From: Propionivibrio sp.
GTDB taxonomy: Bacteria; Pseudomonadota; Gammaproteobacteria; Burkholderiales; Rhodocyclaceae
Assembly (NCBI GenBank): GCA_016705685.1
Contig: JADJLB010000002.1
Location: forward strand, 549,690-613,689
Length of the DNA stretch: 64,000 nt
Direction: 5' to 3'
Shown here: positions 1-64,000 of the stretch, in pieces
How the letters are laid out: the number at the start of each line of letters is the position of its first letter
How positions within the stretch are numbered: the first letter of the stretch is position 1
Notes under the pieces: model-generated
What the model was told of the DNA's origin: nothing
Database searches by the model: none
What the model saw: the letters and a program-made list of their open reading frames with translations, nothing else
Position numbers and translations under genes: made by a program

Positions 1-2
1 AC

Positions 3-1325
3 AAACGTCCTTATGACAGCCTGAGCAGAAGTCTCGTATTACCCTTTGTCACCTTGGGTTATGTCGTTAGCGCGGTATTGAGTCTGGTCACCTTCGGCAT
101 CGTTTCCAATCTGGAGGAGCGGGCCATTCACCGCGTGCTTCAGCTGGAAATGGAAAGCTTTCGCAATCGACAGGCGCTGAACCCGGCAGCACTCCTGCCC
201 TCATCCGCCATCCTCACCGGTTACCCTTTGCCGGTACCCGGCTTGCCTGAATTGACTGGCGTTAAACCTGGCGAAGAGCGCATCGAGATATTCCTGCACG
301 ACGAGCACAACTACTCGGTACTGCTCGCCGAATCGAACGGCAAGACCTACGCGCTGGTCTATGATCGCACCGATATCAATTCCAGTCTGGGAGAACTGGC
401 CTTGTTCCTGGTCTTCGGCACCGCAATAATGACCCTGCTTTCGGCCCTGGTGGGGCACCACCTTGCCGGGCAGGTCATCCGCCCGATTCGTATGCTGTTG
501 CGTGAAATATCGGAGAAGGCGGACGGACTTAACCCACAAGAAAGCAGACCCTTGAGTTTCGCGTCCGAGGCCTATCCCAACAACGAGATCGGCCGTCTGG
601 TCCAGAGTATGGACCAGTACGCTTTGCGGCTCCAGGGATTCCTGGAGCGGGAGAGTTATTTTGCGGCCGACGTCAGCCATGAATTGCGCACGTCCGTGGC
701 GATCGTTCGTGGCGCCGCCGAGTTGCTGGTCGAGTTCCCGTATCTCCCGGAAGCGGTTCGCCATCGCTTGCAAACCATCCTGCGTCAGTCGATACGCATG
801 GGGCATATCCTCGAAGCCATGCTTCACCTGGCCAGAGAGGATGGCGATCAGGATGACCCGGCCTGTGCCATGGCCGAAGTCATAGAAGATGCGGTAGCGG
901 ATTGCCGACCCGCTTTGGCCGGGCGCCCGATCCTCATTGTCGTCGATGTGCTGGAACGCTCAATTCTTCCTGTGGAACGTTCCATGGCCTGGGTGGTGGT
1001 CAGCAATCTGTTGCGCAATGCCTGCACCTATACCCGGGAAGGCGTGATAAGCGTTCGCCTGGATGGCAACCAGCTGGAAATCGCCGATAGCGGCATCGGC
1101 ATACCCGAGGACCGTTTTCCTACACTGTTCAAACGGCTCGACAAAGGCGAGGATAGCCCGGGGTTCGGTCTGGGCTTGTCGATCGTTTCCCGTGTGGCCC
1201 ACCGGCTTGGCTGGACAGTCGACATTCAGAGTGCTCAGGGGGCGGGAACCCGGGTATGCATTACCTTCCTGTCGCCGAAGGACGCGAAGAATCTACACCG
1301 AATTGGTGAGCGCTCGACGACCTGA
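3..1325 (+). CDS. Sensor histidine kinase, 5' end outside the window
   Basis: The frame is open to the first base of the window, so the start codon lies upstream; the TTG at 54 is internal. Visible parts are an N-terminal membrane segment, a periplasmic stretch of about 100 residues, a second membrane segment followed by a HAMP-like linker, a HisKA dimerisation box with the phospho-acceptor in DVSHELRTS, and a HATPase domain with N box NLLRNA, G1 box DSGIGI and G2 box GFGLGLSI. This is the usual membrane-bound kinase of a two-component system. The partner regulator is probably upstream, outside the window. The signal is unknown. Confidence 0.9.
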   Translation, partial: KRPYDSLSRSLVLPFVTLGYVVSAVLSLVTFGIVSNLEERAIHRVLQLEMESFRNRQALNPAALLPSSAILTGYPLPVPGLPELTGVKPGEERIEIFLHDEHNYSVLLAESNGKTYALVYDRTDINSSLGELALFLVFGTAIMTLLSALVGHHLAGQVIRPIRMLLREISEKADGLNPQESRPLSFASEAYPNNEIGRLVQSMDQYALRLQGFLERESYFAADVSHELRTSVAIVRGAAELLVEFPYLPEAVRHRLQTILRQSIRMGHILEAMLHLAREDGDQDDPACAMAEVIEDAVADCRPALAGRPILIVVDVLERSILPVERSMAWVVVSNLLRNACTYTREGVISVRLDGNQLEIADSGIGIPEDRFPTLFKRLDKGEDSPGFGLGLSIVSRVAHRLGWTVDIQSAQGAGTRVCITFLSPKDAKNLHRIGERSTT

Positions 1326-1372
1326 CGCGGTAAATCGCGCAGCATTGCCTACGGCGAATTTAGCTTTCCGGG

Positions 1373-1912
1373 TCAGGGGAGATAATTCAGTTCGACGCGG
1401 CGCATTCTCTGCCGACACTCCGCCGTTTTGCAGATTTCCGGTTTTTTCCCGTTGCCGGCGCGATTTCGTCGCACCTGTCTGGGCGGCGCTCCGTAGGCTT
1501 TGAGTAATTTACCGACATTCGTCATCCGCTCTTCCGCGATGGCCAGATTGTAGTTGATGCTCCCCAAATCGTCGGTGTGACCGGCGATCGTCAGTATTTT
1601 CTTCGGGTTTTCCTTCAAGTATTCGGCATGTAAGCGGAGTTTCGCTTCGCCTGCGAGATCTACGGTCGTCGCCCCCGAAGCGAAATAGATGATGTTCTCC
1701 TCGGCAACGGTATCGACCGCTGCATCCGCAGAAGCCGCTGGCGAATCGTCCTTGCCCGCGACCGCCGATGGAACCTTGCTTGCTTCGGCTGGTGCCTCGT
1801 TTTCGGACAAGGGCGCGTGCTGCGGCACGCCGCTGCAACCCGAAAGCAGCAGGATGCAGACGAGCAAGCGGATGCAATGACCGGCGGGCAAGTTCAGCAT
1901 GAGTGGGCGCAT
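1373..1912 (-). CDS. OmpA-family peptidoglycan-associated lipoprotein
   Basis: The protein has 179 residues. It starts with a lipoprotein signal peptide ending in the lipobox LLSGC, then an Ala/Ser/Pro-rich linker, then an OmpA C-terminal domain carrying GHTDDLGSINYN and a following EERMTNV helix, the usual peptidoglycan-contact elements. It is probably anchored to the outer membrane and binds diaminopimelate in peptidoglycan. The extreme C-terminus (RMRRVELNY) matches the conserved end of the domain. It converges on the upstream kinase and lies 26 bp downstream of the marR-type gene on the same strand, so co-transcription is possible. Confidence 0.85.
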   Translation of the reverse strand: MRPLMLNLPAGHCIRLLVCILLLSGCSGVPQHAPLSENEAPAEASKVPSAVAGKDDSPAASADAAVDTVAEENIIYFASGATTVDLAGEAKLRLHAEYLKENPKKILTIAGHTDDLGSINYNLAIAEERMTNVGKLLKAYGAPPRQVRRNRAGNGKKPEICKTAECRQRMRRVELNYLP

Positions 1913-1938
1913 TTATCGAATTTCATGTGGATAAAAGG

Positions 1939-2448
1939 TCAGGCCGCATCCGGCGACCGGAAAGACACCATGGCGGACAGGGGCGTATTGGCAAAGGAGG
2001 CGTTTTTGCCCGGCAGATGCCGAATCAGTTCAGATAGATTGATATTCAATGTTTTAAGGACGACGTCTGGTATGGCCCAGAGTGCTTCAGGCAGGATGCC
2101 TTCCGCCGGGCCGGGAAGCGTTGCAATGGCCTTGAGACCATCGTCGGCAAGACAAAGCCCCACCCGGCGTTGATCTTCGCACTGGCGCTTCTTTATCAGG
2201 TATCCGCGGGCAACCAGCTTGTCGACCAGCTGGCTGCAGGTGGATTGATGTATCCCCATGCGGCAAGCCAGGCCGGACACGCCCAATTCGGGGTGGCGTT
2301 GAATTTCCTGGAGTATCCACATCTGGGTCCCCGGCAGGCCGCATTGTTCTTCGATCTCGCGGAAGTACTGGCGCATCGAGCCGTAGATCACACGGAATTG
2401 CTGGAGCACTTCAAGGGCAAGTTGAGGCGATGCCGTCGTTGTTTGCAT
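1939..2448 (-). CDS. MarR-family transcriptional regulator
   Basis: The protein has 169 residues with a winged helix-turn-helix: recognition region GVSGLACRMGIHQSTCSQLVDKLVARGYL followed by a basic wing (KKRQCEDQRRVGLCL). This is the standard MarR arrangement of dimeric regulators that respond to small ligands. A strong sigma70-type promoter lies 32 bp upstream and overlaps an imperfect palindrome, which suggests autoregulation. Ligand and targets cannot be deduced; the OmpA-type lipoprotein downstream is a possible co-transcribed partner. Confidence 0.88.
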   Translation of the reverse strand: MQTTTASPQLALEVLQQFRVIYGSMRQYFREIEEQCGLPGTQMWILQEIQRHPELGVSGLACRMGIHQSTCSQLVDKLVARGYLIKKRQCEDQRRVGLCLADDGLKAIATLPGPAEGILPEALWAIPDVVLKTLNINLSELIRHLPGKNASFANTPLSAMVSFRSPDAA

Positions 2449-2479
2449 GCAAGCGAACCTGTCTGTGTTGTTCGTCTCA

Positions 2480-2508
2480 ATTATATTGAAAATAAATGTA
2501 GTTTACAA
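2480..2508 (-). promoter_or_regulatory. Sigma70-type promoter of the marR-like gene with overlapping palindrome
   Basis: On the minus strand, -35 TTGTAA and a perfect -10 TATAAT are separated by exactly 17 bp, and the start codon follows 31 bp after the -10. The imperfect inverted repeat ATTGAAAAT/GTTTACAAT (2485-2509, 7 of 9 pairs) covers the promoter and is a candidate MarR operator. Confidence 0.65.
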
Positions 2509-2826
2509 TACGCCTTATTGACTTATTTTGTCGTGGGGCGGTCCATCCGTCGATCATGTTTCCTACGGAAGCGCTTTCCGCGTGCGTTCGCCAGGCCCGG
2601 TGACGAAACCGCTCTATTCGGAAGGTTTGTCTTCAAGGCTTTGAGTACAATACGCAACATGCATCAGCTCGAAGTGAATTCACATCGTCGTCAAGCCATC
2701 CCGAATATTTAATCAACATGTCAATGGCTCCACCGCTGGCCCTTGGACTTCAGGATCGATGAGGCTAGCCCAGGGCCGCGCAGAATGCGTGTACTGCAAC
2801 TTGAAGGTCGTTTGAAAGCATAAACA
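2509..2826. other. Intergenic region, no gene seen
   Basis: About 320 bp between the MarR promoter and the ClC gene. I see no convincing coding sequence. It contains a perfect 10-bp palindrome GTGAATTCAC at 2674-2683, which could be an operator or chance, and no clear -35/-10 pair for the downstream gene. Confidence 0.4.
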
Positions 2827-4125
2827 ATGGCTCGTCTCCTTGGCACAATCAGCACGCTGCGCTGGCAGACCCGGATCAAGCTGTGGCTCGCCGCATTGCT
2901 GGCGGGCCTGATGGTGGTGGCCTTTGCCAAACTGGCGGACATGGCGCTTGGGTTTTTTGCGTATCTCACAAGCGGACGTGCCTGGGTGCCCTTGATATTG
3001 ACGCCGACCATTGGCATGTTGACGGTGTGGCTGACGCGGCGCTTCTGCCCCGGCGCCGAAGGCAGCGGCATTCCTCAAGTGATCGCCGCCACCTGGCTTG
3101 CCGCCAAGGGCAAACCGGTCAACACCTTGTTGTCGCTGCGGATCGCCTTCGGCAAGATTTTTCTGGGCGCGCTGGCGCTGGTGGGTGGGTTCTCGGCGGG
3201 GCGCGAAGGTCCTTCCGTTCAGGTCGCTGCGTCGGTGATGCATTCAATCCACAGTTTTTTTCCGCATTCAAGAGCATTGCGCATGCAGGATCTGATTCTT
3301 GCGGGTGGCGCGGCGGGCGTGGCCGCAGCGTTCAATACGCCTCTGGCCGGTATCGTCTTCGCCATTGAAGAACTGGGTCGCCGGCTTGAAACGCGCACCA
3401 GCGGTGTCCTGGTCAGCACCATCATCATTTCCGGCCTGGTCGCCGTGGCCCTGCTTGGCAACTACAATTACTTCGGACATCTCAAAGTAGGCAACCTGGA
3501 TCGGACCATTATTTTGCCGATCATTGTTGCCGGGCTGCTGACCGGCTTGCTTGGCGGGCTATTCAGCCGCCTGATGTTATGGCCGCAACAGCGAAAGGAT
3601 CTCAAGGTGTGGCGTTGGCGGAACGAATATCCGATCTATTTTGCCGGGCTCTGTGGATTGCTGATAGCCATTATCGGTTTGGTCGGTGGAGGCCTCTCCT
3701 ACGGCAGCGGCTACATGATCACGTCGCAGGTCGTGTCCGGTGAACTGGTGCTTCCCTGGCACGCGCCGCTGACACGTTTTCTGGCCACCATCGTCAGTTA
3801 CTACTCGGGTATTCCCGGCGGGATTTTTGCCCCGGCGCTGGCCGTGGGCGCTTCCTTGGGCTCCAATCTGGCGCAATTGCTGGGCATACCGGCGGATACC
3901 ATCCCGGTGATCGCCCTGTGCATGGCGGGATTTCTGGCTGCCGTCACCCAGGCGCCGATCACCTCGGCCATCATCGTGATGGAGATGATCGATGGGCATG
4001 AAATGGTCATTAGCCTGATGGCGGTGACCTTGATCGCCAAAGCCGTCAGTGGCCGGCTGAGTCCGGAGCTTTACCAGCATCTGGCGCTGGGGTTCCGGAC
4101 GACAAATGAACCTGCGGGCCCCTGA
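2827..4125 (+). CDS. ClC-family chloride channel/transporter
   Basis: The protein has 432 residues, with multiple hydrophobic helices and the three ClC anion-binding signatures in order: GSGIPQ (about residue 79), GREGPSVQ (about 125; E127 matches the gating glutamate) and [15 protein letters not shown] near residue 330. The internal FAIEE (about residues 178-182) keeps the glutamate that serves proton coupling in ClC exchangers, so an H+/Cl- antiporter is more likely than a pure channel. No C-terminal CBS pair is present. It is a single gene with a 50-bp gap before recQ. Physiological role (acid resistance, volume control) is inferred only. Confidence 0.92.
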
Positions 4126-4175
4126 ATGCGCCGCCGCCAGACTGTCGTCGGACCACTCCGTTTACGCGCCTTCCT

Positions 4176-6080
4176 TTGACGTCGGGCTGCCTTGTGAACC
4201 CTTCGACTGACTCGTCCTCTGTCGCTATCCTGCATGAATTGTTCGGCTACAAGGCCTATCGCGGGGCGCAAGCAGAGATCGTCGCGCATGTGATCGGCGG
4301 TGGTGACGCGCTGGTGCTGATGCCCACCGGTGGCGGCAAGAGCCTGTGCTACCAGATGCCGGCGATCATGCGCCACCGCGCCGGTCGCGGCGTGGCGGTT
4401 GTTGTGAGCCCCTTGATTGCGCTCATGCATGATCAGGTGGGCGCGCTCGAGGTGGCCGGCGTGCACGCCGCTTTCATCAACTCGACTCTGACGCTGGACG
4501 AGACGCAGCGGATCGAAGGCGAAATGTTGAGTGGCCGTTTGGTGCTTCTTTATGTGGCCCCCGAACGGCTGACTACGCCGCTCATGCTCAGGCAGCTCGA
4601 TTCGCTACGCGAGCGCGGCCTGCTCAGCCTTTTTGCCATCGACGAGGCGCATTGCGTGAGCCAGTGGGGCCACGATTTTCGTGCCGAGTATCAGGCGCTT
4701 AATGTCCTCCACGAGCGCTACCCCGGTGTGCCGCGTATCGCGCTCACCGCGACGGCCGACGATCTGACGCGCGCCGACGTCATTGAACGCCTCGCATTGA
4801 CTGAAGCCCGCGTTTTCATCAGCAGTTTCGACCGGCCAAACATCCGTTACACCGTCGTCGAAAAGGCCGATGCACGCCGGCAGCTCTTGCACTTCATCCA
4901 CGACGAACATGAGGGAGATGCCGGCATTATTTACTGCCAGTCACGCAGGAAGGTCGATGAGACGGCGGACTGGCTCGATCGTCAGGGCATCAATGCATTG
5001 CCGTACCACGCCGGGCTCGCTGCCGAGGTGCGCCGAAGCCACCAGGACCGCTTCTTGCGCGACGAGGGCGTCGTCATGGTCGCCACCATCGCTTTTGGCA
5101 TGGGCATCGACAAGCCGGACGTACGCTTCGTCGCGCACCTGGACTTGCCGAAGAACATCGAGGCTTACTACCAGGAGACCGGTCGAGCCGGCCGCGACGG
5201 CCAGCCTGCCGATGCCTGGATGGCCTACGGCCTGGCCGATGTAGTCAACCAGCGGCGCATGATCGACGAGAGTCCGGCCGTCGAGGCGTTCAAGCGCAGC
5301 CAGCGTGGCAAGCTCGACGCGCTGCTGTCGCTGGCCGAAGCGCACGATTGCCGGCGCGTCCGGCTGCTCGCCTATTTTGGCGAGGCGAGTGTCGCTTGCG
5401 CTGCGCACCAGAACGCCTGCGACAACTGTCTGAATCCGCCCGCCACCTGGGACGCCACCGAGGCCGCGCGCAAGGCGCTCTCCGGGGTCTATCGTTTCCA
5501 CCAGCAGCGCGGTCAGCACTTCGGCGCCGGGCATCTGATCGATGTCTTGCGCGGCAAGCCGACCGAGAAGGTTGTGCAGTTCGGGCATGGGAGCCTCAGC
5601 ACCTTCGGCATCGGCGCCGACGTTAGCGAAGCGCAGTGGCGTGTCGTGCTGCGTCAGTTGATCGCGCTCGGCTACCTGCAAACCGAAGGCGACTACAACA
5701 CCCTGGAACTCACGTCGGCAGCGCGCCAGGTGCTGCGCGGCGAAGTGCAGATATTGCTGCGACAGCCCGCTGTTGCGCCAAAGCCCGGGCGGGTCGCGAA
5801 GCTTGGCAAGGGCACCAGTGCCCAGCGCAGCCGGGCCAAGTCGCCGCCCTTGCCGCTCGATGAAGCGGGCCTGGCGCGTTTTGAAGCGCTGAAGGCGTGG
5901 CGCGCCGAGCTTGCGCGCAAACACAAGCTGCCGGCCTATGTCATTTTCCACGACGCGACGCTGGCAGAGATGGCGCATGCGGCACCCGACTCACTGGAGG
6001 CCATCGAAAACATCAGTGGTGTCGGCGTGAAGAAACTTGAGACCTACGGGCGCGACATCCTGCGCGTCCTGGGTAGCTGA
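4176..6080 (+). CDS. recQ: ATP-dependent DNA helicase RecQ
   Basis: The protein has about 630 residues. Motif [11 protein letters not shown], the DEAH box in [16 protein letters not shown] and motif VI in ETGRAGRDG define a superfamily 2 RecQ helicase. A cysteine-rich Zn subdomain (CDNC), a winged-helix RQC region and a C-terminal HRDC domain ([13 protein letters not shown]) follow, as in Escherichia coli RecQ. It unwinds DNA 3' to 5' in recombination and replication-fork repair. The start is uncertain: TTG at 4176 or GTG at 4194, neither with a good ribosome binding site. Confidence 0.95.
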
Positions 6081-6110
6081 TCGGGCGACAATTTCGGTTA
6101 AGCTGTCCGC

Positions 6111-6407
6111 ATGGATTTTCTGGATCTTCTCGGGCTTCTGCTGCTGGCGGCGACTGGCTGGATATGGTTCGATAGCCTCAACGCCCGCGAGGCGGCGGTA
6201 TCGGCCGCCAGGGCCGCCTGCCGTTCGGAGGACAGGCTGCTGCTCGACGACACCGTGGCCATCCAGCGCGTCGCCCTGGGTCGCGATGACGACGGCGTGT
6301 TGCGCATTTGGCGACGTTATGGATTCGAATACAGCGATACGGGCAATGACCGCTGTGCAGGACGCATTGTCATGCTCGGCGGCCAGGTACAGGTGATCAC
6401 GCTGTGA
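6111..6407 (+). CDS. DUF3301-type small membrane-anchored protein
   Basis: The protein has 98 residues: an N-terminal hydrophobic segment (about residues 5-20) with a WFDS motif just after it, then a small soluble domain ending in GGQVQVITL. Length, the N-terminal anchor and the ARAACRSEDRLLLDDTVAI region match the DUF3301 family of gamma- and betaproteobacteria, whose function is unknown. It begins 30 bp after recQ on the same strand and may be translated from the same message. Confidence 0.75.
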   Translation: MDFLDLLGLLLLAATGWIWFDSLNAREAAVSAARAACRSEDRLLLDDTVAIQRVALGRDDDGVLRIWRRYGFEYSDTGNDRCAGRIVMLGGQVQVITL

Positions 6408-6447
6408 CCCGGTTGTGCTTTAGACGGCAGGGAACCATTCAGAACAC

Positions 6448-9183
6448 ATGAAGACGTCCGAGCGAAAGAATGACTGGCATCAGTTGCCGGTCGACCGGGT
6501 GGCAGAACACCTGGAGACCGCGCTGGGCGACGGCCTGTCGGACGAGGCGGTCAACGCCCGGCGTGCGCTGCATGGCGAGAACCGCATCACGCCAAAACCA
6601 GGGCGGGGGCCGTTGCTGCGTTTCGCCCTGCAGTTCAGTCAGCCGCTGGTCGTGGTGCTGGTGATCGCCGGCGCGGTCACGGCTTTCCTGGGCGAATGGG
6701 TCGATTCCGGGGTCATCTTCGGCGTCACGCTGATCAATGCGCTGATCGGCTTCATTCAGGAAGGCCGTGCCGAAAGCGCGCTGGTGGCGCTGGCGCGCTC
6801 GGTGACGAGCGAAGTCACGGTGCTGCGCAGCGGCGCCAAACAGCGCCTGCCATCGACCGCGCTGGTACCCGGCGATGTGGTGCTGCTGGCGGCTGGCGAC
6901 AAGGTGCCGGCGGATTTGCGCCTGTTTCGCGCGAAAGAATTGCAAGCGATCGAGTCGGCGCTGACCGGCGAATCCACGGCAGTGAGCAAGCACCACAAGG
7001 CGCTGTCGCCGGATACCCTGCTCGCCGAGCGCGGCAACATGGCGTATGCCGGCACGGTGATGATCCGCGGCCAGGGCGCCGGCGTCGTGGTGGCGACCGG
7101 CGACGCAACGGAAACGGGGCGTATCTCGCGCCTGATCGCCGAAGCGCCCGATCTCAGCACGCCACTGACCAGCAAGATGGCGGTATTCAGTAACTGGCTA
7201 TTGATCGCCATTGGCCTGCTCGCCGTGTTGACCTTCCTGATCGGCTTGTGGCGCGGCGAATCGGCTCTTGAAATGTTCATGGCCGCCGTAGCACTGGCGG
7301 TCGGGGCCATCCCCGAGGGTTTGCCGGCGGCGATGACCATCACGCTGGCCATCGGCGTTTCGCGCATGGCCAGACGCCGCGCGATCATCCGCAAATTGCC
7401 GGCGGTCGAAACGCTGGGCAGCACGACGGTGATCTGCTCGGACAAGACCGGCACGCTGACCGAGAACCAGATGACCGTGCGCGAGATTTTTGCCGGTGGG
7501 GTGAGCTACCCGGTGAGCGGCAGCGGGTATGCGCCAACGGGAAAGATTGGCGACGAGGCTGACTTGCCTGACCTGGATTCGCCGGACGCCGTTGCGCTGC
7601 GCCAATGCCTGCTGGGCGGCGCGCTGTGCAACGATGCCGGCTTGCGCAAGTCCGAGCGGCATTGGGAGATTACCGGTGATCCGACCGAAGGCGCGTTGCT
7701 CGTTGCACTGCGCAAGGGCGGGCTTGACGAAGGGACACTGCAGAAACAATTCCCCCGGCTCGACGAAATCCCCTTCGATTCGGCTCGCCAGTACATGGCC
7801 ACCCTGCACGAAATCGAAGGGCTGCGCATGGCGTATTTTAAGGGCGCCATTGAGCAGTTGCTGCCGCGCTCGACAGGCATGCTCGATGCGGCGGGAACGC
7901 CCGTGCCGATCGATCGCCGGCAGATCGAGCAGCGTGCCGGCGAGATGGCCGCCGCCGGTTTGCGCGTGCTTGCGGTCGGGCGGCTGGTCTGCCTTGCAGG
8001 CAGTGCGCTGGATCGCGAACAGCTTGAGCGGGATGGCTGCGCGCTTCAGTTCGTCGGCCTGTTCGGGATGATCGATCCGCCACGGCCCAAGGCGATTTCG
8101 GCAGTAAAGGCCTGTCATGCCGCGGGCATCGTGGTCAAGATGATTACTGGCGACCACGCCCTGACCGCGCTTTCGATTGCCAGACAGATCGGCATCGTCA
8201 AGGCGGGGGGAAAGACCGAAAATACCGCACTGACGGTACTCACCGGGCGCGAGCTGGCTGAACTCGACGACGATGCGCTGCGCCGCGCCGCGCACGCCGT
8301 GCATGTCTTCGCCCGGGTCGAACCGGAACAGAAACTGCGACTGGTGCGTGCCCTGCAGGCCGATGGCGAGGTCGTGGCGATGACCGGCGACGGCGTGAAT
8401 GACGCGCCGGCACTCAAGCAGGCCAATATCGGCATCGCCATGGGTCTGGCCGGTACCGAGGTGGCCAAGGAAGCGGCCGACATGGTGCTGACCGATGACG
8501 ATTTCGCCGCCATTGAAGCGGCCGTCGAGGAGGGCCGCGGCGTCTATGACAACATCGTCAAGTTCATCACCTGGACGCTGCCGACCAATTTCGGCGAAGG
8601 CCTGGTCATCATGGCGGCCATCGTGGCCGGCGTCACCTTGCCGATCACGGCGCTGCAGATTCTTTGGATCAATATGACGACCGCCGTATTTCTTGGCCTG
8701 CCCCTGGCCTTCGAGCCAATTGAGGCCGGGATCATGCACCGTGCGCCGCGTCAACCGGGGACGCCGATCCTCGATGGGGCGTTGATCGCGCGCATCGTGC
8801 TGGTCAGCGTGCTGTTGCTGGCCGGTTCTTTCGGCCTCTTTCTGCTCGAACTTGAACGCGGGCACACCCTGGCCGAAGCGCGCACTGTGGCGGTCAATGT
8901 CTTCGTCGTGGTCGAGGCGTTTTACCTGTTCAACTGCCGTTCGTTTGAACGCTCGGCGCTGAGTATCGGATTCTTTTCCAATCCGACGGTCTGGTACGGC
9001 ATCGGGACGATGGTCGTTCTGCAACTGGCGCTGACCTACGTGCCGCTGATGAACCGGCTGTTCTCAACCGCCCCGATCGATGCGCGGGCGTGGGCGGAGA
9101 TACTCGCCCTGGGTTTTGCCGCAATGCTGATCGTCGGCGTGGAAAAACGCTATTTGCATCGGCACAGGCGCGGACCAACGTAA
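6448..9183 (+). CDS. P2-type cation-transporting ATPase
   Basis: The protein has 911 residues and the full P-type ATPase order: N-terminal cation-ATPase domain, actuator with TGES (about residues 173-176), PEGLPA in the fourth transmembrane helix (about 289), phosphorylated Asp in DKTGTLT (D332), nucleotide-binding domain, hinge TGDGVNDAP (about 646), and six C-terminal membrane helices. PEGLPA places it near Ca2+ and Na+/K+ pumps, but the sixth transmembrane helix reads NMTTA where SERCA-type pumps have NLVTD, so a site-II aspartate is missing and the ion is uncertain. It is 40 bp after the DUF3301 gene and may share its transcript. Confidence 0.9.
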   Translation: MKTSERKNDWHQLPVDRVAEHLETALGDGLSDEAVNARRALHGENRITPKPGRGPLLRFALQFSQPLVVVLVIAGAVTAFLGEWVDSGVIFGVTLINALIGFIQEGRAESALVALARSVTSEVTVLRSGAKQRLPSTALVPGDVVLLAAGDKVPADLRLFRAKELQAIESALTGESTAVSKHHKALSPDTLLAERGNMAYAGTVMIRGQGAGVVVATGDATETGRISRLIAEAPDLSTPLTSKMAVFSNWLLIAIGLLAVLTFLIGLWRGESALEMFMAAVALAVGAIPEGLPAAMTITLAIGVSRMARRRAIIRKLPAVETLGSTTVICSDKTGTLTENQMTVREIFAGGVSYPVSGSGYAPTGKIGDEADLPDLDSPDAVALRQCLLGGALCNDAGLRKSERHWEITGDPTEGALLVALRKGGLDEGTLQKQFPRLDEIPFDSARQYMATLHEIEGLRMAYFKGAIEQLLPRSTGMLDAAGTPVPIDRRQIEQRAGEMAAAGLRVLAVGRLVCLAGSALDREQLERDGCALQFVGLFGMIDPPRPKAISAVKACHAAGIVVKMITGDHALTALSIARQIGIVKAGGKTENTALTVLTGRELAELDDDALRRAAHAVHVFARVEPEQKLRLVRALQADGEVVAMTGDGVNDAPALKQANIGIAMGLAGTEVAKEAADMVLTDDDFAAIEAAVEEGRGVYDNIVKFITWTLPTNFGEGLVIMAAIVAGVTLPITALQILWINMTTAVFLGLPLAFEPIEAGIMHRAPRQPGTPILDGALIARIVLVSVLLLAGSFGLFLLELERGHTLAEARTVAVNVFVVVEAFYLFNCRSFERSALSIGFFSNPTVWYGIGTMVVLQLALTYVPLMNRLFSTAPIDARAWAEILALGFAAMLIVGVEKRYLHRHRRGPT

Positions 9184-9268
9184 AATCGTTCGAGCTTACT
9201 GGTTGGGGCGCCGATGTGGGAAAGCGATGATTTACCCAGAACACGCTTTCGACGCCAGGGACGATTCA

Positions 9269-9296
9269 GTTGAAATATGAGATTCTGACCCCATGT
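9269..9296 (+). promoter_or_regulatory. Heat-shock (sigma32-type) promoter of htpX
   Basis: GTTGAAA, 13 bp, then CCCCATGT agrees with the sigma32 consensus CTTGAAA-N(11-16)-CCCCATNT except the first base. It lies about 105 bp upstream of the htpX ATG at 9400, and htpX is a classical heat-shock gene in other proteobacteria. Confidence 0.6.
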
Positions 9297-9399
9297 GATG
9301 TGCGCTTGCGTTGCGCGCGCTGGCTGTCATCGACGGAGCGGGCGTAGCCGGTGGCCCCCCAACGCAGTCTTGAACTCCATGCGCACTAAAGGAATGACG

Positions 9400-10278
9400 A
9401 TGAAACGTATTTTTCTATTTCTCGCGACCAATCTGGCCATCGTGCTGGTGCTCTCGGTCACCATGCGCCTGCTCGGCGTCGAGCCTTATCTCAACGCCAA
9501 CGGCCTGAACCTCGGTTCGCTGCTGATTTTTGCCGCCGTCATGGGCTTTGGCGGCTCGTTCATCTCGCTGGCCATATCCAAGTGGTCGGTCAAGAAATCG
9601 ATGGGCGTGCAGGTCATCGAAACGCCGTCGAACTCGACCGAATTCTGGCTGGTCGAGACCATCCGCAAGTTCGCAACCGAGGCGGGAATCCAGATGCCCG
9701 AGGTCGGTATCTACCCGGCGCCCGAGGTCAACGCGTTTGCCACCGGGATGAGCAGGAACAGTTCGCTGATCGCCGTATCGACCGGCCTGTTGCAGAACAT
9801 GTCGCGTGCCGAGGCCGAGGCGGTGCTCGGGCATGAGGTCACGCACGCGGCCAACGGCGATATGGTGACGCTGGCGCTGATTCAGGGCGTGGTCAATACC
9901 TTCGTCATGTTCCTGTCGCGCGTTATCGGGCATCTGGTGGACCGGGTGGTGTTCAAGACCGAGCGCGGCCACGGCCCGGCTTTCTTTGTCACGATGATCG
10001 TTGCCGAGCTGGTGCTGGGCATTCTGGCGTCGATCATCGTCATGTGGTTTTCACGTCAGCGCGAATTCCGCGCCGATCGCGGTGGCGCCAGCCTGGCCGG
10101 GCGCACCAACATGATTGCCGCACTGCAACGCTTGAATGCGCTGCACCCGCAACCCTTGCCCGAGCGGATGGCCGCCTTCGGCATTGCGGGGGGCGTCGGT
10201 AGCGGGCTGAAACGGCTGTTCATGACCCATCCGCCGCTGGAGGAGCGTATCGCCGCGCTCAGGGCCGCGCAGGAATAG
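9400..10278 (+). CDS. htpX: Membrane-bound zinc metalloprotease HtpX
   Basis: The protein has 292 residues. The start is set at ATG 9400 because AAAGGA lies just upstream and the protein then begins [11 protein letters not shown] as in HtpX; the longer frame from 9295 overlaps the promoter. Two N-terminal membrane helices precede the M48 peptidase domain with the zinc motif HEVTH (in [13 protein letters not shown]), followed by two more helices and the third zinc ligand region [10 protein letters not shown]. HtpX degrades misfolded inner-membrane proteins together with FtsH. Confidence 0.95.
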
Positions 10279-10306
10279 GTGTGCCGCCGGTAAGCTGTCG
10301 CTTGGC

Positions 10307-11236
10307 CTATGCGCCGATCATGCGCTTGTAGAGCGCCGATATTTCGCCAACGATGCCGCGGCGGAAGAGCAGCACGCAGATGACGAATATTGATCCCAGA
10401 ATGACGGTCACCAGCGAACCGACCTTGTCGGCGAGCTCGTTCTGCAAACTGACGATCACCGTCGATCCGACCACCGGGCCAAACACCGTGCCCATGCCGC
10501 CGAGGATGGTCATCAAGACCACTTCGCCGGAGCTGTGCCAGTGGGCGTCGGTCAGCGTGGCGAATTTGAAGACGAGCGTCTTGGTGGCGCCGGCCAGTCC
10601 GGCCAGTCCGGCGGAGAGAACGAAGGCGAGCAGCTTGTATTTGGCCACGTCATAGCCGAGCGAGATCGCCCGTGGCTCGTTTTCGCGGATGGCCTTGAGA
10701 ATCTGGCCGAAAGGCGAATGGATGGTGCGGTGAATCAGGCAGAAGCCGAAGACGAATACCGCCAGCACGAAATAGTAGAGATTGATGTCCTTGGAAAGGC
10801 TGATCAGTCCCAGCAAGGTTCCGCGCGGCACGCCCTGGAGGCCGTCTTCGCCGCCCGTGAAGGGCGCCTGCAGGAAGACGAAATAGACCATCTGCGCCAG
10901 CGCCAGCGTGACCATCGCAAAGTAGATGCCGGTGCGGCGTATCGCCAGGCTGCCAAAGGCCCAGCCCAGCAGGGCGGACGCGGCGGTGCCGACGAGGATG
11001 CCCAGTTCGGGCGGGAACCCCCAGCCCTTGATGGCAAAGCCGGCGACGTAGGCGCCCGTGCCGAAGAAAGCGGCATGGCCGAAGGAGAGCAATCCGGTAT
11101 AGCCGAGCAGCAGGTTGAAGGCACAGGCGAACAGGGCAAAACACAGCACCTTCATGACCAGTACCGGGTAGATAAAGAAGGGCGCAAGCAGACCCAAGGC
11201 CAGCAGCGCGATGTACGCGATCGCCTGTCTGCTCAT
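10307..11236 (-). CDS. livM: Branched-chain amino acid-type ABC transporter permease LivM
   Basis: The protein has 309 residues, many hydrophobic helices and the LivM signatures NLLLGYTGLLSFGHAAFF and GGMGTVFGPVVGS. The start is ATG at 11236, giving an ATGA overlap with the end of livH. The same frame stays open well into livH but that extension is not coding. With LivH it forms the membrane pore of a HAAT-family importer. It is the last gene of the minus-strand operon. Confidence 0.93.
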   Translation of the reverse strand: MSRQAIAYIALLALGLLAPFFIYPVLVMKVLCFALFACAFNLLLGYTGLLSFGHAAFFGTGAYVAGFAIKGWGFPPELGILVGTAASALLGWAFGSLAIRRTGIYFAMVTLALAQMVYFVFLQAPFTGGEDGLQGVPRGTLLGLISLSKDINLYYFVLAVFVFGFCLIHRTIHSPFGQILKAIRENEPRAISLGYDVAKYKLLAFVLSAGLAGLAGATKTLVFKFATLTDAHWHSSGEVVLMTILGGMGTVFGPVVGSTVIVSLQNELADKVGSLVTVILGSIFVICVLLFRRGIVGEISALYKRMIGA

Positions 11237-12120
11237 TTTTCTTTTCCGAACAATCCGGCTGGCCGCACCATCAGGACGATCGCCATGATGACGAATACCA
11301 CGGTAGCGGAAGCCGCCGGGTAAAGCAGATTGGTGAGCCCTTCGACCACGCCGAGGCCGAGGCCGGTGAGAATCGAGCCGAGGATCGAACCCATGCCGCC
11401 GATGACCACGACGGCAAAAACGATGATGATCAGATGCGAGCCCATCAGCGGGCTGACCTGGATCGCCGGAGCCGCCAGCACGCCGGCGAAGCCGGCCAGC
11501 GCCGCGCCGAAACCGTAGGTCAGCATGACCATCAGCGGCACGTTGATGCCGAAGGCCTGGGTCAGCTTGGGATTTTCGGTGGCGGCACGCAGGTAGGCGC
11601 CGAGGCGCGTCTTCTCGATGCCGTACCAGGTCCCGAAGCACACCAGCAAGGAGGCAAAAATCACCCAGCCGCGATAGTAGGGCAGGAACATGAAGCCGAG
11701 GTTGAAGCCGCCGGTAAGTTCGGCGGGAATCTGGTACGGTTGTCCCGAAACGCCGTAACCGTTGATGAACAATCCCTCGATGACCAGCGCCAATCCGAAG
11801 GTCAGCAGCAGTCCGTAAAGATGGTCGAGCTTGTAGAGCCAGCGCAGCATGCTGCGCTCGATCAGTACGCCGAACAGGCCGACCGCCAGGGGCACCAGAA
11901 TCAGCGACGGCCAGTAGCCGATCCCCAGGTATTCGAGGCCCATCCACGCCAGGAAGGCGCCCATCATGTACAGGGCGCCGTGGGCGAAGTTGATGATGTT
12001 CAGCATGCCGAAGATCACCGCCAGACCCAGGCTGAGCGTGGCGTAGAACGAGCCGTTGACCAGGCCGAGCATCAACTGGCCCATCAGCGCCTGGATCGGA
12101 ATGTCAAAGAGTGCGGTCAT
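11233..12120 (-). CDS. livH: Branched-chain amino acid-type ABC transporter permease LivH
   Basis: The protein has 295 residues with about eight hydrophobic segments and the LivH signatures LVNGSFYATLSLGLAVIFG and MLNIINFAHGALYM. It overlaps livM by 4 bp (ATGA), indicating translational coupling. It is separated from livK by 94 bp that hold a long stem-loop, which may reduce expression of the permease genes relative to the binding protein. Confidence 0.93.
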   Translation of the reverse strand: MTALFDIPIQALMGQLMLGLVNGSFYATLSLGLAVIFGMLNIINFAHGALYMMGAFLAWMGLEYLGIGYWPSLILVPLAVGLFGVLIERSMLRWLYKLDHLYGLLLTFGLALVIEGLFINGYGVSGQPYQIPAELTGGFNLGFMFLPYYRGWVIFASLLVCFGTWYGIEKTRLGAYLRAATENPKLTQAFGINVPLMVMLTYGFGAALAGFAGVLAAPAIQVSPLMGSHLIIIVFAVVVIGGMGSILGSILTGLGLGVVEGLTNLLYPAASATVVFVIMAIVLMVRPAGLFGKEK

Positions 12121-12141
12121 GAGATAGCGTCACAGCGAATT

Positions 12142-12206
12142 GGCGGCACGGCACGCAAGGTGCCCAAGGGACTCTCGGCACTCAACGTACCACTCGCCGT
12201 GCCGCC
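12142..12206 (-). terminator. Stem-loop between livK and livH
   Basis: GGCGGCACGGC at 12142-12152 pairs perfectly with GCCGTGCCGCC at 12196-12206 (11 bp, 43-nt loop). There is no U-tract, so it is more likely a processing/stabilising or attenuating hairpin after the binding-protein gene than a full terminator. Confidence 0.5.
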
Positions 12207-12214
12207 GAAGCGGG

Positions 12215-13447
12215 TTATTTTTTCACCAGCGGGCATTGTGACGCCGACAGCGGTTGAAACGCGTCTTCGCCAGAAACAACGGCCTTGATGTCGTAATAAT
12301 CCCAGGGGTATTTCGACTCGGACGGCTTCTTCACCTGCATCAGATACATGTCGTGGATCATGCGGCCATTCTCGCGGATCTTGCCGTTCTTGGCGAAGAA
12401 GTCATTGATCGGGGTTGACTTCATCTTGGCCATGACTGCGCCTGCTTCATCCGTTCCGGCGGCTACGACGGCCTTCAGATAGGTGGTGACCGCTGAGTAA
12501 TCTCCCGCCTGCACCATGGTCGGATTGCGCTTGGTCTTGTCGAAAAAGCGCTTGCTGAACTTGCGCGTTTCGTCGTCCTTGTCCCAGTAGAAGCCTGATG
12601 TCAATAGCATTCCCTGGGTGGTTTGCAGGCCGAGGGCGTGAATGTCCGTGATGAACATCAGGAGTCCGGCGAGTTGCTGATTCTTGGTGATGCCGAATTC
12701 GCTGGCCGCCTTGATCGAATTGATGGTGTCGCCGCCGGCGTTGGCCAGGCCGATGATCTTGGCCTTCGATGCCTGCGCCTGTAGCAGGTACGACGAGAAG
12801 TCCGAGGCGTTGAGCGGGTGCCGCACCGTGCCCAGCACTTTGCCGCCGTTGGCCTTGACCACGTCCGAGGTATCCTTTTCCAGCGAGTGGCCGAAGGCAT
12901 AATCGGCGGTGAGGAAGAACCAGGAGTCGCCGCCGTTCTTGACGATGGCCTTGCCGGCCACGTTGGCCAGTGCATAGGTGTCATAGGCGTAATGCACCGT
13001 ATTCGGCGTGCAGTCCTGGTCGGTCAGCCGCGTCGAACCGGAGCCGACGAATATGGCGATGCGCTTCTTCTCCTGCGTCACCTTGCCAACAGCCAGCGAA
13101 ACGCCCGAGTTGAGCAAGTCGGTGACCATGTCCACGCCCTGGGTGTCGTACCATTCGCGCACCTTGTTTGAGCCGACGTCGGCCTTGTTCTGATGGTCGG
13201 CATAGACCATCTCGATCGCGAACTTCGGCTTGTATTGCGCCTTGAAGTCGTCGATGGCCATCTGCACTGCGGTGACCGCGCCCTGGCCGCCGAGGTCGGA
13301 GTACACGCCGGACATGTCGGTGAGGACGCCGATCTTGATCATGTTGTCCGAAAGTTTCATGGCGGCGGGTTTGGATTGTGCCCAGGCGGTGGTGGCGGCC
13401 GGGATCAGCAGTGCCGCTAGCGCGACGTTAAGCAATTTGCATTTCAT
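12215..13447 (-). CDS. livK: ABC transporter substrate-binding protein (LivK type)
   Basis: The protein has 410 residues. A signal peptide (about residues 1-23, ending AWA) precedes a periplasmic-binding-protein type 1 domain beginning IKIGVLTDMSGVYSDLGG, typical of LivK/amide-binding proteins. An AGGAGAC ribosome binding site precedes the ATG. It lies between the ATPase and permease genes of the same operon. Family members bind branched-chain amino acids, but also urea, amides, benzoate-like or other acids; the ligand cannot be read from sequence. Confidence 0.92.
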   Translation of the reverse strand: MKCKLLNVALAALLIPAATTAWAQSKPAAMKLSDNMIKIGVLTDMSGVYSDLGGQGAVTAVQMAIDDFKAQYKPKFAIEMVYADHQNKADVGSNKVREWYDTQGVDMVTDLLNSGVSLAVGKVTQEKKRIAIFVGSGSTRLTDQDCTPNTVHYAYDTYALANVAGKAIVKNGGDSWFFLTADYAFGHSLEKDTSDVVKANGGKVLGTVRHPLNASDFSSYLLQAQASKAKIIGLANAGGDTINSIKAASEFGITKNQQLAGLLMFITDIHALGLQTTQGMLLTSGFYWDKDDETRKFSKRFFDKTKRNPTMVQAGDYSAVTTYLKAVVAAGTDEAGAVMAKMKSTPINDFFAKNGKIRENGRMIHDMYLMQVKKPSESKYPWDYYDIKAVVSGEDAFQPLSASQCPLVKK

Positions 13448-13504
13448 GGTGTTGTCTCCTGTGGTTATAGTGCGCCGGAATGAGGATCCGACAGGTAAAA
13501 CGCC

Positions 13505-14215
13505 TTAAACGCCAAGATATTCCTGCAATAAGTCCTGCTTGGTTTCAATTTCGTTTTGCGCAATTTCGGCGGCGATCTGGCCGTGTTCGACAATGTACAT
13601 GCGATCCGCCAGCGGCGCCGCAAAACGGAAATTCTGCTCGACCAGGATGATCGTAAACCCCTTGCTTTTGAGATCGCCGATGACCTCGCCGAGCTGCTGC
13701 ACGATCACCGGTGCCAGTCCCTCGGAGATTTCGTCGAGCAGCAGCAATTGTGCACCGCTGCGCAGGATGCGCGCCATCGCCAGCATTTGCTGTTCTCCGC
13801 CGGACAGGCGCGTGCCCTGGCTGTGACGGCGTTCGGCAAGGTTCGGAAACATGGCGTAGATCTCTTCCAGCGACATGCCCCCGCTGCCAACCACCGGCGG
13901 CAACAAGAGGTTTTCCTCGCAGCTCAGGCTGGAATAGATGCCGCGTTCCTCCGGGCAATAGCCCACGCCGAGCCGGGCGATGCGGTGCGTCGCCATGGCG
14001 ATGGTTTCGTGACCATTGAGCATGATCGACCCCGATCTCTTCCCCGTCAGGCCAAGAATGGCGCGCAGCGTGGTGGTTCGTCCGGCGCCGTTCCGGCCGA
14101 GCAGCGAGACGCACTCGCCGCGGTTCACCCGTAGATCCATGCCATGCAGGATATGCGATTCGCCATAGAAGGCATGCAGATCCCGAATGCGCAGATATTC
14201 AACGGGAGCGGTCAT
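13505..14215 (-). CDS. livF: ABC transporter ATP-binding protein LivF with an Arg in the Walker A
   Basis: The protein has 236 residues. The ABC signature LSGGEQQ and Walker B LLLLDEISEGLAP are intact, and the overall sequence matches LivF. The P-loop reads GRNGAGRTTT: the normally invariant lysine is arginine, encoded by CGA (plus-strand 14078-14080), which is not a single-base change from a lysine codon. The partner LivG has a normal P-loop, so the pair may hydrolyse ATP asymmetrically. It overlaps livG by 4 bp. Confidence 0.9.
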   Translation of the reverse strand: MTAPVEYLRIRDLHAFYGESHILHGMDLRVNRGECVSLLGRNGAGRTTTLRAILGLTGKRSGSIMLNGHETIAMATHRIARLGVGYCPEERGIYSSLSCEENLLLPPVVGSGGMSLEEIYAMFPNLAERRHSQGTRLSGGEQQMLAMARILRSGAQLLLLDEISEGLAPVIVQQLGEVIGDLKSKGFTIILVEQNFRFAAPLADRMYIVEHGQIAAEIAQNEIETKQDLLQEYLGV

Positions 14216-14988
14216 GCGTGGTTTCCCGAGGGCTCGCGGTCGGCGGTGCCCATGTAGGCCTCGATCACTTGCGGGTTCCTGGCCACTTCGGCGTAGGGCC
14301 CCTCGGCCAGCACGGCACCGCGCGCCAGTACGGTGATGGTGTCCGAGATGCCGGCCACAACCTTCATATTGTGTTCGACCATGAGGATGGTGCGCTCCGC
14401 CGAGACTTTCTTGATCAGCTGCATCACGCGGTCGACATCTTCATGACCCATGCCCTGGGTCGGTTCGTCGAGCAGGATCAGTTCGGGCTCCAGGGCCAGC
14501 GTTGTCGCAATCTCCAATGCGCGCTTCTGGCCATAGGGCAATTCGACGGCAACCATGCGGAGGTGCGCTTCAAGTCCCACTTCGGCCAGAAGTTCGACGG
14601 CGCGACCGTCGAGGCGGGACAGCGTCTTGTCCGAGCGCCAGAAATGGAACGACGCGCCGAGCTTCCGCTGCAAGGCGATGCGGACGTTCTCGAGCACGGT
14701 CAGATGGGGGAAGACCGCCGAAATCTGGAAGGAACGGACGATTCCGCGCCGGGCAATCTTCGCCGGCTGGTCGCCTGTAATGTCAATGTTGTTGAATCGG
14801 ATGGCGCCGCGGGTAGGTTGAAGAAACTTGGTGAGCAGGTTGAAGCAGGTGGTCTTGCCGGCGCCATTCGGGCCGATCATCGCGTGTATATGCCCACGCC
14901 TGACTTTCAGACTGACGTTGTCGACGGCGACAAAGCCCTTGAACTCCTTGACCAGATTGTCCGTTTCTAGAATGTATTCGCTCATCAT
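14212..14988 (-). CDS. livG: ABC transporter ATP-binding protein LivG
   Basis: The protein has 258 residues with a standard Walker A (GPNGAGKTT), a LivG-type signature region LPYGQKRALEIA and Walker B LILLDEPTQGM, plus the C-terminal extension of the LivG family (EAYMGT). It is the first gene of the operon livG-livF-livK-livH-livM. Start is ATG at 14988 (or the next Met). An 89-bp module with a promoter begins 18 bp upstream. Confidence 0.93.
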   Translation of the reverse strand: MMSEYILETDNLVKEFKGFVAVDNVSLKVRRGHIHAMIGPNGAGKTTCFNLLTKFLQPTRGAIRFNNIDITGDQPAKIARRGIVRSFQISAVFPHLTVLENVRIALQRKLGASFHFWRSDKTLSRLDGRAVELLAEVGLEAHLRMVAVELPYGQKRALEIATTLALEPELILLDEPTQGMGHEDVDRVMQLIKKVSAERTILMVEHNMKVVAGISDTITVLARGAVLAEGPYAEVARNPQVIEAYMGTADREPSGNHA

Positions 14989-15005
14989 CCCGGATTATGC
15001 CTAGA

Positions 15006-15094
15006 GTCTACCGACGCCGCAGCGCCCAGCGTGTGGGCACACCGAACAGAAAGTTCGTCGGGCGATTATCGGGCAGCTGTTCTTTTTAGGCAAG
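15006..15094 (-). repeat. 89-bp repeated promoter/leader module, copy A (upstream of livG)
   Basis: This stretch matches 17369-17457 without gaps, with 11 mismatches by my count. Read on the minus strand, each copy has a sigma70-like promoter followed by a short hairpin GCCCA-gcgtg-TGGGC (plus-strand 15024-15038). Both copies directly precede minus-strand operons. Confidence 0.75.
15065..15093 (-). promoter_or_regulatory. Probable sigma70 promoter of the liv operon
   Basis: Minus strand: -35 TTGCCT, 17-bp spacer, -10 GATAAT. The spacing and both hexamers (with one change, GACAAT) are kept in copy B of the module, which supports function. Confidence 0.55.
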
Positions 15095-15183
15095 CAGAGC
15101 TAATTGATAGAGTAAGAAAAAATGCGAGATGGATATCCCGGGTCTTCTGGTTTGCGGTGACAACGAACCCATTGCCCGTTTCC

Positions 15184-16149
15184 TTAAATCTCGGTGGCTC
15201 CGGCGGGTGCCGCAACAAGGTCGGAGAAATAGCGGATGGTTTTTTCCAAACCAGCCTGCAAGGATGTGCTGGCTTGCCAGCCAAGTGCCGACCTCGCCAG
15301 ACCCAGATCGGGTTGTCGTTGCTGCGGATCGTCGGTGGGCAAGGGCTCAAAGATGATTTTGGATCTGGCACCGGTCAGGCGGATTACCTCCTGAGCCAGG
15401 GCGATCATGCTGTACTCATCTGAATTGCCAATGTTGACGGGCCCGGTAAAGTCGTCCGGGCCGTTCATCATCCTTACCATGGCTTCGATCAGATCGTCGA
15501 CATAACAGAATGAACGTGTCTGGCTGCCATCACCGTAGATCGTGATGGGTTGTCCGGTCAGAGCCTGGACAATGAAGTTGCTCACCACCCGGCCGTCGTT
15601 GGGGTGCATGCGCGGACCATACGTGTTGAAGATACGGACGACCTTGATGCGCAGCCGGTGTTGGCGGTAATAATCGAAGAACAGCGTTTCGGCGCAGCGT
15701 TTGCCTTCATCGTAGCAGCTGCGCGGGCCGATCGGATTGACTTTGCCCCAGTAACTTTCCGGTTGGGGATGGACATCGGGATCGCCGTAGACCTCGCTGG
15801 TCGATGCCTGGAGAATCTTGGCCTGGAGGCGTTTGGCCAGCCCCAGCATGTTGATGGCGCCATGGACGCTGGTCTTGGTGGTCTGTACCGGATCGTGCTG
15901 GTAGTGCACGGGCGACGCCGGACAGGCCAGGTTGTAAATGTGGTCTACCTCGACATACAGCGGAAAGGTCACGTCATGGCGCATTACTTCGAAGCGTGGC
16001 TGTCCGAGCAGGTGATTGATGTTGGCTCGCCGGCCAGTGAAGAAGTTGTCGACGCACAGCACTTCCTGGCCATCGGCCAGCAGGCGTTCGCAAAGATGCG
16101 AGCCGAGGAATCCAGCTCCCCCGGTGACCAATGACCTAATTGTATCCAT
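15184..16149 (-). CDS. NAD-dependent epimerase/dehydratase, UDP-glucuronate decarboxylase type
   Basis: The protein has 321 residues of the extended SDR fold. The Rossmann motif is [11 protein letters not shown], the SDR catalytic set includes STSEVYGDP and YDEGKR (Y-x3-K), and [16 protein letters not shown] is typical of UDP-xylose synthase (UXS) enzymes. The likely reaction is UDP-glucuronate to UDP-xylose, although a dTDP-glucose dehydratase-like role is not excluded. It follows the glycosyltransferase gene by 21 bp, so the two probably serve one polysaccharide or glycolipid pathway. Confidence 0.85.
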
Positions 16150-16170
16150 GGAATGTAACCTCGATTCGGG

Positions 16171-17313
16171 TCAGGGGCGGAACCGGTCAGCGATCTGCTG
16201 GACCAGGGTGTCCCAGTCGTGGAGAGCCGCCTGATGCTGGCGGTTGGTAATAGCGGAAGACGCGTTGGCTTCCACCGAGAGGGCATCTTCAAGGGCCAGC
16301 TCCCACTCCTGAAAATTTCCGGCAATCCTGACCACATGTTCCAGCCCCAGCACCGAATCGATGGGCGAACATACGACTGGCCGGCCTGTAGCCAGGTACT
16401 CGTTGAGTTTGAGTGGATAGATGAAATGGGTGTAATCGCAGACCTCGTAGCACATCAAGCAGACATCCATGGCCTGCATGTAGGCCGGAAGATCGGCCAA
16501 CTGGCGATTCCCCGTAAGGTACACGTTGGGCAACGCTGCCAGCTGGCTGAGCAGCTCGGCCTTGTCGCCGAGGTGTCCCTGCGGGCCAACCAGCACAAAT
16601 GACCATTCGGGCCTTTGGCGCGCAAGTTGAAGCATCAAATCCAGGTCGAGTTGCGACTTGACCACGCCCACATAACCCATACGTGGCCGGGGAATATGGG
16701 CCATGTCAGCCGGTTCTGGCGCGGGTGATGCGTAGGCCGCGTAGTCGACGCCATTCGGTATATGCATGGTGCAGGGATTGGCACTCCCCTTCTTTTCCAG
16801 CAATTTGCGCGAATGGATGATGACCTGGTCAACGCGGCCGATCAACGCCATTTCGCGCGGGTCGTTGGGCAGATCATTGACCGAGAAACGGTATTCGTCG
16901 TCAATGTGGTAGCACGTGAAATCGGCTTTGATGGCATCAAGTGCCCAGTCGAACTCAGGCCGCCACAGGTAGAGCACGATATGTGTGCAACCGCGTCGCT
17001 TGAGCATGCGGCATGCGCTTATGACACGCTGTTTCCTCACCCAGTTGGCCAGTGCCTCAGGGCGATAGAATTCCGGTAACCAGCGACCGGGGTCATAAAG
17101 GGTCAGGCCGAATTCCTCGGGGGGCGTGGACTGGATGTCCGCCTCTGGCGTCGCGCCTGGCAGCCAATATTCACGCCAGCCGGCGGCAGGTTCGATCCAG
17201 ATTACGTCGAAGTGGCGGGCCAAGCGGCCAACGACATGATGGCGAGGCATCCAGATGCCACGCCATCGATCCGGAACCAGGGCGATTACGCCGACTTTTG
17301 CATTAACTGACAT
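16171..17313 (-). CDS. GT-B type glycosyltransferase
   Basis: The protein has 380 residues. The start is placed at ATG 17313 (MSVNAKVGV), because the longer frame runs into the repeated leader module. The C-terminal half has the nucleotide-sugar binding pattern of group 1 transferases: RMGYVGVVKSQLDLDLM, FVLVGP and YPLKLNEYLATGRPVV, where the Glu contacts the donor. No membrane helix is visible, so it probably acts at the cytoplasmic face. Donor and acceptor are unknown; the adjacent UXS-type gene suggests UDP-xylose or a related sugar. Confidence 0.82.
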   Translation of the reverse strand: MSVNAKVGVIALVPDRWRGIWMPRHHVVGRLARHFDVIWIEPAAGWREYWLPGATPEADIQSTPPEEFGLTLYDPGRWLPEFYRPEALANWVRKQRVISACRMLKRRGCTHIVLYLWRPEFDWALDAIKADFTCYHIDDEYRFSVNDLPNDPREMALIGRVDQVIIHSRKLLEKKGSANPCTMHIPNGVDYAAYASPAPEPADMAHIPRPRMGYVGVVKSQLDLDLMLQLARQRPEWSFVLVGPQGHLGDKAELLSQLAALPNVYLTGNRQLADLPAYMQAMDVCLMCYEVCDYTHFIYPLKLNEYLATGRPVVCSPIDSVLGLEHVVRIAGNFQEWELALEDALSVEANASSAITNRQHQAALHDWDTLVQQIADRFRP

Positions 17314-17368
17314 TGGAGAAGGAAAACGGCGATATGTCGAGCAAGTTGGCGGGGCGGCGTTCCTGATT

Positions 17369-17457
17369 GTCTGCCGACGCCGTAGCGCCCAGCGTGTGGG
17401 CACGCCGAACAGAAAGCCCGTATGGCGATTGTCGGGCAGGGGTTCTTATTAGGCAAG
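17369..17457 (-). repeat. 89-bp repeated promoter/leader module, copy B (upstream of the glycosyltransferase)
   Basis: Ungapped match to 15006-15094. It keeps the promoter spacing and the hairpin GCCCA-gcgtg-TGGGC (17387-17401). It lies 55 bp before the glycosyltransferase start. Confidence 0.75.
17428..17456 (-). promoter_or_regulatory. Probable sigma70 promoter of the glycosyltransferase-epimerase operon
   Basis: Minus strand: -35 TTGCCT, 17-bp spacer, -10 GACAAT, in the same place as in copy A of the module. Confidence 0.5.
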
Positions 17458-17553
17458 AAGGGATAAGCGAAAATGCAAGCCGGTGAACGACAGGGAAATA
17501 AGGGGAGGGTTCCGTCAAGGCAGTGTAGCCGAATTCTTCAGCGCCTGAGTGCG

Positions 17554-18327
17554 TCAAATATTCCGACGCTGCTGGATCAGATCGTGTGCAAGCTGGATCT
17601 CCCTGGCTTTCTCGCTGGCCAAGGCGATCATATCTTCCGGCAGGCCTTGCCCGATCAACTTGTCCGGATGGTACTGGCTGATCAGTTTGCGATAGGCGCG
17701 CTTGATTTCCTGGTCCGTGTTGTCTTTGGTCACCCCCAGCGCTTTATACGCATCGTCCAGTGCCGCGTCAGTACCGGACGGCCCCGCGGCGAAATGGGCC
17801 TGATTCAGCACCATGTCCATCAGTTGTTTGTACGTGGCCGGGTCAAAGCCAAGACGGCGGGCAATATCGGCGAGCAGCGCCTCTTCCGACGGATGAACAT
17901 GGCCATCCGCCGTCGCCATCACGATCAGATAAACCAGCAGCACCTGCTTCAGATGCCGGGTATGGCCACAGACCGAGATGAATTTGTTGTACGTCGATTC
18001 GAGTGTGAACGCTGGATCGGCACCGCGTTTGAACAACGCAATGGCCCGAGCGCGATGTTCGGGGGTCATGCCCAGTTTCTGCATCAACAGCTCGACATGG
18101 GCGATCTCATCTTGCGATACCCGACCATCGGCCTGGGCCAGTTTGCCCATTGAGAGAAACATCGTCTCAAGGAAGACGCTTTGACGTTGCGCATTTTGCA
18201 GCGGGTTCATCCCGCCGGGACCCAACGCGCGAAGGCGGTCGATCATTGAGCCGATCAACAGGCCGAGGAGCGCGCCGAAGAATCCGAAAAAGTAGAATCC
18301 CGCGATGAAACCGATGAACTTGAACAA
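17554..18327 (-). CDS. djlA: DjlA-like co-chaperone (TerB plus DnaJ domain)
   Basis: The protein has 257 residues: an N-terminal glycine-rich membrane segment (about residues 3-27), a TerB-like helical domain (about 50-175) and a C-terminal J domain (about 190-257) with the essential HPD in YHPDKL. This is the DjlA architecture, a membrane-anchored DnaJ co-chaperone that stimulates DnaK. The gene appears complete and lies downstream of the damaged region that starts at about 18.5 kb. Confidence 0.9.
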   Translation of the reverse strand: MFKFIGFIAGFYFFGFFGALLGLLIGSMIDRLRALGPGGMNPLQNAQRQSVFLETMFLSMGKLAQADGRVSQDEIAHVELLMQKLGMTPEHRARAIALFKRGADPAFTLESTYNKFISVCGHTRHLKQVLLVYLIVMATADGHVHPSEEALLADIARRLGFDPATYKQLMDMVLNQAHFAAGPSGTDAALDDAYKALGVTKDNTDQEIKRAYRKLISQYHPDKLIGQGLPEDMIALASEKAREIQLAHDLIQQRRNI

Positions 18328-18500
18328 GGCAGCTCCAGACTGTGTTTGGGGTCGGAAAAGTGTGGCTCACTGGTCGCGACGAATGTTTTTGGCGCACCTT
18401 CTTCGGGTAGGCATTGGGTACGCCGAGACTTTCCTGTCGCACATCCATGCCGGGCTTGTCGGTGGCGTGTCGCACGAGCCTCGTTGAAGGGCGCGACAAT

Positions 18501-18667
18501 GTGGGGGGTGCGGGGTGGGGTGGGGGGGGGGTGGTGGAGCGCCGGGCGGTTCTGGGGGGCACCACCACCCCGAGGCGGTGGCGGCGCGTCGGCTCAAGAC
18601 CCGGGGGCTTTCGGCCCGGGGGGGGCCCTCCGCGCCGCCGGGGGGGGGGGGGGGGGGGGGGGGGGGG
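18501..18667. other. G-rich low-complexity block 1, probable artefact
   Basis: About 165 bp composed mostly of G, ending in an unbroken run of 28 G (18640-18667). It has no codon structure and joins directly to the interior of a TPR gene. I read it as erroneous sequence at an assembly junction. The 170 bp before it (18328-18500) show no clear gene. Confidence 0.75.
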
Positions 18668-19800
18668 CGAAGAGTTTCTTCGATGAGGCCATCAGGCTCG
18701 ATCCGAAATCGATTACCCCGTGGCTGGGTCTCGCGGATGCGGCGATGCTTGCCAACGACTCGGCGGCAATCGAGGCGGCTTTGAAAAAGGCGACTGAGTT
18801 GGCGCCGGACCGAGCCGAGCCGGTAATTGCGATGGCCCGTTACCGCTATTCCCGTAAGTTTTACGACGATGCAGAAGCCATGCTGCGCAAGGCGGCAAAG
18901 ATGGATCCGCAGTCGGCTGTGCCGCTTGTCGACCTGGGCGACCTATATGCGGGCACACGGCAGAACCCCGACAAGGCAATGGAATTCTATCGGGAGGCCA
19001 TTAGAGTGGCACCGACGCACGCCGGTGCGAATTATGCGCTAGGATCCCTGCTCTTGGCACGTAAAGACGCGCTTGGCGCAATACCGTTCCTGCTGGCCGC
19101 CCAGGAATCTGCTGGCGACAAGAATCCCCTACCGTCTATGGCCCTGGGGCGTGCCTACGCTCAGGCGAAAAAGTGGAAGCAAGCCCAGGAGACCTTCACC
19201 CGCGCGCTGACTATTGAGCCGGATCTGGCCGAGGCCTACCTCGGCAGGTCGGCCACTTATATCGAGAAGGGTAGCCGTGACACTATGATCGCGGACCTGC
19301 GCAAGGCCGAAGAACTGAACCCCAGGAATCCTGAGGCTGCTTTTCGAATCGGCATGCTCCAGCAGGAAGCGGGTGCTGCCAAAGAGGCCTACGAGTCTTA
19401 CGAACGGGCGATACGCATTGAACCGAAACTGGCGCTGGCTTACAACAATCTGGCTTGGTTGGCAGCAACCAGGCGGGAGCGATTGGCTGAAGCATTGGCC
19501 TGGATACAGAAAGCCCGATCTCTGGTGCCGAAAGAGCCTTCCTTCTACGATACTCATGGGTGGGTATTACGTGCCAAAGGCGATCTGCCTGCGGCCGTTA
19601 CCGTTCTCTCGCAAGGCATTGCCCTGCGTCCGAGTGCCGATTTATATTATCACCTGGGGGTCGTGCAGATGGAAATGGGTCATTTCGACGAAGCGCGCGG
19701 CAACCTTCTCAAAGCCTTGCAGATTCAACCGGATTTCGGTGACGCAGGTGATGCAAAGAACCGTCTGAAGCAGTCGGAGCTGTTACCCAAGGCAAAATGA
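18667..19800 (+). CDS. TPR-repeat protein, 5'-truncated (PEP-CTERM PrsT-like)
   Basis: About 377 residues of consecutive tetratricopeptide repeats (for example AKSFFDEAIRLDPKS, AMEFYREAIRVAPTHAG, AYNNLAWLAAT). The AYNNLAWLAA and YDTHGWV motifs resemble the C-terminal part of PrsT-type TPR proteins of PEP-CTERM/exopolysaccharide systems; this is family resemblance only. The real N-terminus, probably with a lipoprotein signal, is lost in the G-rich block, and the apparent upstream frame through that block is not coding. The C-terminus is intact. Confidence 0.75.
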   Translation, partial: AKSFFDEAIRLDPKSITPWLGLADAAMLANDSAAIEAALKKATELAPDRAEPVIAMARYRYSRKFYDDAEAMLRKAAKMDPQSAVPLVDLGDLYAGTRQNPDKAMEFYREAIRVAPTHAGANYALGSLLLARKDALGAIPFLLAAQESAGDKNPLPSMALGRAYAQAKKWKQAQETFTRALTIEPDLAEAYLGRSATYIEKGSRDTMIADLRKAEELNPRNPEAAFRIGMLQQEAGAAKEAYESYERAIRIEPKLALAYNNLAWLAATRRERLAEALAWIQKARSLVPKEPSFYDTHGWVLRAKGDLPAAVTVLSQGIALRPSADLYYHLGVVQMEMGHFDEARGNLLKALQIQPDFGDAGDAKNRLKQSELLPKAK

Positions 19801-19903
19801 CAGCGTTGGCGATACGTTGCCGATGGTTAGTTCACCCAGTACCACTCTTGTGCACTCGGCCCCGTGCCCGAAAATCCCATCCAAGCAGCGCTGGCACAAC
19901 CCG

Positions 19904-20449
19904 TTACGGGGCTACGCCGAGCGCCAGGTGTTTGTGCTGCGTTCGGGCCGCAAGCCATCGACCGGGCTGGCCGTGATAAGCAAGTTTGAATCGAAGAAGT
20001 GACACGCCAGTTCCTGGCAGACCGCCGCGTAGGCGCTGGCCAAGCCGGCGCACTTGCTTTCACCGCCTTCAAACTTCGGGGCAATCGGCCCTTTGGGATT
20101 GCGAATGCGAGGTGGGGCGATGACCAGCACGGGAGGCACCGGCATGCCCGGTTCGATGGGCGCGCTGCGAATCGCGCTAACCAACGCGGCAATTCCTTGT
20201 GACGAATGCCAGGCGTTATGTTCGTGCATCGACTGGAAATCGTTGGTGCCTAGCAACAAGATAACCAGCGCCAGCGGCGAGTGAATTTCAATGCGCTGCG
20301 CTAGGCCGATCAAGCCGTTTCTGCCGGGCTTGAAAGGATCCTCCCAAACGGTGCGCCTTCCGTTGAGGCAATCTTCAATGACGCGAACTCGTGCACCATG
20401 ATCGGCAAGTCGATCCTCCAACACGCCCGGCCATCGCGGAGCGAAAAGC
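19904..20449 (-). pseudogene. SGNH-type hydrolase/lipase, both ends damaged
   Basis: The readable core has FAPRWPGVLEDRL, DCLNGRRTVWEDPF and LLGTNDFQ, the block III Asn-Asp of SGNH (GDSL) esterases. The N-terminal GDS nucleophile block is missing because the frame enters artefact block 2. Near the C-terminus the expected D-x-x-H block reads SPVDGLR and the frame then stops at 19912; a different frame reads QHKHLALGVAP and stops at 19904, so an indel is present. Whether this is a true pseudogene or a sequence error cannot be decided here. Confidence 0.65.
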
Positions 20450-20502
20450 GCCGCCCGGGGGGGGGGGCCCCCCCCAAGGGGACCCCCCAAAAAAAAAGCC
20501 CG
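20450..20502. other. Homopolymer block 2, probable artefact
   Basis: Successive runs of G, C, G, C and A (G11, C8, then shorter runs and A9) lie between the broken SGNH gene and the HxlR gene. It replaces the expected 5' end of the hydrolase. Confidence 0.7.
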
Positions 20503-20526
20503 CCCTTGAGATATGCTCAAACGGAC

Positions 20527-20877
20527 TCAGCGGTGTCGCTTATCGGTGTTCGCTGGAACCCCTTGCTCGGCGTTCCTTATTTCATCATCCAGCTGCTTCA
20601 GCTGATCGATAATGCCAACCAGAGTTTGACCATTTGCGGTCAGCGAATACTCTGTCCTGGGAGGCATTTCTGCATAGACATGCTTGGCGAGCAAGCCATA
20701 CATGGTCAGTTTACGCAGCCGCTCAGACAGTACCTTTGTCGAAATGCCGTGAACGTGGCGTTCCAGCGCACCTGGCCGAGTGATGCCGCCAGCGATAGCC
20801 CGCAGTACCGAGACGGACCACTTGCATCCCACCACATCTTCGAGTTGCGAATACACGGATTTTGCTGCGGGCGACAT
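20527..20877 (-). CDS. HxlR-family transcriptional regulator
   Basis: The protein has 116 residues with the HxlR winged helix: GCKWSVSVLRAIAGGITRPGALER, then ISTKVLSERLRKLTMYGLL and PPRTEYSLTANGQTL. HxlR proteins are small dimeric regulators of redox or aldehyde stress genes. It is divergent from a thioredoxin-fold gene whose 5' part is lost in block 3; the two probably share the control region near 20880-20920, where AAGTTAC and AAGTACC form an imperfect direct repeat. Confidence 0.88.
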   Translation of the reverse strand: MSPAAKSVYSQLEDVVGCKWSVSVLRAIAGGITRPGALERHVHGISTKVLSERLRKLTMYGLLAKHVYAEMPPRTEYSLTANGQTLVGIIDQLKQLDDEIRNAEQGVPANTDKRHR

Positions 20878-20922
20878 TTATTTTTCCGCAAGTTACACCA
20901 AAAGTACCGGGGCACCGAATGG

Positions 20923-21142
20923 ACCGCGCGGGGGGGGAGGGGCCCCGGTCCACCGCCAGAAGGGGAGGGCGGGGGCGGGCAGCCCGCGGGGAGGAAAAAA
21001 GAGGCGACCCACACCACCCCCCCCGCCGGGCGGCCCCCGGGGGCGGGGGGCCGGACACGCCCGGGGCGGGGCCCGGGGGCCCGCGGGAAAAAACCCGGGG
21101 GGGCGGCCCCCCCGGGGGGGGCCAAAAGGGGCCGGAGGGAAG
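20923..21142. other. G/C homopolymer block 3, probable artefact
   Basis: About 220 bp of alternating G and C runs without codon structure. It takes the place of the promoter-proximal part of the thioredoxin-fold gene whose last codons follow. Confidence 0.72.
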
Positions 21143-21237
21143 CGGAAGCCGCTGGTGTCAAATCCGTGCCGGCTCTCGTTATGGATGGGGCCGCGTTCCA
21201 TATCAACTTTGGAGCTGATATCGCGGCATTGCAATAG
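21143..21237 (+). pseudogene. C-terminal fragment of a thioredoxin-fold protein
   Basis: About 30 residues ending at TAG 21235-21237 contain AGVKSVPALVMDGAAF, with the cis-proline (VPAL) typical of the thioredoxin/glutaredoxin fold, then HINFGADIAAL. The CxxC-containing N-terminal half is not present because the sequence enters artefact block 3. Small proteins of this kind are often divergent from HxlR regulators, which fits the neighbour. Confidence 0.5.
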
Positions 21238-21254
21238 CTGTTTGATCTCGCGTG

Positions 21255-21381
21255 GCCCCCCCGGGGGGCGCCCCAAGCCGGCCCCCCGGGGGCGGGGCGG
21301 CGGGGGGGGGGGGGGGCCGGCGGGGGGGCCAGGGGGGGGAGCCGGGGGGGGGGGCGCGCGGGGCCACGGGGGGGGGGGACA
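21255..21381. other. G/C homopolymer block 4, probable artefact
   Basis: About 125 bp dominated by G runs, ending 20 bp before the stop codon of nrdJ. It has the same character as blocks 1-3; nrdJ itself is intact. Confidence 0.72.
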
Positions 21382-21400
21382 AGCCAATCCGGCGACACAC

Positions 21401-24298
21401 TCAGCCGCAAGTACCAACCGCCCCGCAAGCAGTACAGAAATCACACCCGTCCTTGCGGATCATCGTGAAATTTCCGCATTCGCCGCACAGTTTTCCGGCG
21501 GTGGGCCGGGCCGCCGTGCCGCCGGCCGGGGTTTCGAGGATACCCATCTGTTGCAGCGGTATGCCTTTTTCATCGAGGATGCCGAGCATCGCGTAGCGGT
21601 GGATCATCAGTTGCGCGAGGTAGGCGACGGTCGACGGGTAGTTGGTCTGGCGGCGGGTGCCGGGGACGAAGGCCATGAAGTCGCCAAGCGGCTCGGGGTA
21701 GTCGAGCAGCTTGCGCAGCTTCATGCCGATCCACGCCGGGTCGAGGACGCGCATGTCGAGCGAGAGCAGCTTGGTCAGGCCGTCGAGCGCGCGCGGGTAG
21801 TTGCCGGAAAGCCACATCGAGTAGGGGCGGGTGACGCCGTCGGGCAGGGTGATTTCCTTGACGCCGAGGACGAAATCTTCGTCGGTGGCCGGGTTGAAGA
21901 CGTCGACCGTCCACGACAGCGTGCCGTCGGTACCGGTCTTCGGTTCTTTCAGGCTGAACAGGGCGTCGAGCACCGGCGTCGGGCCTTCGGTCTTGAACGC
22001 ACCGATCTGTTCGACGCGGAACTGGATCAGCCGCGCCATGGCGGAGACGACAGACGGCATGCGTTTGCGTTCGCCGTGCGGCGGGAAGGCCATGTCGAAG
22101 CCTTCGCCGTTCGGCGTCTTGGCCAGCGATTCGAGCTTGAGCGCCAGCCAGCCGTGGTCGTTGGCGCGCATGTCCATCGACAGCGTCTTGGCGACGGCGC
22201 CGAGTCCGCGCGGTTGCGCCGGCCCGTTGACCCAGGCCTCGAACGGCCAGGAGCGGCCGTCCTGATCAATCTGGCCGACAAAGAGGGCGAACTTGCCGTG
22301 CTCGTGCTCGATCATGTAGGTCCACGCCATATTGCCTTCCGGCATGTCCGGGCGGTCGGGCCAACGCAGGCTGGAGAGTACCGGGGCGGGCAGGTGCTTG
22401 ATCGACAGGCGGCGGTTGGCGTCGCTGGTGACGAAGTCCTGCGGCGACTTGGCATCGGTCTCGGCGCGGGTAGCGCTTTTGCCAGATTCGACGGATAGCA
22501 CCGAACCCAGCACGCTGTTCGGGCGGTAGGTCGCCAAGCCCTTGAGGCCGGCTTTCCAGGCGCTCATGTAGAGATCCTGGAAGTCCTCGTAGGGGTATTC
22601 GGCCGGGACGTTGACCGTCTTCGAGATCGAGGTGTCGATGTACGGGGCGACCGCGGCGACCATGTTCTTGTGCGCCTGGGCGGAGATTTCCAGCGCGGTG
22701 ACGAAGTAGTCGGGCAGCTTCTCGACATCGCCGCCCATGTGCTTGTAAAGACGCCAGGCGTAGTCTTCGACGGCGTATTCCTTGAGCGTGCCGTCGACCA
22801 TGCGCTTCTTGCGGCTATAGGTCCAGGAGAAGGGCGGCTCGATGCCGTTGCTGGCGTTGTCGGCGAAGGCCAGCGAGATGGTGCCGGTGGGGGCAATCGA
22901 CAGCAGGTGCGAATTGCGCAGGCCGTTCTTGCGGATTTCACTCTTGACCTCGGCAGGAAGCCGCGAGGCAAAGTTTCCGCCGGTGAGATACAGTTCGGCG
23001 TTGAACAGCGGGAAAGCGCCGCGCTCCTTGGCCAGCTCGACCGAGGCGAGGTAGGCGGTATTGCGCATGTATTCGGAGATGCGCGCGCCCATGGCGGTGG
23101 CTTCCGGGCGGTCGTAGCGCATCCGCAGCATGCACAGGGCATCGCCCAGGCCGGTGTAGCCCAGACCGACGCGGCGCTTGTTGGCGGCCTCCTGGCGCTG
23201 GCGTTCGAGCGGCCAGGCGGTGACGTCAAGCACGTTGTCGAGCATGCGCGTCGATACCTTGACCACTTCGCCGAAGCCGGTGAAGTCGAACTCGGCGCGG
23301 TTGGTAAAGGGGTGCTTGACGAACAGCGTCAGGTTGATCGAACCGAGGCAGCAGCAACCGTAAGGTGGCAGCGGCTGTTCGGCACAGGGGTTGGTGGCTT
23401 CGATCTGTTCGCAGTAGTAGAGGTTGTTGTCCTTGTTCATGCGGTCGAGAAAGAGGATGCCCGGCTCGGCATGGTCGTAGGTGGACTTCATCACCTGATC
23501 CCACAGATCGCGGGCGCGAACCTTGCGATAGACCCACATGCCATCGTCACGCTGGTAGGCGCCGGAGATTTTCATGTCGGCATTCGGTTCGGCGCGGTGT
23601 TGAAGTTCAACCTCCTCGTCGGCCTCGACCGCCTGCATGAAGGGGTCGGTCACACCAATCGAAATGTTGAAGTTGGACAGGTCGCCATGGTCCTTGGCGT
23701 GGATGAAGACTTCGACGTCGGGATGGTCGCAGCGGATGACGCCCATCTGCGCGCCGCGACGGGCGCCGGCGGATTCGACGGTTTCGCACGAGCGGTCGAA
23801 CACGCGCATGTACGAGACGGGGCCGGAAGCGCGCGATTGCGTGCCCTTGACCAGTGCGCCCTGCGGGCGGATCGACGAGAAGTCATAGCCGACGCCGCCG
23901 CCGCGACGCATGGTTTCTGCGGCTTCGGCGAGGGCGCTGTAGATACCCGGCTTGCCGTCAACCACTTCGACGATCGAGTCGCCGACCGGTTGCACGAAGC
24001 AGTTGATCAGCGTCGCTGCCAACGGCGTTCCGGCGGCCGAGTTGATGCGCCCGGCAGGAACGAAACCGTTCTCCTGCGCCCACAGGAAGCGTTCCTCCCA
24101 GCGGGTGCGAACCTTTTCGTCTTCAATGGCGGCCAGCGCGCAAGCGACACGGCGGCGCACGTCATGGACGTTGGTTTCGCTGCCCTTGGCGTATTTTTCG
24201 ATGAGGACTTCAGCAGAGATTTCCTGCTCGGCCAGAGGAACGGTTCCCGGCGATTCGGCAATGGCGGTAAAACTGAGTTGCTGTGCATTCTGATTCAT
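21401..24298 (-). CDS. nrdJ: Adenosylcobalamin-dependent (class II) ribonucleotide reductase
   Basis: The protein has 965 residues. It reduces ribonucleotides to deoxyribonucleotides with a B12-derived radical and needs no oxygen. Visible signatures are [27 protein letters not shown], the active-site loop [20 protein letters not shown], and [19 protein letters not shown]. Two similar TSCPD-like segments (around [14 protein letters not shown] and [13 protein letters not shown]) follow, then a C-terminal Zn-ribbon ending [23 protein letters not shown] precedes the ATG. Two NrdR-like boxes lie about 150-190 bp upstream. Confidence 0.95.
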
Positions 24299-24446
24299 TT
24301 CTTTCCTCCTCCGTTATTGTGGCTGCGTTGCGGCGTCAAAGGCACAGGGGCCCCGTTTACACAAATCTGCTGCTGCCTTGTGCGACGGAAAACTGGCTGA
24401 AACTGGCGTATTGCACCGGCGATTATTTTCAGAATCAACTGCAAAA

Positions 24447-24493
24447 CTACTACATACAGTATTGATAGGCAAGAAATTAACTAGATATAGTTA
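24447..24493 (-). promoter_or_regulatory. Two tandem NrdR-like boxes upstream of nrdJ
   Basis: Cores CTACATACAG (24450-24459) and CTAGATATAG (24481-24490) match the NrdR consensus core CwAtATaTwG with two and one mismatches. They start 31 bp apart, the spacing typical of NrdR box pairs (one 16-bp box plus 15 bp). NrdR represses ribonucleotide reductase genes. The rest of 24299-24618 shows no gene; no recognisable cobalamin riboswitch was found. Confidence 0.65.
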
Positions 24494-24618
24494 TGGTGAT
24501 CTGCGTGCAGCAGGCCAAAAAAGGCCGTGAATTCACCGAGCTGTGCGCTCTAAAAAATATTTTTGCTGCGTCGCACAAGGCGTGGCTGCTGGGGCGTTGA
24601 TGGCCAGGGTGTACGGCG

Positions 24619-26046
24619 CTATTCGGCTTTGGCCTGCTTGATGCGCTCACGGTTGGCGTGGGCGATCAGCGTGGCGATCACGCATGAGGCAATACGCGTT
24701 TCGGCGGTATCGGCGCGGCTGGTCAGCACGATAGGCACCTTGGCGCCGAGCACGATGCCCGAGGTCAGCGCGTTGGCCAGATATTCCAGCTGCTTGGCCA
24801 CCATGTTGCCCGATTCCAGATCGGGAACAACGAGAATCTCGGCACGCCCGGCCACGGCGGAAACGATGCCCTTGGTCCTTGCGGCGTCGATCGACACGGC
24901 GTTGTCAAAGGCCAGTGGTCCGTCGAGCAGGCCGCCGCGGATCTGGCCTCGGTCGGCCATCTTGCACAAGGCGGCGGCGTCGAGCGTGGATTGAATTTTC
25001 GCGCTGACGGTTTCGACGGCGGAGAGTATGGCGACCTTGGGTTCTGGGATGCCGATGATGTGTGCCAGGTCGATGGCGTTCTGGATGATGTCGACCTTTT
25101 CGTCGAGCGTCGGCGCAATGTTGATCGCCGCGTCGGTGATCAGGATCGGGCGAGGATAGGTCGGCACGTCCATCAGAAAGACATGGCTGATGCGCCGTTG
25201 AGTGCGCAGCCCCGAGCTGTGCGAGACCACTTCGGCCATCAATTCGTCGGTGTGCAGGCTACCCTTCATCAGTGCCTCGGCGTCGCCGTTGCGGATCAGC
25301 GTGACGGCCATGGCTGCGGCATCGTGGCTGTGCTTGACGTTGACGATGCGGTGTTGTTTGAGATCCAGGCCGTGTTCGGCAGCAATGGCGCGAATCTTTG
25401 CTTCGGGGCCGACCAGGATAGGGTCGATCAGATTGGCGTCGGCGGCCAGCAGCGCGCCCTTGAGCGATTCCAGATCGCAGGGATGCACCACCGCCATGTC
25501 GATCGGCGCCAGTCCGTCGGCCCGGGCGACCAGATGCTGCAGCCGCGCGTATTTGTCCGAGATGGTGATATGCGGCAGGTCAACGCGCTTGGTTTTGACC
25601 TTTTCCGCCGGGGCCAGGACCTCGGCCGTGCCGTGGACCACCTCCATGTTGTCCTGGTTGACGCAGGCGCAGTCAAAGACGATATGCCGGTTGTGGGCAA
25701 ACATCTTCTTGACCGTCATGGTGACGGTAATCGTGTCGCCAAGGCTTACCGGTCGCGTGAAATGCAGCGCCTGATCGACCAGGATGGTGCCCGGTCCGGG
25801 GAACTGCGTTCCCAGCACGGTGGAGATCAGCGATGCGCTCCACATGCCGTGGGCGATGACTTCCCTGAACATGCCGCTGTTGGCGAATTCCTTGTCGCCG
25901 ATCGCCGGATTCATGTCGCCGGACATGATGGCGAATAGTTTGATGTCTTCGGCGCGCAGGGTGCGAACCAGAACGGAACAGTCGCCGACATTTATTTCGT
26001 CGAAAGTCCGGCTTTCGAGAAAGTTTTGTTGGGTTTCTATGCGCAT
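24619..26046 (-). CDS. Bifunctional MaoC-like hydratase / phosphate acetyl- or butyryltransferase
   Basis: The protein has 475 residues. The N-terminal part (about 12-135) is a hot-dog MaoC domain with MSGDMNPAIGDKEFANSGMF, the hydratase Asp/His region. The C-terminal part (about 165-470) is a Pta/Ptb domain, with LTSGIVLGAKVPIVLTSRAD near its end. Such fusions occur in many proteobacteria next to acetate or butyrate kinase genes, but no kinase is adjacent here. It may join 3-hydroxyacyl-CoA metabolism to acyl-phosphate formation; the substrate is unknown. Confidence 0.88.
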   Translation of the reverse strand: MRIETQQNFLESRTFDEINVGDCSVLVRTLRAEDIKLFAIMSGDMNPAIGDKEFANSGMFREVIAHGMWSASLISTVLGTQFPGPGTILVDQALHFTRPVSLGDTITVTMTVKKMFAHNRHIVFDCACVNQDNMEVVHGTAEVLAPAEKVKTKRVDLPHITISDKYARLQHLVARADGLAPIDMAVVHPCDLESLKGALLAADANLIDPILVGPEAKIRAIAAEHGLDLKQHRIVNVKHSHDAAAMAVTLIRNGDAEALMKGSLHTDELMAEVVSHSSGLRTQRRISHVFLMDVPTYPRPILITDAAINIAPTLDEKVDIIQNAIDLAHIIGIPEPKVAILSAVETVSAKIQSTLDAAALCKMADRGQIRGGLLDGPLAFDNAVSIDAARTKGIVSAVAGRAEILVVPDLESGNMVAKQLEYLANALTSGIVLGAKVPIVLTSRADTAETRIASCVIATLIAHANRERIKQAKAE

Positions 26047-26202
26047 GATTTAGCCCGAACAAGAAAGTGGAGCGGTCGGCGGGGAGTGGCTGGCCAGGTG
26101 ACCAAGTGACTGTGTGGCCAAACTTACCGCCATGATGCGGCCCTTGAGGCCATCATCATAACGCATACCAATCAGGCTGGGCAGCGCGCAGAACGTGTTA
26201 TC

Positions 26203-26239
26203 GCGTTTTCCCGGCGTGTGAAGAGCGCTTGGAAAACGC
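26203..26239 (-). terminator. Inverted repeat after the FliD-like gene
   Basis: GCGTTTTCC at 26203-26211 pairs perfectly with GGAAAACGC at 26231-26239 (19-nt loop), just past the stop codon of the gene ending at 26247. There is no U-tract, so terminator function is uncertain. Confidence 0.4.
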
Positions 26240-26246
26240 CGCCGGG

Positions 26247-27251
26247 TCAGGTCTTCAGGATTTGATTGTAGGCGGCCAGCGCCTTGGCGACCTGGGGTGA
26301 TAGCCGGGCCGGGTCGCCCAGCCCGAACTCGGCTTGCAGCGAGGATTTGTTGCTGTCGATGTAATGGATCACCCGATCCAGATTGCCCAGCCGGTTGGGA
26401 ATGAAATTGTTGGCCGAATTGAGCAACTCGGCCGATCGGGCGAAATTCGCGCCGAACTCGTGAATGGCGTTGATCGCGCCACTCTTGTTGCTGGCCAGCG
26501 CGGCATCCAGCTGGCTGGCGTCCAGCGTGGCAAGCCGGGAATTCGGGTCGATGCTCAGACCGAGGTCGCGCATGCCGTGGAAACCGTCCTTGGCGCCGTT
26601 GAAGATGTTCTTGACGCTCTGGTCGAGTTCGTAAAGCGAGATCTCGGCGGCCTGCGTCCCGGCCAGCAGCCCGTTGCCTTTCACCGTCCCGTCAAAACGC
26701 GCGATCCAGGCGTTGTATTGCTCGGCAAAGGACTGCAACTGCGTCTTGATCGACTGGTTGTCCATCGCCGCGCTGACGCCATCCAGCGTTTGCCCTGCCT
26801 GTTGCAGGCCGGCCACCTCGGTCTTCATAACGCTCATTTCGGAAAACTGGGCTTTGTAGGTGACATCGTCGGTGTTGATGACGCTCATCATCCGGTAAGC
26901 CGATTCCGGGTCGAAAAGCGACCGATTGCGCCCGTTTGTCGAAAGGCCCGTCGTGCCGTTCGACAGGCCAAGTAACGATAACGGGTCGTTCGAGCTTCCC
27001 TGTGCGCCGGTCAATTGGCCCAGAAAATCGATATTGGAAGTTCCCTTGTTGCCGCTGAACACCGAACCGAGCAGGGTGTTGACCGATTGCGCCTGAAGCC
27101 CAGCGACCTGCAAGGCCAGCGACGACGAAAAATCTTCCTTGCCCTGAACGACGATATGTCCCGAAGCCTTGGGGCTCGATTGGGGGCTACTGTCGCTCCC
27201 GATCGATTTGACGAGACTGAACAAACTGCTGGCGATTCCAAAAGGTGACAT
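26247..27251 (-). CDS. Uncharacterised protein with FliD C-terminal-like region
   Basis: The protein has 334 residues. The start at ATG 27251 (MSPFGIASSLF) is supported by AGGAG seven bases upstream; the longer frame has no such signal. The first about 120 residues are Ser/Gly/Gln-rich without a known domain. The last 200 contain the pattern of the flagellar cap protein FliD C-terminal domain (YNAWIARFDGTV, LGLSIDPNSRLATLDASQLD, ALASN). No flagellar gene is nearby and no signal peptide is seen, so this is an orphan FliD-like protein; the assignment rests on motif resemblance. Confidence 0.5.
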   Translation of the reverse strand: MSPFGIASSLFSLVKSIGSDSSPQSSPKASGHIVVQGKEDFSSSLALQVAGLQAQSVNTLLGSVFSGNKGTSNIDFLGQLTGAQGSSNDPLSLLGLSNGTTGLSTNGRNRSLFDPESAYRMMSVINTDDVTYKAQFSEMSVMKTEVAGLQQAGQTLDGVSAAMDNQSIKTQLQSFAEQYNAWIARFDGTVKGNGLLAGTQAAEISLYELDQSVKNIFNGAKDGFHGMRDLGLSIDPNSRLATLDASQLDAALASNKSGAINAIHEFGANFARSAELLNSANNFIPNRLGNLDRVIHYIDSNKSSLQAEFGLGDPARLSPQVAKALAAYNQILKT

Positions 27252-27453
27252 GGCAACTCCTGCTGAGTAGCTTCGGCGGCAAGATGCAAACCGGCAAACC
27301 GGTGATTCGGGTGCCGTTTGCTGAAGTGTTCGCAATATTCGAGCCAGTTTTGACCGGCGTCGCCCAAACCGCGCAACCACGGGCTTTCAAGCAGTGCGCG
27401 CGCAGCGCCGGAATGCTGTCGAGAGGCTGGGGAAAGGTCATTCGACGACCAAG

Positions 27454-27468
27454 CGGCAAATCTTGCCG
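27454..27468. promoter_or_regulatory. Palindrome upstream of the sigma54-type promoter of the DoxX-NDH-2 gene
   Basis: CGGCAA-ATC-TTGCCG, perfect 6-bp arms, 131 bp upstream of the -24 element. This is a usual distance for an activator site, and the half-site resembles, without matching, the CCGCAAT elements at 41-47 kb. Confidence 0.35.
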
Positions 27469-27599
27469 TATGAAAGGCGCTGGGTCTCTGCGATCACCAC
27501 GCCACCGCCGGCCGTGGTGCCCGCGACTTGTTGTGGCGAAATCGGGTCGAATTGCTTCGAATCGGGTGCAATTCCCCGTATTTGCGGCGTTTCGACGCA

Positions 27600-27615
27600 T
27601 GGCACGGCAGTTGCA
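27600..27615 (+). promoter_or_regulatory. Sigma54-type (-24/-12) promoter of the DoxX-NDH-2 gene
   Basis: TGGCAC-GGCAG-TTGCA gives the invariant GG-N10-GC spacing and a full consensus match. It lies 54 bp before the ATG at 27670, on the correct strand. The rest of 27252-27599 shows no gene. Confidence 0.6.
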
Positions 27616-27669
27616 ATACTCTCGGCGACAGCCCTGCTCCAGGGCTCCAAACGGTGCAGCGGAGATGTA

Positions 27670-29901
27670 ATGAACGATAGATCAAACCCGGAAATGAGGG
27701 CCGGCAACGCCAGGCCAAAGACGGTGCTGAAGTACGCCGCGTGGTTGAAATTCAGCGGCGTCAGCGTCGATTTCTTCAATCGCGTCGTACGGCGCCTGAT
27801 CTGGCCCAAGGCGGATCTGGTGATTCGACTGTGGCTGGCCGAAATCTTCTTTGTATCCGGCGTACTGAAGCTGACCGCCTGGCATACGGCGCTCGATCTG
27901 GCCACCAACGAATATGCGGTCAGCTGGATGAACCCGGTAAGCGCCGCGTACACCGGCGTCGGCATCGAAGTATTGGGCGGCGTTCTGCTCGCGATCGGGT
28001 TCATGACGCGCTACGCCGCCATCCCGATGCTGATCCTTTCACTGGTCATACAGTTCGCCTATCTGCCCTTCGACAACCAACTGTTTTGGGCCCTGCTGTT
28101 TGCTTGGTACGCGATTCAAGGCGCCGGCCCGCTTTCGATCGATAGTCTGCTCCGGCGCGGCCTGGCGGATAGCGCCTTGCCTCTCGTGCCGTCCATTGTG
28201 CGCGCCTCGGACCGGGTACGCGTTCACCTTGGCCCGATCATCTTGTCGGCGATGCGCCTTTGGCTCGCTTCAACGCTGCTGTTGGCGGTGTGGCCGGGTT
28301 TCCTGGACCAGAACCAACTGGCGGCAGCGGGAATGTGGCTGCCGCTGCAAACCGTCGCCTATATGCCGGTAAGCGTTGCCCTCGTCGGCGGCGTCTTGCT
28401 GCTGATGGGTTTTGCCACGCGTTACGTCAGCATCGCGCTGATTCTCGCGCTGTTTGTCGGGACGATGATCGACCCGCGCCTGAACGATGCGGCTTATTTG
28501 TTGATGTTCTTCGTGATCTTCATCGTCCATGGTGCGGGAGCGATCTCGGTCGATCATATCGTCGCGCGGCTGTTCGAGAAATTCCTGCCACATCTTCATC
28601 TTTCGGCCGAATCGCTGGCCGCGTTGCCGCGCGTCGTCATCGTCGGCGCGGGCTTTGGCGGCATCAGTTGCGCAGCGGGACTGCGTGGCAACGCTGCTTC
28701 GGTTACCGTGATCGATCAGGCCAATTACCATCTGTTTCAACCGCTGTTGTATCAAGTCGCCACCGCGGCGCTTTCGCCGGGAGACATTGCCGCGCCGGTG
28801 CGCCCCCTGTTTCGCGACTCCTTCAGTACGCGGGTATTGCTTGGCAAGGTCAGCAGCATCGATACAGAAAAGCAAGTTGTGTCCACCGGTGAAAAGGAAA
28901 TACCGTATGACTATCTGGTGCTGGCGACTGGTGCCGCGCACAGCTATTTCGGCAAGGACCAGTGGGCGCCCTATGCGCCGGGCCTGAAACGGATCGAGGA
29001 TGCCACGGACATCCGGCGCCGGATCCTCACCGCTTTTGAGCGCGCTGAAGCCGCCGAAGACAGTGTGGCACGCGAATCGTTGCTGACCTTTCTGATCGTT
29101 GGCGGCGGGCCGACGGGCGTCGAACTCGCCGGAGCAATCGCCGAACTGGCCCGTTTCGGGATGGAAAAGGAATTCCGCAATTTTGACCCGGCCCATGCGC
29201 GCGTGATCCTCGTGCAATCTGCGCCGCGACTGCTGCCTGCGTTCCCGGAAAAGCTGGCCGCCATTGCGCAACGCTCGCTCGAACAACTGGGTGTTGACGT
29301 GAGAATCGGTAGCCGTGTCGAACACATCGATGCTGATGGTGTAACGGTAAGCGGCGAACGCATTCCTGCCAAGACCGTTTTGTGGGCGGCGGGCGTCACC
29401 GCCTCGCCAGCGGCGAAATGGTTGCAAGTCGAAGCGGACAATGCCGGCCGCGTGATAGTCGGGCCCGATCTGAGCGTGCCGGGTCTGCCCAATGTCTATG
29501 CCATTGGCGACACCGCTGCCAGCAATGCGTGGAATGGGCAGGGCGTTCCAGGATTGGCGCCTGCGGCCAAGCAAGGCGGTGCCTATGTCGCGCGACACAT
29601 TCGCGCGAGGATCGCCGGCAAGACAACGCCGCCACCCTTTGCCTACCGCCACCTCGGCAGCCTCGCCACCATTGGCCGAAAAGCTGCGGTCGCCGATTTT
29701 GGCTTCTTGCGGCTATGGGGTGCCCCGGCGTGGTGGTTGTGGGGCTTCGTCCATGTCGGCTTCCTGGTCGGATTGCGCAATCGTCTGAGCACCATGGTCA
29801 ATTGGTTCTGGACCTACCTGACCTTTGGTGGCGGCATTCGCCTGATTACCGGCAGCGATACGCTGCCCGTGGCGGAAAAGGCGGTGAAGCCGTCGGCGTG
29901 A
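27670..29901 (+). CDS. DoxX-DoxX-NADH dehydrogenase type II fusion
   Basis: The protein has 743 residues; ATG 27670 follows GGAG. Two consecutive DoxX-like four-helix membrane modules (about 45-155 and 180-300) are fused to a flavin-dependent NAD(P)H dehydrogenase of the NDH-2 type. The latter has FAD motif VIVGAGFGGISCA (about residue 320), YHLFQPLLYQVATAALSP and NAD motif LIVGGGPTGVELAG (about 470). The enzyme part should pass electrons from NAD(P)H to quinone without proton pumping, and the DoxX modules may anchor it. A sigma54-type promoter lies just upstream. Confidence 0.88.
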   Translation: MNDRSNPEMRAGNARPKTVLKYAAWLKFSGVSVDFFNRVVRRLIWPKADLVIRLWLAEIFFVSGVLKLTAWHTALDLATNEYAVSWMNPVSAAYTGVGIEVLGGVLLAIGFMTRYAAIPMLILSLVIQFAYLPFDNQLFWALLFAWYAIQGAGPLSIDSLLRRGLADSALPLVPSIVRASDRVRVHLGPIILSAMRLWLASTLLLAVWPGFLDQNQLAAAGMWLPLQTVAYMPVSVALVGGVLLLMGFATRYVSIALILALFVGTMIDPRLNDAAYLLMFFVIFIVHGAGAISVDHIVARLFEKFLPHLHLSAESLAALPRVVIVGAGFGGISCAAGLRGNAASVTVIDQANYHLFQPLLYQVATAALSPGDIAAPVRPLFRDSFSTRVLLGKVSSIDTEKQVVSTGEKEIPYDYLVLATGAAHSYFGKDQWAPYAPGLKRIEDATDIRRRILTAFERAEAAEDSVARESLLTFLIVGGGPTGVELAGAIAELARFGMEKEFRNFDPAHARVILVQSAPRLLPAFPEKLAAIAQRSLEQLGVDVRIGSRVEHIDADGVTVSGERIPAKTVLWAAGVTASPAAKWLQVEADNAGRVIVGPDLSVPGLPNVYAIGDTAASNAWNGQGVPGLAPAAKQGGAYVARHIRARIAGKTTPPPFAYRHLGSLATIGRKAAVADFGFLRLWGAPAWWLWGFVHVGFLVGLRNRLSTMVNWFWTYLTFGGGIRLITGSDTLPVAEKAVKPSA

Positions 29902-30008
29902 CGGAACGGCGACAACGCAGCTGCTATTATTGATATTTCCATAACTCATGACAACCGTTAATCATCTGAAACGTTGTATCTCCAAGAGCGATATTGGAGA
30001 ATGTTGTC

Positions 30009-30650
30009 ATGGCACAAAAGCGGTTGAGCGAAGCAAAGAAGCGATTGAAGGCAGGACGGATGCTGCTCGCGGGCAAAGGCTGTGCAGACGTGGCCAAGGC
30101 CGTGGGCGTGGCACGACAAACGGTATAACGTGGAAAGGGCTGCTCGATGAAGGCGGCATCGATGCCCTGCGCGCCGTGCCAGAACGAGGCCGCCCGGCCC
30201 AACTCGATGAACAGCAGTTGGCGGCGGTACGAGCAACGCTCCTGCGCAGTCCGACCGAGTACGGATTTGGCACCGAGTTATGGACACTCAAGCGCGTGGG
30301 CGCCGTCATCGAACGTCTGCATGGCGTGCGCTTCGGACAAACACAGGTCTGGCGAATTCTGGGGTCACTGGGCTTCAGTCCGCAGAAGCCTGAGAGGCGC
30401 GCCATCGAACGCAACGAAGACGCCGTACGCAATTGGAAGCGCCGTACTTGGCCCAGTCTTAAAAAAAGCCCAGCGAGACGGTCGGCTGATCGTTTTTGTC
30501 GACGAGTCCGGCATCAGCGAGCGCCCAACCCGAGTGCGGACTTGGGCACCCAAGGGGCAAACACCGATTATTCAGTTTCATTTCAACTGGACCCACGTTT
30601 CGGTTATTGCCGGAATCACGCGAACCAACTGTTTGTTTCGTTTGCACGAG
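30009..30650 (+). pseudogene. IS630-family transposase remnant with two frameshifts
   Basis: Start MAQKRLSEAKKR with a helix-turn-helix region ending VGVARQTV; the frame then stops at a TAA, and the reading resumes in the next frame (WKGLLDEGGIDAL to LKK). At a run of seven A (about 30462) the frame changes again to AQRDGRLIVFVDESG, which contains the second catalytic Asp region of the DDE domain (FVDESG). The gene then ends abruptly at 30650, where an IS21-type end begins, so the last catalytic Glu is missing. The left inverted repeat should lie in 29902-30008; a CTCCAA/TTGGAG hairpin at about 29980-29999 is visible there. Confidence 0.8.
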
Positions 30651-31022
30651 TGTTGACGCTGACCGAATAGTGACCCAGCAATAGGCGAAATGCTGACGTA
30701 AAACTGACCCAGGTGTTCCACTAGTTCCGCCTAATTTTTAGGCGGGAGATAAAAGGTGATCACCATGGAAATGATAGGCAAGATTCGACGGATGTATTTC
30801 CGCGACAAGCAGTCGCTGCACGAAATCACAAAGCGCACGGGGTTGTCGCGCAACACGATCCGCAAATGGGTGAGAGCCCAAGGAAGCTGCCCCACCGACT
30901 TACCTCAGGGTTCCGGGACCAAGCCGACTCACGCGGTTCCACGGAGTCATTGAGCAGGCGCTCAAAGCCGATTCGCACCGCGCCAAACAGAACCGGCGCA
31001 CTGCCAAGGATTTATTGGCGCA
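30651..31022 (+). mobile_element. IS21-family remnant with truncated istA
   Basis: The left end begins TGTTGACGCTGACCGAATAG, typical of IS21 ends, directly inside the IS630 gene. An IstA N-terminus follows at about 30765 (MEMIGKIRRMYFRDK, SLHEITKRTGLSRNTIRKWV, a helix-turn-helix). After KWVRA the frame is shifted and continues as AAPPTYLRVPGPSRL and then KADSHRAKQNRRTAKDL to about 31022, where similarity ends. The rest of istA, istB and the right end are gone. The right boundary overlaps the 3' end of the EF-hand gene. Confidence 0.75.
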
Positions 31023-31267
31023 AAAGCGGCAGGGAAGGCTTTCATGACGTCCTTCATGGTCGCCTGGCCCTTTTTATCAGCGGCCATCTTGTCGAACACC
31101 TTCGATTGGTAGGCGAGGTACTCGTCCTTCTCGATCATGCCGTTCTTGTTGGTGTCCATCATTTTCATCATGTCGTCGGATTTGTCGGCAAAGGCAGGGG
31201 TGGCAACCATGCCGCCGGCCAGGGCCATGGAAAGTGCGAGGATTGAAGCAAATTTACTTCTGTTCAT
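30962..31267 (-). CDS. Small exported EF-hand protein, C-terminus altered by an IS remnant
   Basis: The protein has 101 residues. Start ATG 31267 follows AAGGAG. A signal peptide (about residues 1-27, ending PAFA) precedes an EF-hand with the canonical loop DTNKNGMIEKDE, which should bind Ca2+, and a second degenerate helix pair. The codons from about 31022 down to the stop at 30962 lie within IS21 remnant sequence on the opposite strand, so the native C-terminus is probably lost and replaced by about 20 foreign residues. Two FixJ-like boxes lie upstream. Confidence 0.75.
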   Translation of the reverse strand: MNRSKFASILALSMALAGGMVATPAFADKSDDMMKMMDTNKNGMIEKDEYLAYQSKVFDKMAADKKGQATMKDVMKAFPAAFAPINPWQCAGSVWRGANRL

Positions 31268-31401
31268 GGTGATTCTCCTTAAAGTAGTGAAGTGGTTGCC
31301 AGTCGGCTGACTGGTTGTTTGTCGGGTAGGGTGCCTTGTCCGCAACTCTTATCCGATGTGGTTACTTTAGGCCTTCGACATGGCCTTGAATATTCGTACG
31401 G

Positions 31402-31431
31402 CTACTTAATCGGCATGCGTTGACTACGTAC
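31402..31431 (-). promoter_or_regulatory. Two FixJ-type binding-site candidates
   Basis: On the minus strand GTACGTAG (31424-31431) matches the class I FixJ consensus GTAMGTAG fully, and TTAAGTAG (31402-31409) matches in 7 of 8. They start 22 bp apart, about two helical turns. They lie between the fixJ-like regulator gene and the EF-hand gene, about 135-165 bp upstream of the latter. Confidence 0.4.
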
Positions 31432-31451
31432 ACGTGTCGGCACGACGGCGG

Positions 31452-32093
31452 CTAGACCAGCTCTTCGTCCATCACGATGCCGGCGCGCAGCGCAAGGCTA
31501 ACAAGTTCGGCGACCGAACCGGCCTGCATCTTCTGCATCACACGTGCCCGATGAGCCTCCACCGTCCTCGGGCTGAGGTCGAGATCACGCGCGATCTGTT
31601 TGTTCGACTGGCCCGCGACGATTTGCTTCAGCACAGCCAGTTCGCGTGACGTGATCTGCGCTACGCGCGCGGCCATGTCGCCGCTAAGCGCCTGCGTCCA
31701 GCCGCTGACAGGCGGCCGGTTGATCGTCGAATTCACTGCGTCGAGCAGATCTTGGTCGTTGAACGGCTTCTCGACAAAGTCGCTGGCGCCCGCCTTCAGT
31801 GCGCGCACCGCCAGCTTGACGTCGCCATGCGCGCTGATGACGATAGCCGGCAGGTGGCAACCGCGTTCGCGCAGGGCCTCGATCAGATCGATTCCGCTCA
31901 TCATCGGCATGCGCAAATCGGTGATCAGGCACCCGCTGTCTAGTTCGTCGGCTCCAGACAGTGCGGCGCTCGCATTCTCGAACTCGACCACCTTCATGCC
32001 GACAGACTGAAACAGCAATCGCAGCGCATCGCGCACGCTTGGTTCGTCGTCGACGACGTAGACGACCGGCGTTCTTGCGGGCGTCTCAAGCAT
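31452..32093 (-). CDS. FixJ/NarL-type response regulator
   Basis: The protein has 213 residues from ATG 32093 (MLETPARTPVVYVVDDE). The receiver domain has the acidic pair DDE, phospho-acceptor Asp in LITDLRMPMMSG and the conserved Lys in VEKPF. The C-terminal LuxR-type helix-turn-helix reads LAVLKQIVAGQSNKQIARDL and SPRTVEAHRARVMQKM. It overlaps the 3' end of the kinase gene by 8 bp (ATGCTTGA), so the pair is translationally coupled. The sequence is of the FixJ/TodT/StyR subfamily. Confidence 0.92.
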   Translation of the reverse strand: MLETPARTPVVYVVDDEPSVRDALRLLFQSVGMKVVEFENASAALSGADELDSGCLITDLRMPMMSGIDLIEALRERGCHLPAIVISAHGDVKLAVRALKAGASDFVEKPFNDQDLLDAVNSTINRPPVSGWTQALSGDMAARVAQITSRELAVLKQIVAGQSNKQIARDLDLSPRTVEAHRARVMQKMQAGSVAELVSLALRAGIVMDEELV

Positions 32094-34116
32094 CCCGGAA
32101 CTCCTTGAGGGTGAAAGTGAATGTCGCACCACGGCCAGGCTCGGCGGCGCCATGCAGTTGGCCGTCGTGATCCTCGATGATCGATCGACACAACGCCAAC
32201 CCGATACCGATGCCGTCCGGCTTGCTGGTGTAGAACGGATCGAATATTTTTGCCAGCTCGGCTGGAGCGAAACCGGGCCCCGAATCGATGACCGCGAACG
32301 CAACGCCATCGGGCGGGGCGCTGACACTTTTCAGGGTAATGAGTCTGGTCGCCGACCCGGCCTCGCCGATGGCTTCGGCAGCGTTGCGCACGAGATTCAG
32401 CAAGACCTGCTGAATTTGCACCGGGTCGACAAGAACCTTGCAACCGTTAGCGCACAGATCGGTACGCAATTCGACGCCATGCTGGCGGACCTCCGGTTCG
32501 GCGAGTTGGGCGACTTCGCTGACCAGAAGGTCCGCCACCTGTGGCACGCGCTCGGACTTCCTGTCTTGGACGAAGCCGCGAATCCGCCGGACGATTTCCG
32601 ATCCGCGACGCGCTTCGCGTTCGGCGCCATCAATGGCCTCGCGGGCCGGACCGATGGCGCCTGAGCCAGCCGACAGGAAGCGCCTTGCCGCTTGCGCATA
32701 GCTGGTGATCGCGGTCAGCGGCTGGGAGATCTCGTGGGCGAACGCGATCGCCATTTCGTCCATCGACTGCACGCGATTGGTGTGCGCGATCTGCTGCAGT
32801 CGCAAGCGGGAGAGCTCCGCAGCCCGGCGCGATTCGGTAATGTCGGCGACGACGGCCATGATTCTCGCCGGCTGTCCTTCGGAGCCGGCTAAACGGCGAG
32901 GTGCCACCGATGCCAGCATGGTTCCTTCGCCCGCGCGCTCCAGCGCGACCTCAATCTGGACGTCCTGTCCGCGTTCGGTATCGGACAACGCCTGCTCAAG
33001 GCGAAGACGATCCGCGGTGGCAACCAACTGAGTGAAGGGGCGACCAATCAGGTCTTGGCGTTGCCAGCCTGACAGCGCGCAGAAGCGATCTGAAACGAAG
33101 GCAAGGCGGCGCATACCGTCGAGTGTAATGACCCCTTCCCGCATCTGCTCGATCAGCATTCGGTGTGCTAGTTCGCTTTCCTCGACGCGTTGTGCCGATG
33201 CAGAGCGTTCGCGAGCGGCCGCCGCGAGCAACAGCGCCGTGACAGTGGCGACCATGAGAAAGAGGCTCAAGGAATACAGCGCCTCGATCTGATTGCTGAT
33301 GATGAACGGGCCACTGGCGCGCCAGGCCGCCCAGGTGGCGAAGATAGCTGTCAGCAGCATCACGTCGGACGTCTCGCGGGGACCGAAGCGCAATGCGGCC
33401 CACAGAACGACGACGAACACGGCATAGAGAAGCGCCGACGCCGGACCGCTTGGAGTCGCCGTGAAGGCAGCGGCGTTGAGCAGCACGGCCGCCAGTAGCA
33501 GCAGATAGAACTCGGCAGATGGCTTCAGAAGCGGTCTTTCGGCCGTCCATGAAAGAATGACCGGCGCCACCAGCAGCACGCCAAGGCCGTGTCCCAGCAG
33601 GCCAACGAGAACGGTTTGCGCATTCGGTGCAGGCGTTGGCCCGGCGCCGTCCATGACCGCAGTCAACAACATCCGAGGAATCATACAAAGCATGGTCGCG
33701 GGCAGGACGCCGGCAATGACAAAGGCAGTCACATCCTTGATGCGCCTCAGCCGCGGGTCGAATCTGGCGATACGCGTAAGCAGGTACCAAGCGACCAGCG
33801 CTTCGCCGACGGCGCCAGTGGCCAGTAGTAAGGCGTGGCCGGTCGGCAAGCCGGTATTCAGGCCGACGAGAAAATCGCTAAAAAAAATCGCCAGTGAAAC
33901 CGAAGGGCCAAACAGCAGCATGGTGGCTACGGAAAGGCCTGCGGCCGGCCAGATACCAGCGACTCCATTGCCGATCGGAAAGACGGCAAAGGCAAGCATG
34001 CCAGCGCCATAATACGCAGCTGCCGTAAGAAGATGTACCAGCAAGCGGGTGGGCAACGCCAGCGAAATGGATGGATTGTAGTAGCCGGCGCCCAGTTGTA
34101 CGGACTGCTCACTCAT
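32086..34116 (-). CDS. MASE1-PAS sensor histidine kinase (FixL subfamily)
   Basis: The protein has 676 residues. The N-terminal half is a multi-helix membrane sensor with MASE1 features (GNGVAGIWPAAGLSVATML). A PAS domain (about 315-435) and the FixL-type H box AFAHEISQPLTAITSYAQA follow, then HATPase with NLVRNAAEAIGEAG, DSGPGFAP and GIGIGLALCRSI. It phosphorylates the regulator encoded immediately downstream. No heme-PAS histidine context was recognised, so oxygen sensing is not implied; the MASE1 ligand is unknown. Confidence 0.9.
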   Translation of the reverse strand: MSEQSVQLGAGYYNPSISLALPTRLLVHLLTAAAYYGAGMLAFAVFPIGNGVAGIWPAAGLSVATMLLFGPSVSLAIFFSDFLVGLNTGLPTGHALLLATGAVGEALVAWYLLTRIARFDPRLRRIKDVTAFVIAGVLPATMLCMIPRMLLTAVMDGAGPTPAPNAQTVLVGLLGHGLGVLLVAPVILSWTAERPLLKPSAEFYLLLLAAVLLNAAAFTATPSGPASALLYAVFVVVLWAALRFGPRETSDVMLLTAIFATWAAWRASGPFIISNQIEALYSLSLFLMVATVTALLLAAAARERSASAQRVEESELAHRMLIEQMREGVITLDGMRRLAFVSDRFCALSGWQRQDLIGRPFTQLVATADRLRLEQALSDTERGQDVQIEVALERAGEGTMLASVAPRRLAGSEGQPARIMAVVADITESRRAAELSRLRLQQIAHTNRVQSMDEMAIAFAHEISQPLTAITSYAQAARRFLSAGSGAIGPAREAIDGAEREARRGSEIVRRIRGFVQDRKSERVPQVADLLVSEVAQLAEPEVRQHGVELRTDLCANGCKVLVDPVQIQQVLLNLVRNAAEAIGEAGSATRLITLKSVSAPPDGVAFAVIDSGPGFAPAELAKIFDPFYTSKPDGIGIGLALCRSIIEDHDGQLHGAAEPGRGATFTFTLKEFRDA

Positions 34117-34402
34117 CGCGGCCTGTTCCGTGTGCGAAGGTTGTGGCCGAGTCGCCCGAGCGCGCGTGGTGCGCGGAAAGCACGCCGCAACTCGGCAAAT
34201 TGCAACGCTTGCCGCTACGCGCGACGGAGCACCACAATTGGCGAAGAACCGGAATCAAAATCATCAAAATTCGGCGATGCGACATTGGCTAACTCTCGGT
34301 GGCAATATGGGTCAATGAAGAGCATTGAAAGGTTCAGATCGGGTTGGATACCAATCAATCGGCGTCCTTGCCTGCGCCGGCGCCATCGGCAAGCCGGCCC
34401 GC

Positions 34403-35416
34403 TTAGGGTTGTTCAAGCAGTGCCGCATGCCCGTCCGGGTCGCGGATCATCAGGCCAGTCCGTTGCGGGTTGCTGCCAAAGCGAATCGTTCCTGGAGAGA
34501 TGTGATCGTAATGCTGCTGCCGGGCGGCGCTTTCAGCAGCATTGACGTCGGCCCGCATGTTGATATGCCAGCTCCAAAGATCGTTGCTATGCGTATCGAC
34601 GGGTGCGGGTCTTCCCGTGCGCGGCGCAATGTATTCGAGCAGTTCGACGCCGGGCCCGGAGGCGGCACGAAGTGCGGTGATGCGCAGACGCGCGCCGAAG
34701 ACGTTGTTCAGGCGTTCCTGCTCGACGCCGTAGTTTTCGCTGTTGCCCGCGACGCGCAAGCCGAGGGTATCGCGGTAGTAACGCAGGCTGGCATCGGTAT
34801 TGGCGACGACGATGGCGGTGTGGTCGATGCCGAGGAACAGCTGGTCGGTTTTGCGCTGCCATTTGGTGTCGCCTTTGCCGGCGGGGAAGTGCAGCACTTC
34901 AAGGGCATGTCCGTCGGGATCGCGGAAATAGAAAGCCGAAATGCCTCCTGCATTGGGGTTCCATTGCGGCAGCAGTTGCGGGCCGGTTGAGGCGTGTTGC
35001 ACCTGATGCTCGCGCAACCAGGCGTAGGCTCGGCCCATATCCGAGACGATAATCGCGACATGCTGAAACCAGCCGTCGTTGCTTTTCGAATCGACCGGAA
35101 CGGGGCGGCCGGGCGGGGCGATAAATTGCTCGAGTTGCAGGGTTTCGTCGCCGAGCCTTAGCTTGACGATGCGGATGCGCGCGCCGAATACGCCGTAGAG
35201 ATGTTCGTAATCGTCGCCGCTAACCTCGCTGTCGGAAACCGGTTCAAAGTTCAACACGTCGCGATAGAACGCCAGGCTGCGGTTCATGTCGCTGACCGTC
35301 ATCGCGATGGAATCGACAGCGTGGATGATCGGCTCGCTGGCCGCAGCCAGCCCGGTGTAGAGCAGAACCGCGATGGCCAAGGCGGCACGCAATTGGATCT
35401 TTAGAAAAGCCTTCAT
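34403..35416 (-). CDS. Exported protein with two VOC (glyoxalase-fold) domains
   Basis: The protein has 337 residues. A signal peptide (about 1-26, ending LAAA) is followed by two vicinal-oxygen-chelate domains, at about 32-175 (AMTVSDMNRSLAFYRDVLNF to FYFRDPDGHALEVLHF) and 195-337 (IDHTAIVVANTDASLRYYRD to IRDPDGHAALL). Each keeps the His and Glu positions that bind metal in the family. A periplasmic location is unusual for VOC enzymes. It is the last gene of the five-gene minus-strand operon that starts at 41331. The reaction is unknown. Confidence 0.82.
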   Translation of the reverse strand: MKAFLKIQLRAALAIAVLLYTGLAAASEPIIHAVDSIAMTVSDMNRSLAFYRDVLNFEPVSDSEVSGDDYEHLYGVFGARIRIVKLRLGDETLQLEQFIAPPGRPVPVDSKSNDGWFQHVAIIVSDMGRAYAWLREHQVQHASTGPQLLPQWNPNAGGISAFYFRDPDGHALEVLHFPAGKGDTKWQRKTDQLFLGIDHTAIVVANTDASLRYYRDTLGLRVAGNSENYGVEQERLNNVFGARLRITALRAASGPGVELLEYIAPRTGRPAPVDTHSNDLWSWHINMRADVNAAESAARQQHYDHISPGTIRFGSNPQRTGLMIRDPDGHAALLEQP

Positions 35417-35446
35417 GTTGTTGCCTCCATTGGATCGGGCATCGAA

Positions 35447-36931
35447 TCATATGGTGAGGGCATCGCAGGATGCGCTGGCATGGCTGACCAATTGTTCGGC
35501 CAGATGTCTTGAAACGCGCAGGCTCCAGGCGTAAATCGTCAATGATGGATTGACGCGGCTGGAACGCGGCAGGATGCTGCCATCGACGACGTAAAGCGAT
35601 TTCAGCCCATGCACCTGTCCCTGTGCATCCACAACCGAGCTGGCCGGATCGTTGCCGGTCGTCAGCGTGCCGCTGACGTGCGCCGTCCCTCCCAAGCCGA
35701 TGCGCTCCGAGAAGGCTAGCAGTCCGCTGCGTGCAAGGCTGTTGCGGAAGCGTCGAACCAATTGCTCATGCTCCAGCACCGAAGCCGGAGTGCGCGCGGC
35801 GTCGTAATCCAGGATCGGCGGTTCTCGGTCGGATGCGGCCAATACGCGATTCTCGGGGTGCGCGCCGTCCTCGGTTTGCAGAAAGAAGCCGTAGGCGCGG
35901 GCGCCAATCTGACGGGCCAGGAAGCGAGGTACGGCCTTGGGGATGAGCGTGCTGATCAGTTCGCCATCGAAGCCCAGTGGCTGCACGCTGCTATGCGGCA
36001 AACCCGGGTCGAGAAAGAGCGTTGTCTTGCGAATCAGATCGGTCTTTTTCGTAAGCGAGATAGCGACCATCGCCGTCAGCAAATGCAGTTTGAGATGGCG
36101 GCCGACGCTGGCATAGCACGGGAGCAGCGCCGTCAATCCCTGGTTTTCGATGAACTGCTGGAGAAGTCGGGGCGAATGCAGGGCGCCGGCCGCCAGGAGC
36201 ACCGAACGACCGTGGCATGTCGTGCCATCCGTGAGTTGCACGCCGCAAATGCGTGCAGGGTCACGCCCTTCCGCGACCAGCTTGGTGACAGCGACGCCGG
36301 TCATCACCTGGAGATTTGGCAATGCGCGGACCGGCGACAGGAATGCCGTTTCGGCGTCCCCTTTAAGATTTCCCGGCGAGGCAAATCCGTCGAAATGCCG
36401 CGCCTCGGCGTCATTATCCAGAATGGATTTGGACAACCCGAGCGGCAATGGTTCGCTTACCCAGTTCGGCGTGTGCTTCGCCAGACGGGAGACGATCGCC
36501 TGCAGATCGGGTTCGCAGGCAAAGTGGCGCACGCCAAGCATTGCCTCGGCCTGCTCGTAGTACGGCGCCAGGTCATCGTAATCGATAGGCCAGGCCGGGC
36601 ACCGATGCGCCGGGTCTGCCGCGAATTCATGACGCCCGTAACGCAACAGTGCCGCACCGTACCATTTGGTCTTGCCGCCGAGGTTGAAATACTCTTCGGG
36701 CCTGATTTGGTGTCCGTGGCCGTCTAGCCAGTCTTCCCGGCTCTTGAAGCTTCCGTCATGTACGACTTTCTGGACGTCGAGCGTGCTGGCATCGCGCGGC
36801 AGGACTTGCCCTTTTTCGATGAGCGCGACACGCAGGCCGGCGCGCGCAAGATTGTAAGCTGCGGCACAGCCACCTGCGCCGGAACCGACGATGATTGCGT
36901 CGTAAGGATCGTGGATTTGCGGAGTATTCAT
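35447..36931 (-). CDS. GMC-family FAD oxidoreductase
   Basis: The protein has 494 residues from ATG 36931 (MNTPQIHDPYDAIIVG). The FAD-binding motif VGSGAGGCAAAYNLARAG is N-terminal, a middle region contains NLGGKTKWYGAALLR, and the C-terminal part has HVSGTL, SLYVVDGSILPRSSRVNPSLT, the usual GMC ending with the catalytic His/Asn area. Relatives oxidise sugars, sugar alcohols or choline-like alcohols. No signal peptide is seen. Position in an operon with an SDR and a glucosidase suggests a carbohydrate or polyol substrate (inference). Confidence 0.88.
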   Translation of the reverse strand: MNTPQIHDPYDAIIVGSGAGGCAAAYNLARAGLRVALIEKGQVLPRDASTLDVQKVVHDGSFKSREDWLDGHGHQIRPEEYFNLGGKTKWYGAALLRYGRHEFAADPAHRCPAWPIDYDDLAPYYEQAEAMLGVRHFACEPDLQAIVSRLAKHTPNWVSEPLPLGLSKSILDNDAEARHFDGFASPGNLKGDAETAFLSPVRALPNLQVMTGVAVTKLVAEGRDPARICGVQLTDGTTCHGRSVLLAAGALHSPRLLQQFIENQGLTALLPCYASVGRHLKLHLLTAMVAISLTKKTDLIRKTTLFLDPGLPHSSVQPLGFDGELISTLIPKAVPRFLARQIGARAYGFFLQTEDGAHPENRVLAASDREPPILDYDAARTPASVLEHEQLVRRFRNSLARSGLLAFSERIGLGGTAHVSGTLTTGNDPASSVVDAQGQVHGLKSLYVVDGSILPRSSRVNPSLTIYAWSLRVSRHLAEQLVSHASASCDALTI

Positions 36932-36945
36932 CGTATGCTTTCTGA

Positions 36946-37743
36946 CTAAGGCAAGGGAGGAACATAGCCGCAATGTATGCAGCGCTGGGTTCTTGAATGG
37001 AGCAATTTGGCGCAGCCCGCTTCATGACCGCAGCGTGGCCGCACATACCAGGCTGCAGCGCACTGCATGCCGAAGACCGGTGCCGTGAGGTAGATCCAGA
37101 AGCCGGTCCAAACCTCTGCCGGCCAGGCCGAGGCAAAGCTTCGCGCGGGGTTCATGCTCATGCCTGACAACGGCGCTTCAAGCGCGATATAGACGGCGAC
37201 CATCAGGCCCGCGCCGAGGCCGGTATACTTACCGTAACGTTCGGAGTTGGAGACCAGCAAGACCACGGCCATCAACAACGCCGAAATGGCGAACTCGGCG
37301 ATGAAGGCGAGCAACGCGCCTTGCGGACCGGGGACGGTGATTACGTAACTTACCGGCGCTTCGGTAAAGGCGCCTTGGCATACAGCCATGACCAGCAATA
37401 CACCCAGCGTGCCGCCGATGAATTGCGCGGCGATGTACATTGCGGCGTCGCAGCGGGCAATCTTCTTCAAGCGCAAGAAAGTCAGCGTCACTGCCGGATT
37501 CATGTGCGCGCCTGAACGTTGGCCCCATGGCGAGTAGATCAGGGCAATGGCCGTCAGCCCCATCGCCATGCCGATCATGACGCGTCGCGCATCGGCATTG
37601 TCAAACGCGTGGCGCAGCGGTGAGCCGGGATATTCGAACAAGGTGGTGAATATCCCGGCCGACACCATGAAACTCCCCAGCGCCCAGCCTTCGATGAGAT
37701 ATTCCGGCCAGTGCTGGCGCAGTGCGGACCTGATTTCCGCCAT
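36946..37743 (-). CDS. Aquaporin/MIP-family channel with C-terminal Cys/His tail
   Basis: The protein has 265 residues. ATG 37743 (MAEIRSALRQ) is the likely start and lies next to the stop of the SDR gene. Six hydrophobic helices and both NPA boxes are present: AHMNPAVT and MSMNPARSFA. The family conducts water, glycerol or small neutral solutes. The C-terminal tail (about 232-265) contains CGHEAGC and CIHCGY, an unusual metal-ligand-like cluster. The first NPA has Ala/His before it, as in AqpZ/NIP-like channels; selectivity cannot be fixed from sequence. Confidence 0.88.
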   Translation of the reverse strand: MAEIRSALRQHWPEYLIEGWALGSFMVSAGIFTTLFEYPGSPLRHAFDNADARRVMIGMAMGLTAIALIYSPWGQRSGAHMNPAVTLTFLRLKKIARCDAAMYIAAQFIGGTLGVLLVMAVCQGAFTEAPVSYVITVPGPQGALLAFIAEFAISALLMAVVLLVSNSERYGKYTGLGAGLMVAVYIALEAPLSGMSMNPARSFASAWPAEVWTGFWIYLTAPVFGMQCAAAWYVRPRCGHEAGCAKLLHSRTQRCIHCGYVPPLP

Positions 37744-37744
37744 C

Positions 37745-38605
37745 TCAACCTCCAGTCTCGAATCCGGGGTAGAGACACATGCCGCCGTCAACAAACAGGC
37801 TGATGCCATGTACGTAATCGGCGTAATCGGATGCCAGCCAGACCACCGCGCGCCCGATTTCGTCGGCTTCGCCGATGCGTTTGTAGGGAATCAGTTTCAG
37901 CAGTTCGTTGTACGCTTCCTGGGTTCCCCAGGCTTCCATGTTGATTGGCGTCCGGATGGCGCCCGGGCAAATGCTGTTCACCCGGATGCGATAGGGCGCG
38001 ACTTCTTGCGCCAGGCTTTTCATCATCAACATCACACCGCCCTTGGAGGTTGCGTAGTTGACATGTCCAGCCCAGGGAATCACTTCATGCACCGAGCTGA
38101 TGCACAACACCTTGCCCGCCGCGCAGGACACCGCCGGATTGACGCCCCGACGCTTGAATTCGCGTACCGCTTCGCGGGCGCACAAGAACTGGCCGGTCAG
38201 ATTGACGCCGATGACCTTGTTCCATTGCGCCAGCGTCAGGTCTTCGAATGCCGCATCTTGTTGCAGGCCGGCGTTGTTGACCAGAACGTCGATGGTGCCG
38301 AAATGATCCAGCATGCGGCTGAACATCGCCTTGACCTGCGCTTCGTCGGATACGTCGGCGCGAATCGCTTCGGCACGCACGCCGAGGTGCCGAATTTCTT
38401 CACAGGCATGCTGCGCCTTGTCTTCGTCGGCCACGTAGTTGATGACGACGTCCGCGCCGGCTTGGCCCAGCGCCATGGCGATGGCCAGGCCGATGCCCGA
38501 GCTGGCGCCGGTGACCAAGGCCTTTTGACCCAGCAGCATTTGTTGCGGCGGAACCTGCGGCATCACTGGTTTCGGCAGATAAGAGGGATGTACTAAGGTA
38601 TCCAT
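37745..38605 (-). CDS. Short-chain dehydrogenase/reductase
   Basis: The protein has 286 residues: cofactor motif TGASSGIGLA, NNAGLQ, catalytic Ser in CISSVHEV and YATSK (Y-x3-K), and a C-terminal FVDGGMCLYPGF. This matches the glucose 1-dehydrogenase-like SDR group. It lies between the glucosidase and the aquaporin genes, so it may oxidise the glucose released or a related polyol (inference). AGGAGG precedes the coding region at about 38628-38633 (minus strand complement not evident), so the start relies on frame and family length. Confidence 0.87.
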   Translation of the reverse strand: MDTLVHPSYLPKPVMPQVPPQQMLLGQKALVTGASSGIGLAIAMALGQAGADVVINYVADEDKAQHACEEIRHLGVRAEAIRADVSDEAQVKAMFSRMLDHFGTIDVLVNNAGLQQDAAFEDLTLAQWNKVIGVNLTGQFLCAREAVREFKRRGVNPAVSCAAGKVLCISSVHEVIPWAGHVNYATSKGGVMLMMKSLAQEVAPYRIRVNSICPGAIRTPINMEAWGTQEAYNELLKLIPYKRIGEADEIGRAVVWLASDYADYVHGISLFVDGGMCLYPGFETGG

Positions 38606-38652
38606 GGTTTTCTTCCTTGGGTTGGTTAGGAGGTAAAGGGTTGGCCGAACAA

Positions 38653-41331
38653 TCAGTGCGTGCTGGCGTGCCTCGGTTGCAACAATTTGGCGACCAGTCC
38701 TGTCCAGCCGGTTTGATGCGTTGCACCGACACCGCGGCCGTTGTCGCCGTGAAAGTATTCGTAAAACAGGACATGGTCGCGGAAGTGCGGGTCATCTTGC
38801 ATTTGCGGGTGATGTGAATACACCGGGCGCTTTCCATCCTGGTCCTTGAGAAATATCCGGGTCAGGCGGCGGGCGACTTCATCGGCGGCTTCGTTGATCG
38901 ATACGAAATTGCCCGAACCCGTCGGACACTCGATGCGGAAATCGTCGCCGTAATAGTGGTGAAACTTCTGCATCGACTCGATCAGCAAATAGTTCACCGG
39001 GAACCAGATCGGGCCGCGCCAGTTCGAGTTGCCGCCGAATAGTCCGGAATTAGATTCGGCCGGCAGATAGTTCACCGACAAATCACTGCCGTTCACATTG
39101 AATACATAGGCATTGCGGTCGTGATACTTTGAAATGGCGCGGATCCCGTAGTCGGACAGAAACTCGGTCTCGTCGAGCATGCGTTTCAACAAGCGCTTCA
39201 TGCGACGGCCGCGCAGTAGCGACAACAGCCGCCGTTGACCTTCGCCTTTCTCGTTCCAGTGGGATACCAACGCAGCGAGTTCGGGGCGGTAGTCGAGAAA
39301 CCATTCCAGACGGCGCTTGAATTCAGGCACCTTGTCGAGCAGGTCGGGCTCCAGCGTCTCGACGGCGAACAGCGGTATCAGGCCGACCATCGAGCGCACC
39401 TTGAGCGGCACCATGCGGTCGTCGGGAAGGTGCAGAACGTCATAAAAGAATTCATCCTCTTCGTTCCACAAGCCGTTCTCCGCATCGCCAAAATTGTTCA
39501 TCGCTTCGGCAATGCTCAGGAAGTGCTCGAAAAACTTGGTGGCGATGTCCTCATAGACGTGGTTATGCTGCGCCAGCTCAAGCGCGATGCGCATCAGGTT
39601 GAGCGCATACATGGCCATCCAGCTCGTGCCGTCAGCCTGGTCGATATGGCCTCCGGTTGGCAAGGGTGCGCTGCGATCGAAGACGCCGATGTTGTCGAGG
39701 CCGAGAAAGCCCCCCTGAAATACATTGCGTCCTTCGGCATCCTTGCGATTCACCCACCAGGTAAAGTTCAGCATCAGCTTATGGAATACGCTTTCGAGAA
39801 ACGCCAAGTCGCCCGTTTGGCAGCCGCGTTGCTTACGATCCATCTGAAAAACGCGCCATGTCGCCCAAGCGTGCACCGGCGGGTTGACGTCGCCGAAGGC
39901 CCATTCGTAGGCCGGTATCTGGCCGTTGGGGTGCATGTACCACTCGCGCGTCAGCAGCACGAGCTGCTCTTTGGCAAACTCCGCATCAATGATGGCCAGC
40001 GACAGGGTGTGGAAGGCCAGATCCCAGGCGGCATACCACGGGTATTCCCATTTGTCGGGCATCGATATGATGTCCGCGTTGTTCAGGTGCTGCCAATCGC
40101 GATTGCGGCCATGCTTGCGTTGCGCAGGCGGTGGCAATTGCGCCGGATCGCCTTTGATCCAGTCGCGAACGTCGAAGTGGAAAAACTGCTTGCTCCAGAT
40201 CATTCCGGCAAAGGCCTGGCGCTGAACCAGGCGGGCATCTGCATCGACGATGTCCTTTTGAATGTCGGCATAGAACGCATCGGCCTCATGCAGGCGTTCG
40301 GCGAACAGCGCATCGAATTTGGCAAACGGGTCCGGCAAAGCGTTCTTGCTGAGTCGTAATTCAAGCGTAGCCGAGCCGTTCGCCGGAACGTTCAAGTAGT
40401 AGCGGGCCGCTGCCTTGGTGCCTTGCCGGGCGGGATTGACGGCAGCGTCACGCGAATTCACGACATACTCGTGAAATGCGTCCTTGAAGTAGCCGGGAGT
40501 ATCGACTTTGTACAAGCGCTGAACATTGGTTTCATTCTCGGTAAACAACCATTCGCATGGCCCATCGGCGTAGCAGTGGTAGGTGCCCACAACGGGGTCT
40601 TCGATGCTGACGTGATTGTCGCGCAGTTGCATCTGCGGTTTCGGCTGGTCCTGCTTCCAGCTCCAGGTATTGCGAAAGAAGAGTTGTGGCAATGCCTGCA
40701 ATTCGGCGGCTTCCGGGCCACGATTGTGAATCGTTACGCGCATCAAGATATCTTCGGGTTCGGCCTGCGCGTATTCGACGAATACGTCGAAATAACGGTT
40801 GCCGTTGAAGGCGCCGGTATCGATCAGTTCGTATTCGGGCGCGTCCTTGCCGCGCCGCTGGTTTTCATGCAGCAGATCGGCGTAAGGAAATTCGCATTGC
40901 GGATATTTGTAGAGCATTTTCAGATACGAATGCGTCGGTGTGGCATCGAGGTAGTAATACAACTCCTTGACGTCTTCGCCGTGATTGCCCTCCTCGTTGG
41001 TGAGGCCGAAAAGGCGTTCCTTGAGTATCGGGTCGCGCCCGTTCCAGAGGGCCAGCGACAGGCATAGATGTTGTTGGTGGTCGGAAAACCCCATGAGCCC
41101 ATCTTCACCCCAGCGGTAAGCGCGGCTGCGGGCGTGATCGTGGGGAAGATAATTCCAGGCATCCCCTTGCGGGCTGTAGTCTTCGCGTACCGTGCCCCAC
41201 TGTCTTTCGCTCAGATATGGCCCCCAAAGTTTCCAGGCGGGCTCCTTCGGTGAGCACTGCGCGAGGCGTTGGCGTTCAACGGGAATTCGTTGCTGCGCAT
41301 TCAGTGTTTCTTCGGTGACATCGGCTTTCAT
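38653..41331 (-). CDS. GH63/MGH1-like glucosidase
   Basis: The protein has 892 residues from ATG 41331 (MKADVTEETLN). It matches the large bacterial MGH1-like/GH63 glucosidase family: WGPYLSERQWGTVREDYS and GEDGLMGFSDHQQ in the N-terminal part, an (alpha/alpha)6 catalytic barrel later with WDLAFHTLSLAIIDAEFAK and GPIWFPVNYLLIESM. No signal peptide, so it acts in the cytoplasm, probably on alpha-glucosidic oligosaccharides or glucosylglycerate-like solutes. It is the first gene of the operon controlled by the sigma54-type promoter at 41502-41517. Confidence 0.87.
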   Translation of the reverse strand: MKADVTEETLNAQQRIPVERQRLAQCSPKEPAWKLWGPYLSERQWGTVREDYSPQGDAWNYLPHDHARSRAYRWGEDGLMGFSDHQQHLCLSLALWNGRDPILKERLFGLTNEEGNHGEDVKELYYYLDATPTHSYLKMLYKYPQCEFPYADLLHENQRRGKDAPEYELIDTGAFNGNRYFDVFVEYAQAEPEDILMRVTIHNRGPEAAELQALPQLFFRNTWSWKQDQPKPQMQLRDNHVSIEDPVVGTYHCYADGPCEWLFTENETNVQRLYKVDTPGYFKDAFHEYVVNSRDAAVNPARQGTKAAARYYLNVPANGSATLELRLSKNALPDPFAKFDALFAERLHEADAFYADIQKDIVDADARLVQRQAFAGMIWSKQFFHFDVRDWIKGDPAQLPPPAQRKHGRNRDWQHLNNADIISMPDKWEYPWYAAWDLAFHTLSLAIIDAEFAKEQLVLLTREWYMHPNGQIPAYEWAFGDVNPPVHAWATWRVFQMDRKQRGCQTGDLAFLESVFHKLMLNFTWWVNRKDAEGRNVFQGGFLGLDNIGVFDRSAPLPTGGHIDQADGTSWMAMYALNLMRIALELAQHNHVYEDIATKFFEHFLSIAEAMNNFGDAENGLWNEEDEFFYDVLHLPDDRMVPLKVRSMVGLIPLFAVETLEPDLLDKVPEFKRRLEWFLDYRPELAALVSHWNEKGEGQRRLLSLLRGRRMKRLLKRMLDETEFLSDYGIRAISKYHDRNAYVFNVNGSDLSVNYLPAESNSGLFGGNSNWRGPIWFPVNYLLIESMQKFHHYYGDDFRIECPTGSGNFVSINEAADEVARRLTRIFLKDQDGKRPVYSHHPQMQDDPHFRDHVLFYEYFHGDNGRGVGATHQTGWTGLVAKLLQPRHASTH

Positions 41332-41501
41332 CGGTTTTACTCCAGGTCGTAGAATTTCAACCACACGCCAGACTGGCGCTCGGCCGCCGCTGAGCATCAT
41401 TGGTAACGGCGTCTTTTCTGTGGCGTGACTCCTGTCTGATTTTCGGCTTGAGCCCTGCGACTCGTTCTTGTCTACGCTGCGCAGGTCTTGCGTTTAGTAA
41501 T

Positions 41502-41517
41502 AGCAATGCGTGTGCCA
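41502..41517 (-). promoter_or_regulatory. Sigma54-type promoter of the glucosidase operon
   Basis: Minus strand TGGCAC-ACGCA-TTGCT: full -24/-12 consensus with GG-N10-GC. It lies about 170 bp upstream of the glucosidase ATG. The stretch 41332-41778 holds no convincing gene. Confidence 0.72.
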
Positions 41518-41623
41518 GTCCGAATGAAATCGTCGATTTCCCCACGGATACAGGGACGCCGCAGACATGGGGTGTGCCGAAATATGCCGTAGAAACCAGC
41601 GCTGGCCACCACCTGAGACGGCT

Positions 41624-41639
41624 CCGCAATATTTGGCGG
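41624..41639 (-). promoter_or_regulatory. CCGCAAT-N5-GCGG activator-site candidate, copy 1
   Basis: CCGCAAT-ATTTG-GCGG, 107 bp upstream of the -24 element at 41517. The same 11 fixed bases at the same spacing occur upstream of two other sigma54-type promoters in this window. Confidence 0.6.
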
Positions 41640-41778
41640 TGCTGTTGGTCGGATTTGAAGCGAAAAAAGACTTCGACGCGCGCCACATGAGTTGACGACA
41701 TGCGCCAGCCAGTTATTGCTCCGAGCAGCCCGGAGTCTCGGGGAAAGCCGTTAGCGAATAAAGCGAACTTGTTGGCTC

Positions 41779-42039
41779 TTACGGTTTCGATAGCGCCAGC
41801 AGACCGGCGATGAAGCCGGATTCGCCGATGAGCTCAAGGCCATTCTGGCGGAGAGTACGCAGCAGTTCGGCGCCTTGCGGGTCAACATAACGCAATCCGG
41901 AAAGATTCACGCGCACCGCTCCCTGTGCCTGAGCACCCGCAATGACGGAGCGTACTTCATCCAGCCACGGGCTGAGCAGCTTTCCTTCGAGATGGATCGT
42001 CGTGATCTGAACGGCGGGGGTCTGCGTAATTCGTAACAT
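41779..42039 (-). CDS. Stand-alone STAS-like protein
   Basis: The protein has 86 residues with the STAS/SpoIIAA pattern: HLEGKLLSPWLDEVRSVI, then VNLSGLRYVDPQGAELLRTL, where the usual phospho-serine position after D is replaced by Pro-Gln-Gly. Such small proteins act as anti-sigma antagonists or as partners of sensors. It has its own sigma54-type promoter (42105-42120) and activator site and is next to the activator gene, so it may feed back on that system (inference). Confidence 0.75.
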   Translation of the reverse strand: MLRITQTPAVQITTIHLEGKLLSPWLDEVRSVIAGAQAQGAVRVNLSGLRYVDPQGAELLRTLRQNGLELIGESGFIAGLLALSKP

Positions 42040-42104
42040 GAGAAAGCCTTTGTGCGAAGTTCAGGATTGCGCCCCATGAAAGGCATGAAGGCACTAGAGC
42101 ACCG

Positions 42105-42120
42105 AGCAAATCCCGTACCA
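42105..42120 (-). promoter_or_regulatory. Sigma54-type promoter of the STAS gene
   Basis: Minus strand TGGTAC-GGGAT-TTGCT: -24 with one common deviation (C to T), perfect -12, GG-N10-GC. It is 66 bp upstream of the STAS ATG. Confidence 0.62.
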
Positions 42121-42215
42121 GTTGGCGCATCAAAGGCGAGACTCTACGCATCGCCCCAAAATCGGGCCTCGTCGCCTGGCGGCTCGGGAACACATCCGGA
42201 AGGGCCTTGCGTCCG

Positions 42216-42231
42216 CCGCAATAAGAGGCGG
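42216..42231 (-). promoter_or_regulatory. CCGCAAT-N5-GCGG activator-site candidate, copy 2
   Basis: CCGCAAT-AAGAG-GCGG, 96 bp upstream of the -24 element at 42120, between the activator gene and the STAS gene. Confidence 0.58.
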
Positions 42232-42265
42232 AAATCCGCGATGGACGACGGCGGCGTGAACCAGG

Positions 42266-44206
42266 TCAGTGCTCGCCGCTGCGTGCGATTCCGAGCTTCT
42301 TCATGCGGTGTCGCAGCGTACCGGGTTTAAGGCCCAGCAGACTTGCGGCGCCCCGACTGCCCTCGATCACCCAATTGGTTTCGCGCAACATGGCGACGAT
42401 GTGTTCGCGCTGCACCGAATCGAGATCGTCGCCATTGGTCTTGACGTGTATGCCTTGTGGCACGCCGGTGTCGGGTGTCTGGGTCGTCGTGACCGTAGAA
42501 TGAGCGCTGGGCTTCGGCAGCACGTCGGTGTCGATTTGCAATGAACGACCGCTGCTCAGAATGAGCGCCCGCTCGATGATATTTTCAAGCTCGCGAATAT
42601 TGCCTGGCCACGCATACTGCATGAGCCGTTGCAAGGAATCGGCATCGATGGTGTCGACATGGCGACCGATGCGTGGCGCATATTTTTGCACGAAGAAATG
42701 CGTCAGCAGCGGGATGTCGTCCTTGCGCTCGCGTAGCGGCGGCAATTCGACCGGAAATACGTTGATGCGGTAGTAGAGGTCGGAGCGAAAAATGCCCTCG
42801 CCGATGCTCTTTGCCAGATCGCGGTTCGTCGCGGCAATGACGCGAACGTCGGTCTTGATGGTCTGACTGCCACCGATACGCTCGAACTCGCGTTCCTGCA
42901 GGACGCGCAGGAGTTTGACCTGCACGTCCAACGGGACTTCGCCGATTTCGTCGAGAAAGATGGTTCCGCAATGCGCCAGTTCGAATCGGCCCAGGCGCCG
43001 CTGGATCGCCCCGCTGAACGCTCCCTTTTCGTGGCCGAACAATTCGCTTTCGACCAGGCTGGCGGGCAATGCCGCGCAGTTGATCTTGATGAACGGCTTG
43101 TCGGCGCGATTGCTGGCGGAATGGATGGCGCGGGCAATCAATTCCTTTCCGGTGCCGGTTTCTCCAGTGATCATGACCGACGAGTCGGTAGCGGCGACGC
43201 GCTGCACACGATCCAGCACCTTGAGCAAGCCGCCGCTGGCGCCGATGATCTCCTCGAAGTTGTGGACCGACTTGAGTTCTTCCTGCAGGTAGACGTTCTG
43301 CGCCTTGAGCCTGGCTTGTTCCTGCTCAAGCAAGACGCGTTCGGTAATGTCGACGAACATCGTTCGCGTGTAGTTGCCATCCGGCGCGGGGTTGGACCAC
43401 CACTGAATCCAGATCGGCTTGCCGTTGTCGTGGCGGCGCAGTTCCAGCACGACGCCGCCGGTGTCGGTGCCCTTGCCGATGGACTCGAACGCCTCGCGCA
43501 CGCGGCGTTGCGCATCCGGGGTGTTGGGCACCAGGTCTTTGCCGATCATGTGAGGAACTTCTTCGGGCCTGACCCCCAGGATATTCAGCGCCGCTCGATT
43601 GGCCCGAATGAAGCGCGAATCGAGCGTTTCATGCACGTAAGCGATGGGTGCCTCCTCAAACAAATCGCGCAGGCGCACTTCCTGATCGCGCAATTCGGCA
43701 TCCATGCGAAGGCGATCGAGTTCCGAGGCGGCGCGCCCGGCAAAGATATGGAACAGGTCCAGACGCCGCTGTTCGTAAGGCAGGGGTGACTCATCCAGAG
43801 CGCAGAGGTGCCCCAGGATGCGACCGTCGCGCGCCAGCAGCGGAACGCCAAAGTAGCTCTCAATGCCGGGTTCGGTTTCCGGATATTTTTCCTGCAGACC
43901 GGAGGGATAAAAGCAGAAGCCCCCGTCAAACACCTCCTGGCATGGCGTACCGGGCAAATCGTATTCGATGTTGGGAACGATCTTGCCACCCGACCAGAAG
44001 GCCAGCGTGCGGATTCTCTGCGGTGGCGTGAACTCGGAAATGAATGCGTGGTTGGTGCCGATTGCTTTGGCCAGGTATTCCACCAGGGTACGAAAATAAT
44101 CGTCGCCCGTGGAACTCGCCGTGCCCTCGATAATGACGCGCAGGAATTTTAGATCGGCCGCGGTCATGGCCGAGTTGCTTGTCGCCGGTGCGGAAATGGG
44201 TGGCAT
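42266..44206 (-). CDS. Sigma54-dependent transcriptional activator (GAF-PAS-AAA+-Fis HTH)
   Basis: The protein has 646 residues. A GAF-type sensor (about 20-165) and a PAS domain (about 175-295) precede the AAA+ domain: Walker A GETGTGKE (348-355), the sigma54-contact loop GAFSGA (395-400; canonical GAFTGA), Walker B TIFLDE (415-420) and the R-finger region. A Fis-type helix-turn-helix closes the protein (GAASLLGLKPGTLRHRMKKL). The architecture is FhlA/NorR-like: ligand binding in GAF or PAS should release the ATPase, which remodels RNA polymerase-sigma54. It is flanked by three sigma54-type promoters sharing one upstream element and is the obvious candidate to bind it. Confidence 0.92.
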   Translation of the reverse strand: MPPISAPATSNSAMTAADLKFLRVIIEGTASSTGDDYFRTLVEYLAKAIGTNHAFISEFTPPQRIRTLAFWSGGKIVPNIEYDLPGTPCQEVFDGGFCFYPSGLQEKYPETEPGIESYFGVPLLARDGRILGHLCALDESPLPYEQRRLDLFHIFAGRAASELDRLRMDAELRDQEVRLRDLFEEAPIAYVHETLDSRFIRANRAALNILGVRPEEVPHMIGKDLVPNTPDAQRRVREAFESIGKGTDTGGVVLELRRHDNGKPIWIQWWSNPAPDGNYTRTMFVDITERVLLEQEQARLKAQNVYLQEELKSVHNFEEIIGASGGLLKVLDRVQRVAATDSSVMITGETGTGKELIARAIHSASNRADKPFIKINCAALPASLVESELFGHEKGAFSGAIQRRLGRFELAHCGTIFLDEIGEVPLDVQVKLLRVLQEREFERIGGSQTIKTDVRVIAATNRDLAKSIGEGIFRSDLYYRINVFPVELPPLRERKDDIPLLTHFFVQKYAPRIGRHVDTIDADSLQRLMQYAWPGNIRELENIIERALILSSGRSLQIDTDVLPKPSAHSTVTTTQTPDTGVPQGIHVKTNGDDLDSVQREHIVAMLRETNWVIEGSRGAASLLGLKPGTLRHRMKKLGIARSGEH

Positions 44207-44387
44207 GATAAGTTGACCGTTTGTTCACTTTCATCTGAGCGGCGCAGATTGCAGATACTGATCGAGGCTTACCCATTGGTCGCATCCGGCCCTGATTCCT
44301 TACGGTTGTTTGCCATGGATCGCGAAACAATGCGGCGACGATATTAGCATGATGCTTGACGTGGGCAACAGGCAGGCTGCCGGCTGT

Positions 44388-44879
44388 TCACATCGGACGG
44401 CTTGCGGCAGCCAGAGGCTGCTTATCCTGGTTCTTGAACCAGAATCGTTCCAGCGCCAGGCTACCGTTGCCGAAGAGGGCAATGGTCACCAGCATGAAGC
44501 CCCACAGCACGTGTTGCGCCAGTGCCGCTTCCGACCCTTCGGCCAACAACACGTAGGCATAGGAAATCACGGCCATGAGGTTGACGGCGGATAGACCAAG
44601 CGCTCCGATACGGCCGCCCAGGCCGAGCACCAGCAAGACCGGAAAGAACAACTCGCCGAAGGTGCCGACGACGGCCGCCAATTCCGGCGGCAAGACAGGG
44701 ACATGATATTCGTCGCGGAACAAGGAAAGCGTGGTTTGCCAACTGCTGAACTTGAGCCAGCCGGACTTCAGGAACTGCCAACTGACATACCAGCGGGTCA
44801 TCAGCAGGAATAGGGGCTGCAGGGCATCCAGGGCTTGCGCCAACAGGTTGTGCAGTTTGGTGATCGTTGTCGTGTTCAT
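44388..44879 (-). CDS. DoxX-family membrane protein of the buf/gig operon
   Basis: The protein has 163 residues from ATG 44879 (MNTTTITKLHN) preceded by AGGAG. Four hydrophobic helices and ARWYVSWQFLKSGWLK-like features (here LMTRWYVSWQFLKSGWLKF) match DoxX proteins. It is the last gene of a DUF2282-DUF692-DUF2063-DoxX operon, corresponding to gigT of Cupriavidus gold-induced gigPABT. A role in membrane redox or metal handling is proposed in that system; the exact activity is unknown. Confidence 0.85.
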   Translation of the reverse strand: MNTTTITKLHNLLAQALDALQPLFLLMTRWYVSWQFLKSGWLKFSSWQTTLSLFRDEYHVPVLPPELAAVVGTFGELFFPVLLVLGLGGRIGALGLSAVNLMAVISYAYVLLAEGSEAALAQHVLWGFMLVTIALFGNGSLALERFWFKNQDKQPLAAASRPM

Positions 44880-44907
44880 TGAAGTCTCCTGAGTGTGGTG
44901 TAGCGGC

Positions 44908-45702
44908 TTAGTCATTCCCGCCAAGGTGAAAATCGGTGATTGTTTCGAGCGACAAGAGTTGTTGCAAGGTACTGCCCAGATCGAAATCGGCGTAGTTGGC
45001 GGCAACGGCATCTGTCGCCGTGCCGAGTGCAACTTTTCGCACAAACTGCTGCAACAAGGCAAAACTGGCCGGGGGCAATTCGCGCAGTTCGATATGATCG
45101 TGACGCCGAATCAGCAGGATTCTGCTGTCGCCGGCATCCAGGCGAATCTCGGCTTCGTCGGTCGAAGCGGTCTTTGCACCGGCTTGATTGGCTTTCCAGA
45201 TCGCCAACAGGGGATAGGGCGATGCGATCAGGCGCAATTCGGGGCGAAGCGCAAAGACCAGCCGCCCGTGATCGTCGGGAGCAACGTTGCCGAGCCTGGC
45301 GGGATCGAGCGGCTTGCTGTCGGCGGAAGTCAAAACCTCCTGGTAGGCCCACTCGAGAGCCGCCACATCGGCGAAGTATTCGTAGTCCGTTCCGGCCAGC
45401 TCTTTCTTCAGGAAGCCGGGGTAATGCTGCCCGAGGTATTGCAGATCCCCACAGCGCGACGGAAACCGCAGTTGATACTCTCGTGCGTTTTGCTGGAACC
45501 AGTCCGCATCGCCCAGGCGCTCGATGACCGGATAGGTCGCCTGCAACGTAGCGTGGAATCCGATCCGGTTGTTGTTGCGATAAATCTGCATGCGCTGACC
45601 GGCGGGAATACCCTGGTTGCGCAGCAGCTCCACCATGCCGCCCGCCTGCCCCGAGAGCACGGCGTCACAAAACGCGCGTTGCGTTTCACGCAGCGAGTGC
45701 AC
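44908..45702 (-). CDS. bufC: DUF2063 protein, bufferin maturation partner (BufC-like)
   Basis: The protein has about 264 residues with GTG start at 45702 (MHSLRETQRAF), chosen because GGAG lies seven bases upstream and family members begin near this point; an ATG at 45753 is possible. The N-terminal part RETQRAFCDAVLSGQ and RMQIYRNNNRIGFHATLQATYPVIERL is typical of DUF2063. In bufferin systems this protein acts with the DUF692 enzyme, presumably delivering the precursor peptide. It overlaps the DUF692 gene by 17 bp. Confidence 0.87.
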   Translation of the reverse strand: MHSLRETQRAFCDAVLSGQAGGMVELLRNQGIPAGQRMQIYRNNNRIGFHATLQATYPVIERLGDADWFQQNAREYQLRFPSRCGDLQYLGQHYPGFLKKELAGTDYEYFADVAALEWAYQEVLTSADSKPLDPARLGNVAPDDHGRLVFALRPELRLIASPYPLLAIWKANQAGAKTASTDEAEIRLDAGDSRILLIRRHDHIELRELPPASFALLQQFVRKVALGTATDAVAANYADFDLGSTLQQLLSLETITDFHLGGND

Positions 45703-46561
45703 AACGTTGCTCCAAAACACGATCCGCTTTGTGGGCTTCGGCGACCAGCACATCCAGCGCGGGAATGTCGTTGTCCCACTCGATCAAGGTGGGTACGGCG
45801 CCAAAGCAGTGCAAGGCATAGGCATAGAGCTCCCATACGGCAGCGCATACCGGCGCGGAGTGAGTATCGATGAGAATCTCCCGGTCGCCATAGCAATTGA
45901 TCGAATGCCCGGCGAGATGCAATTCCTGCACTGCCTGGGCTGGGAGCATGGACAGGAAGTGGTAGGCGTCGAAACCATGGTTGCGGGCATTGACGTAGAT
46001 GTTGTTCACATCGACCAGCAATCCACACCCGGATTTTTCCGACAGCGCCGCGAGAAATTCCCACTCGGGCATTTGATCGCCTTCAAATTCAAGATAACTT
46101 GAAATATTCTCGATCAGGATTTGCCGGCCAAGAAGATTTTGTACTTGATCGACGCGCTGGATCATATGGGTCAGCGCCTCCTGCGTATTGGGCAGGGGTA
46201 ACAAGTCATTCAGAAATCGGCCATCCACGGAGGCCCACGACAGGTGTTCGGATACCAGCATGGGCTCGCTCCAATCGACCAATCGCTTGAGTTTGCGCAG
46301 ATGCTCCGCGTCAAGGGGGTCGGTGGAACCCAGCGACAGGCCGACGCCGTGCAGACTCAAAGGGTAGAGTTCACGCGCCTTTGCCAGACTTTCGATCTGC
46401 GCGCCGCCGTCGGAAAAGTAGTTCTCGCTGTGCGCTTCGAGCCAGGCGACGGGCGGACGCTCAAGCACGATCTGCTCGTGATGCTGCGTCCGGAGACCGA
46501 TCCCCGCGTGCGCGGGAATCGGTCCCTTCGCGGCTGCCACAATATGCCGCAATGCATTCAT
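45686..46561 (-). CDS. bufB: DUF692/MNIO iron-dependent RiPP-modifying enzyme (BufB-like)
   Basis: The protein has 291 residues from ATG 46561, sharing one base with the stop of the precursor gene (TGATG). Motifs of the multinuclear non-heme iron oxidative (MNIO) enzymes are present: GIGLRTQHHEQI, WLEAHSENYF, LIENISSYLEF, LLVDVNNIYVN, LHLAGH, DTHSAPV and LIEWDND. Characterised members use two or three iron ions to convert peptide cysteines, in bufferins to thiooxazoles. The frame upstream of 46561 overlaps bufA and is not the start. Confidence 0.9.
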   Translation of the reverse strand: MNALRHIVAAAKGPIPAHAGIGLRTQHHEQIVLERPPVAWLEAHSENYFSDGGAQIESLAKARELYPLSLHGVGLSLGSTDPLDAEHLRKLKRLVDWSEPMLVSEHLSWASVDGRFLNDLLPLPNTQEALTHMIQRVDQVQNLLGRQILIENISSYLEFEGDQMPEWEFLAALSEKSGCGLLVDVNNIYVNARNHGFDAYHFLSMLPAQAVQELHLAGHSINCYGDREILIDTHSAPVCAAVWELYAYALHCFGAVPTLIEWDNDIPALDVLVAEAHKADRVLEQRCALAA

Positions 46562-46815
46562 CACTTGGCCGTGGGGCTGCCGCCAACCAGACGTTCGCAA
46601 GTTCCCTTGGGCAGCTTGATGAACTCTTTGCCCGAACCGTCGGCCTTGGATTGACCGGCACAGGCATGACCCGCACCGGCGCAATCGTTCTTGGCGGCCT
46701 TGGAAACGCCGTAACATTTTTCGGTGTTCTGATCTTCAGCCGAGTGTGCCGTCAGGCTGATCGCGCTCAGGGCAATGATGCTGCCAATGGCAGTCGAAAT
46801 AAATGCAGCTTTCAT
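46561..46815 (-). CDS. bufA: DUF2282 bufferin-type precursor peptide (BufA-like)
   Basis: The protein has 84 residues: a signal peptide (about 1-25) and a short mature part with four cysteines at 34, 45, 52 and 73 (EKCYGVSKAAKNDC, HACAGQS, GTCERLVGG), the DUF2282 pattern. Bufferins are exported, cysteine-modified peptides that bind copper and lower its toxicity; the homologous gigP is metal-induced. The next genes encode the modifying enzyme, its partner and a DoxX protein. An unusual feature is the sigma54-type promoter at 46908-46923, whereas known systems are under ECF sigma factors. Confidence 0.88.
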   Translation of the reverse strand: MKAAFISTAIGSIIALSAISLTAHSAEDQNTEKCYGVSKAAKNDCAGAGHACAGQSKADGSGKEFIKLPKGTCERLVGGSPTAK

Positions 46816-46907
46816 GGGTGACTCCTCAATAATAAAAAGTGGTTGTGGGGTTAAGTTCGGTTGTGTGCGACCGGCTTTCGCCAGAACACACTCCCTGTCC
46901 AGTAATT

Positions 46908-46923
46908 AGCAAACGCTGTGCCA
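46908..46923 (-). promoter_or_regulatory. Sigma54-type promoter of the bufferin operon
   Basis: Minus strand TGGCAC-AGCGT-TTGCT: full -24/-12 consensus with GG-N10-GC, about 93 bp upstream of the bufA ATG. Confidence 0.72.
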
Positions 46924-46997
46924 TGTAAGAAAATACATACATAACAAATAGTTACGATTTTCGGAGCGTTTGATGCCTCAACCGATGGTGGCCAGAC

Positions 46998-47013
46998 CCG
47001 CAATCTATTGCGG
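46998..47013 (-). promoter_or_regulatory. CCGCAAT-N5-GCGG activator-site candidate, copy 3 (palindromic)
   Basis: CCGCAAT-CTATT-GCGG, 75 bp upstream of the -24 element at 46923. It is the centre of a longer perfect inverted repeat, ACCCGCAAT-ct-ATTGCGGGT (46996-47015), so it probably shows the full dimer site of which copies 1 and 2 are less symmetric. Confidence 0.62.
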
Positions 47014-47087
47014 GTACGCTTCAAGATGGAGAGAATCCGGGCGGCGGGTTCAGGAACGCAGGAACGTAAAGTAGGTTTGCTGTCGGT

Positions 47088-47732
47088 TCATCGACGCCTG
47101 GCGCGTTCCGGAGACGCATGATCGTCGGCGAATGCCTTGGCTTCGCCAGTCGATTTGCCCGATACCCTGGTGGCGAGCACCACGGCTTCGACTCTTCTCC
47201 CGCCTTGGGCCAGCGCGGCGATAGATTCTTCCGCGCTATCGACCAAGTCGACGCCCAATACTTGCTGTATCCGCGTCGCCTCGCGCAACGCCTGGGATTT
47301 CCTTACGTAGAGATTCCGGTTGAGCTGAACCGTGCGCCGGTCGAGGGAAAGGGCAATGCACCAGCGTTGGCGCTGCACCTCGGCGCCTTGCAGATTCTCG
47401 ACACTTTCGGATGTCGTCAACACCAACACTCGCTTGATTTCGTCGAAGCCAATGCTCTCGGAACTCGCCTTCCCGATCCGCTGGTCGCCAATGGCAACGG
47501 TACGGCATAACGGGTCGATGACGATGCGGCGAACCGGGAGTGCGAAGCCGCAAAAGCCAAGCAGCAGGGCGCCCGACAGGCTGAGGATGATTTTCTCGAC
47601 ATCATGTTCCGGCGCGTTAAACGTATTCGCTGCGAGGATCAACATGCCGATGGTCGCGGCAAAAAACACGTAGCGCAGCCAGGCGCTGTTCTCTCTCAAA
47701 ATGAGTACATTGTTACGCGCGGCGGATATCAT
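47088..47732 (-). CDS. Uncharacterised membrane protein, two helices plus soluble domain
   Basis: The protein has 214 residues. Two hydrophobic segments (about 18-36 and 48-66) are followed by a region with the pH-domain-like pattern RRIVIDPLCRTVAIGDQRI, SIGFDEIKRVLVLTTSE and WCIALSLDRRTVQLNRNLY, as in small membrane proteins that probe the bilayer surface. The C-terminal about 60 residues are charged. I do not recognise a named family. It is the last gene of a three-gene set (48644 to 47088) with 4-bp spacing or overlap, likely one operon. Confidence 0.6.
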   Translation of the reverse strand: MISAARNNVLILRENSAWLRYVFFAATIGMLILAANTFNAPEHDVEKIILSLSGALLLGFCGFALPVRRIVIDPLCRTVAIGDQRIGKASSESIGFDEIKRVLVLTTSESVENLQGAEVQRQRWCIALSLDRRTVQLNRNLYVRKSQALREATRIQQVLGVDLVDSAEESIAALAQGGRRVEAVVLATRVSGKSTGEAKAFADDHASPERARRR

Positions 47733-47736
47733 CAGA

Positions 47737-48222
47737 TCAGGATGTTCCGGGTTTCTGCCTGCGCGCTTGATTGCTGCGCATGATCGCGCGCCACGTCAGG
47801 TATCCAAATGGCGTAAATATAACTATTGCAAACAGCCAAAGCCAGACGAACGGTGCAACGAAAGCGGCGTTGATCGCCCAGCGAATCCCGTAAGGCCCAT
47901 GCACCATGAGCAATTCCATAACGCCGACGAGGGCCGGGAGGGCTGTTCCAGCGAAGAACAACGTGGACTTGCGCTGCCAGGGCAAGAACAGGGTCCAGCA
48001 ATTCGCGATCAGCAATGCCGGCACGATCACCAGCGAACCGAAAGCAATGGCCATCCCGTCCCAACCGCCGCCACTGTCCAGCGATACCAACAACACAATC
48101 TGGTAGATGACAAAAACAACGGTTGGAAGAACGATGCCGCAGCCGAGTTTTGCGGCGCGTGAAACGGGTGAGCGTGGCGTCTGTGCGTTCATCGCCAGCG
48201 GATGATTGTCGTTCTGGATCAT
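47737..48222 (-). CDS. Uncharacterised four-helix membrane protein
   Basis: The protein has 161 residues with about four hydrophobic segments (GIVLPTVVFVIYQIVLLV, MAIAFGSLVIVPALLIA, LVGVMELLMV, WLWLFAIVIFTPFGYLTW). It overlaps the upstream gene by 4 bp (ATGA) and is 4 bp from the downstream gene, so the three are probably translated together. No family recognised. Confidence 0.6.
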   Translation of the reverse strand: MIQNDNHPLAMNAQTPRSPVSRAAKLGCGIVLPTVVFVIYQIVLLVSLDSGGGWDGMAIAFGSLVIVPALLIANCWTLFLPWQRKSTLFFAGTALPALVGVMELLMVHGPYGIRWAINAAFVAPFVWLWLFAIVIFTPFGYLTWRAIMRSNQARRQKPGTS

Positions 48223-48644
48223 CGGCCACTCTCACTGGTGTCGTGCTTTCCTGCGGGCTCGGTATTCGCCTCGGCTGCCGGGTTGATTTTGCGCCATCCG
48301 ACATGCGCCACGACGCCAGCCAGGTACCCGGTCAACCCCAGTAGGCCGCCGATTCCCGTCGTCACGCATCCCAGCAAGAACCACGACCGATCATGGCCCG
48401 GCAAAAGCAGGGCAAGGGCCTGCCCGACCCACAGGCCGAAGAACACCGCCCTGGCTTGACCTGGCAGAGTGAGGCCCAAGGCTGTGCCACCCACCAGCAT
48501 CACGCCGGAATAGTAGGGCCAGTCGGCGTCCCACGGTTCGAGCTTTCCGACGACAAATCTGGAACTTGCCCATAACCCGAAACCGAGAAGGAATGCCCAG
48601 AAGGCTGCGGCGTTTCTATTGGTCATGGCGGCCATTTTGTTCAT
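48219..48644 (-). CDS. Uncharacterised membrane protein
   Basis: The protein has 141 residues with four hydrophobic segments, for example FWAFLLGFGLWASS and GLWVGQALALLLPG, and a charged C-terminus rich in Glu/Asn. First gene of the three-gene membrane-protein set. Two further Met codons close to the start are alternative start sites. No family recognised; nothing links it firmly to the bufferin operon except position. Confidence 0.58.
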   Translation of the reverse strand: MNKMAAMTNRNAAAFWAFLLGFGLWASSRFVVGKLEPWDADWPYYSGVMLVGGTALGLTLPGQARAVFFGLWVGQALALLLPGHDRSWFLLGCVTTGIGGLLGLTGYLAGVVAHVGWRKINPAAEANTEPAGKHDTSESGR

Positions 48645-48740
48645 TCACCTGAAATCTGGCAAGAGGCCGTCTTGAAAACACCGAGCATAAGGCACTTTGA
48701 AACGCTATACGCGACAATGGCTTGCAAACACCGTTGGTGA

Positions 48741-48769
48741 TTGAGCAGGATCGCCGGGCTTGTTAAAAT
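48741..48769 (+). promoter_or_regulatory. Sigma70-type promoter of the barrel-hydrolase-caspase-CHAT operon
   Basis: -35 TTGAGC, 17-bp spacer, -10 TAAAAT, about 56 bp before the ATG at 48826. GGGAGG (48814-48819) is the ribosome binding site. Confidence 0.55.
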
Positions 48770-48825
48770 GCTCTGTGTTTGACTGGCCTTTCGTTCAGAC
48801 CTCGTTCGATTCAGGGAGGTAGCCA

Positions 48826-49935
48826 ATGAATCCTCGTTTTCGCCGCGCCCTATGGGTTCTCGGATTGACTGGATTTTGCAGTACTGCCAGTGCGAACTGC
48901 GACTCGATTATCAATGTCGACTATGCATCGGCGCTGTCGACATCCAACGCGACGCTTGCCGCGCAAATCATTTCATCTTCGCCCGAGTGTTTTGGCGGCG
49001 GCCCGACGACGGCCCTGGTCCAGATGAACGGCACGATGTTCCAGCAAGCCATGGCCATTTCATCGGCGCTGACCAAGCGCCAGCTTGCCGACGGCCCAAC
49101 GCCTCAGGTTGCCGAAGGGACCCGCGGTGCGGCGGCAGGGGCGACCATCGGTAAATTCAATGTGTGGGGTAATCTCGGCGAAACCGATGCCAAGCAGAAA
49201 TATGCCGCGCTACCGGGTTACAGCAACGGCTTTGCCCAAAACGACATGGGTATCTTCAACACCGTTCTGGGTATCGACTATTCGTTGTCCCCGACCGTGG
49301 CGGCCGGTCTGGCCGTCGGGCTGGATCGCGGCGATGGAAGCGGCGGCAACAGCGACCCGGGCTTCGCGAAAAACGATCTTAGCTCCAAAGGGTATGTTTT
49401 CTCTCCCTACCTGGGGTGGCAGATCAACCGCGAATTTTCGCTCGATGCCAGTGCGGGTTTCGGTGTCGGCGAAATCAAGATGTTTACGACCAATAAAGTC
49501 GATTCCGATCGCTGGTACGCTGCGGCAAATCTCAATTATTCCCATTGGATGGGAAATCTCCAGCTCACCGGTCGGGCCAGTTTGCTGCATGGCGTCGAAA
49601 GCTACGGGAACATCAAGGTTTCCGGTGTCACCCAGGGCGGCACCCACGCCAGGAATACCCTCGATCAAGCCCGGCTGATGGGGCAGATTGGCTATTGGAT
49701 GAACGGTGTGATGCCTTTTGCCGGCTTGGCTTACGTGAGCGATCTTGATCGCAAGAGCACGCAGTTCGGTGCGCCTTCGAATCCCATCGGCAGGGATGCC
49801 TGGGAATGGCGTTTGGGTGCGAATTTCTTCTCGCTGGCTTCAGGTGCAACCGGCGGTCTTTATTACGCTCAGGAAGAGGGGCGCTCAAACCAGAAGAGCA
49901 GCAGCATCGTAGCCAATATAGATATTCGCTTTTGA
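48826..49935 (+). CDS. Outer-membrane beta-barrel protein, autotransporter-domain type
   Basis: The protein has 369 residues. A signal peptide (about 1-23, ending ASA) is followed by about 70 residues with two cysteines, then alternating amphipathic strands from about residue 105 to the end (GKFNVWGNLGETDA, FSPYLGWQINREFSLDASAGFGVG, SIVANIDIRF). The final phenylalanine is the outer-membrane assembly signal. It looks like an autotransporter beta-domain with almost no passenger. It is the first gene of a tight operon with an exported hydrolase and two exported proteases, so it may be their exit, receptor or target (inference). Confidence 0.8.
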   Translation: MNPRFRRALWVLGLTGFCSTASANCDSIINVDYASALSTSNATLAAQIISSSPECFGGGPTTALVQMNGTMFQQAMAISSALTKRQLADGPTPQVAEGTRGAAAGATIGKFNVWGNLGETDAKQKYAALPGYSNGFAQNDMGIFNTVLGIDYSLSPTVAAGLAVGLDRGDGSGGNSDPGFAKNDLSSKGYVFSPYLGWQINREFSLDASAGFGVGEIKMFTTNKVDSDRWYAAANLNYSHWMGNLQLTGRASLLHGVESYGNIKVSGVTQGGTHARNTLDQARLMGQIGYWMNGVMPFAGLAYVSDLDRKSTQFGAPSNPIGRDAWEWRLGANFFSLASGATGGLYYAQEEGRSNQKSSSIVANIDIRF

Positions 49936-49947
49936 CGCGCATCGCTC

Positions 49948-50799
49948 GTGCCGCTTCGCCGGAATGCGCGCATCAGTTGGGCCTGCCTGTTGTTCCTGGT
50001 CAGTGGCTGTGCCGAGTTCGCGTCGTCAAGCACCAACCCGATCCGGGCAGACGTCGAGTCATGGGCGGCGGAACGTGGCTTTCAAGCAGATTCGATCACG
50101 GCCGGGCAGTTCGAGGTTTTCTCGTTGTTGCGGAAAACGGCCGCCAGTTCCGATCTTGCGGTCTATATCGAGGGCGATGGCGCCGGCTGGCCGTCGATTT
50201 TTGCGCCGCCGCGAGATCCTACACCGCACCTATCGACGGTGCTGCAGCTGGCCAGCAGCGACGCATCTGCCGCGGTCGCCTATCTGGGACGACCCTGCCA
50301 GTATCTCTCGGATAATGCGCGTGGGCGTTGCGGTAGCCACTACTGGAACGAGCGCCGCTTTTCGACAGAGGTGCTAAGGAGTATGAGCGCAGCCATTGAC
50401 GATCTGAAGCGGCGTAGCGGCGCTCGCTCGACCAGCCTTATCGGCTACTCGGGCGGCGGGGTCGTCGCCGCTCTGCTGGCGATGGAGCGCAATGATGTGA
50501 CGAACCTGATCACCATTGCTGCACCGCTCGCGCTTTCCGATTGGGCGGCGATCAAGAAATTGACGCCGTTCGACGATTCGAGCGACCCCTACCAGCGCAG
50601 GCGTTCACCGATCATTGGGGCGGCCACCCATTTTGCCGGGAGCAAGGATGACGTTGTTCCGTCATCGATCGTCAAGCGTTTCGTCGATGCACAGGGTGGA
50701 CGTCTCTTGATCATGGAGGGGTACGATCATCAATGCTGTTGGGTTGAAGCTTGGCCGACGCTTCTGCGGCGTGCCGGAATCAAGGAGGTCGTTCAATGA
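49948..50799 (+). CDS. Alpha/beta-hydrolase lipoprotein
   Basis: The protein has 283 residues, GTG start 12 bp after the previous stop. The signal peptide ends in lipobox LVSGC, so it is lipid-anchored in the periplasm. The hydrolase fold shows LAVYIEGDGAGW (strand with oxyanion region), the nucleophile elbow GYSGGGV, and GSKDDVVP plus YDHQCCW near the C-terminus for acid and base. Family members are esterases or thioesterases; the substrate is unknown. The stop overlaps the next start as ATGA. Confidence 0.8.
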   Translation: MPLRRNARISWACLLFLVSGCAEFASSSTNPIRADVESWAAERGFQADSITAGQFEVFSLLRKTAASSDLAVYIEGDGAGWPSIFAPPRDPTPHLSTVLQLASSDASAAVAYLGRPCQYLSDNARGRCGSHYWNERRFSTEVLRSMSAAIDDLKRRSGARSTSLIGYSGGGVVAALLAMERNDVTNLITIAAPLALSDWAAIKKLTPFDDSSDPYQRRRSPIIGAATHFAGSKDDVVPSSIVKRFVDAQGGRLLIMEGYDHQCCWVEAWPTLLRRAGIKEVVQ

Positions 50800-51839
50800 A
50801 TCGATTTGTCGTTCTCGCGGCGATTTCCGTCTTCGGATGCGCTTCAGCCGTTGCCCAGGTATTTCGTCCTCCTCCCTTTATCTCGGGTGTTCCGGGCAAA
50901 GCGCAAATGCAGGCGGTCGAGATGCAACGCCACCAGGCGCGGACGTTGCTTTATCGCGAGGCGATCGAGGAGCTACGCCGTAATCCGGCGATCGTCGATA
51001 TTCGCGAGTGTGTGGACGGCGGTGACGATCAATCGGTGTGTCTGCCGAAGTTCGCCAGCGCTGCTGTCCCGCCGGCAATCGCCGGGCGTCCGACGGCCCA
51101 CCGGATAGCCTTGCTGATCGGCAACCTGAACTATCAATACCCGATACCGTCGCTCCTGACGCCGGCCAGAGACGTCGACCAGATGGCGCTTGTTCTCCGG
51201 AACCATTTCGGGTTCGACGTGCGCGTGCTCAAGGACGCCAGCAAGTCCGCGCTGGTACGCGCCTTCGCCAAACTGGCGCGCGAGGCGACGACCGAGGACA
51301 GTGTTCTCGTTTACTACGCCGGTCATGGATACGTGATGGACGACACGGGCATCGGCTACTGGATACCGGTGGATGGCTCGGTCAAGAGCGCTGCGCAATG
51401 GATATCGAATTCGACGATAACCAAATTATTGGGTGCGATTGCCGCGCGACAGCAACTGCTGGTTTCAGATAGTTGTTTTTCCGGTCTGCTGGCGCGGGAA
51501 GAGTCGCTGACGGAACGGCGCCGCGCCGACCCGGATTTGCTTCGGAAACGCAGTGTCCTGGTGATGTCCTCCGGGGGCGAAGAGCCGGTGTCCGACGAGG
51601 GCAAGGATGGGCATTCGATTTTTGCCTGGCACCTGCTTCGCGTCCTCGGACACGTCGATGCCGTGACGGTCGGCTTTGACATTTATTCGGCCGTTCGCGC
51701 CGGCGTCAGCAGCGACTATCCTCAAGCGCCGCAGTACGGTGCGGTACTTTCCGCAGGGCATGAAATGGGCGGGGAGTACTTGTTCGATGTTTCAGCGGGG
51801 TCGGTGACGCAGCGCACCGATTCGACAGTCGCCCAGTAG
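50796..51839 (+). CDS. Exported caspase-like (C14) protease
   Basis: The protein has 347 residues. ATG 50796 overlaps the previous stop and is preceded by GGAGG. A signal peptide (about 1-20, ending AVA) is followed by a linker and a caspase fold: RIALLIGNLNYQ (first strand), catalytic His in YYAGHG (H177) and catalytic Cys in SDSCFSG (C227). It is therefore a metacaspase/paracaspase-like cysteine protease outside the cytoplasm, probably Arg/Lys specific as in prokaryotic orthocaspases (family knowledge). Next to it is a second caspase-superfamily protein, the CHAT gene. Confidence 0.9.
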   Translation: MNRFVVLAAISVFGCASAVAQVFRPPPFISGVPGKAQMQAVEMQRHQARTLLYREAIEELRRNPAIVDIRECVDGGDDQSVCLPKFASAAVPPAIAGRPTAHRIALLIGNLNYQYPIPSLLTPARDVDQMALVLRNHFGFDVRVLKDASKSALVRAFAKLAREATTEDSVLVYYAGHGYVMDDTGIGYWIPVDGSVKSAAQWISNSTITKLLGAIAARQQLLVSDSCFSGLLAREESLTERRRADPDLLRKRSVLVMSSGGEEPVSDEGKDGHSIFAWHLLRVLGHVDAVTVGFDIYSAVRAGVSSDYPQAPQYGAVLSAGHEMGGEYLFDVSAGSVTQRTDSTVAQ

Positions 51840-51944
51840 CCGTTTCGATTGACGGCGCTCATCCCGGCCGTGGATACTTCTGCCAGTTGCCAATACTCCG
51901 GCACGTCAGGTTTCGACCGATCGTCTTTTGCGGGGAGTCCGGAC

Positions 51945-54900
51945 ATGAATCCGTCTTCATTGTTGTATCGCTGTAGTTTCGGTTGCTTTGGCTCCGGCCA
52001 CCTCCGGCGATTATTTGCCGTGAGCCTGGCGGCGCTGTTTCTGGCCTGGACAGTGCCTTGCGCGCATGCGCAATCCGATCTTGAGGAGAGCGGTTCGGTG
52101 AGTTTCAACGATGCCGATACCGGCAGCGTCAAGCTGACCCCCGACGAGGCTGCGCGCATACTGGCCTCGCCCTTGCCCGAAGCGGCGGACGCCCGCTATG
52201 CCGCATTGCAGCGCCAGTACGAGGCGGCACGCCTGCTTGAGGATCAGCCGCGCTTGATCGCCACGTCGCGCCAACTGGTCGATGCCGGGCGGGGTCGCCC
52301 CGGCGGCGAAGAGTGGATCATTGCCTACCTGAATGCTGAATTCATCTGGGGTAGTTCAGGTACGGCACTAAACGCCTGCGAACCCTTCATTGCCGATGCT
52401 CGTTTGTCGCCTGGTACGCGTGCCCTGGTGGCTTTGCGCCAGACCTATTTTGCCGCCCAGGGCCGTGATCGCGTGCTGCTTTCCCGATACTGGTCAAGGG
52501 CCGACGAGCTGTCGAAAAAGGCGATGAAGCAGGCGGCCAGTATGCCCGTACGCTTGCCGGTCGACCGCTTGCAGGTGCGTTCCGAAATCGAGCGATGGGA
52601 GGGCGATTCGGCTGCCGCGGTGGCCACGCTGCGCGAAGCGATCGGTGTCGCGCGCCGCGATTTGGCGGCCGAACTGGCGCGAACCGGCAATCAACGCGCT
52701 CCGGCCGTCCTCGATGCCTACAACCGGCTCGACGGCTCGCTGGGCATGCTCACCTACGCCCTGGTGCGTCAAGGTCGCGCGCAGGAGGCAATCGATGTGG
52801 CGCAGGAGAATCTCGCCTTGTGGCGCGCCGGCAAGCTCAACGATGTTCTTGGCGCGCGCTGGAACTATCGTTTGGCCACCAGCCTGATTTCGACCCAGCA
52901 ATACGAGGCCGGCCTTGCGGCAGCGCGTCTTTCCGACGAGATGTTGCAGCGCGCCGGTTCCAGCGCCGCCAGTCACACACGCTGGCTGGCCCGCCAGGAA
53001 ATGGTGCGTGGGCTGATCGGCCTCAAGCGCTGGAAGGAGGCCGACGAATCGTATCGCGAGTTTCTCGCCGTCATGCCGGCCGATGTGCTGGCCCGAACGC
53101 GCGCGTCCGACTGGCGTCTGCTGGCCCTGCTGGCGGCGGAAAACGGCCGCTATGACGAAGCACTGGAGCTGGCCGAGCGTCACTACCGCTACAGAACGCG
53201 TCTGTACGGATCGCGCCATCCGCAAACGCAGGAGGCCGCCGGCGTGCGTGCCGTCGTCCGCCTGTTGCACGGCGATATCAAACAGGCGATGAGCGACTAT
53301 GAAGCGTTGTTTGCCGCCACGCTCGACAATACGGCCGGCTGGCTCGATCTCGATCTGCGCGGCGTTCGGGGTTATGTGCTGGGCATCGCCTTCGACGAGT
53401 TCATGCGTTATGTCGCCGAACGGGCGGTGAAGGGTGAGGCGGTCGACACCGCGCTCACCGATCGCGCCTTGCAGATTGCCGACCGCAGCAACCTCAGCGT
53501 GACGCAGCGCGCGCTGACCGACAGCACCGCCCGGGTTCTCGCTACGACACCGGCATTGCGGACCTTGCTCGAAGCCGAACAAACCCAGCGGCAGGTCGTG
53601 TCGACGCTTTTTGGCAAACTCAACACGACGCTGACCGAGGAGGACCGGCTGCGTCGCGAGGGGCGTGCGGATGCGTTCAAGGCCTTGCCCGAGAGTGAAC
53701 GCAAGGCGCATGCCGAACGATTGAAAGCGGTTCGCGATCTGATACCAATCCAGCAGGACGAAGCGGTGACGGCACGGTCGGCACTGAACACCCAGCGCGA
53801 GGGAATCGCCCGGCAATTTCCGGCGTATGCCGATCTGGTGACGCCGGCGACGCCCCGTCCCGAACAACTGCGTCGATTGCTCGATCCTGGCGAAGCCATG
53901 GTCGTGATTTATCCAACCGACACCGCCACGCTGGTGTGGCTGCTTGGTGCCGAGGGCCATAACGGTTTCAGCGCCAGCAAGCCGAACCGCGACGACCTCA
54001 AACGACGCGTCGCCGAGTTGCGCGCCATGTTCGATATCGGCAATGCGGCGCCGGGGAGCGCGCCTGCCCTGCAACCGGCGTTGTTGTACGCGTTCTATCG
54101 CGATCTGCTGGCGCCGCTGGATGCGTCGCTGCGCGGCGTGCGATCACTGATCGTTGCCACCAGCGGACCCCTGGCCAGTCTGCCGCTGGCAGCGCTGGTG
54201 ACCGAACCGCCCTCAGGCAACGCCGCGCCAGCCTGGCTGGTCCGGAAAATGGCCGTAACGCAGCTCCCTTCACCTTCGTCCTTGCTGGCCTTGCGCCGTG
54301 TGGCGCAACCGCAGGTGGCGGCACGGCCTTTGCTCGGCTTTGGCGACCCGCTGTTCAAGCTGGCGTCGACCGCCAAGGGCAAGGCAGGAAAGACGGGTTC
54401 GACGACCGCCACGCCGCCGCAGAGCGCAACCTTGACCACGGACGCGACGCGCTATGACGCCGAATGGGGTTTCCGTTATGCCGACATGCCGCCGCTTCCT
54501 GAAACCCGAATTGAGCTGCAAGCCGTGGCCGCCGCGCTCGGTGCCGATGCCAGCAAGGATCTGGTATTGGGCGCCGATGCCACACGCCGTGCCGTGATCA
54601 ACGCCAACCTGCTGGATCGGCGCGTAGTTGCTTTCGCTACCCATGGCCTGATGCCGGGCCAATTGCCGGGAATATCGAAACCGTCGCTGGCCATGGCAGC
54701 CAACGTCGACGAGCGCGAATCGCCGCTGCTCGAACTCGACGATGTGCTCGGACTGCGGCTGAACGCGCAGTGGGTGCTGCTGTCGGCGTGCAACACGGCA
54801 GCGGGCGAACAGGGCGGCGGCGCCATGTCGGGTCTGGTGCGCGGCTTCTTTTTTGCGGGTGCGCGTTCGGTGCTGGCCACGCACTGGGCGGTTGAGTCGG

Positions 54901-55079
54901 AATCGGCGGCGGCGCTCAGCACGGCGACCCTGAAAGCCCAGGCGAATGGTGCCATGTCGCGTAGCGATAGCCTGCGTCAAGCGCAGGTGGCGATGATCGA
55001 CGGCCAGGTCGGCGGCGGGAAGTGGACCCATCCCTTCTACTGGGCGCCTTACGCGCTGTTTGGCGACCCGGCGCGCTGA
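51945..55079 (+). CDS. Exported TPR-CHAT protein (caspase-superfamily protease)
   Basis: The protein has 1044 residues from ATG 51945 (MNPSSLLYRC), with a good ribosome binding site GGGGAG; a longer frame upstream is less likely. A signal peptide ends in CAHAQ at about residue 43. The middle is a TPR-rich helical solenoid (about 60-700). The C-terminal CHAT domain (about 760-1044) has catalytic His in FATHGLM (H900) and Cys in LLSACNTA (C949), then RGFFFAGARSVLATHWAVESESA. CHAT proteases are usually paired with partners that activate them; here the pair would act in the periplasm or outside. Confidence 0.9.
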   Translation: MNPSSLLYRCSFGCFGSGHLRRLFAVSLAALFLAWTVPCAHAQSDLEESGSVSFNDADTGSVKLTPDEAARILASPLPEAADARYAALQRQYEAARLLEDQPRLIATSRQLVDAGRGRPGGEEWIIAYLNAEFIWGSSGTALNACEPFIADARLSPGTRALVALRQTYFAAQGRDRVLLSRYWSRADELSKKAMKQAASMPVRLPVDRLQVRSEIERWEGDSAAAVATLREAIGVARRDLAAELARTGNQRAPAVLDAYNRLDGSLGMLTYALVRQGRAQEAIDVAQENLALWRAGKLNDVLGARWNYRLATSLISTQQYEAGLAAARLSDEMLQRAGSSAASHTRWLARQEMVRGLIGLKRWKEADESYREFLAVMPADVLARTRASDWRLLALLAAENGRYDEALELAERHYRYRTRLYGSRHPQTQEAAGVRAVVRLLHGDIKQAMSDYEALFAATLDNTAGWLDLDLRGVRGYVLGIAFDEFMRYVAERAVKGEAVDTALTDRALQIADRSNLSVTQRALTDSTARVLATTPALRTLLEAEQTQRQVVSTLFGKLNTTLTEEDRLRREGRADAFKALPESERKAHAERLKAVRDLIPIQQDEAVTARSALNTQREGIARQFPAYADLVTPATPRPEQLRRLLDPGEAMVVIYPTDTATLVWLLGAEGHNGFSASKPNRDDLKRRVAELRAMFDIGNAAPGSAPALQPALLYAFYRDLLAPLDASLRGVRSLIVATSGPLASLPLAALVTEPPSGNAAPAWLVRKMAVTQLPSPSSLLALRRVAQPQVAARPLLGFGDPLFKLASTAKGKAGKTGSTTATPPQSATLTTDATRYDAEWGFRYADMPPLPETRIELQAVAAALGADASKDLVLGADATRRAVINANLLDRRVVAFATHGLMPGQLPGISKPSLAMAANVDERESPLLELDDVLGLRLNAQWVLLSACNTAAGEQGGGAMSGLVRGFFFAGARSVLATHWAVESESAAALSTATLKAQANGAMSRSDSLRQAQVAMIDGQVGGGKWTHPFYWAPYALFGDPAR

Positions 55080-55263
55080 CCCTGTTCGGCATGCCGGGCG
55101 ACGGCACGGCGGGAAGCGGCCGCCGGATCCGGCTCGTCAGCGACGTTGAGGCCGTACAGGGCAACGGAGAGGGTCAGGACAACATCATCGATCGGCAAAG
55201 GCAGTTACGTGAGTTGTCCGCAAGGTGAACGGTCGATAAGACGACCGGAACACCACATCAGCC

Positions 55264-55293
55264 TTGACTCGCCACACCGTACTATTCTATTCT
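55264..55293 (+). promoter_or_regulatory. Possible promoter of the hybrid kinase gene
   Basis: -35 TTGACT, 18-bp spacer, -10 TATTCT. A weak match, but it is the best in 55080-55408, which otherwise shows no gene. Confidence 0.35.
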
Positions 55294-55408
55294 CATAAAA
55301 GCTTGCAGGACGACGCCTTCGAAGTTGAATAACAATTGCGCCGACGCGACTGCTCTTCCGAGTATCCTCGTCAGCGCCCTACAAATCTGGCCCGAAGAAG
55401 CCCTGAAA

Positions 55409-58400
55409 ATGCTTGAAAAAGCGATGGCGATGTTGCCCGTACGGATGCTGCGTATTGCCCATACGATCATTCTTGCGATTGTGCTGCTGATGATCAGCCA
55501 GGCTACCGCGCTTTGGTGGTCACTTGACAGCAAGCTCAGACTGCAACCCGGCGCGCTTGACTCTTTCGGTGTCGCGATACTGGTCGGCGTCCTGGCCATA
55601 TGTGGCGGCATGGTCATCCTGTCACTGGTGATTGGACGAATCGAGCGACTTTTCCAGCGCTATGCGCAGCGTGGACTGGAAATAGCACAGCAGGATTCCG
55701 AGAACCTGGCGCTGATCGCGCAAACGATCGATGCGGCAGTGATCGTTACTGATCGGAATGGTCTCATCACCTGGGTGAACCAAAGTTTTTCGCGCATCAC
55801 CGGCTATGGTCTCGACGAGGTTCGCGGTCAGATTCCCGGTCGACTGCTGCATGGAAAGCGCACCGATCGGGGGACGGTGGCCAGGATGAGAGAGTGCATC
55901 CACAAAGGCGAGGCAGTGCGGGCAGAAATCATCAATTACGCAAAAGACGGCCGCGAATACTGGCTGGACCTCAATATTCAGCCGGTACGTGACAAGTACG
56001 GCAACATTAGCCAGTTTATCGCCGTCAACAGTGAAATTACCCTGCAAAAAAGACAAGAGGAGGAGCTACGCCAGACCCGAAACTTTCTTCAGGAGGTCAT
56101 CGACCGGCTGCCGATGGCCTTGCACGTCAAGGACTACAAGGAAGGTGCCGGAGGGCGATTCAAGCTCTGGAATCGCAAGGCGACGGAGTTTTCCGGTCTG
56201 GAGGCGATGACGACCGTCGGCCGTAGCGACTTCGATTTCTGGACCAAGGAACAGGCCGATTCGTTTCGTGCCCAGGACATGGAGACCTTTCGAGACGGCC
56301 GCTTGATCGAAATTCCGGACGAATCGATCAATAGCCCGGTGCTCGGTCATCGCTGGTTGCACACGCGCAAGATCCCCGTCTTTGACAAGCTGGGCCGGCC
56401 GGATTATTTGCTCAGCATTGCGGAGGACATCACCGAGCGCAAGGACGTGGCGGATCGCTTGCAGCGGCTGGTGGCCTTCCAGGATCAGCTGATGGATACC
56501 ATTCCCAGCCCGATCTTCTACAAGGATTCGAACGGGGTGTACCAAGGCTGCAATCGCTCCTTCGAGGCTTATCTTGGCCGTCGCCGCGAGGAAATCGTCG
56601 GCCGCACCGTTTTCGAAATCAGCCCGAGCGAACTGGCCGAGCGCTACCATGCCCAGGATCTGGCGTTGATTTCTCAGGGAGGGTTCCAGAACTACGAATT
56701 CAATGTTCGGCATGCCGACGGCAGCCTGCACGACGTCATGTTTCAAAAGGCCACGTTTACCGACGAAACAGGCAAGGTGGCGGGTCTGGTCGGTGTGATG
56801 CTGGACATCACCGAGAATAAGAAGAACCAGGCACAACTGGCGAACGAGAAGTCGCTGCTACGCGCCATCATCGACAGCATACCCGACTCCATTTACTTCA
56901 AAAACGCGAACGGAGTTTACCTGGGTTGCAACAAGTCTTACGCCGCCATGAGGGGGCAACCGGAAGCGGAACTGATAGGCAGGACCGAGGATGTTCCGAC
57001 AGGTCTCAAGACCGCCGATATTATCCGCGCACAGGAACAGCTCATCCTGGCCACAGGGAAACCGTACCACGCCGAAGAATGGTTCACCTATCCCGATGGC
57101 CGGGAGATTCTTCTCGAGACCCTGAAAACATTCTATTGCGATGACGATCGGCAACTGCTGGGTTTTATCGGAATCAGTCGCGACATCACGGAACGGAAAC
57201 GGGTGTGGGACGCACTCAATACGGCGAAGGAAGATGCCGAGAAGGCGAACCGCGCGAAATCGGTGTTCCTGGCCACCATGAGTCACGAAATCCGCACACC
57301 GTTGACCTCGATCATCGGCTTCGCCGAATTGCTCGCCGATCCATCGATCGATCGGGAGATGCGCCGGGATGCCGAATGCACGATATTGCGCGGTGGCAAG
57401 CACTTGCTCAGTATTATCAACGATATTCTCGATCTGTCGAAAATCGAGGCGGGGCAACTGGGGTTGGAAAGCATCCCGTTTTCCCCGCTCGAAATTCACT
57501 CTGGCCTTGATTCGGAGCTTGGCACGCTGGCGCGCGAAAAGGGGGTCGAATTCCATACGGCGGTCGAATACCCGATGCCATCGTTGGTATTGGGCGATTC
57601 CACGCGATGGAAACAGATCTTGCTCAATCTCTGCGGAAACGCTGTCAAATTCACGGCGCGGGGAAGTGTCACCGTCACCGTTTCCTACGATAGGTCCAAG
57701 GCGCGACTTATCTGCCGCGTGGCCGATACGGGCATCGGAATTTCGACCGAGCAAGCCGACAATCTGTTTCGGCCATTTGCGCAGGCCGATAACTCCATTA
57801 CGCGCAAATACGGTGGCACCGGTCTGGGTTTGCATCTGGTGCGACACTTGACGGACGCGATGGGCGGAAATGTCACGGTCAAAAGCGAACCCGGGATTGG
57901 CTCCGAATTTCTTGCCCAGATCAGTGCGCCGATGGCCGAGGGGGCGCAAGTTCTGACGATCGGGCCGAAACCGCGTGACAGAATAAGCTTGCCCGCAAAG
58001 GTGCCATCAAGGCACCTGTCGGGCCGGGTCCTGCTGGCCGAGGATGGTCTCGACAATCGCAAGCTCATTTGTGCCTTTCTTGGCAAATTGGGGCTGGAGA
58101 TGGTGACCGCTGATAACGGCGAACAGGCCGTCGAGCAGGCGCTTGCCGGCAACTTCGATGTCATTCTGATGGATATTCAGATGCCAGTGCTGGATGGCGT
58201 CAGCGCGACCGAGTTGCTGCGCGCGGCAGGGTATGGCCGACCGATCATTGCCCTGACGGCCAATGTCATGACCGAAGACGTCCAACGCTATCTGCGCTCA
58301 GGCTGCACGCACTGCGTCGGCAAGCCGATCGATTTCACTGCCCTGAATCTTCTGCTGTGCGAGCTGTTGCAGCCAGAAGCGCTTGAGCATTCTCGGGTGA

Positions 58401-58702
58401 TGGGCAATGACCAGATTCCGGGCTACGCCGAAATCAAGGCGGAGTTCGAGGCGCGGTTCCCGGACCGGATTCGGCAGCTTAAGGTACTCATCGGCGAAAG
58501 CGACTGGGGTGGTGCTCGCCTCGTGGCGCATACGCTTGCCGGTACGGCGGGTTCGTTTGGCCATGCCGAGGTCGGCACGGCCGCGCGCGTTTTGGAAAGG
58601 GCGTTGGTCGAAAACAAGCCGGAGCAGATCGGCAGTGCACTTCTCGCGCTGCTGGATCTGCTGGCGGTTCGTGATCTTTGCACGAACAAGGGGAAGGTAT
58701 GA
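55409..58702 (+). CDS. Hybrid sensor histidine kinase with several PAS domains, receiver and Hpt
   Basis: The protein has about 1097 residues from ATG 55409; a TTG at 55325 would add 28. Two N-terminal membrane helices enclose a very short periplasmic loop. Four PAS domains follow (each ending in a PAC-like DITERK, DITENK or RDITERK segment), then HisKA with FLATMSHEIRTPLTSII, HATPase (NLCGNAVKFTARG, DTGIGIS, GTGLGLHLV), a receiver with Asp in ILMDIQMPVLDG, and an Hpt domain with the phospho-His in HTLAGTAGSFG. This is a complete internal phosphorelay. The next gene encodes a stand-alone receiver, overlapping by 4 bp. Confidence 0.9.
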   Translation: MLEKAMAMLPVRMLRIAHTIILAIVLLMISQATALWWSLDSKLRLQPGALDSFGVAILVGVLAICGGMVILSLVIGRIERLFQRYAQRGLEIAQQDSENLALIAQTIDAAVIVTDRNGLITWVNQSFSRITGYGLDEVRGQIPGRLLHGKRTDRGTVARMRECIHKGEAVRAEIINYAKDGREYWLDLNIQPVRDKYGNISQFIAVNSEITLQKRQEEELRQTRNFLQEVIDRLPMALHVKDYKEGAGGRFKLWNRKATEFSGLEAMTTVGRSDFDFWTKEQADSFRAQDMETFRDGRLIEIPDESINSPVLGHRWLHTRKIPVFDKLGRPDYLLSIAEDITERKDVADRLQRLVAFQDQLMDTIPSPIFYKDSNGVYQGCNRSFEAYLGRRREEIVGRTVFEISPSELAERYHAQDLALISQGGFQNYEFNVRHADGSLHDVMFQKATFTDETGKVAGLVGVMLDITENKKNQAQLANEKSLLRAIIDSIPDSIYFKNANGVYLGCNKSYAAMRGQPEAELIGRTEDVPTGLKTADIIRAQEQLILATGKPYHAEEWFTYPDGREILLETLKTFYCDDDRQLLGFIGISRDITERKRVWDALNTAKEDAEKANRAKSVFLATMSHEIRTPLTSIIGFAELLADPSIDREMRRDAECTILRGGKHLLSIINDILDLSKIEAGQLGLESIPFSPLEIHSGLDSELGTLAREKGVEFHTAVEYPMPSLVLGDSTRWKQILLNLCGNAVKFTARGSVTVTVSYDRSKARLICRVADTGIGISTEQADNLFRPFAQADNSITRKYGGTGLGLHLVRHLTDAMGGNVTVKSEPGIGSEFLAQISAPMAEGAQVLTIGPKPRDRISLPAKVPSRHLSGRVLLAEDGLDNRKLICAFLGKLGLEMVTADNGEQAVEQALAGNFDVILMDIQMPVLDGVSATELLRAAGYGRPIIALTANVMTEDVQRYLRSGCTHCVGKPIDFTALNLLLCELLQPEALEHSRVMGNDQIPGYAEIKAEFEARFPDRIRQLKVLIGESDWGGARLVAHTLAGTAGSFGHAEVGTAARVLERALVENKPEQIGSALLALLDLLAVRDLCTNKGKV

Positions 58703-59121
58703 AAGAACAAGTCGAGATACTCGTCGCCGATGACGAACAAGAAATTAGAAGCCTGCTCGGGTTGATGCTGAAGAATCGCGGCTACACGAATATTACGTTC
58801 GCATGCGATGGTTTGGGTGCCATCGACGTAATGCAGCAAAAGTCGCTGGATCTGGCCTTCCTGGACATCAATATGCCGGGCATTGACGGGATCAGCGTGC
58901 TCAAGCATGGGATGGAGCTCAATGCGTCGTGCTTTTATGTCATCGTCAGCGCCCAGAGCGATCTTCATAGCGTCAAGGACGTCATCAAGGCCGGTGCCCG
59001 TGGCTTTATTGTGAAACCGTTTACCGAGCGGAAAGTGGTCGATCTGCTTGGCAAATTCGAACAGACCTATGTTGACGCCGCTCAGAGTTTCGAAGCCTTA
59101 TTCAAGAGCGGGGCCATTTGA
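58699..59121 (+). CDS. Single-domain response regulator
   Basis: The protein has 140 residues from ATG 58699, with ATGA overlap to the kinase. Only a receiver domain is present: acidic pair DDE, phospho-acceptor Asp in LAFLDINMPGIDG, and Lys in VKPF. There is no output domain, so it is likely the final phosphate acceptor of the upstream hybrid kinase, acting by protein contact as CheY does, or as a phosphate sink. Confidence 0.9.
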   Translation: MKEQVEILVADDEQEIRSLLGLMLKNRGYTNITFACDGLGAIDVMQQKSLDLAFLDINMPGIDGISVLKHGMELNASCFYVIVSAQSDLHSVKDVIKAGARGFIVKPFTERKVVDLLGKFEQTYVDAAQSFEALFKSGAI

Positions 59122-59165
59122 CCGTGGGCCGTCGCTCCGACACCGCCGGTGACTACACCCGCAAA

Positions 59166-60512
59166 TTACATCGTGAGCTGCAATTTTTCGAGTGTCTTAC
59201 GGTGCTTCATCCCGAGCACGCACTGGGGGCGGTGAGCCGCAATCATTGTCACGGCATCATCGACGCTGGCTGCGTGCCTGCCGAGTAGCAGCCACGCAGC
59301 GACCGCGCTCGCCGAACGCGAGAAACCGAGCGCGCAACAGACGAGCAAAGGTCCCTGACTGCGCAATGACTCAATATGCTGTGCGGCCATGCGTAATTGC
59401 GTTGCATCAGGCGTCACGAGATCGAGCCAGGGCAGGTAATGCACAGTCCAGTCACCCGATGGTGCGGAAAGTTCGGCGGTCAGGTCAAGCAAAGATTCAA
59501 ATCGACCATCTCTCATGTCTTTCCGGCCGGGCATTCGGCCAAGCCAGATGCCATCGACAATCTCCACCGGATGTGGACATCTGATGGTCCAAATCCGCGA
59601 GTTGAGCCAGGCCATGGCGATGTAAGGCGCGAGTATCCAGCGAGTGGAAATGGCGAAGCGTCCTTCGCATTTTTGAAAACCGTCCGGGCCGAACCCAAAG
59701 TAGTTCAGGGCGACGAGTAGTAAAGCAGTGGCTGGCCAGAGCAGCCAGAGTAGCCATCCGTGACCGTCACCAAAAAGCGCAAACACGGTACATAGCGTGG
59801 CTCCCGCCAGATAACGGGTGCCCAGCCGAAGGCGCTCTGGAGAAGTGGAAAATCTCCAGCAAGAAAATGGTGTCGATCCTTGGTCGGGCCACAGCCACAG
59901 GCAAAACAGACCAAGCAGTGCGCCGGTTGGCACATCGATGAAATGGTGCTGATACGTTGTCAGGACGGACAAGAGGATGAGGAAGGACCAGAAATCTGCG
60001 AGATGCCTCAAGACCCCGTGGCTGACTGCTCGATAACGCACCCAAAGAATCAGCAGCAGGGCGATATGCAGTGAGGGTGCCTGGTTGAACGGCTTGTCGA
60101 ATCCAGCCAGGGCGGTGTAAAAGGCCGAATAAATGCTGTCGTCCAACGGCGGCTTTTCAAAACTGAAGCGAAGCGGGAATGCCATGAAACAGGTGATGGC
60201 GATGACTTGCGCACTGCAGAGCCGGCGGGCGTGGCAGTCGACTTCGTCCCGGCTTCGGCAAAGCAGGAATGAAAGTCCATAAGACAGATCGATCGACCAG
60301 TAAGGAATAATGGTCCAGGCGACGAACGGGATGCTGCTTTCCCAGGCAAAGACGACCGTGCCCGGGTGTGAAAACGTCGCTGTCCACCAGTTGGCGAATC
60401 CGTAAGAAAGAAAGAAGAAAGGTCCGAGAAAGAGCAGCCATGCCATGCCGCGTTTCCAGGGCCGCCATGGCGGCGCGGCGGAATGTGCTTCTGCCAACGA
60501 TTGTCCCGTCAT
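59166..60512 (-). CDS. PAP2-like phosphatase fused to dual-specificity phosphatase
   Basis: The protein has 448 residues from ATG 60512 (MTGQSLAEAHS). The N-terminal two thirds are multi-helical, with a lipid-phosphatase PAP2/IPC-synthase-like active site: NQAPSLHIALLL and YQHHFIDVPTGALLG. The C-terminal third (about 300-448) is a dual-specificity phosphatase with the CX5R loop CCALGFSRSAS (Cys-Arg spacing kept, the usual preceding His replaced by Cys). This fusion occurs in phospholipid clusters; it may dephosphorylate a lipid phosphate made by the CDP-alcohol phosphatidyltransferase encoded upstream. It ends the operon. Confidence 0.85.
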   Translation of the reverse strand: MTGQSLAEAHSAAPPWRPWKRGMAWLLFLGPFFFLSYGFANWWTATFSHPGTVVFAWESSIPFVAWTIIPYWSIDLSYGLSFLLCRSRDEVDCHARRLCSAQVIAITCFMAFPLRFSFEKPPLDDSIYSAFYTALAGFDKPFNQAPSLHIALLLILWVRYRAVSHGVLRHLADFWSFLILLSVLTTYQHHFIDVPTGALLGLFCLWLWPDQGSTPFSCWRFSTSPERLRLGTRYLAGATLCTVFALFGDGHGWLLWLLWPATALLLVALNYFGFGPDGFQKCEGRFAISTRWILAPYIAMAWLNSRIWTIRCPHPVEIVDGIWLGRMPGRKDMRDGRFESLLDLTAELSAPSGDWTVHYLPWLDLVTPDATQLRMAAQHIESLRSQGPLLVCCALGFSRSASAVAAWLLLGRHAASVDDAVTMIAAHRPQCVLGMKHRKTLEKLQLTM

Positions 60513-60516
60513 GCGC

Positions 60517-62277
60517 TTACCTTCGTCTGGCCAGGGACACGGTGAACATGCCCCACGCGTCGATGCGTTGCTCAAGCTTTTCAAAGCCGGCATCGGCGAC
60601 GAGTTGGTCGATTTCAGACTGAGTCCGGCGACGCATGACCCAGAGCTTTCCGTCGCGATGGCTGGTCAGGGTGCGCGCAATGAGTTCGAGCTGTGGATGC
60701 CACGGCTGGCCGGTGTAGATCAAATACCCGCCGGGTTCGATGGCCTGTGAAAGCCCATCCAGCGAACGGCAGACCGCGTCGTTCTCGGGAAACAGTTCAT
60801 ACAGGCCGGATACGACGCCGACATTTGCCTTTGGCGTTGTCGCGGCAAGTTCGGCGGCGTCAAAAGCGTCGCCAGCAACGAAGCGGGCAATGTCCGCCAA
60901 GCCGCTGGCCTGGATCAAGGCCTTGCCTTCTCTTACGTTCAGGTCGCTGAAATCGCGCAGCAGAACCGACGCCGGGCGCCGTGCATAGCGTTGCAAGGCT
61001 TCGATAATGTAGCGGCCGTGCCCTGCGGCAATATCGAGGATTTTGACGGCGCGCCCCTGCGAGTGCAGCTTATCCATCGCCAGCAGCAATAGGTCCATGA
61101 TGTAGATTTTGCGCTGGCGGATGCCGCGCCAGCCGATGGAATTGAGATAGGTTCTGTCGATCAGGCGGCCAATGATGCCGCGGCCGGCTGGCGAATTGCG
61201 ATAAACATAATCAAGCGAGCTCCCCGAATCGAAACCCGTCTCATGGCCAAGTCGGAGCCCGCTTGACCATAAACTGCCCAACTTGATACTTAAGCGGGAT
61301 AACGCCCAATAAAGTCCGCGCGGCGTCGGCAGTGATAGCGGACGCGCAAGCGATAGGGCTTCGTCGTATGTGGCGCCGTGTTTGTCTGCCGTACGCAGAT
61401 CGGGTCGGAACGGTGGCGCGGCAAACTGGCCGAGTATGAAGTTTCGAGTTGTGTCGATGGCGACCTGACGATCAAGTTCGCCAAAAGTGTCGTGCAGAAA
61501 ACCGGGAAGAACATGCTTTTCCTTTGTCGGGCTGCCGAGTCGGGAAAAGAACTCGTGCTGCGGGCCGTGATGCACGACCCAGTCCTTTTCGGAAATCAGC
61601 AGCAATGTCGGTGCGGTGATGGCTTGTGCGTCGGCGATGATGCGCGGAGCGGTTTTGTAAAGATCCAGCAAAACGTTGACTGAAATGGAGCGGCTGATCA
61701 GCGGGTCCGCATCGTACGAATCCTGGCGCTGAACGTCATGCGTCAGAAACCTGGATTTGACATAACTGTTGACGAAGAAATTACCTCTCAGGCCTTGCAT
61801 GAGGCTCAGGCCGGGAACCGCCCAAGGGACATAGAGCCTGACCTTGAAGGCGGGCGAGGCGAAGACAAGACAACGGACTGGCGGGGCGTAGTCATGCGCC
61901 CAAATGCCGATCAGCACGGCGCCAATGCTTTGGCCAAGAATCGCCATGTCCTCGGTTGCAATGCCGTAGCGCGAGTGAATATGCTTGACGAAAGTATCCA
62001 CGTCGCGCACCGAACAGGAGAGGCTGGGTGAATACCCCCGGGCTCCCGGCGAGCGTCCATGACCGCGCGCATCCCAGGCAAAAAAATCGAAGTCGAGGAG
62101 GTCCAGCTCGCTGGCAAGATGTGCCATGCGCCCGGAATGTTCATGTCCCCGATGAAACATGACAATGGCCCCTCGTCGCGGCGTACGTTCTGCCGGCCAA
62201 TGGCGATAAAAAAGCGAAATGCCATCGTGGGTTGTGAAGCCGGATTCCAGCATGAGGCGAGAGGCACGCATATCCAT
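60517..62277 (-). CDS. Alpha/beta hydrolase fused to SAM-dependent methyltransferase
   Basis: The protein has 586 residues. The N-terminal part (about 1-285) resembles monoacylglycerol lipases/lysophospholipases: VMFHRGHEHSGR, nucleophile elbow GQSIGA, WDARGHGRSPG and a late Asp-His pair (LPGFLHDTFGE). The C-terminal part (about 380-586) is a class I methyltransferase with the SAM loop VKILDIAAGHGRYIIEAL. It lies 4 bp before the PAP2-DUSP gene. The combination is known in proteobacterial lipid clusters but its product is not known to me. Confidence 0.86.
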   Translation of the reverse strand: MDMRASRLMLESGFTTHDGISLFYRHWPAERTPRRGAIVMFHRGHEHSGRMAHLASELDLLDFDFFAWDARGHGRSPGARGYSPSLSCSVRDVDTFVKHIHSRYGIATEDMAILGQSIGAVLIGIWAHDYAPPVRCLVFASPAFKVRLYVPWAVPGLSLMQGLRGNFFVNSYVKSRFLTHDVQRQDSYDADPLISRSISVNVLLDLYKTAPRIIADAQAITAPTLLLISEKDWVVHHGPQHEFFSRLGSPTKEKHVLPGFLHDTFGELDRQVAIDTTRNFILGQFAAPPFRPDLRTADKHGATYDEALSLARPLSLPTPRGLYWALSRLSIKLGSLWSSGLRLGHETGFDSGSSLDYVYRNSPAGRGIIGRLIDRTYLNSIGWRGIRQRKIYIMDLLLLAMDKLHSQGRAVKILDIAAGHGRYIIEALQRYARRPASVLLRDFSDLNVREGKALIQASGLADIARFVAGDAFDAAELAATTPKANVGVVSGLYELFPENDAVCRSLDGLSQAIEPGGYLIYTGQPWHPQLELIARTLTSHRDGKLWVMRRRTQSEIDQLVADAGFEKLEQRIDAWGMFTVSLARRR

Positions 62278-62290
62278 ATTTGTAAACGAG

Positions 62291-62893
62291 CTAAGAGTCT
62301 GTCAAGCCGCCGCGAATTCGGCAGATGACATTGATCAGGATCAGTACGGCAGTTGTGGGCATGATCCAGAAAGCCCACGGTGGCAATTGACCGGCAGCGC
62401 CATAAACGAGCCCAAGGACGCCGAAGACAACTGCCCGGTCGCTTTTCCCCATCGGCCCATCGTAACGACGGCCTGTCGTGCCGATCGATACGCCGAGTGC
62501 GCCGGCGAATTCAGACAACGATGATAAAAAAATCACGGCGCCGACACTGGCCCAGCCAAACGGCGGAAGGATCACGAAGGGCAAATACAAGGCGGCATCG
62601 GAGACGACATCGGTCAGTTCGTTCAGATAGGCGCCAAGCCGCGATTGCTGGCCATGCTCGCGGGCCAGCATGCCGTCGATGGCATTGAGCGCCATGCGCA
62701 AGAACATCCACAGAGGTAGCAGCAGGAACAGCGTCGCCTGCTCGCTGGCGAACAGCAACAGGCCCAAAAGGCATGAAATGGCCGTCGTAGACAGCGTAAC
62801 GGCGTTGGCCGAGATATTCGTCTGCGCCAGACGCACAACCCATGGCCGCAGACAAGCCTGGAAGCGCTGCTTCAGGGCATAGGTCGAGATCAT
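62291..62893 (-). CDS. CDP-alcohol phosphatidyltransferase family protein
   Basis: The protein has 200 residues from ATG 62893 (MISTYALKQRF), six hydrophobic helices. The CDP-alcohol motif is present as NAIDGMLAREHGQQSRLG, followed by AYLNELTDVVSDA. In the standard motif D-x2-D-G-x2-A-R-x8-9-G-x3-D-x3-D, the first and third Asp are Asn here, while the others are kept. It should transfer a phosphatidyl group from CDP-diacylglycerol, made by the CdsA encoded in the same cluster, to an unknown alcohol. It is 14 bp before the hydrolase-methyltransferase gene. Confidence 0.85.
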   Translation of the reverse strand: MISTYALKQRFQACLRPWVVRLAQTNISANAVTLSTTAISCLLGLLLFASEQATLFLLLPLWMFLRMALNAIDGMLAREHGQQSRLGAYLNELTDVVSDAALYLPFVILPPFGWASVGAVIFLSSLSEFAGALGVSIGTTGRRYDGPMGKSDRAVVFGVLGLVYGAAGQLPPWAFWIMPTTAVLILINVICRIRGGLTDS

Positions 62894-62972
62894 GGAATTT
62901 GCGTCAGGAACATGCCGGTGGCAAATCGGGCGTGAAGTTTCGTCGCACGCTGCGTTCTCTCTGACGTTGTTT

Positions 62973-63629
62973 CTAGCGCCGTCGCAAGAAGACAAACAGG
63001 CCTGCCGCCAATACGCCAAGAACAAAGCCGCCGGCGCCCGCGAACCAGATCCAGCGCTCGGCTTCGGCCATCAGGGGGTTGGTGAAAACGTTGGCAGACA
63101 GGTTCAGTGTGACGATCTTCCACGTGCCGTCGATCTTGCCCAATGTGGAACTCCAACGTGAATCGAGGTGGAAAGGATCGCGTTTGTGGGGGTAAAACGC
63201 ATCGTCCGCTATTCCTTCGGCGACGGCCACATCGCCGTAAAAGCGCGCCGGTGCGCCGAGCGACACTTTGGTTTCATATTTCTTCAGAATGGCGCTTTCA
63301 CCACCTACCATGCGTGAATAATAGGCTTTGACTTCGGGCTTGCCGCGTGAAACTTCGGCATTGAGCCAGGTCACCGTAACGTCGTCGGCCATCATTGCCG
63401 TCAGGCGATCAACGCTTTGTGCGTTGATCCCGGCTTCGACTTCCGCCATCAGGGCACGCAGTTGTTGGCGATCTTCGTCATGAGTCCGTTCAGTGCCGCT
63501 GGCGAAAACGCTGGCTGAGGACAGGCTAGCGCAGACAACGAACAGGGATAGCAGGTAACGCCACGAAAATCGTGTCGCAGCGAAGGTCCCAAAACCAATG
63601 AATTCTTTGCTTTGAGGTGAGCTGTTCAT
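62973..63629 (-). CDS. Exported SnoaL/NTF2-like protein with C-terminal membrane anchor
   Basis: The protein has 218 residues from ATG 63629 (MNSSPQSKEF), preceded by GGAG. An N-terminal signal anchor (about 24-42) is followed by an NTF2/SnoaL-like domain (AEVEAGINAQSVDRLTAMMADDVTVTW, GTWKIVTLNLSANV) and a C-terminal membrane helix with a basic end (FVLGVLAAGLFVFLRRR). The domain probably faces the periplasm. Within the lipid operon it may bind or process a lipid head group (inference). Confidence 0.72.
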   Translation of the reverse strand: MNSSPQSKEFIGFGTFAATRFSWRYLLSLFVVCASLSSASVFASGTERTHDEDRQQLRALMAEVEAGINAQSVDRLTAMMADDVTVTWLNAEVSRGKPEVKAYYSRMVGGESAILKKYETKVSLGAPARFYGDVAVAEGIADDAFYPHKRDPFHLDSRWSSTLGKIDGTWKIVTLNLSANVFTNPLMAEAERWIWFAGAGGFVLGVLAAGLFVFLRRR

Positions 63630-63683
63630 GATGACTCCGGAAAAATAAATCACAACAGGAAAGTGCTTGGTGGCGAAAGACCT

Positions 63684-64000
63684 TCAGGGGTATTGCATCT
63701 CCCGCCAGGGGAGCATGCCGTAAAAAAGCAACGGCGCCGTATAGATCAAACTATCCACACGATCGAACAATCCGCCATGGCCGGGCAGAAGGTTGCCGGC
63801 ATCCTTGACTCCAGCGATACGCTTGAGCCCGGATACGGTCAGGTCGCCCGCAACACCGGCGAGCGCAATGACAACACCAACGACGGCGGAAATCAAACTA
63901 TCCATCGGCGTGAGCAATGGGCCCAGCAACGAGGCAAGTGCAGCCGTGGTCAACATTCCGCCGAGCATGCCTTCACGCGTCTTGTTTGGGCTCAATGTCG
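63684..64000 (-). CDS. cdsA: Phosphatidate cytidylyltransferase (CdsA), N-terminus outside the window
   Basis: The visible 105 C-terminal residues are continuous to the last base, so the 5' part lies beyond the window. The CdsA signature is complete: SGLKRIAGVKDAGNLLPGHG, with GLFDRVDSL right after, preceded by LSPNKTREG. It makes CDP-diacylglycerol from phosphatidate and CTP in the inner membrane, which is the donor for the CDP-alcohol phosphatidyltransferase in this cluster. It is probably the cluster-specific copy rather than the housekeeping one; the latter is not seen here. Confidence 0.9.
   Translation of the reverse strand, partial: TLSPNKTREGMLGGMLTTAALASLLGPLLTPMDSLISAVVGVVIALAGVAGDLTVSGLKRIAGVKDAGNLLPGHGGLFDRVDSLIYTAPLLFYGMLPWREMQYP

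Follow-up and report, generated by a model that had tools for sequence, protein, structure and literature searches.

The gene at 42266–44206 of the window, i.e., the whole 64,000-nt stretch of DNA analyzed here, probably codes for an enhancer-binding protein of the sigma54 type that acts locally, on a regulon of four promoters reached via paired upstream elements; we put the probability of this reading at about 0.88. The window spans positions 549,690 to 613,689 of the forward strand of contig JADJLB010000002.1 in the 3.46-Mb genome of Propionivibrio sp. (GCA_016705685.1), which also contains rpoN. Computation showed the promoters, the elements and their pairing, how specific these are among the strict sigma54 sites of the genome, and that the architecture is conserved next to orthologs in two phyla. 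Judged from sequence, the arrangement looks like a real control circuit, apparently undescribed, that recurs in distant bacteria.

Results

Table 1. Features of the window. Element scores are matches to consensus positions; negative numbers give element position relative to the promoter.
Feature	Position	Strand	Evidence
Sigma54 enhancer-binding protein, GAF-PAS-AAA+-Fis HTH, 646 aa, proposed regulator	42266–44206	-	Pfam
Sigma54 -24/-12 promoter, bufferin operon	46908–46923	-	TGGCACAGCGTTTGCT, pattern scan
Primary bufferin enhancer element (putative), -90	46998–47013	-	CCGCAATAGATTGCGG, 10/10
Second bufferin element (putative), 22 bp from primary	46976–46991	-	9/10
Bufferin precursor bufA (DUF2282)	46561–46815	-	PF10048 74.6 bits; NCBIfam BufA2 only 31 bits (cut-off 60)
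bufB, MNIO bufferin maturase, true start downstream of ORF start	45686–46717	-	NF050167 386.1 bits (cut-off 310)
bufC, DUF2063 partner protein	44908–45753	-	PF09836
DoxX gene, ORF as listed, true start downstream	44388–45062	-	PF07681
Sigma54 promoter, STAS gene	42105–42120	-	TGGTACGGGATTTGCT, pattern scan
STAS enhancer element (putative), -111	42216–42231	-	CCGCCTCTTATTGCGG, 9/10
Weak second STAS element (putative), 20 bp from first	42236–42251	-	8/10
Stand-alone STAS-domain protein, 86 aa	41779–42039	-	PF13466 24 bits, below cut-off 29.2
Sigma54 promoter, glucosidase operon	41502–41517	-	TGGCACACGCATTGCT, pattern scan
Glucosidase enhancer element (putative), -122	41624–41639	-	CCGCCAAATATTGCGG, 10/10
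Weak second glucosidase element (putative), 18 bp from first	41606–41621	-	8/10
GH63/MGH1-like glycoside hydrolase	38653–41400	-	PF22422, PF03200
SDR, glucose-1-dehydrogenase-like	37745–38605	-	Pfam/NCBIfam profile matches
Aquaporin	36946–37809	-	PF00230
GMC oxidoreductase	35447–36973	-	PF05199
VOC (glyoxalase-like) protein	34403–35416	-	PF00903
Fourth sigma54 promoter, before DoxX-NDH2 gene	27600–27615	+	TGGCACGGCAGTTGCA, all 12 scored consensus positions
Enhancer element of 27600 promoter (putative), -79	27521–27536	+	CCGCGACTTGTTGTGG, 11/12 and 10/10 on two scales
Weak second element of 27600 promoter (putative), 16 bp away	27505–27520	+	CCGCCGGCCGTGGTGC, 8/10
DoxX-NADH dehydrogenase-2 (NDH2) fusion gene	27670–29901	+	Pfam DoxX, Pyr_redox_2, NDH2_C

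The strict -24/-12 pattern TGGYAYN5TTGCW matched 30 times in the genome, compared with seven matches for the reversed-pattern control. Four of the 30 lie in the window. A first-pass annotation had proposed three promoters, each with one CCGCAAT-N5-GCGG element; sequence and pattern scan located all six sites exactly, on the same strands, at the same element-promoter distances (107, 96 and 75 bp) and in intergenic positions when set against the main ORFs. It had missed the fourth promoter at 27600, which carries its own element. Scored against CCRCMAN4TKGYGG, an element of at least 11/12 occurs within 220 bp upstream of only four strict sigma54 sites, namely the three claimed promoters and 27600; the remaining 26 score at most 10/12.

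The exact CCGCAAT-N5-GCGG motif is not frequent at random positions; the opposite finding is what the first-pass annotation had regarded as fatal to its proposal. It occurs at four places genome-wide, with five strand matches, as the 46998 element is a full palindrome matching on both strands; the reversed-pattern control gave two. The fourth place lies within a coding frame that, read by eye, looks like DAHP synthase. With one mismatch allowed, a scan of the window gave five matches where 4.62 were expected, hence the strength of the element lies in its exact matches and their position. Likewise, the degenerate CCRCMAN4TKGYGG was not over-represented in the genome, with 10 places (two in the window) against seven for the reversed control, and among the eight places outside the window one has a sigma54-like site downstream (45 bp, 10/12 positions).

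Furthermore, each of the four window promoters has a second element of at least 8/10, compared with about 3.5% at random window positions, and none of the seven other window matches scoring at least 9/10 has such a partner. These window pairs are irregular (16, 18, 20 and 22 bp) and lopsided. The original motif is exact at three sites; the element is better written as CCRCNA-N4-TNGYGG and as occurring in pairs, a feature overlooked in the first pass.

The domain order GAF-PAS-AAA+-Fis assigned earlier to the protein encoded between these sites agrees with Pfam, which reports GAF, PAS, the AAA+ sigma54-interaction domain (Sigma54_activat, PF00158, 241.5 bits) and a C-terminal Fis-type helix-turn-helix (HTH_8, PF02954, 23.7 bits, cut-off 22). 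At the position of the GAFTGA loop the translation reads GAFSGA, which we take to be a known variant. Its best NCBIfam matches are of the formate hydrogenlyase activator, NifA and NorR types, each of the best 25 of 29 matches falling below its cut-off; for named equivalogs of such activators (NifA, NorR, FhlA, ZraR, PrpR and others) the best score, 411.8 bits, fell short of the cut-off, 830. At E ≤ 1e-60 the sensor part was found in its own genome only among sampled genomes of the order (399), class (369) and phylum (398), and a family-level search at 1e-20 gave matches in 23 of 199 genomes, its own included, the other proteins being only 28–45% similar. Footprinting within the genus was therefore impossible, and we used distant orthologs instead. 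Near-relatives with 51–69% identity are found in the 21 loci L060–L080, and GAF residue C89 is invariant in all 22 alignment rows with a residue there.

Beside activator orthologs in Methylococcales and Planctomycetota, the same 16-bp palindrome occurs in pairs, mostly with 19-bp spacing, ahead of bufferin, STAS or MsrPQ genes, upstream of their sigma54 promoters. With a wide consensus fitted after inspection of L060–L080, the element accompanies 19 of 40 sigma54 sites in ortholog loci (five of the 19 from the window) and 0 of 84 in 59 control loci of other enhancer-binding proteins (Fisher p 1.1e-11). The first-pass annotation had named conservation as a check, and the element was indeed kept beside orthologs, also in loci fetched later. 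In this later set of 15 loci, which includes close relatives, it was present at 13 of 14 sigma54 sites, in 13/13 cases with a partner at 19–20 bp. Three of the 15 loci were without elements, and bufferin and STAS genes were likewise undetected in the stretch fetched. At 24 loci of GAF-PAS-related family proteins none of eight sigma54 sites had the element. Within L060–L080, nine loci (L061, L069, L072–L077, L079) showed none near a sigma54 site, two (L066, L068) had elements only ahead of weaker promoters, and STAS homologs lie near the activator in 10.

Half-site letters differ with the recognition-helix class of the activator, in a manner confounded with ancestry. G at position 5 together with A at position 3 is found in 16/16 half-sites of the TLRS class, all of them from four Planctomycetota loci, while G at position 5 is found in 17/76 half-sites of the TLRY class and 3/18 of the TLRH class. 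TLRY rows also hold G-type halves.

Consensus-free perfect 6+6 palindromes were not enriched upstream of sigma54 sites at promoter score 10 (6/40 ortholog, 8/84 control, 2/25 other sites of the own genome); at score 11 the counts were 4/21, 3/15 and 0/19, respectively. With a matrix built from the three first-proposed window sites alone, only 7 of 30 ortholog sites exceeded every control (p 0.0015 against control loci, 0.05 against other own-genome sigma54 sites), all of them from L060, L070, L071, L080 and L140. Looking within single loci for 7-bp half-sites that repeat was of no use, and in four of five ortholog genomes CCRCRAN4TYGYGG was rarer than its reversed control.

Discussion

Activator, rpoN, element specificity and ortholog conservation together support the first-pass reading of a local sigma54 regulon, as far as sequence can. 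The Fis-type domain would bind pairs of the 16-bp palindrome CCRCNA-N4-TNGYGG, most commonly spaced by 19 bp, about 65–165 bp upstream of -24/-12 promoters. A signal sensed by the GAF-PAS part might then trigger assembly of the activator on the element pair, upon which its AAA+ domain would open sigma54 RNA polymerase at four window promoters, i.e., those of bufA-bufB-bufC-doxX, the STAS gene, the GH63-SDR-aquaporin-GMC-VOC operon and the DoxX-NDH2 gene. That the protein binds, assembles into a hexamer and activates is inferred from what is established for the enhancer-binding protein family.

This proposal is weakest where it includes the glucosidase operon. Co-regulation of that operon draws on the window promoter with its element, on the neighborhood and on the gene order in L080, where the bufferin genes are followed, in the same orientation, by an SDR gene and a GH63 fragment. 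The true targets might be bufferin, STAS and DoxX-NDH2 genes only, the glucosidase element being decorative or acting for another gene and the operon being controlled otherwise. This would fit the Planctomycetota loci, where GH63-SDR genes adjoin the activator, yet the scan found no sigma54 promoter with an element in front of GH63. However, the window promoter is one of only 30 strict sigma54 sites and has a 10/10 element at -122, a spacing identical in L070, L071 and L080; in view of this and the L080 gene order, we consider so restricted a target set improbable.

Alternatively, the elements could be regulatory but bound by another activator or a repressor, the local activator working elsewhere or via weaker sites. 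Other binders are conceivable in a genome with 16 PF00158 matches, 12 of them above 200 bits (activator included), and the irregular spacing in the window would suit them. We nevertheless regard this as quite unlikely, since the elements adjoin orthologs of the same activator in two phyla, were not found near the sigma54 sites of the 59 control and 24 GAF-PAS-related loci, and have half-site letters that differ with the activator helix class, albeit confounded with ancestry. That the palindromes are chance or terminator-like transcript hairpins beside coincidental -24/-12 matches is hardly credible: the bufferin element does fold into a hairpin (-18.2 kcal/mol with z -1.39 on one strand, -20.4 kcal/mol with z -1.44 on the other) and one-mismatch matches in the window are at chance level, but the GH63 and STAS elements are hardly more stable than shuffled sequences (z -1.06 and -0.24), no T run follows the palindrome, and position and, above all, pairing are repeated in other genomes. 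On folding against shuffles and the missing T run, we rejected the terminator reading.

What the predicted sigma54 circuit responds to may be read from target functions (bufferin, MsrPQ, DoxX) only, which would suggest copper or oxidative stress at the envelope, the latter perhaps from chlorine. Profile searches found the DUF2282 precursor, MNIO BufB, DUF2063 partner and DoxX of a bufferin biosynthesis cluster. Bufferins are described as a large, recently recognized class of copper-trapping peptides, one of which the window operon would be expected to make, and copper chelation is known for products of related clusters (PMC12452194). An MsrP homolog was not found in the genome by a search run without positive control. 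We may speculate, as a tentative and rather doubtful scenario, that a horizontally spread regulator together with sigma54 took over the envelope copper/oxidant response, which elsewhere is under an ECF sigma factor, that its GAF domain, with the invariant C89, senses cytoplasmic redox or copper state, that bufferins, MsrPQ repair in some carriers, DoxX-NDH2 and a sugar-oxidizing operon are switched together, and that DNA site and recognition helix co-changed between phyla.

If the proposed regulon is real, a circuit tying bufferins to a recurrent STAS protein, a sugar-oxidizing operon and, in some relatives, MsrPQ repair would reveal which stress bufferins respond to, and would offer a way into what the STAS and GH63-SDR-GMC genes do. 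The pairing of sites and their spacing would make the regulon predictable in activator-carrying genomes and testable in cultured methanotrophs.

With NorR, FhlA and NifA, GAF-AAA+-Fis activators, the window activator has the AAA+ and Fis parts and, as predicted, the sigma54 mechanism in common; it differs by its extra PAS domain and by scores below NCBIfam cut-offs in the best 25 of 29 matches. In Azospira, MsrPQ is under a dedicated, hypochlorite-induced sigma system, sigmaF. The Brucella chlorine-stress system BcrS/AbcS likewise places MsrPQ under a dedicated hypochlorite-induced ECF sigma system, with DUF692, DUF2282 and DoxX absent from the available text (PMC8315932). The Caulobacter ECF sigmaF regulon is a parallel absent from the first-pass annotation. 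According to the text available, this small regulon holds bufferin-type operons (DUF2282-DUF692-DUF2063, one with DoxX) and an MsrP-like YedY (PMC3511200); here, MsrPQ belongs to the picture in some relatives only, and the STAS, GH63-SDR-GMC and DoxX-NDH2 genes would be additional targets. In Caulobacter an ECF sigma factor exerts the control, together with a negative regulator, in contrast to the predicted sigma54, enhancer-binding protein and distant elements of the window. Beside the bufferin genes we found no ECF sigma or NrsF-type anti-sigma gene; three ORFs upstream of bufA (47088–48644) have no Pfam match, and genes across 34403–46815 were otherwise assigned by Pfam and NCBIfam.

Described bufferin (captophorin) clusters share precursor, MNIO maturase, DUF2063 partner and DoxX with the one found here (PMC12452194, PMC13097082, as far as their available text goes). 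The first of these names sigma-70-family sigma factors and NrsF for such clusters, its main text being free of the words activator, RpoN, sigma54 and regulator (PMC12452194), and the second states in its available part that transcriptional regulators frequently co-occur with them (PMC13097082). In the literature searched, with most subscription papers outside that search, we recognized no description of sigma54 control of bufferins. The bufferin control that we found described relies on sigma-70-family (ECF) sigma factors, and the sigma54 circuit predicted here would be a second, unrelated one.

Element and promoter in the window and the genome

The first-pass annotation had described three minus-strand sigma54 promoters in the window (at 46908 for the bufferin operon, 42105 for the STAS gene and 41502 for the GH63 glucosidase operon), each with an upstream CCGCAAT-N5-GCGG element, and all six sites were found where it had placed them. 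In the complete genome (3.46 Mb in 17 contigs), the strict promoter TGGYAYN5TTGCW gave 30 matches against 7 for the reversed pattern, and CCGCAATN5GCGG occurred at four places (five strand matches) against two reversed matches. When we allowed one mismatch, the element was at chance level in the window, with 5 observed and 4.62 expected. Scored against CCRCMAN4TKGYGG, however, an element of at least 11/12 was present in the 220 bp upstream of 4 of the 30 strict promoters, all four within the window, namely the three already described and one at 27600 (+); the best upstream element of the other 26 reached at most 10/12. Hence it is the coupling of element and promoter, not the number of elements, that exceeds chance (4/4 window promoters versus 0/26 others, p 3.6e-5 in a test devised post hoc).

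The fourth promoter precedes a gene for a DoxX-NDH2 fusion protein. The bufferin operon, too, ends with a DoxX gene.

Features at the fourth sigma54 promoter of the window
Feature	Position	Strand	Remark
Sigma54 promoter TGGCACGGCAGTTGCA	27600-27615	+	12/12 scored consensus positions
Element CCGCGACTTGTTGTGG	-79 from 27600 promoter		
DoxX - Pyr_redox_2 - NDH2_C fusion gene	start codon at 27670		743 aa; downstream of 27600 promoter

Directly 3' of the fusion gene, at 29948-30670 (+), Pfam matches (HTH_33, HTH_32) mark a transposase-type helix-turn-helix fragment, presumably IS630-like. Elsewhere in the genome, the fourth exact element lies within a coding frame read by eye as DAHP synthase; this gene (L001 1042-2120, contig C1) consists of two overlapping frames, which implies a frame break either in the gene or in the assembly. 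Among the 30 strict promoter matches, two (L020 and L034, on contigs C7 and C13) show the same promoter-like site at position 2204, equally distant from the contig start, and are probably two copies of one site in an element repeated at contig ends.

Elements occur in pairs

A second element of at least 8/10 on the wide consensus accompanies the first at all four window promoters, with a spacing of 16, 18, 20 or 22 bp, while a random window position has a 3.5% chance of such a partner. Twelve window positions reach at least 9/10; a partner accompanies the five assigned to the four promoters and none of the other seven. Over the window and the ortholog loci, including three hand-added promoters whose -12 is TCGC, 20 of 21 promoters had a partner of at least 8/10, the exception being the STAS promoter of Methylomicrobium sp. 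RS1 (L070, only 7/10), and the spacing was exactly 19 bp at 12 of the 21.

Conservation beside activator orthologs

From a scan over an 84,980-genome collection we kept 80 loci. In 21 of these, L060-L080, which come from Pseudomonadota, Planctomycetota, Bacteroidota and Verrucomicrobiota, there is a near-relative of the activator (51-69% identity). Together with the window and a plasmid of Methylomagnum (L140), these 21 made up an ortholog set of 23 loci. An element stood at -50 to -200 of 19 of its 40 sigma54 sites, in 12 loci, a count that is partly circular because the wide consensus was written after viewing these loci; in the 59 remaining loci, which have other activators, it stood at 0 of 84. 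The window contributes five of the 19, and for one of these, at 27331 (-), the element is that of 27521 read backwards, probably a chance case. Scored with a matrix derived solely from the window's three sites, 7 of the 30 ortholog sites exceeded every control (p 0.0015 against the control loci, 0.05 against the other sites of the window's genome). The plasmid, encountered only after the narrower CCRCMAN4TKGYGG was fixed, has sites of 12/12 and 11/12 at -104 and -124. A consensus-free search for perfect palindromes gave no enrichment (6/40 ortholog versus 8/84 control sites), and the 16-bp element was not seen near a sigma54 site in L061, L069, L072, L073, L076, L079 or the Bacteroidota rows.

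Conservation in related genomes, which the first-pass annotation had named as a check, was borne out under a rule fixed before fetching. Activator orthologs were present in 20 of 201 genomes of the Methylomicrobium genome's family. In the 19 loci fetched (L161-L179), the element stood at 16 of 17 sigma54 sites of score at least 10, in 15 loci. Four loci were copies of known ones; among the 15 left, several closely related to one another, it stood at all but one of the 14 sites, spread over 12 loci. Each of these 13 sites had its partner, at a distance of 19 bp in 12 cases and 20 bp in the other, and nearly all pairs lay near -122/-103. The three loci lacking the element (L166, L178 and L179) likewise yielded no bufferin or STAS gene over the stretch fetched; in L168 elements were found, a bufferin match was not. 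Beside GAF-PAS-related proteins of the window's own family (24 loci), the element was found at 0 of 8 sites.

Recognition helix and half-sites

We counted half-sites by the residue following TLR in the recognition helix of the activator. For TLRS, whose 8 sites come from four Planctomycetota loci, each of the 16 halves combined A at position 3 with G at position 5; G stood at the latter position in 17/76 halves with TLRY (38 sites) and in 3/18 with TLRH (9 sites). Planctomycetota sites are thus uniformly CCACGA, and those of Methylococcales and the window are mixed, position 5 being mostly A or C. Two further TLRS loci, L066 and L068, show pairs of CCACGA type ahead of weaker promoters. In an activator tree computed without the fragment L080, the window joined L060 (100/99), the Methylococcales rows were joined (100/100), and the TLRH/Y class needed two changes. 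The link is compatible with a co-change of helix and DNA site, but it is confounded with ancestry.

L072, L073 and L076 belong to a PPSTLRS class. Upstream of the promoter behind their activator gene we saw by eye a longer inverted repeat, approximately CGCGA-N7-TCGCG; it occupies the expected place of the 16-bp element and may be the site of this helix class.

Genes behind the promoters

The window, L060, L065, L070, L078, L080 and L140 have bufferin genes, as do 11 of the 15 newly fetched loci. L060, the closest relative, has two bufferin precursors (at 4467 and 9426), each with its own strong sigma54 promoter, and they flank the activator and STAS genes on either side. By similarity, STAS is near the activator in 10 of 21 loci (L060, L062-L065, L067, L068, L070, L073, L078), and in eight of these, all except L060 and L073, it lies behind paired elements. 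The window STAS protein (41779-42039, -) reads DPQG by eye where L060 has DESG; the window copy thus seems to have lost the serine that is usually open to phosphorylation. MsrPQ-like genes directly follow their own paired promoter in L071 and lie downstream of STAS in L068 and L078; in L140 the bufferin genes are followed by a gene annotated as MsrQ, and a search of the window's own genome detected no MsrP. The other paired promoter of L071 (6780, -) precedes a BufB-like remnant and an SDR. L062, L063 and L067 have GH63 and SDR genes close to the activator, and L080 has an SDR and a GH63 fragment behind its bufferin genes.

A gene that Pfam assigns to the sigma-70-type, ECF-like sigma factors lies behind STAS in L063 (9346-9999) and L068 (3908-4603), with homologs in L062, L067 and L072; such a gene behind STAS would mean a sigma54-to-ECF cascade. 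Pfam also identified a caspase-domain (Peptidase_C14) protein at 50751-51839 (+) of the window, with a TPR-CHAT protein next in line at 51849-55079 (+).

Distribution

At E 1e-60 the sensor region was found in the window's own genome only, i.e., in 1 of 399 (order), 1 of 369 (class) and 1 of 398 (phylum) sampled genomes. Activator identity is nonetheless 69% in L060, about 60% for orthologs from Planctomycetota and Methylococcales, and 57% in Methylomagnum, where the gene is plasmid-borne. This patchy occurrence suggests that the activator spread by horizontal transfer. The G+C content around it (0.58-0.62) is no outlier to the window range of 0.57-0.65.

Proposed mechanism and known systems

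Judged by what is established for sigma54 enhancer-binding proteins, activator dimers would occupy the element pair, build a hexamer once activated and remodel the closed complex of sigma54 polymerase. In its sensor, C89 is invariant, being present in all 22 rows that are ungapped at this position, and H133 is present in 22 of 23. The metal-induced ECF sigmaF regulon of Caulobacter comprises two bufferin-type operons, DoxX and YedY (PMC3511200), and Brucella MsrPQ falls within the hypochlorite response (PMC8315932). These parallels favor envelope copper or oxidant stress as the signal, a tentative assignment drawn from the targets.

We recognized no description of sigma54 control of bufferins in the literature searched. 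A survey of the bufferin landscape names sigma factors and NrsF, and the words activator, RpoN and sigma54 are absent from its main text (PMC12452194); another report mentions transcriptional regulators in a table (PMC13097082); and the text of one sigma54-regulon survey contains none of DUF692, DUF2282, STAS and DoxX. Within this literature, both the composition of the putative regulon and its paired element appear undescribed. Its general layout, a sigma54 regulon with a neighboring activator gene, is of a known kind.
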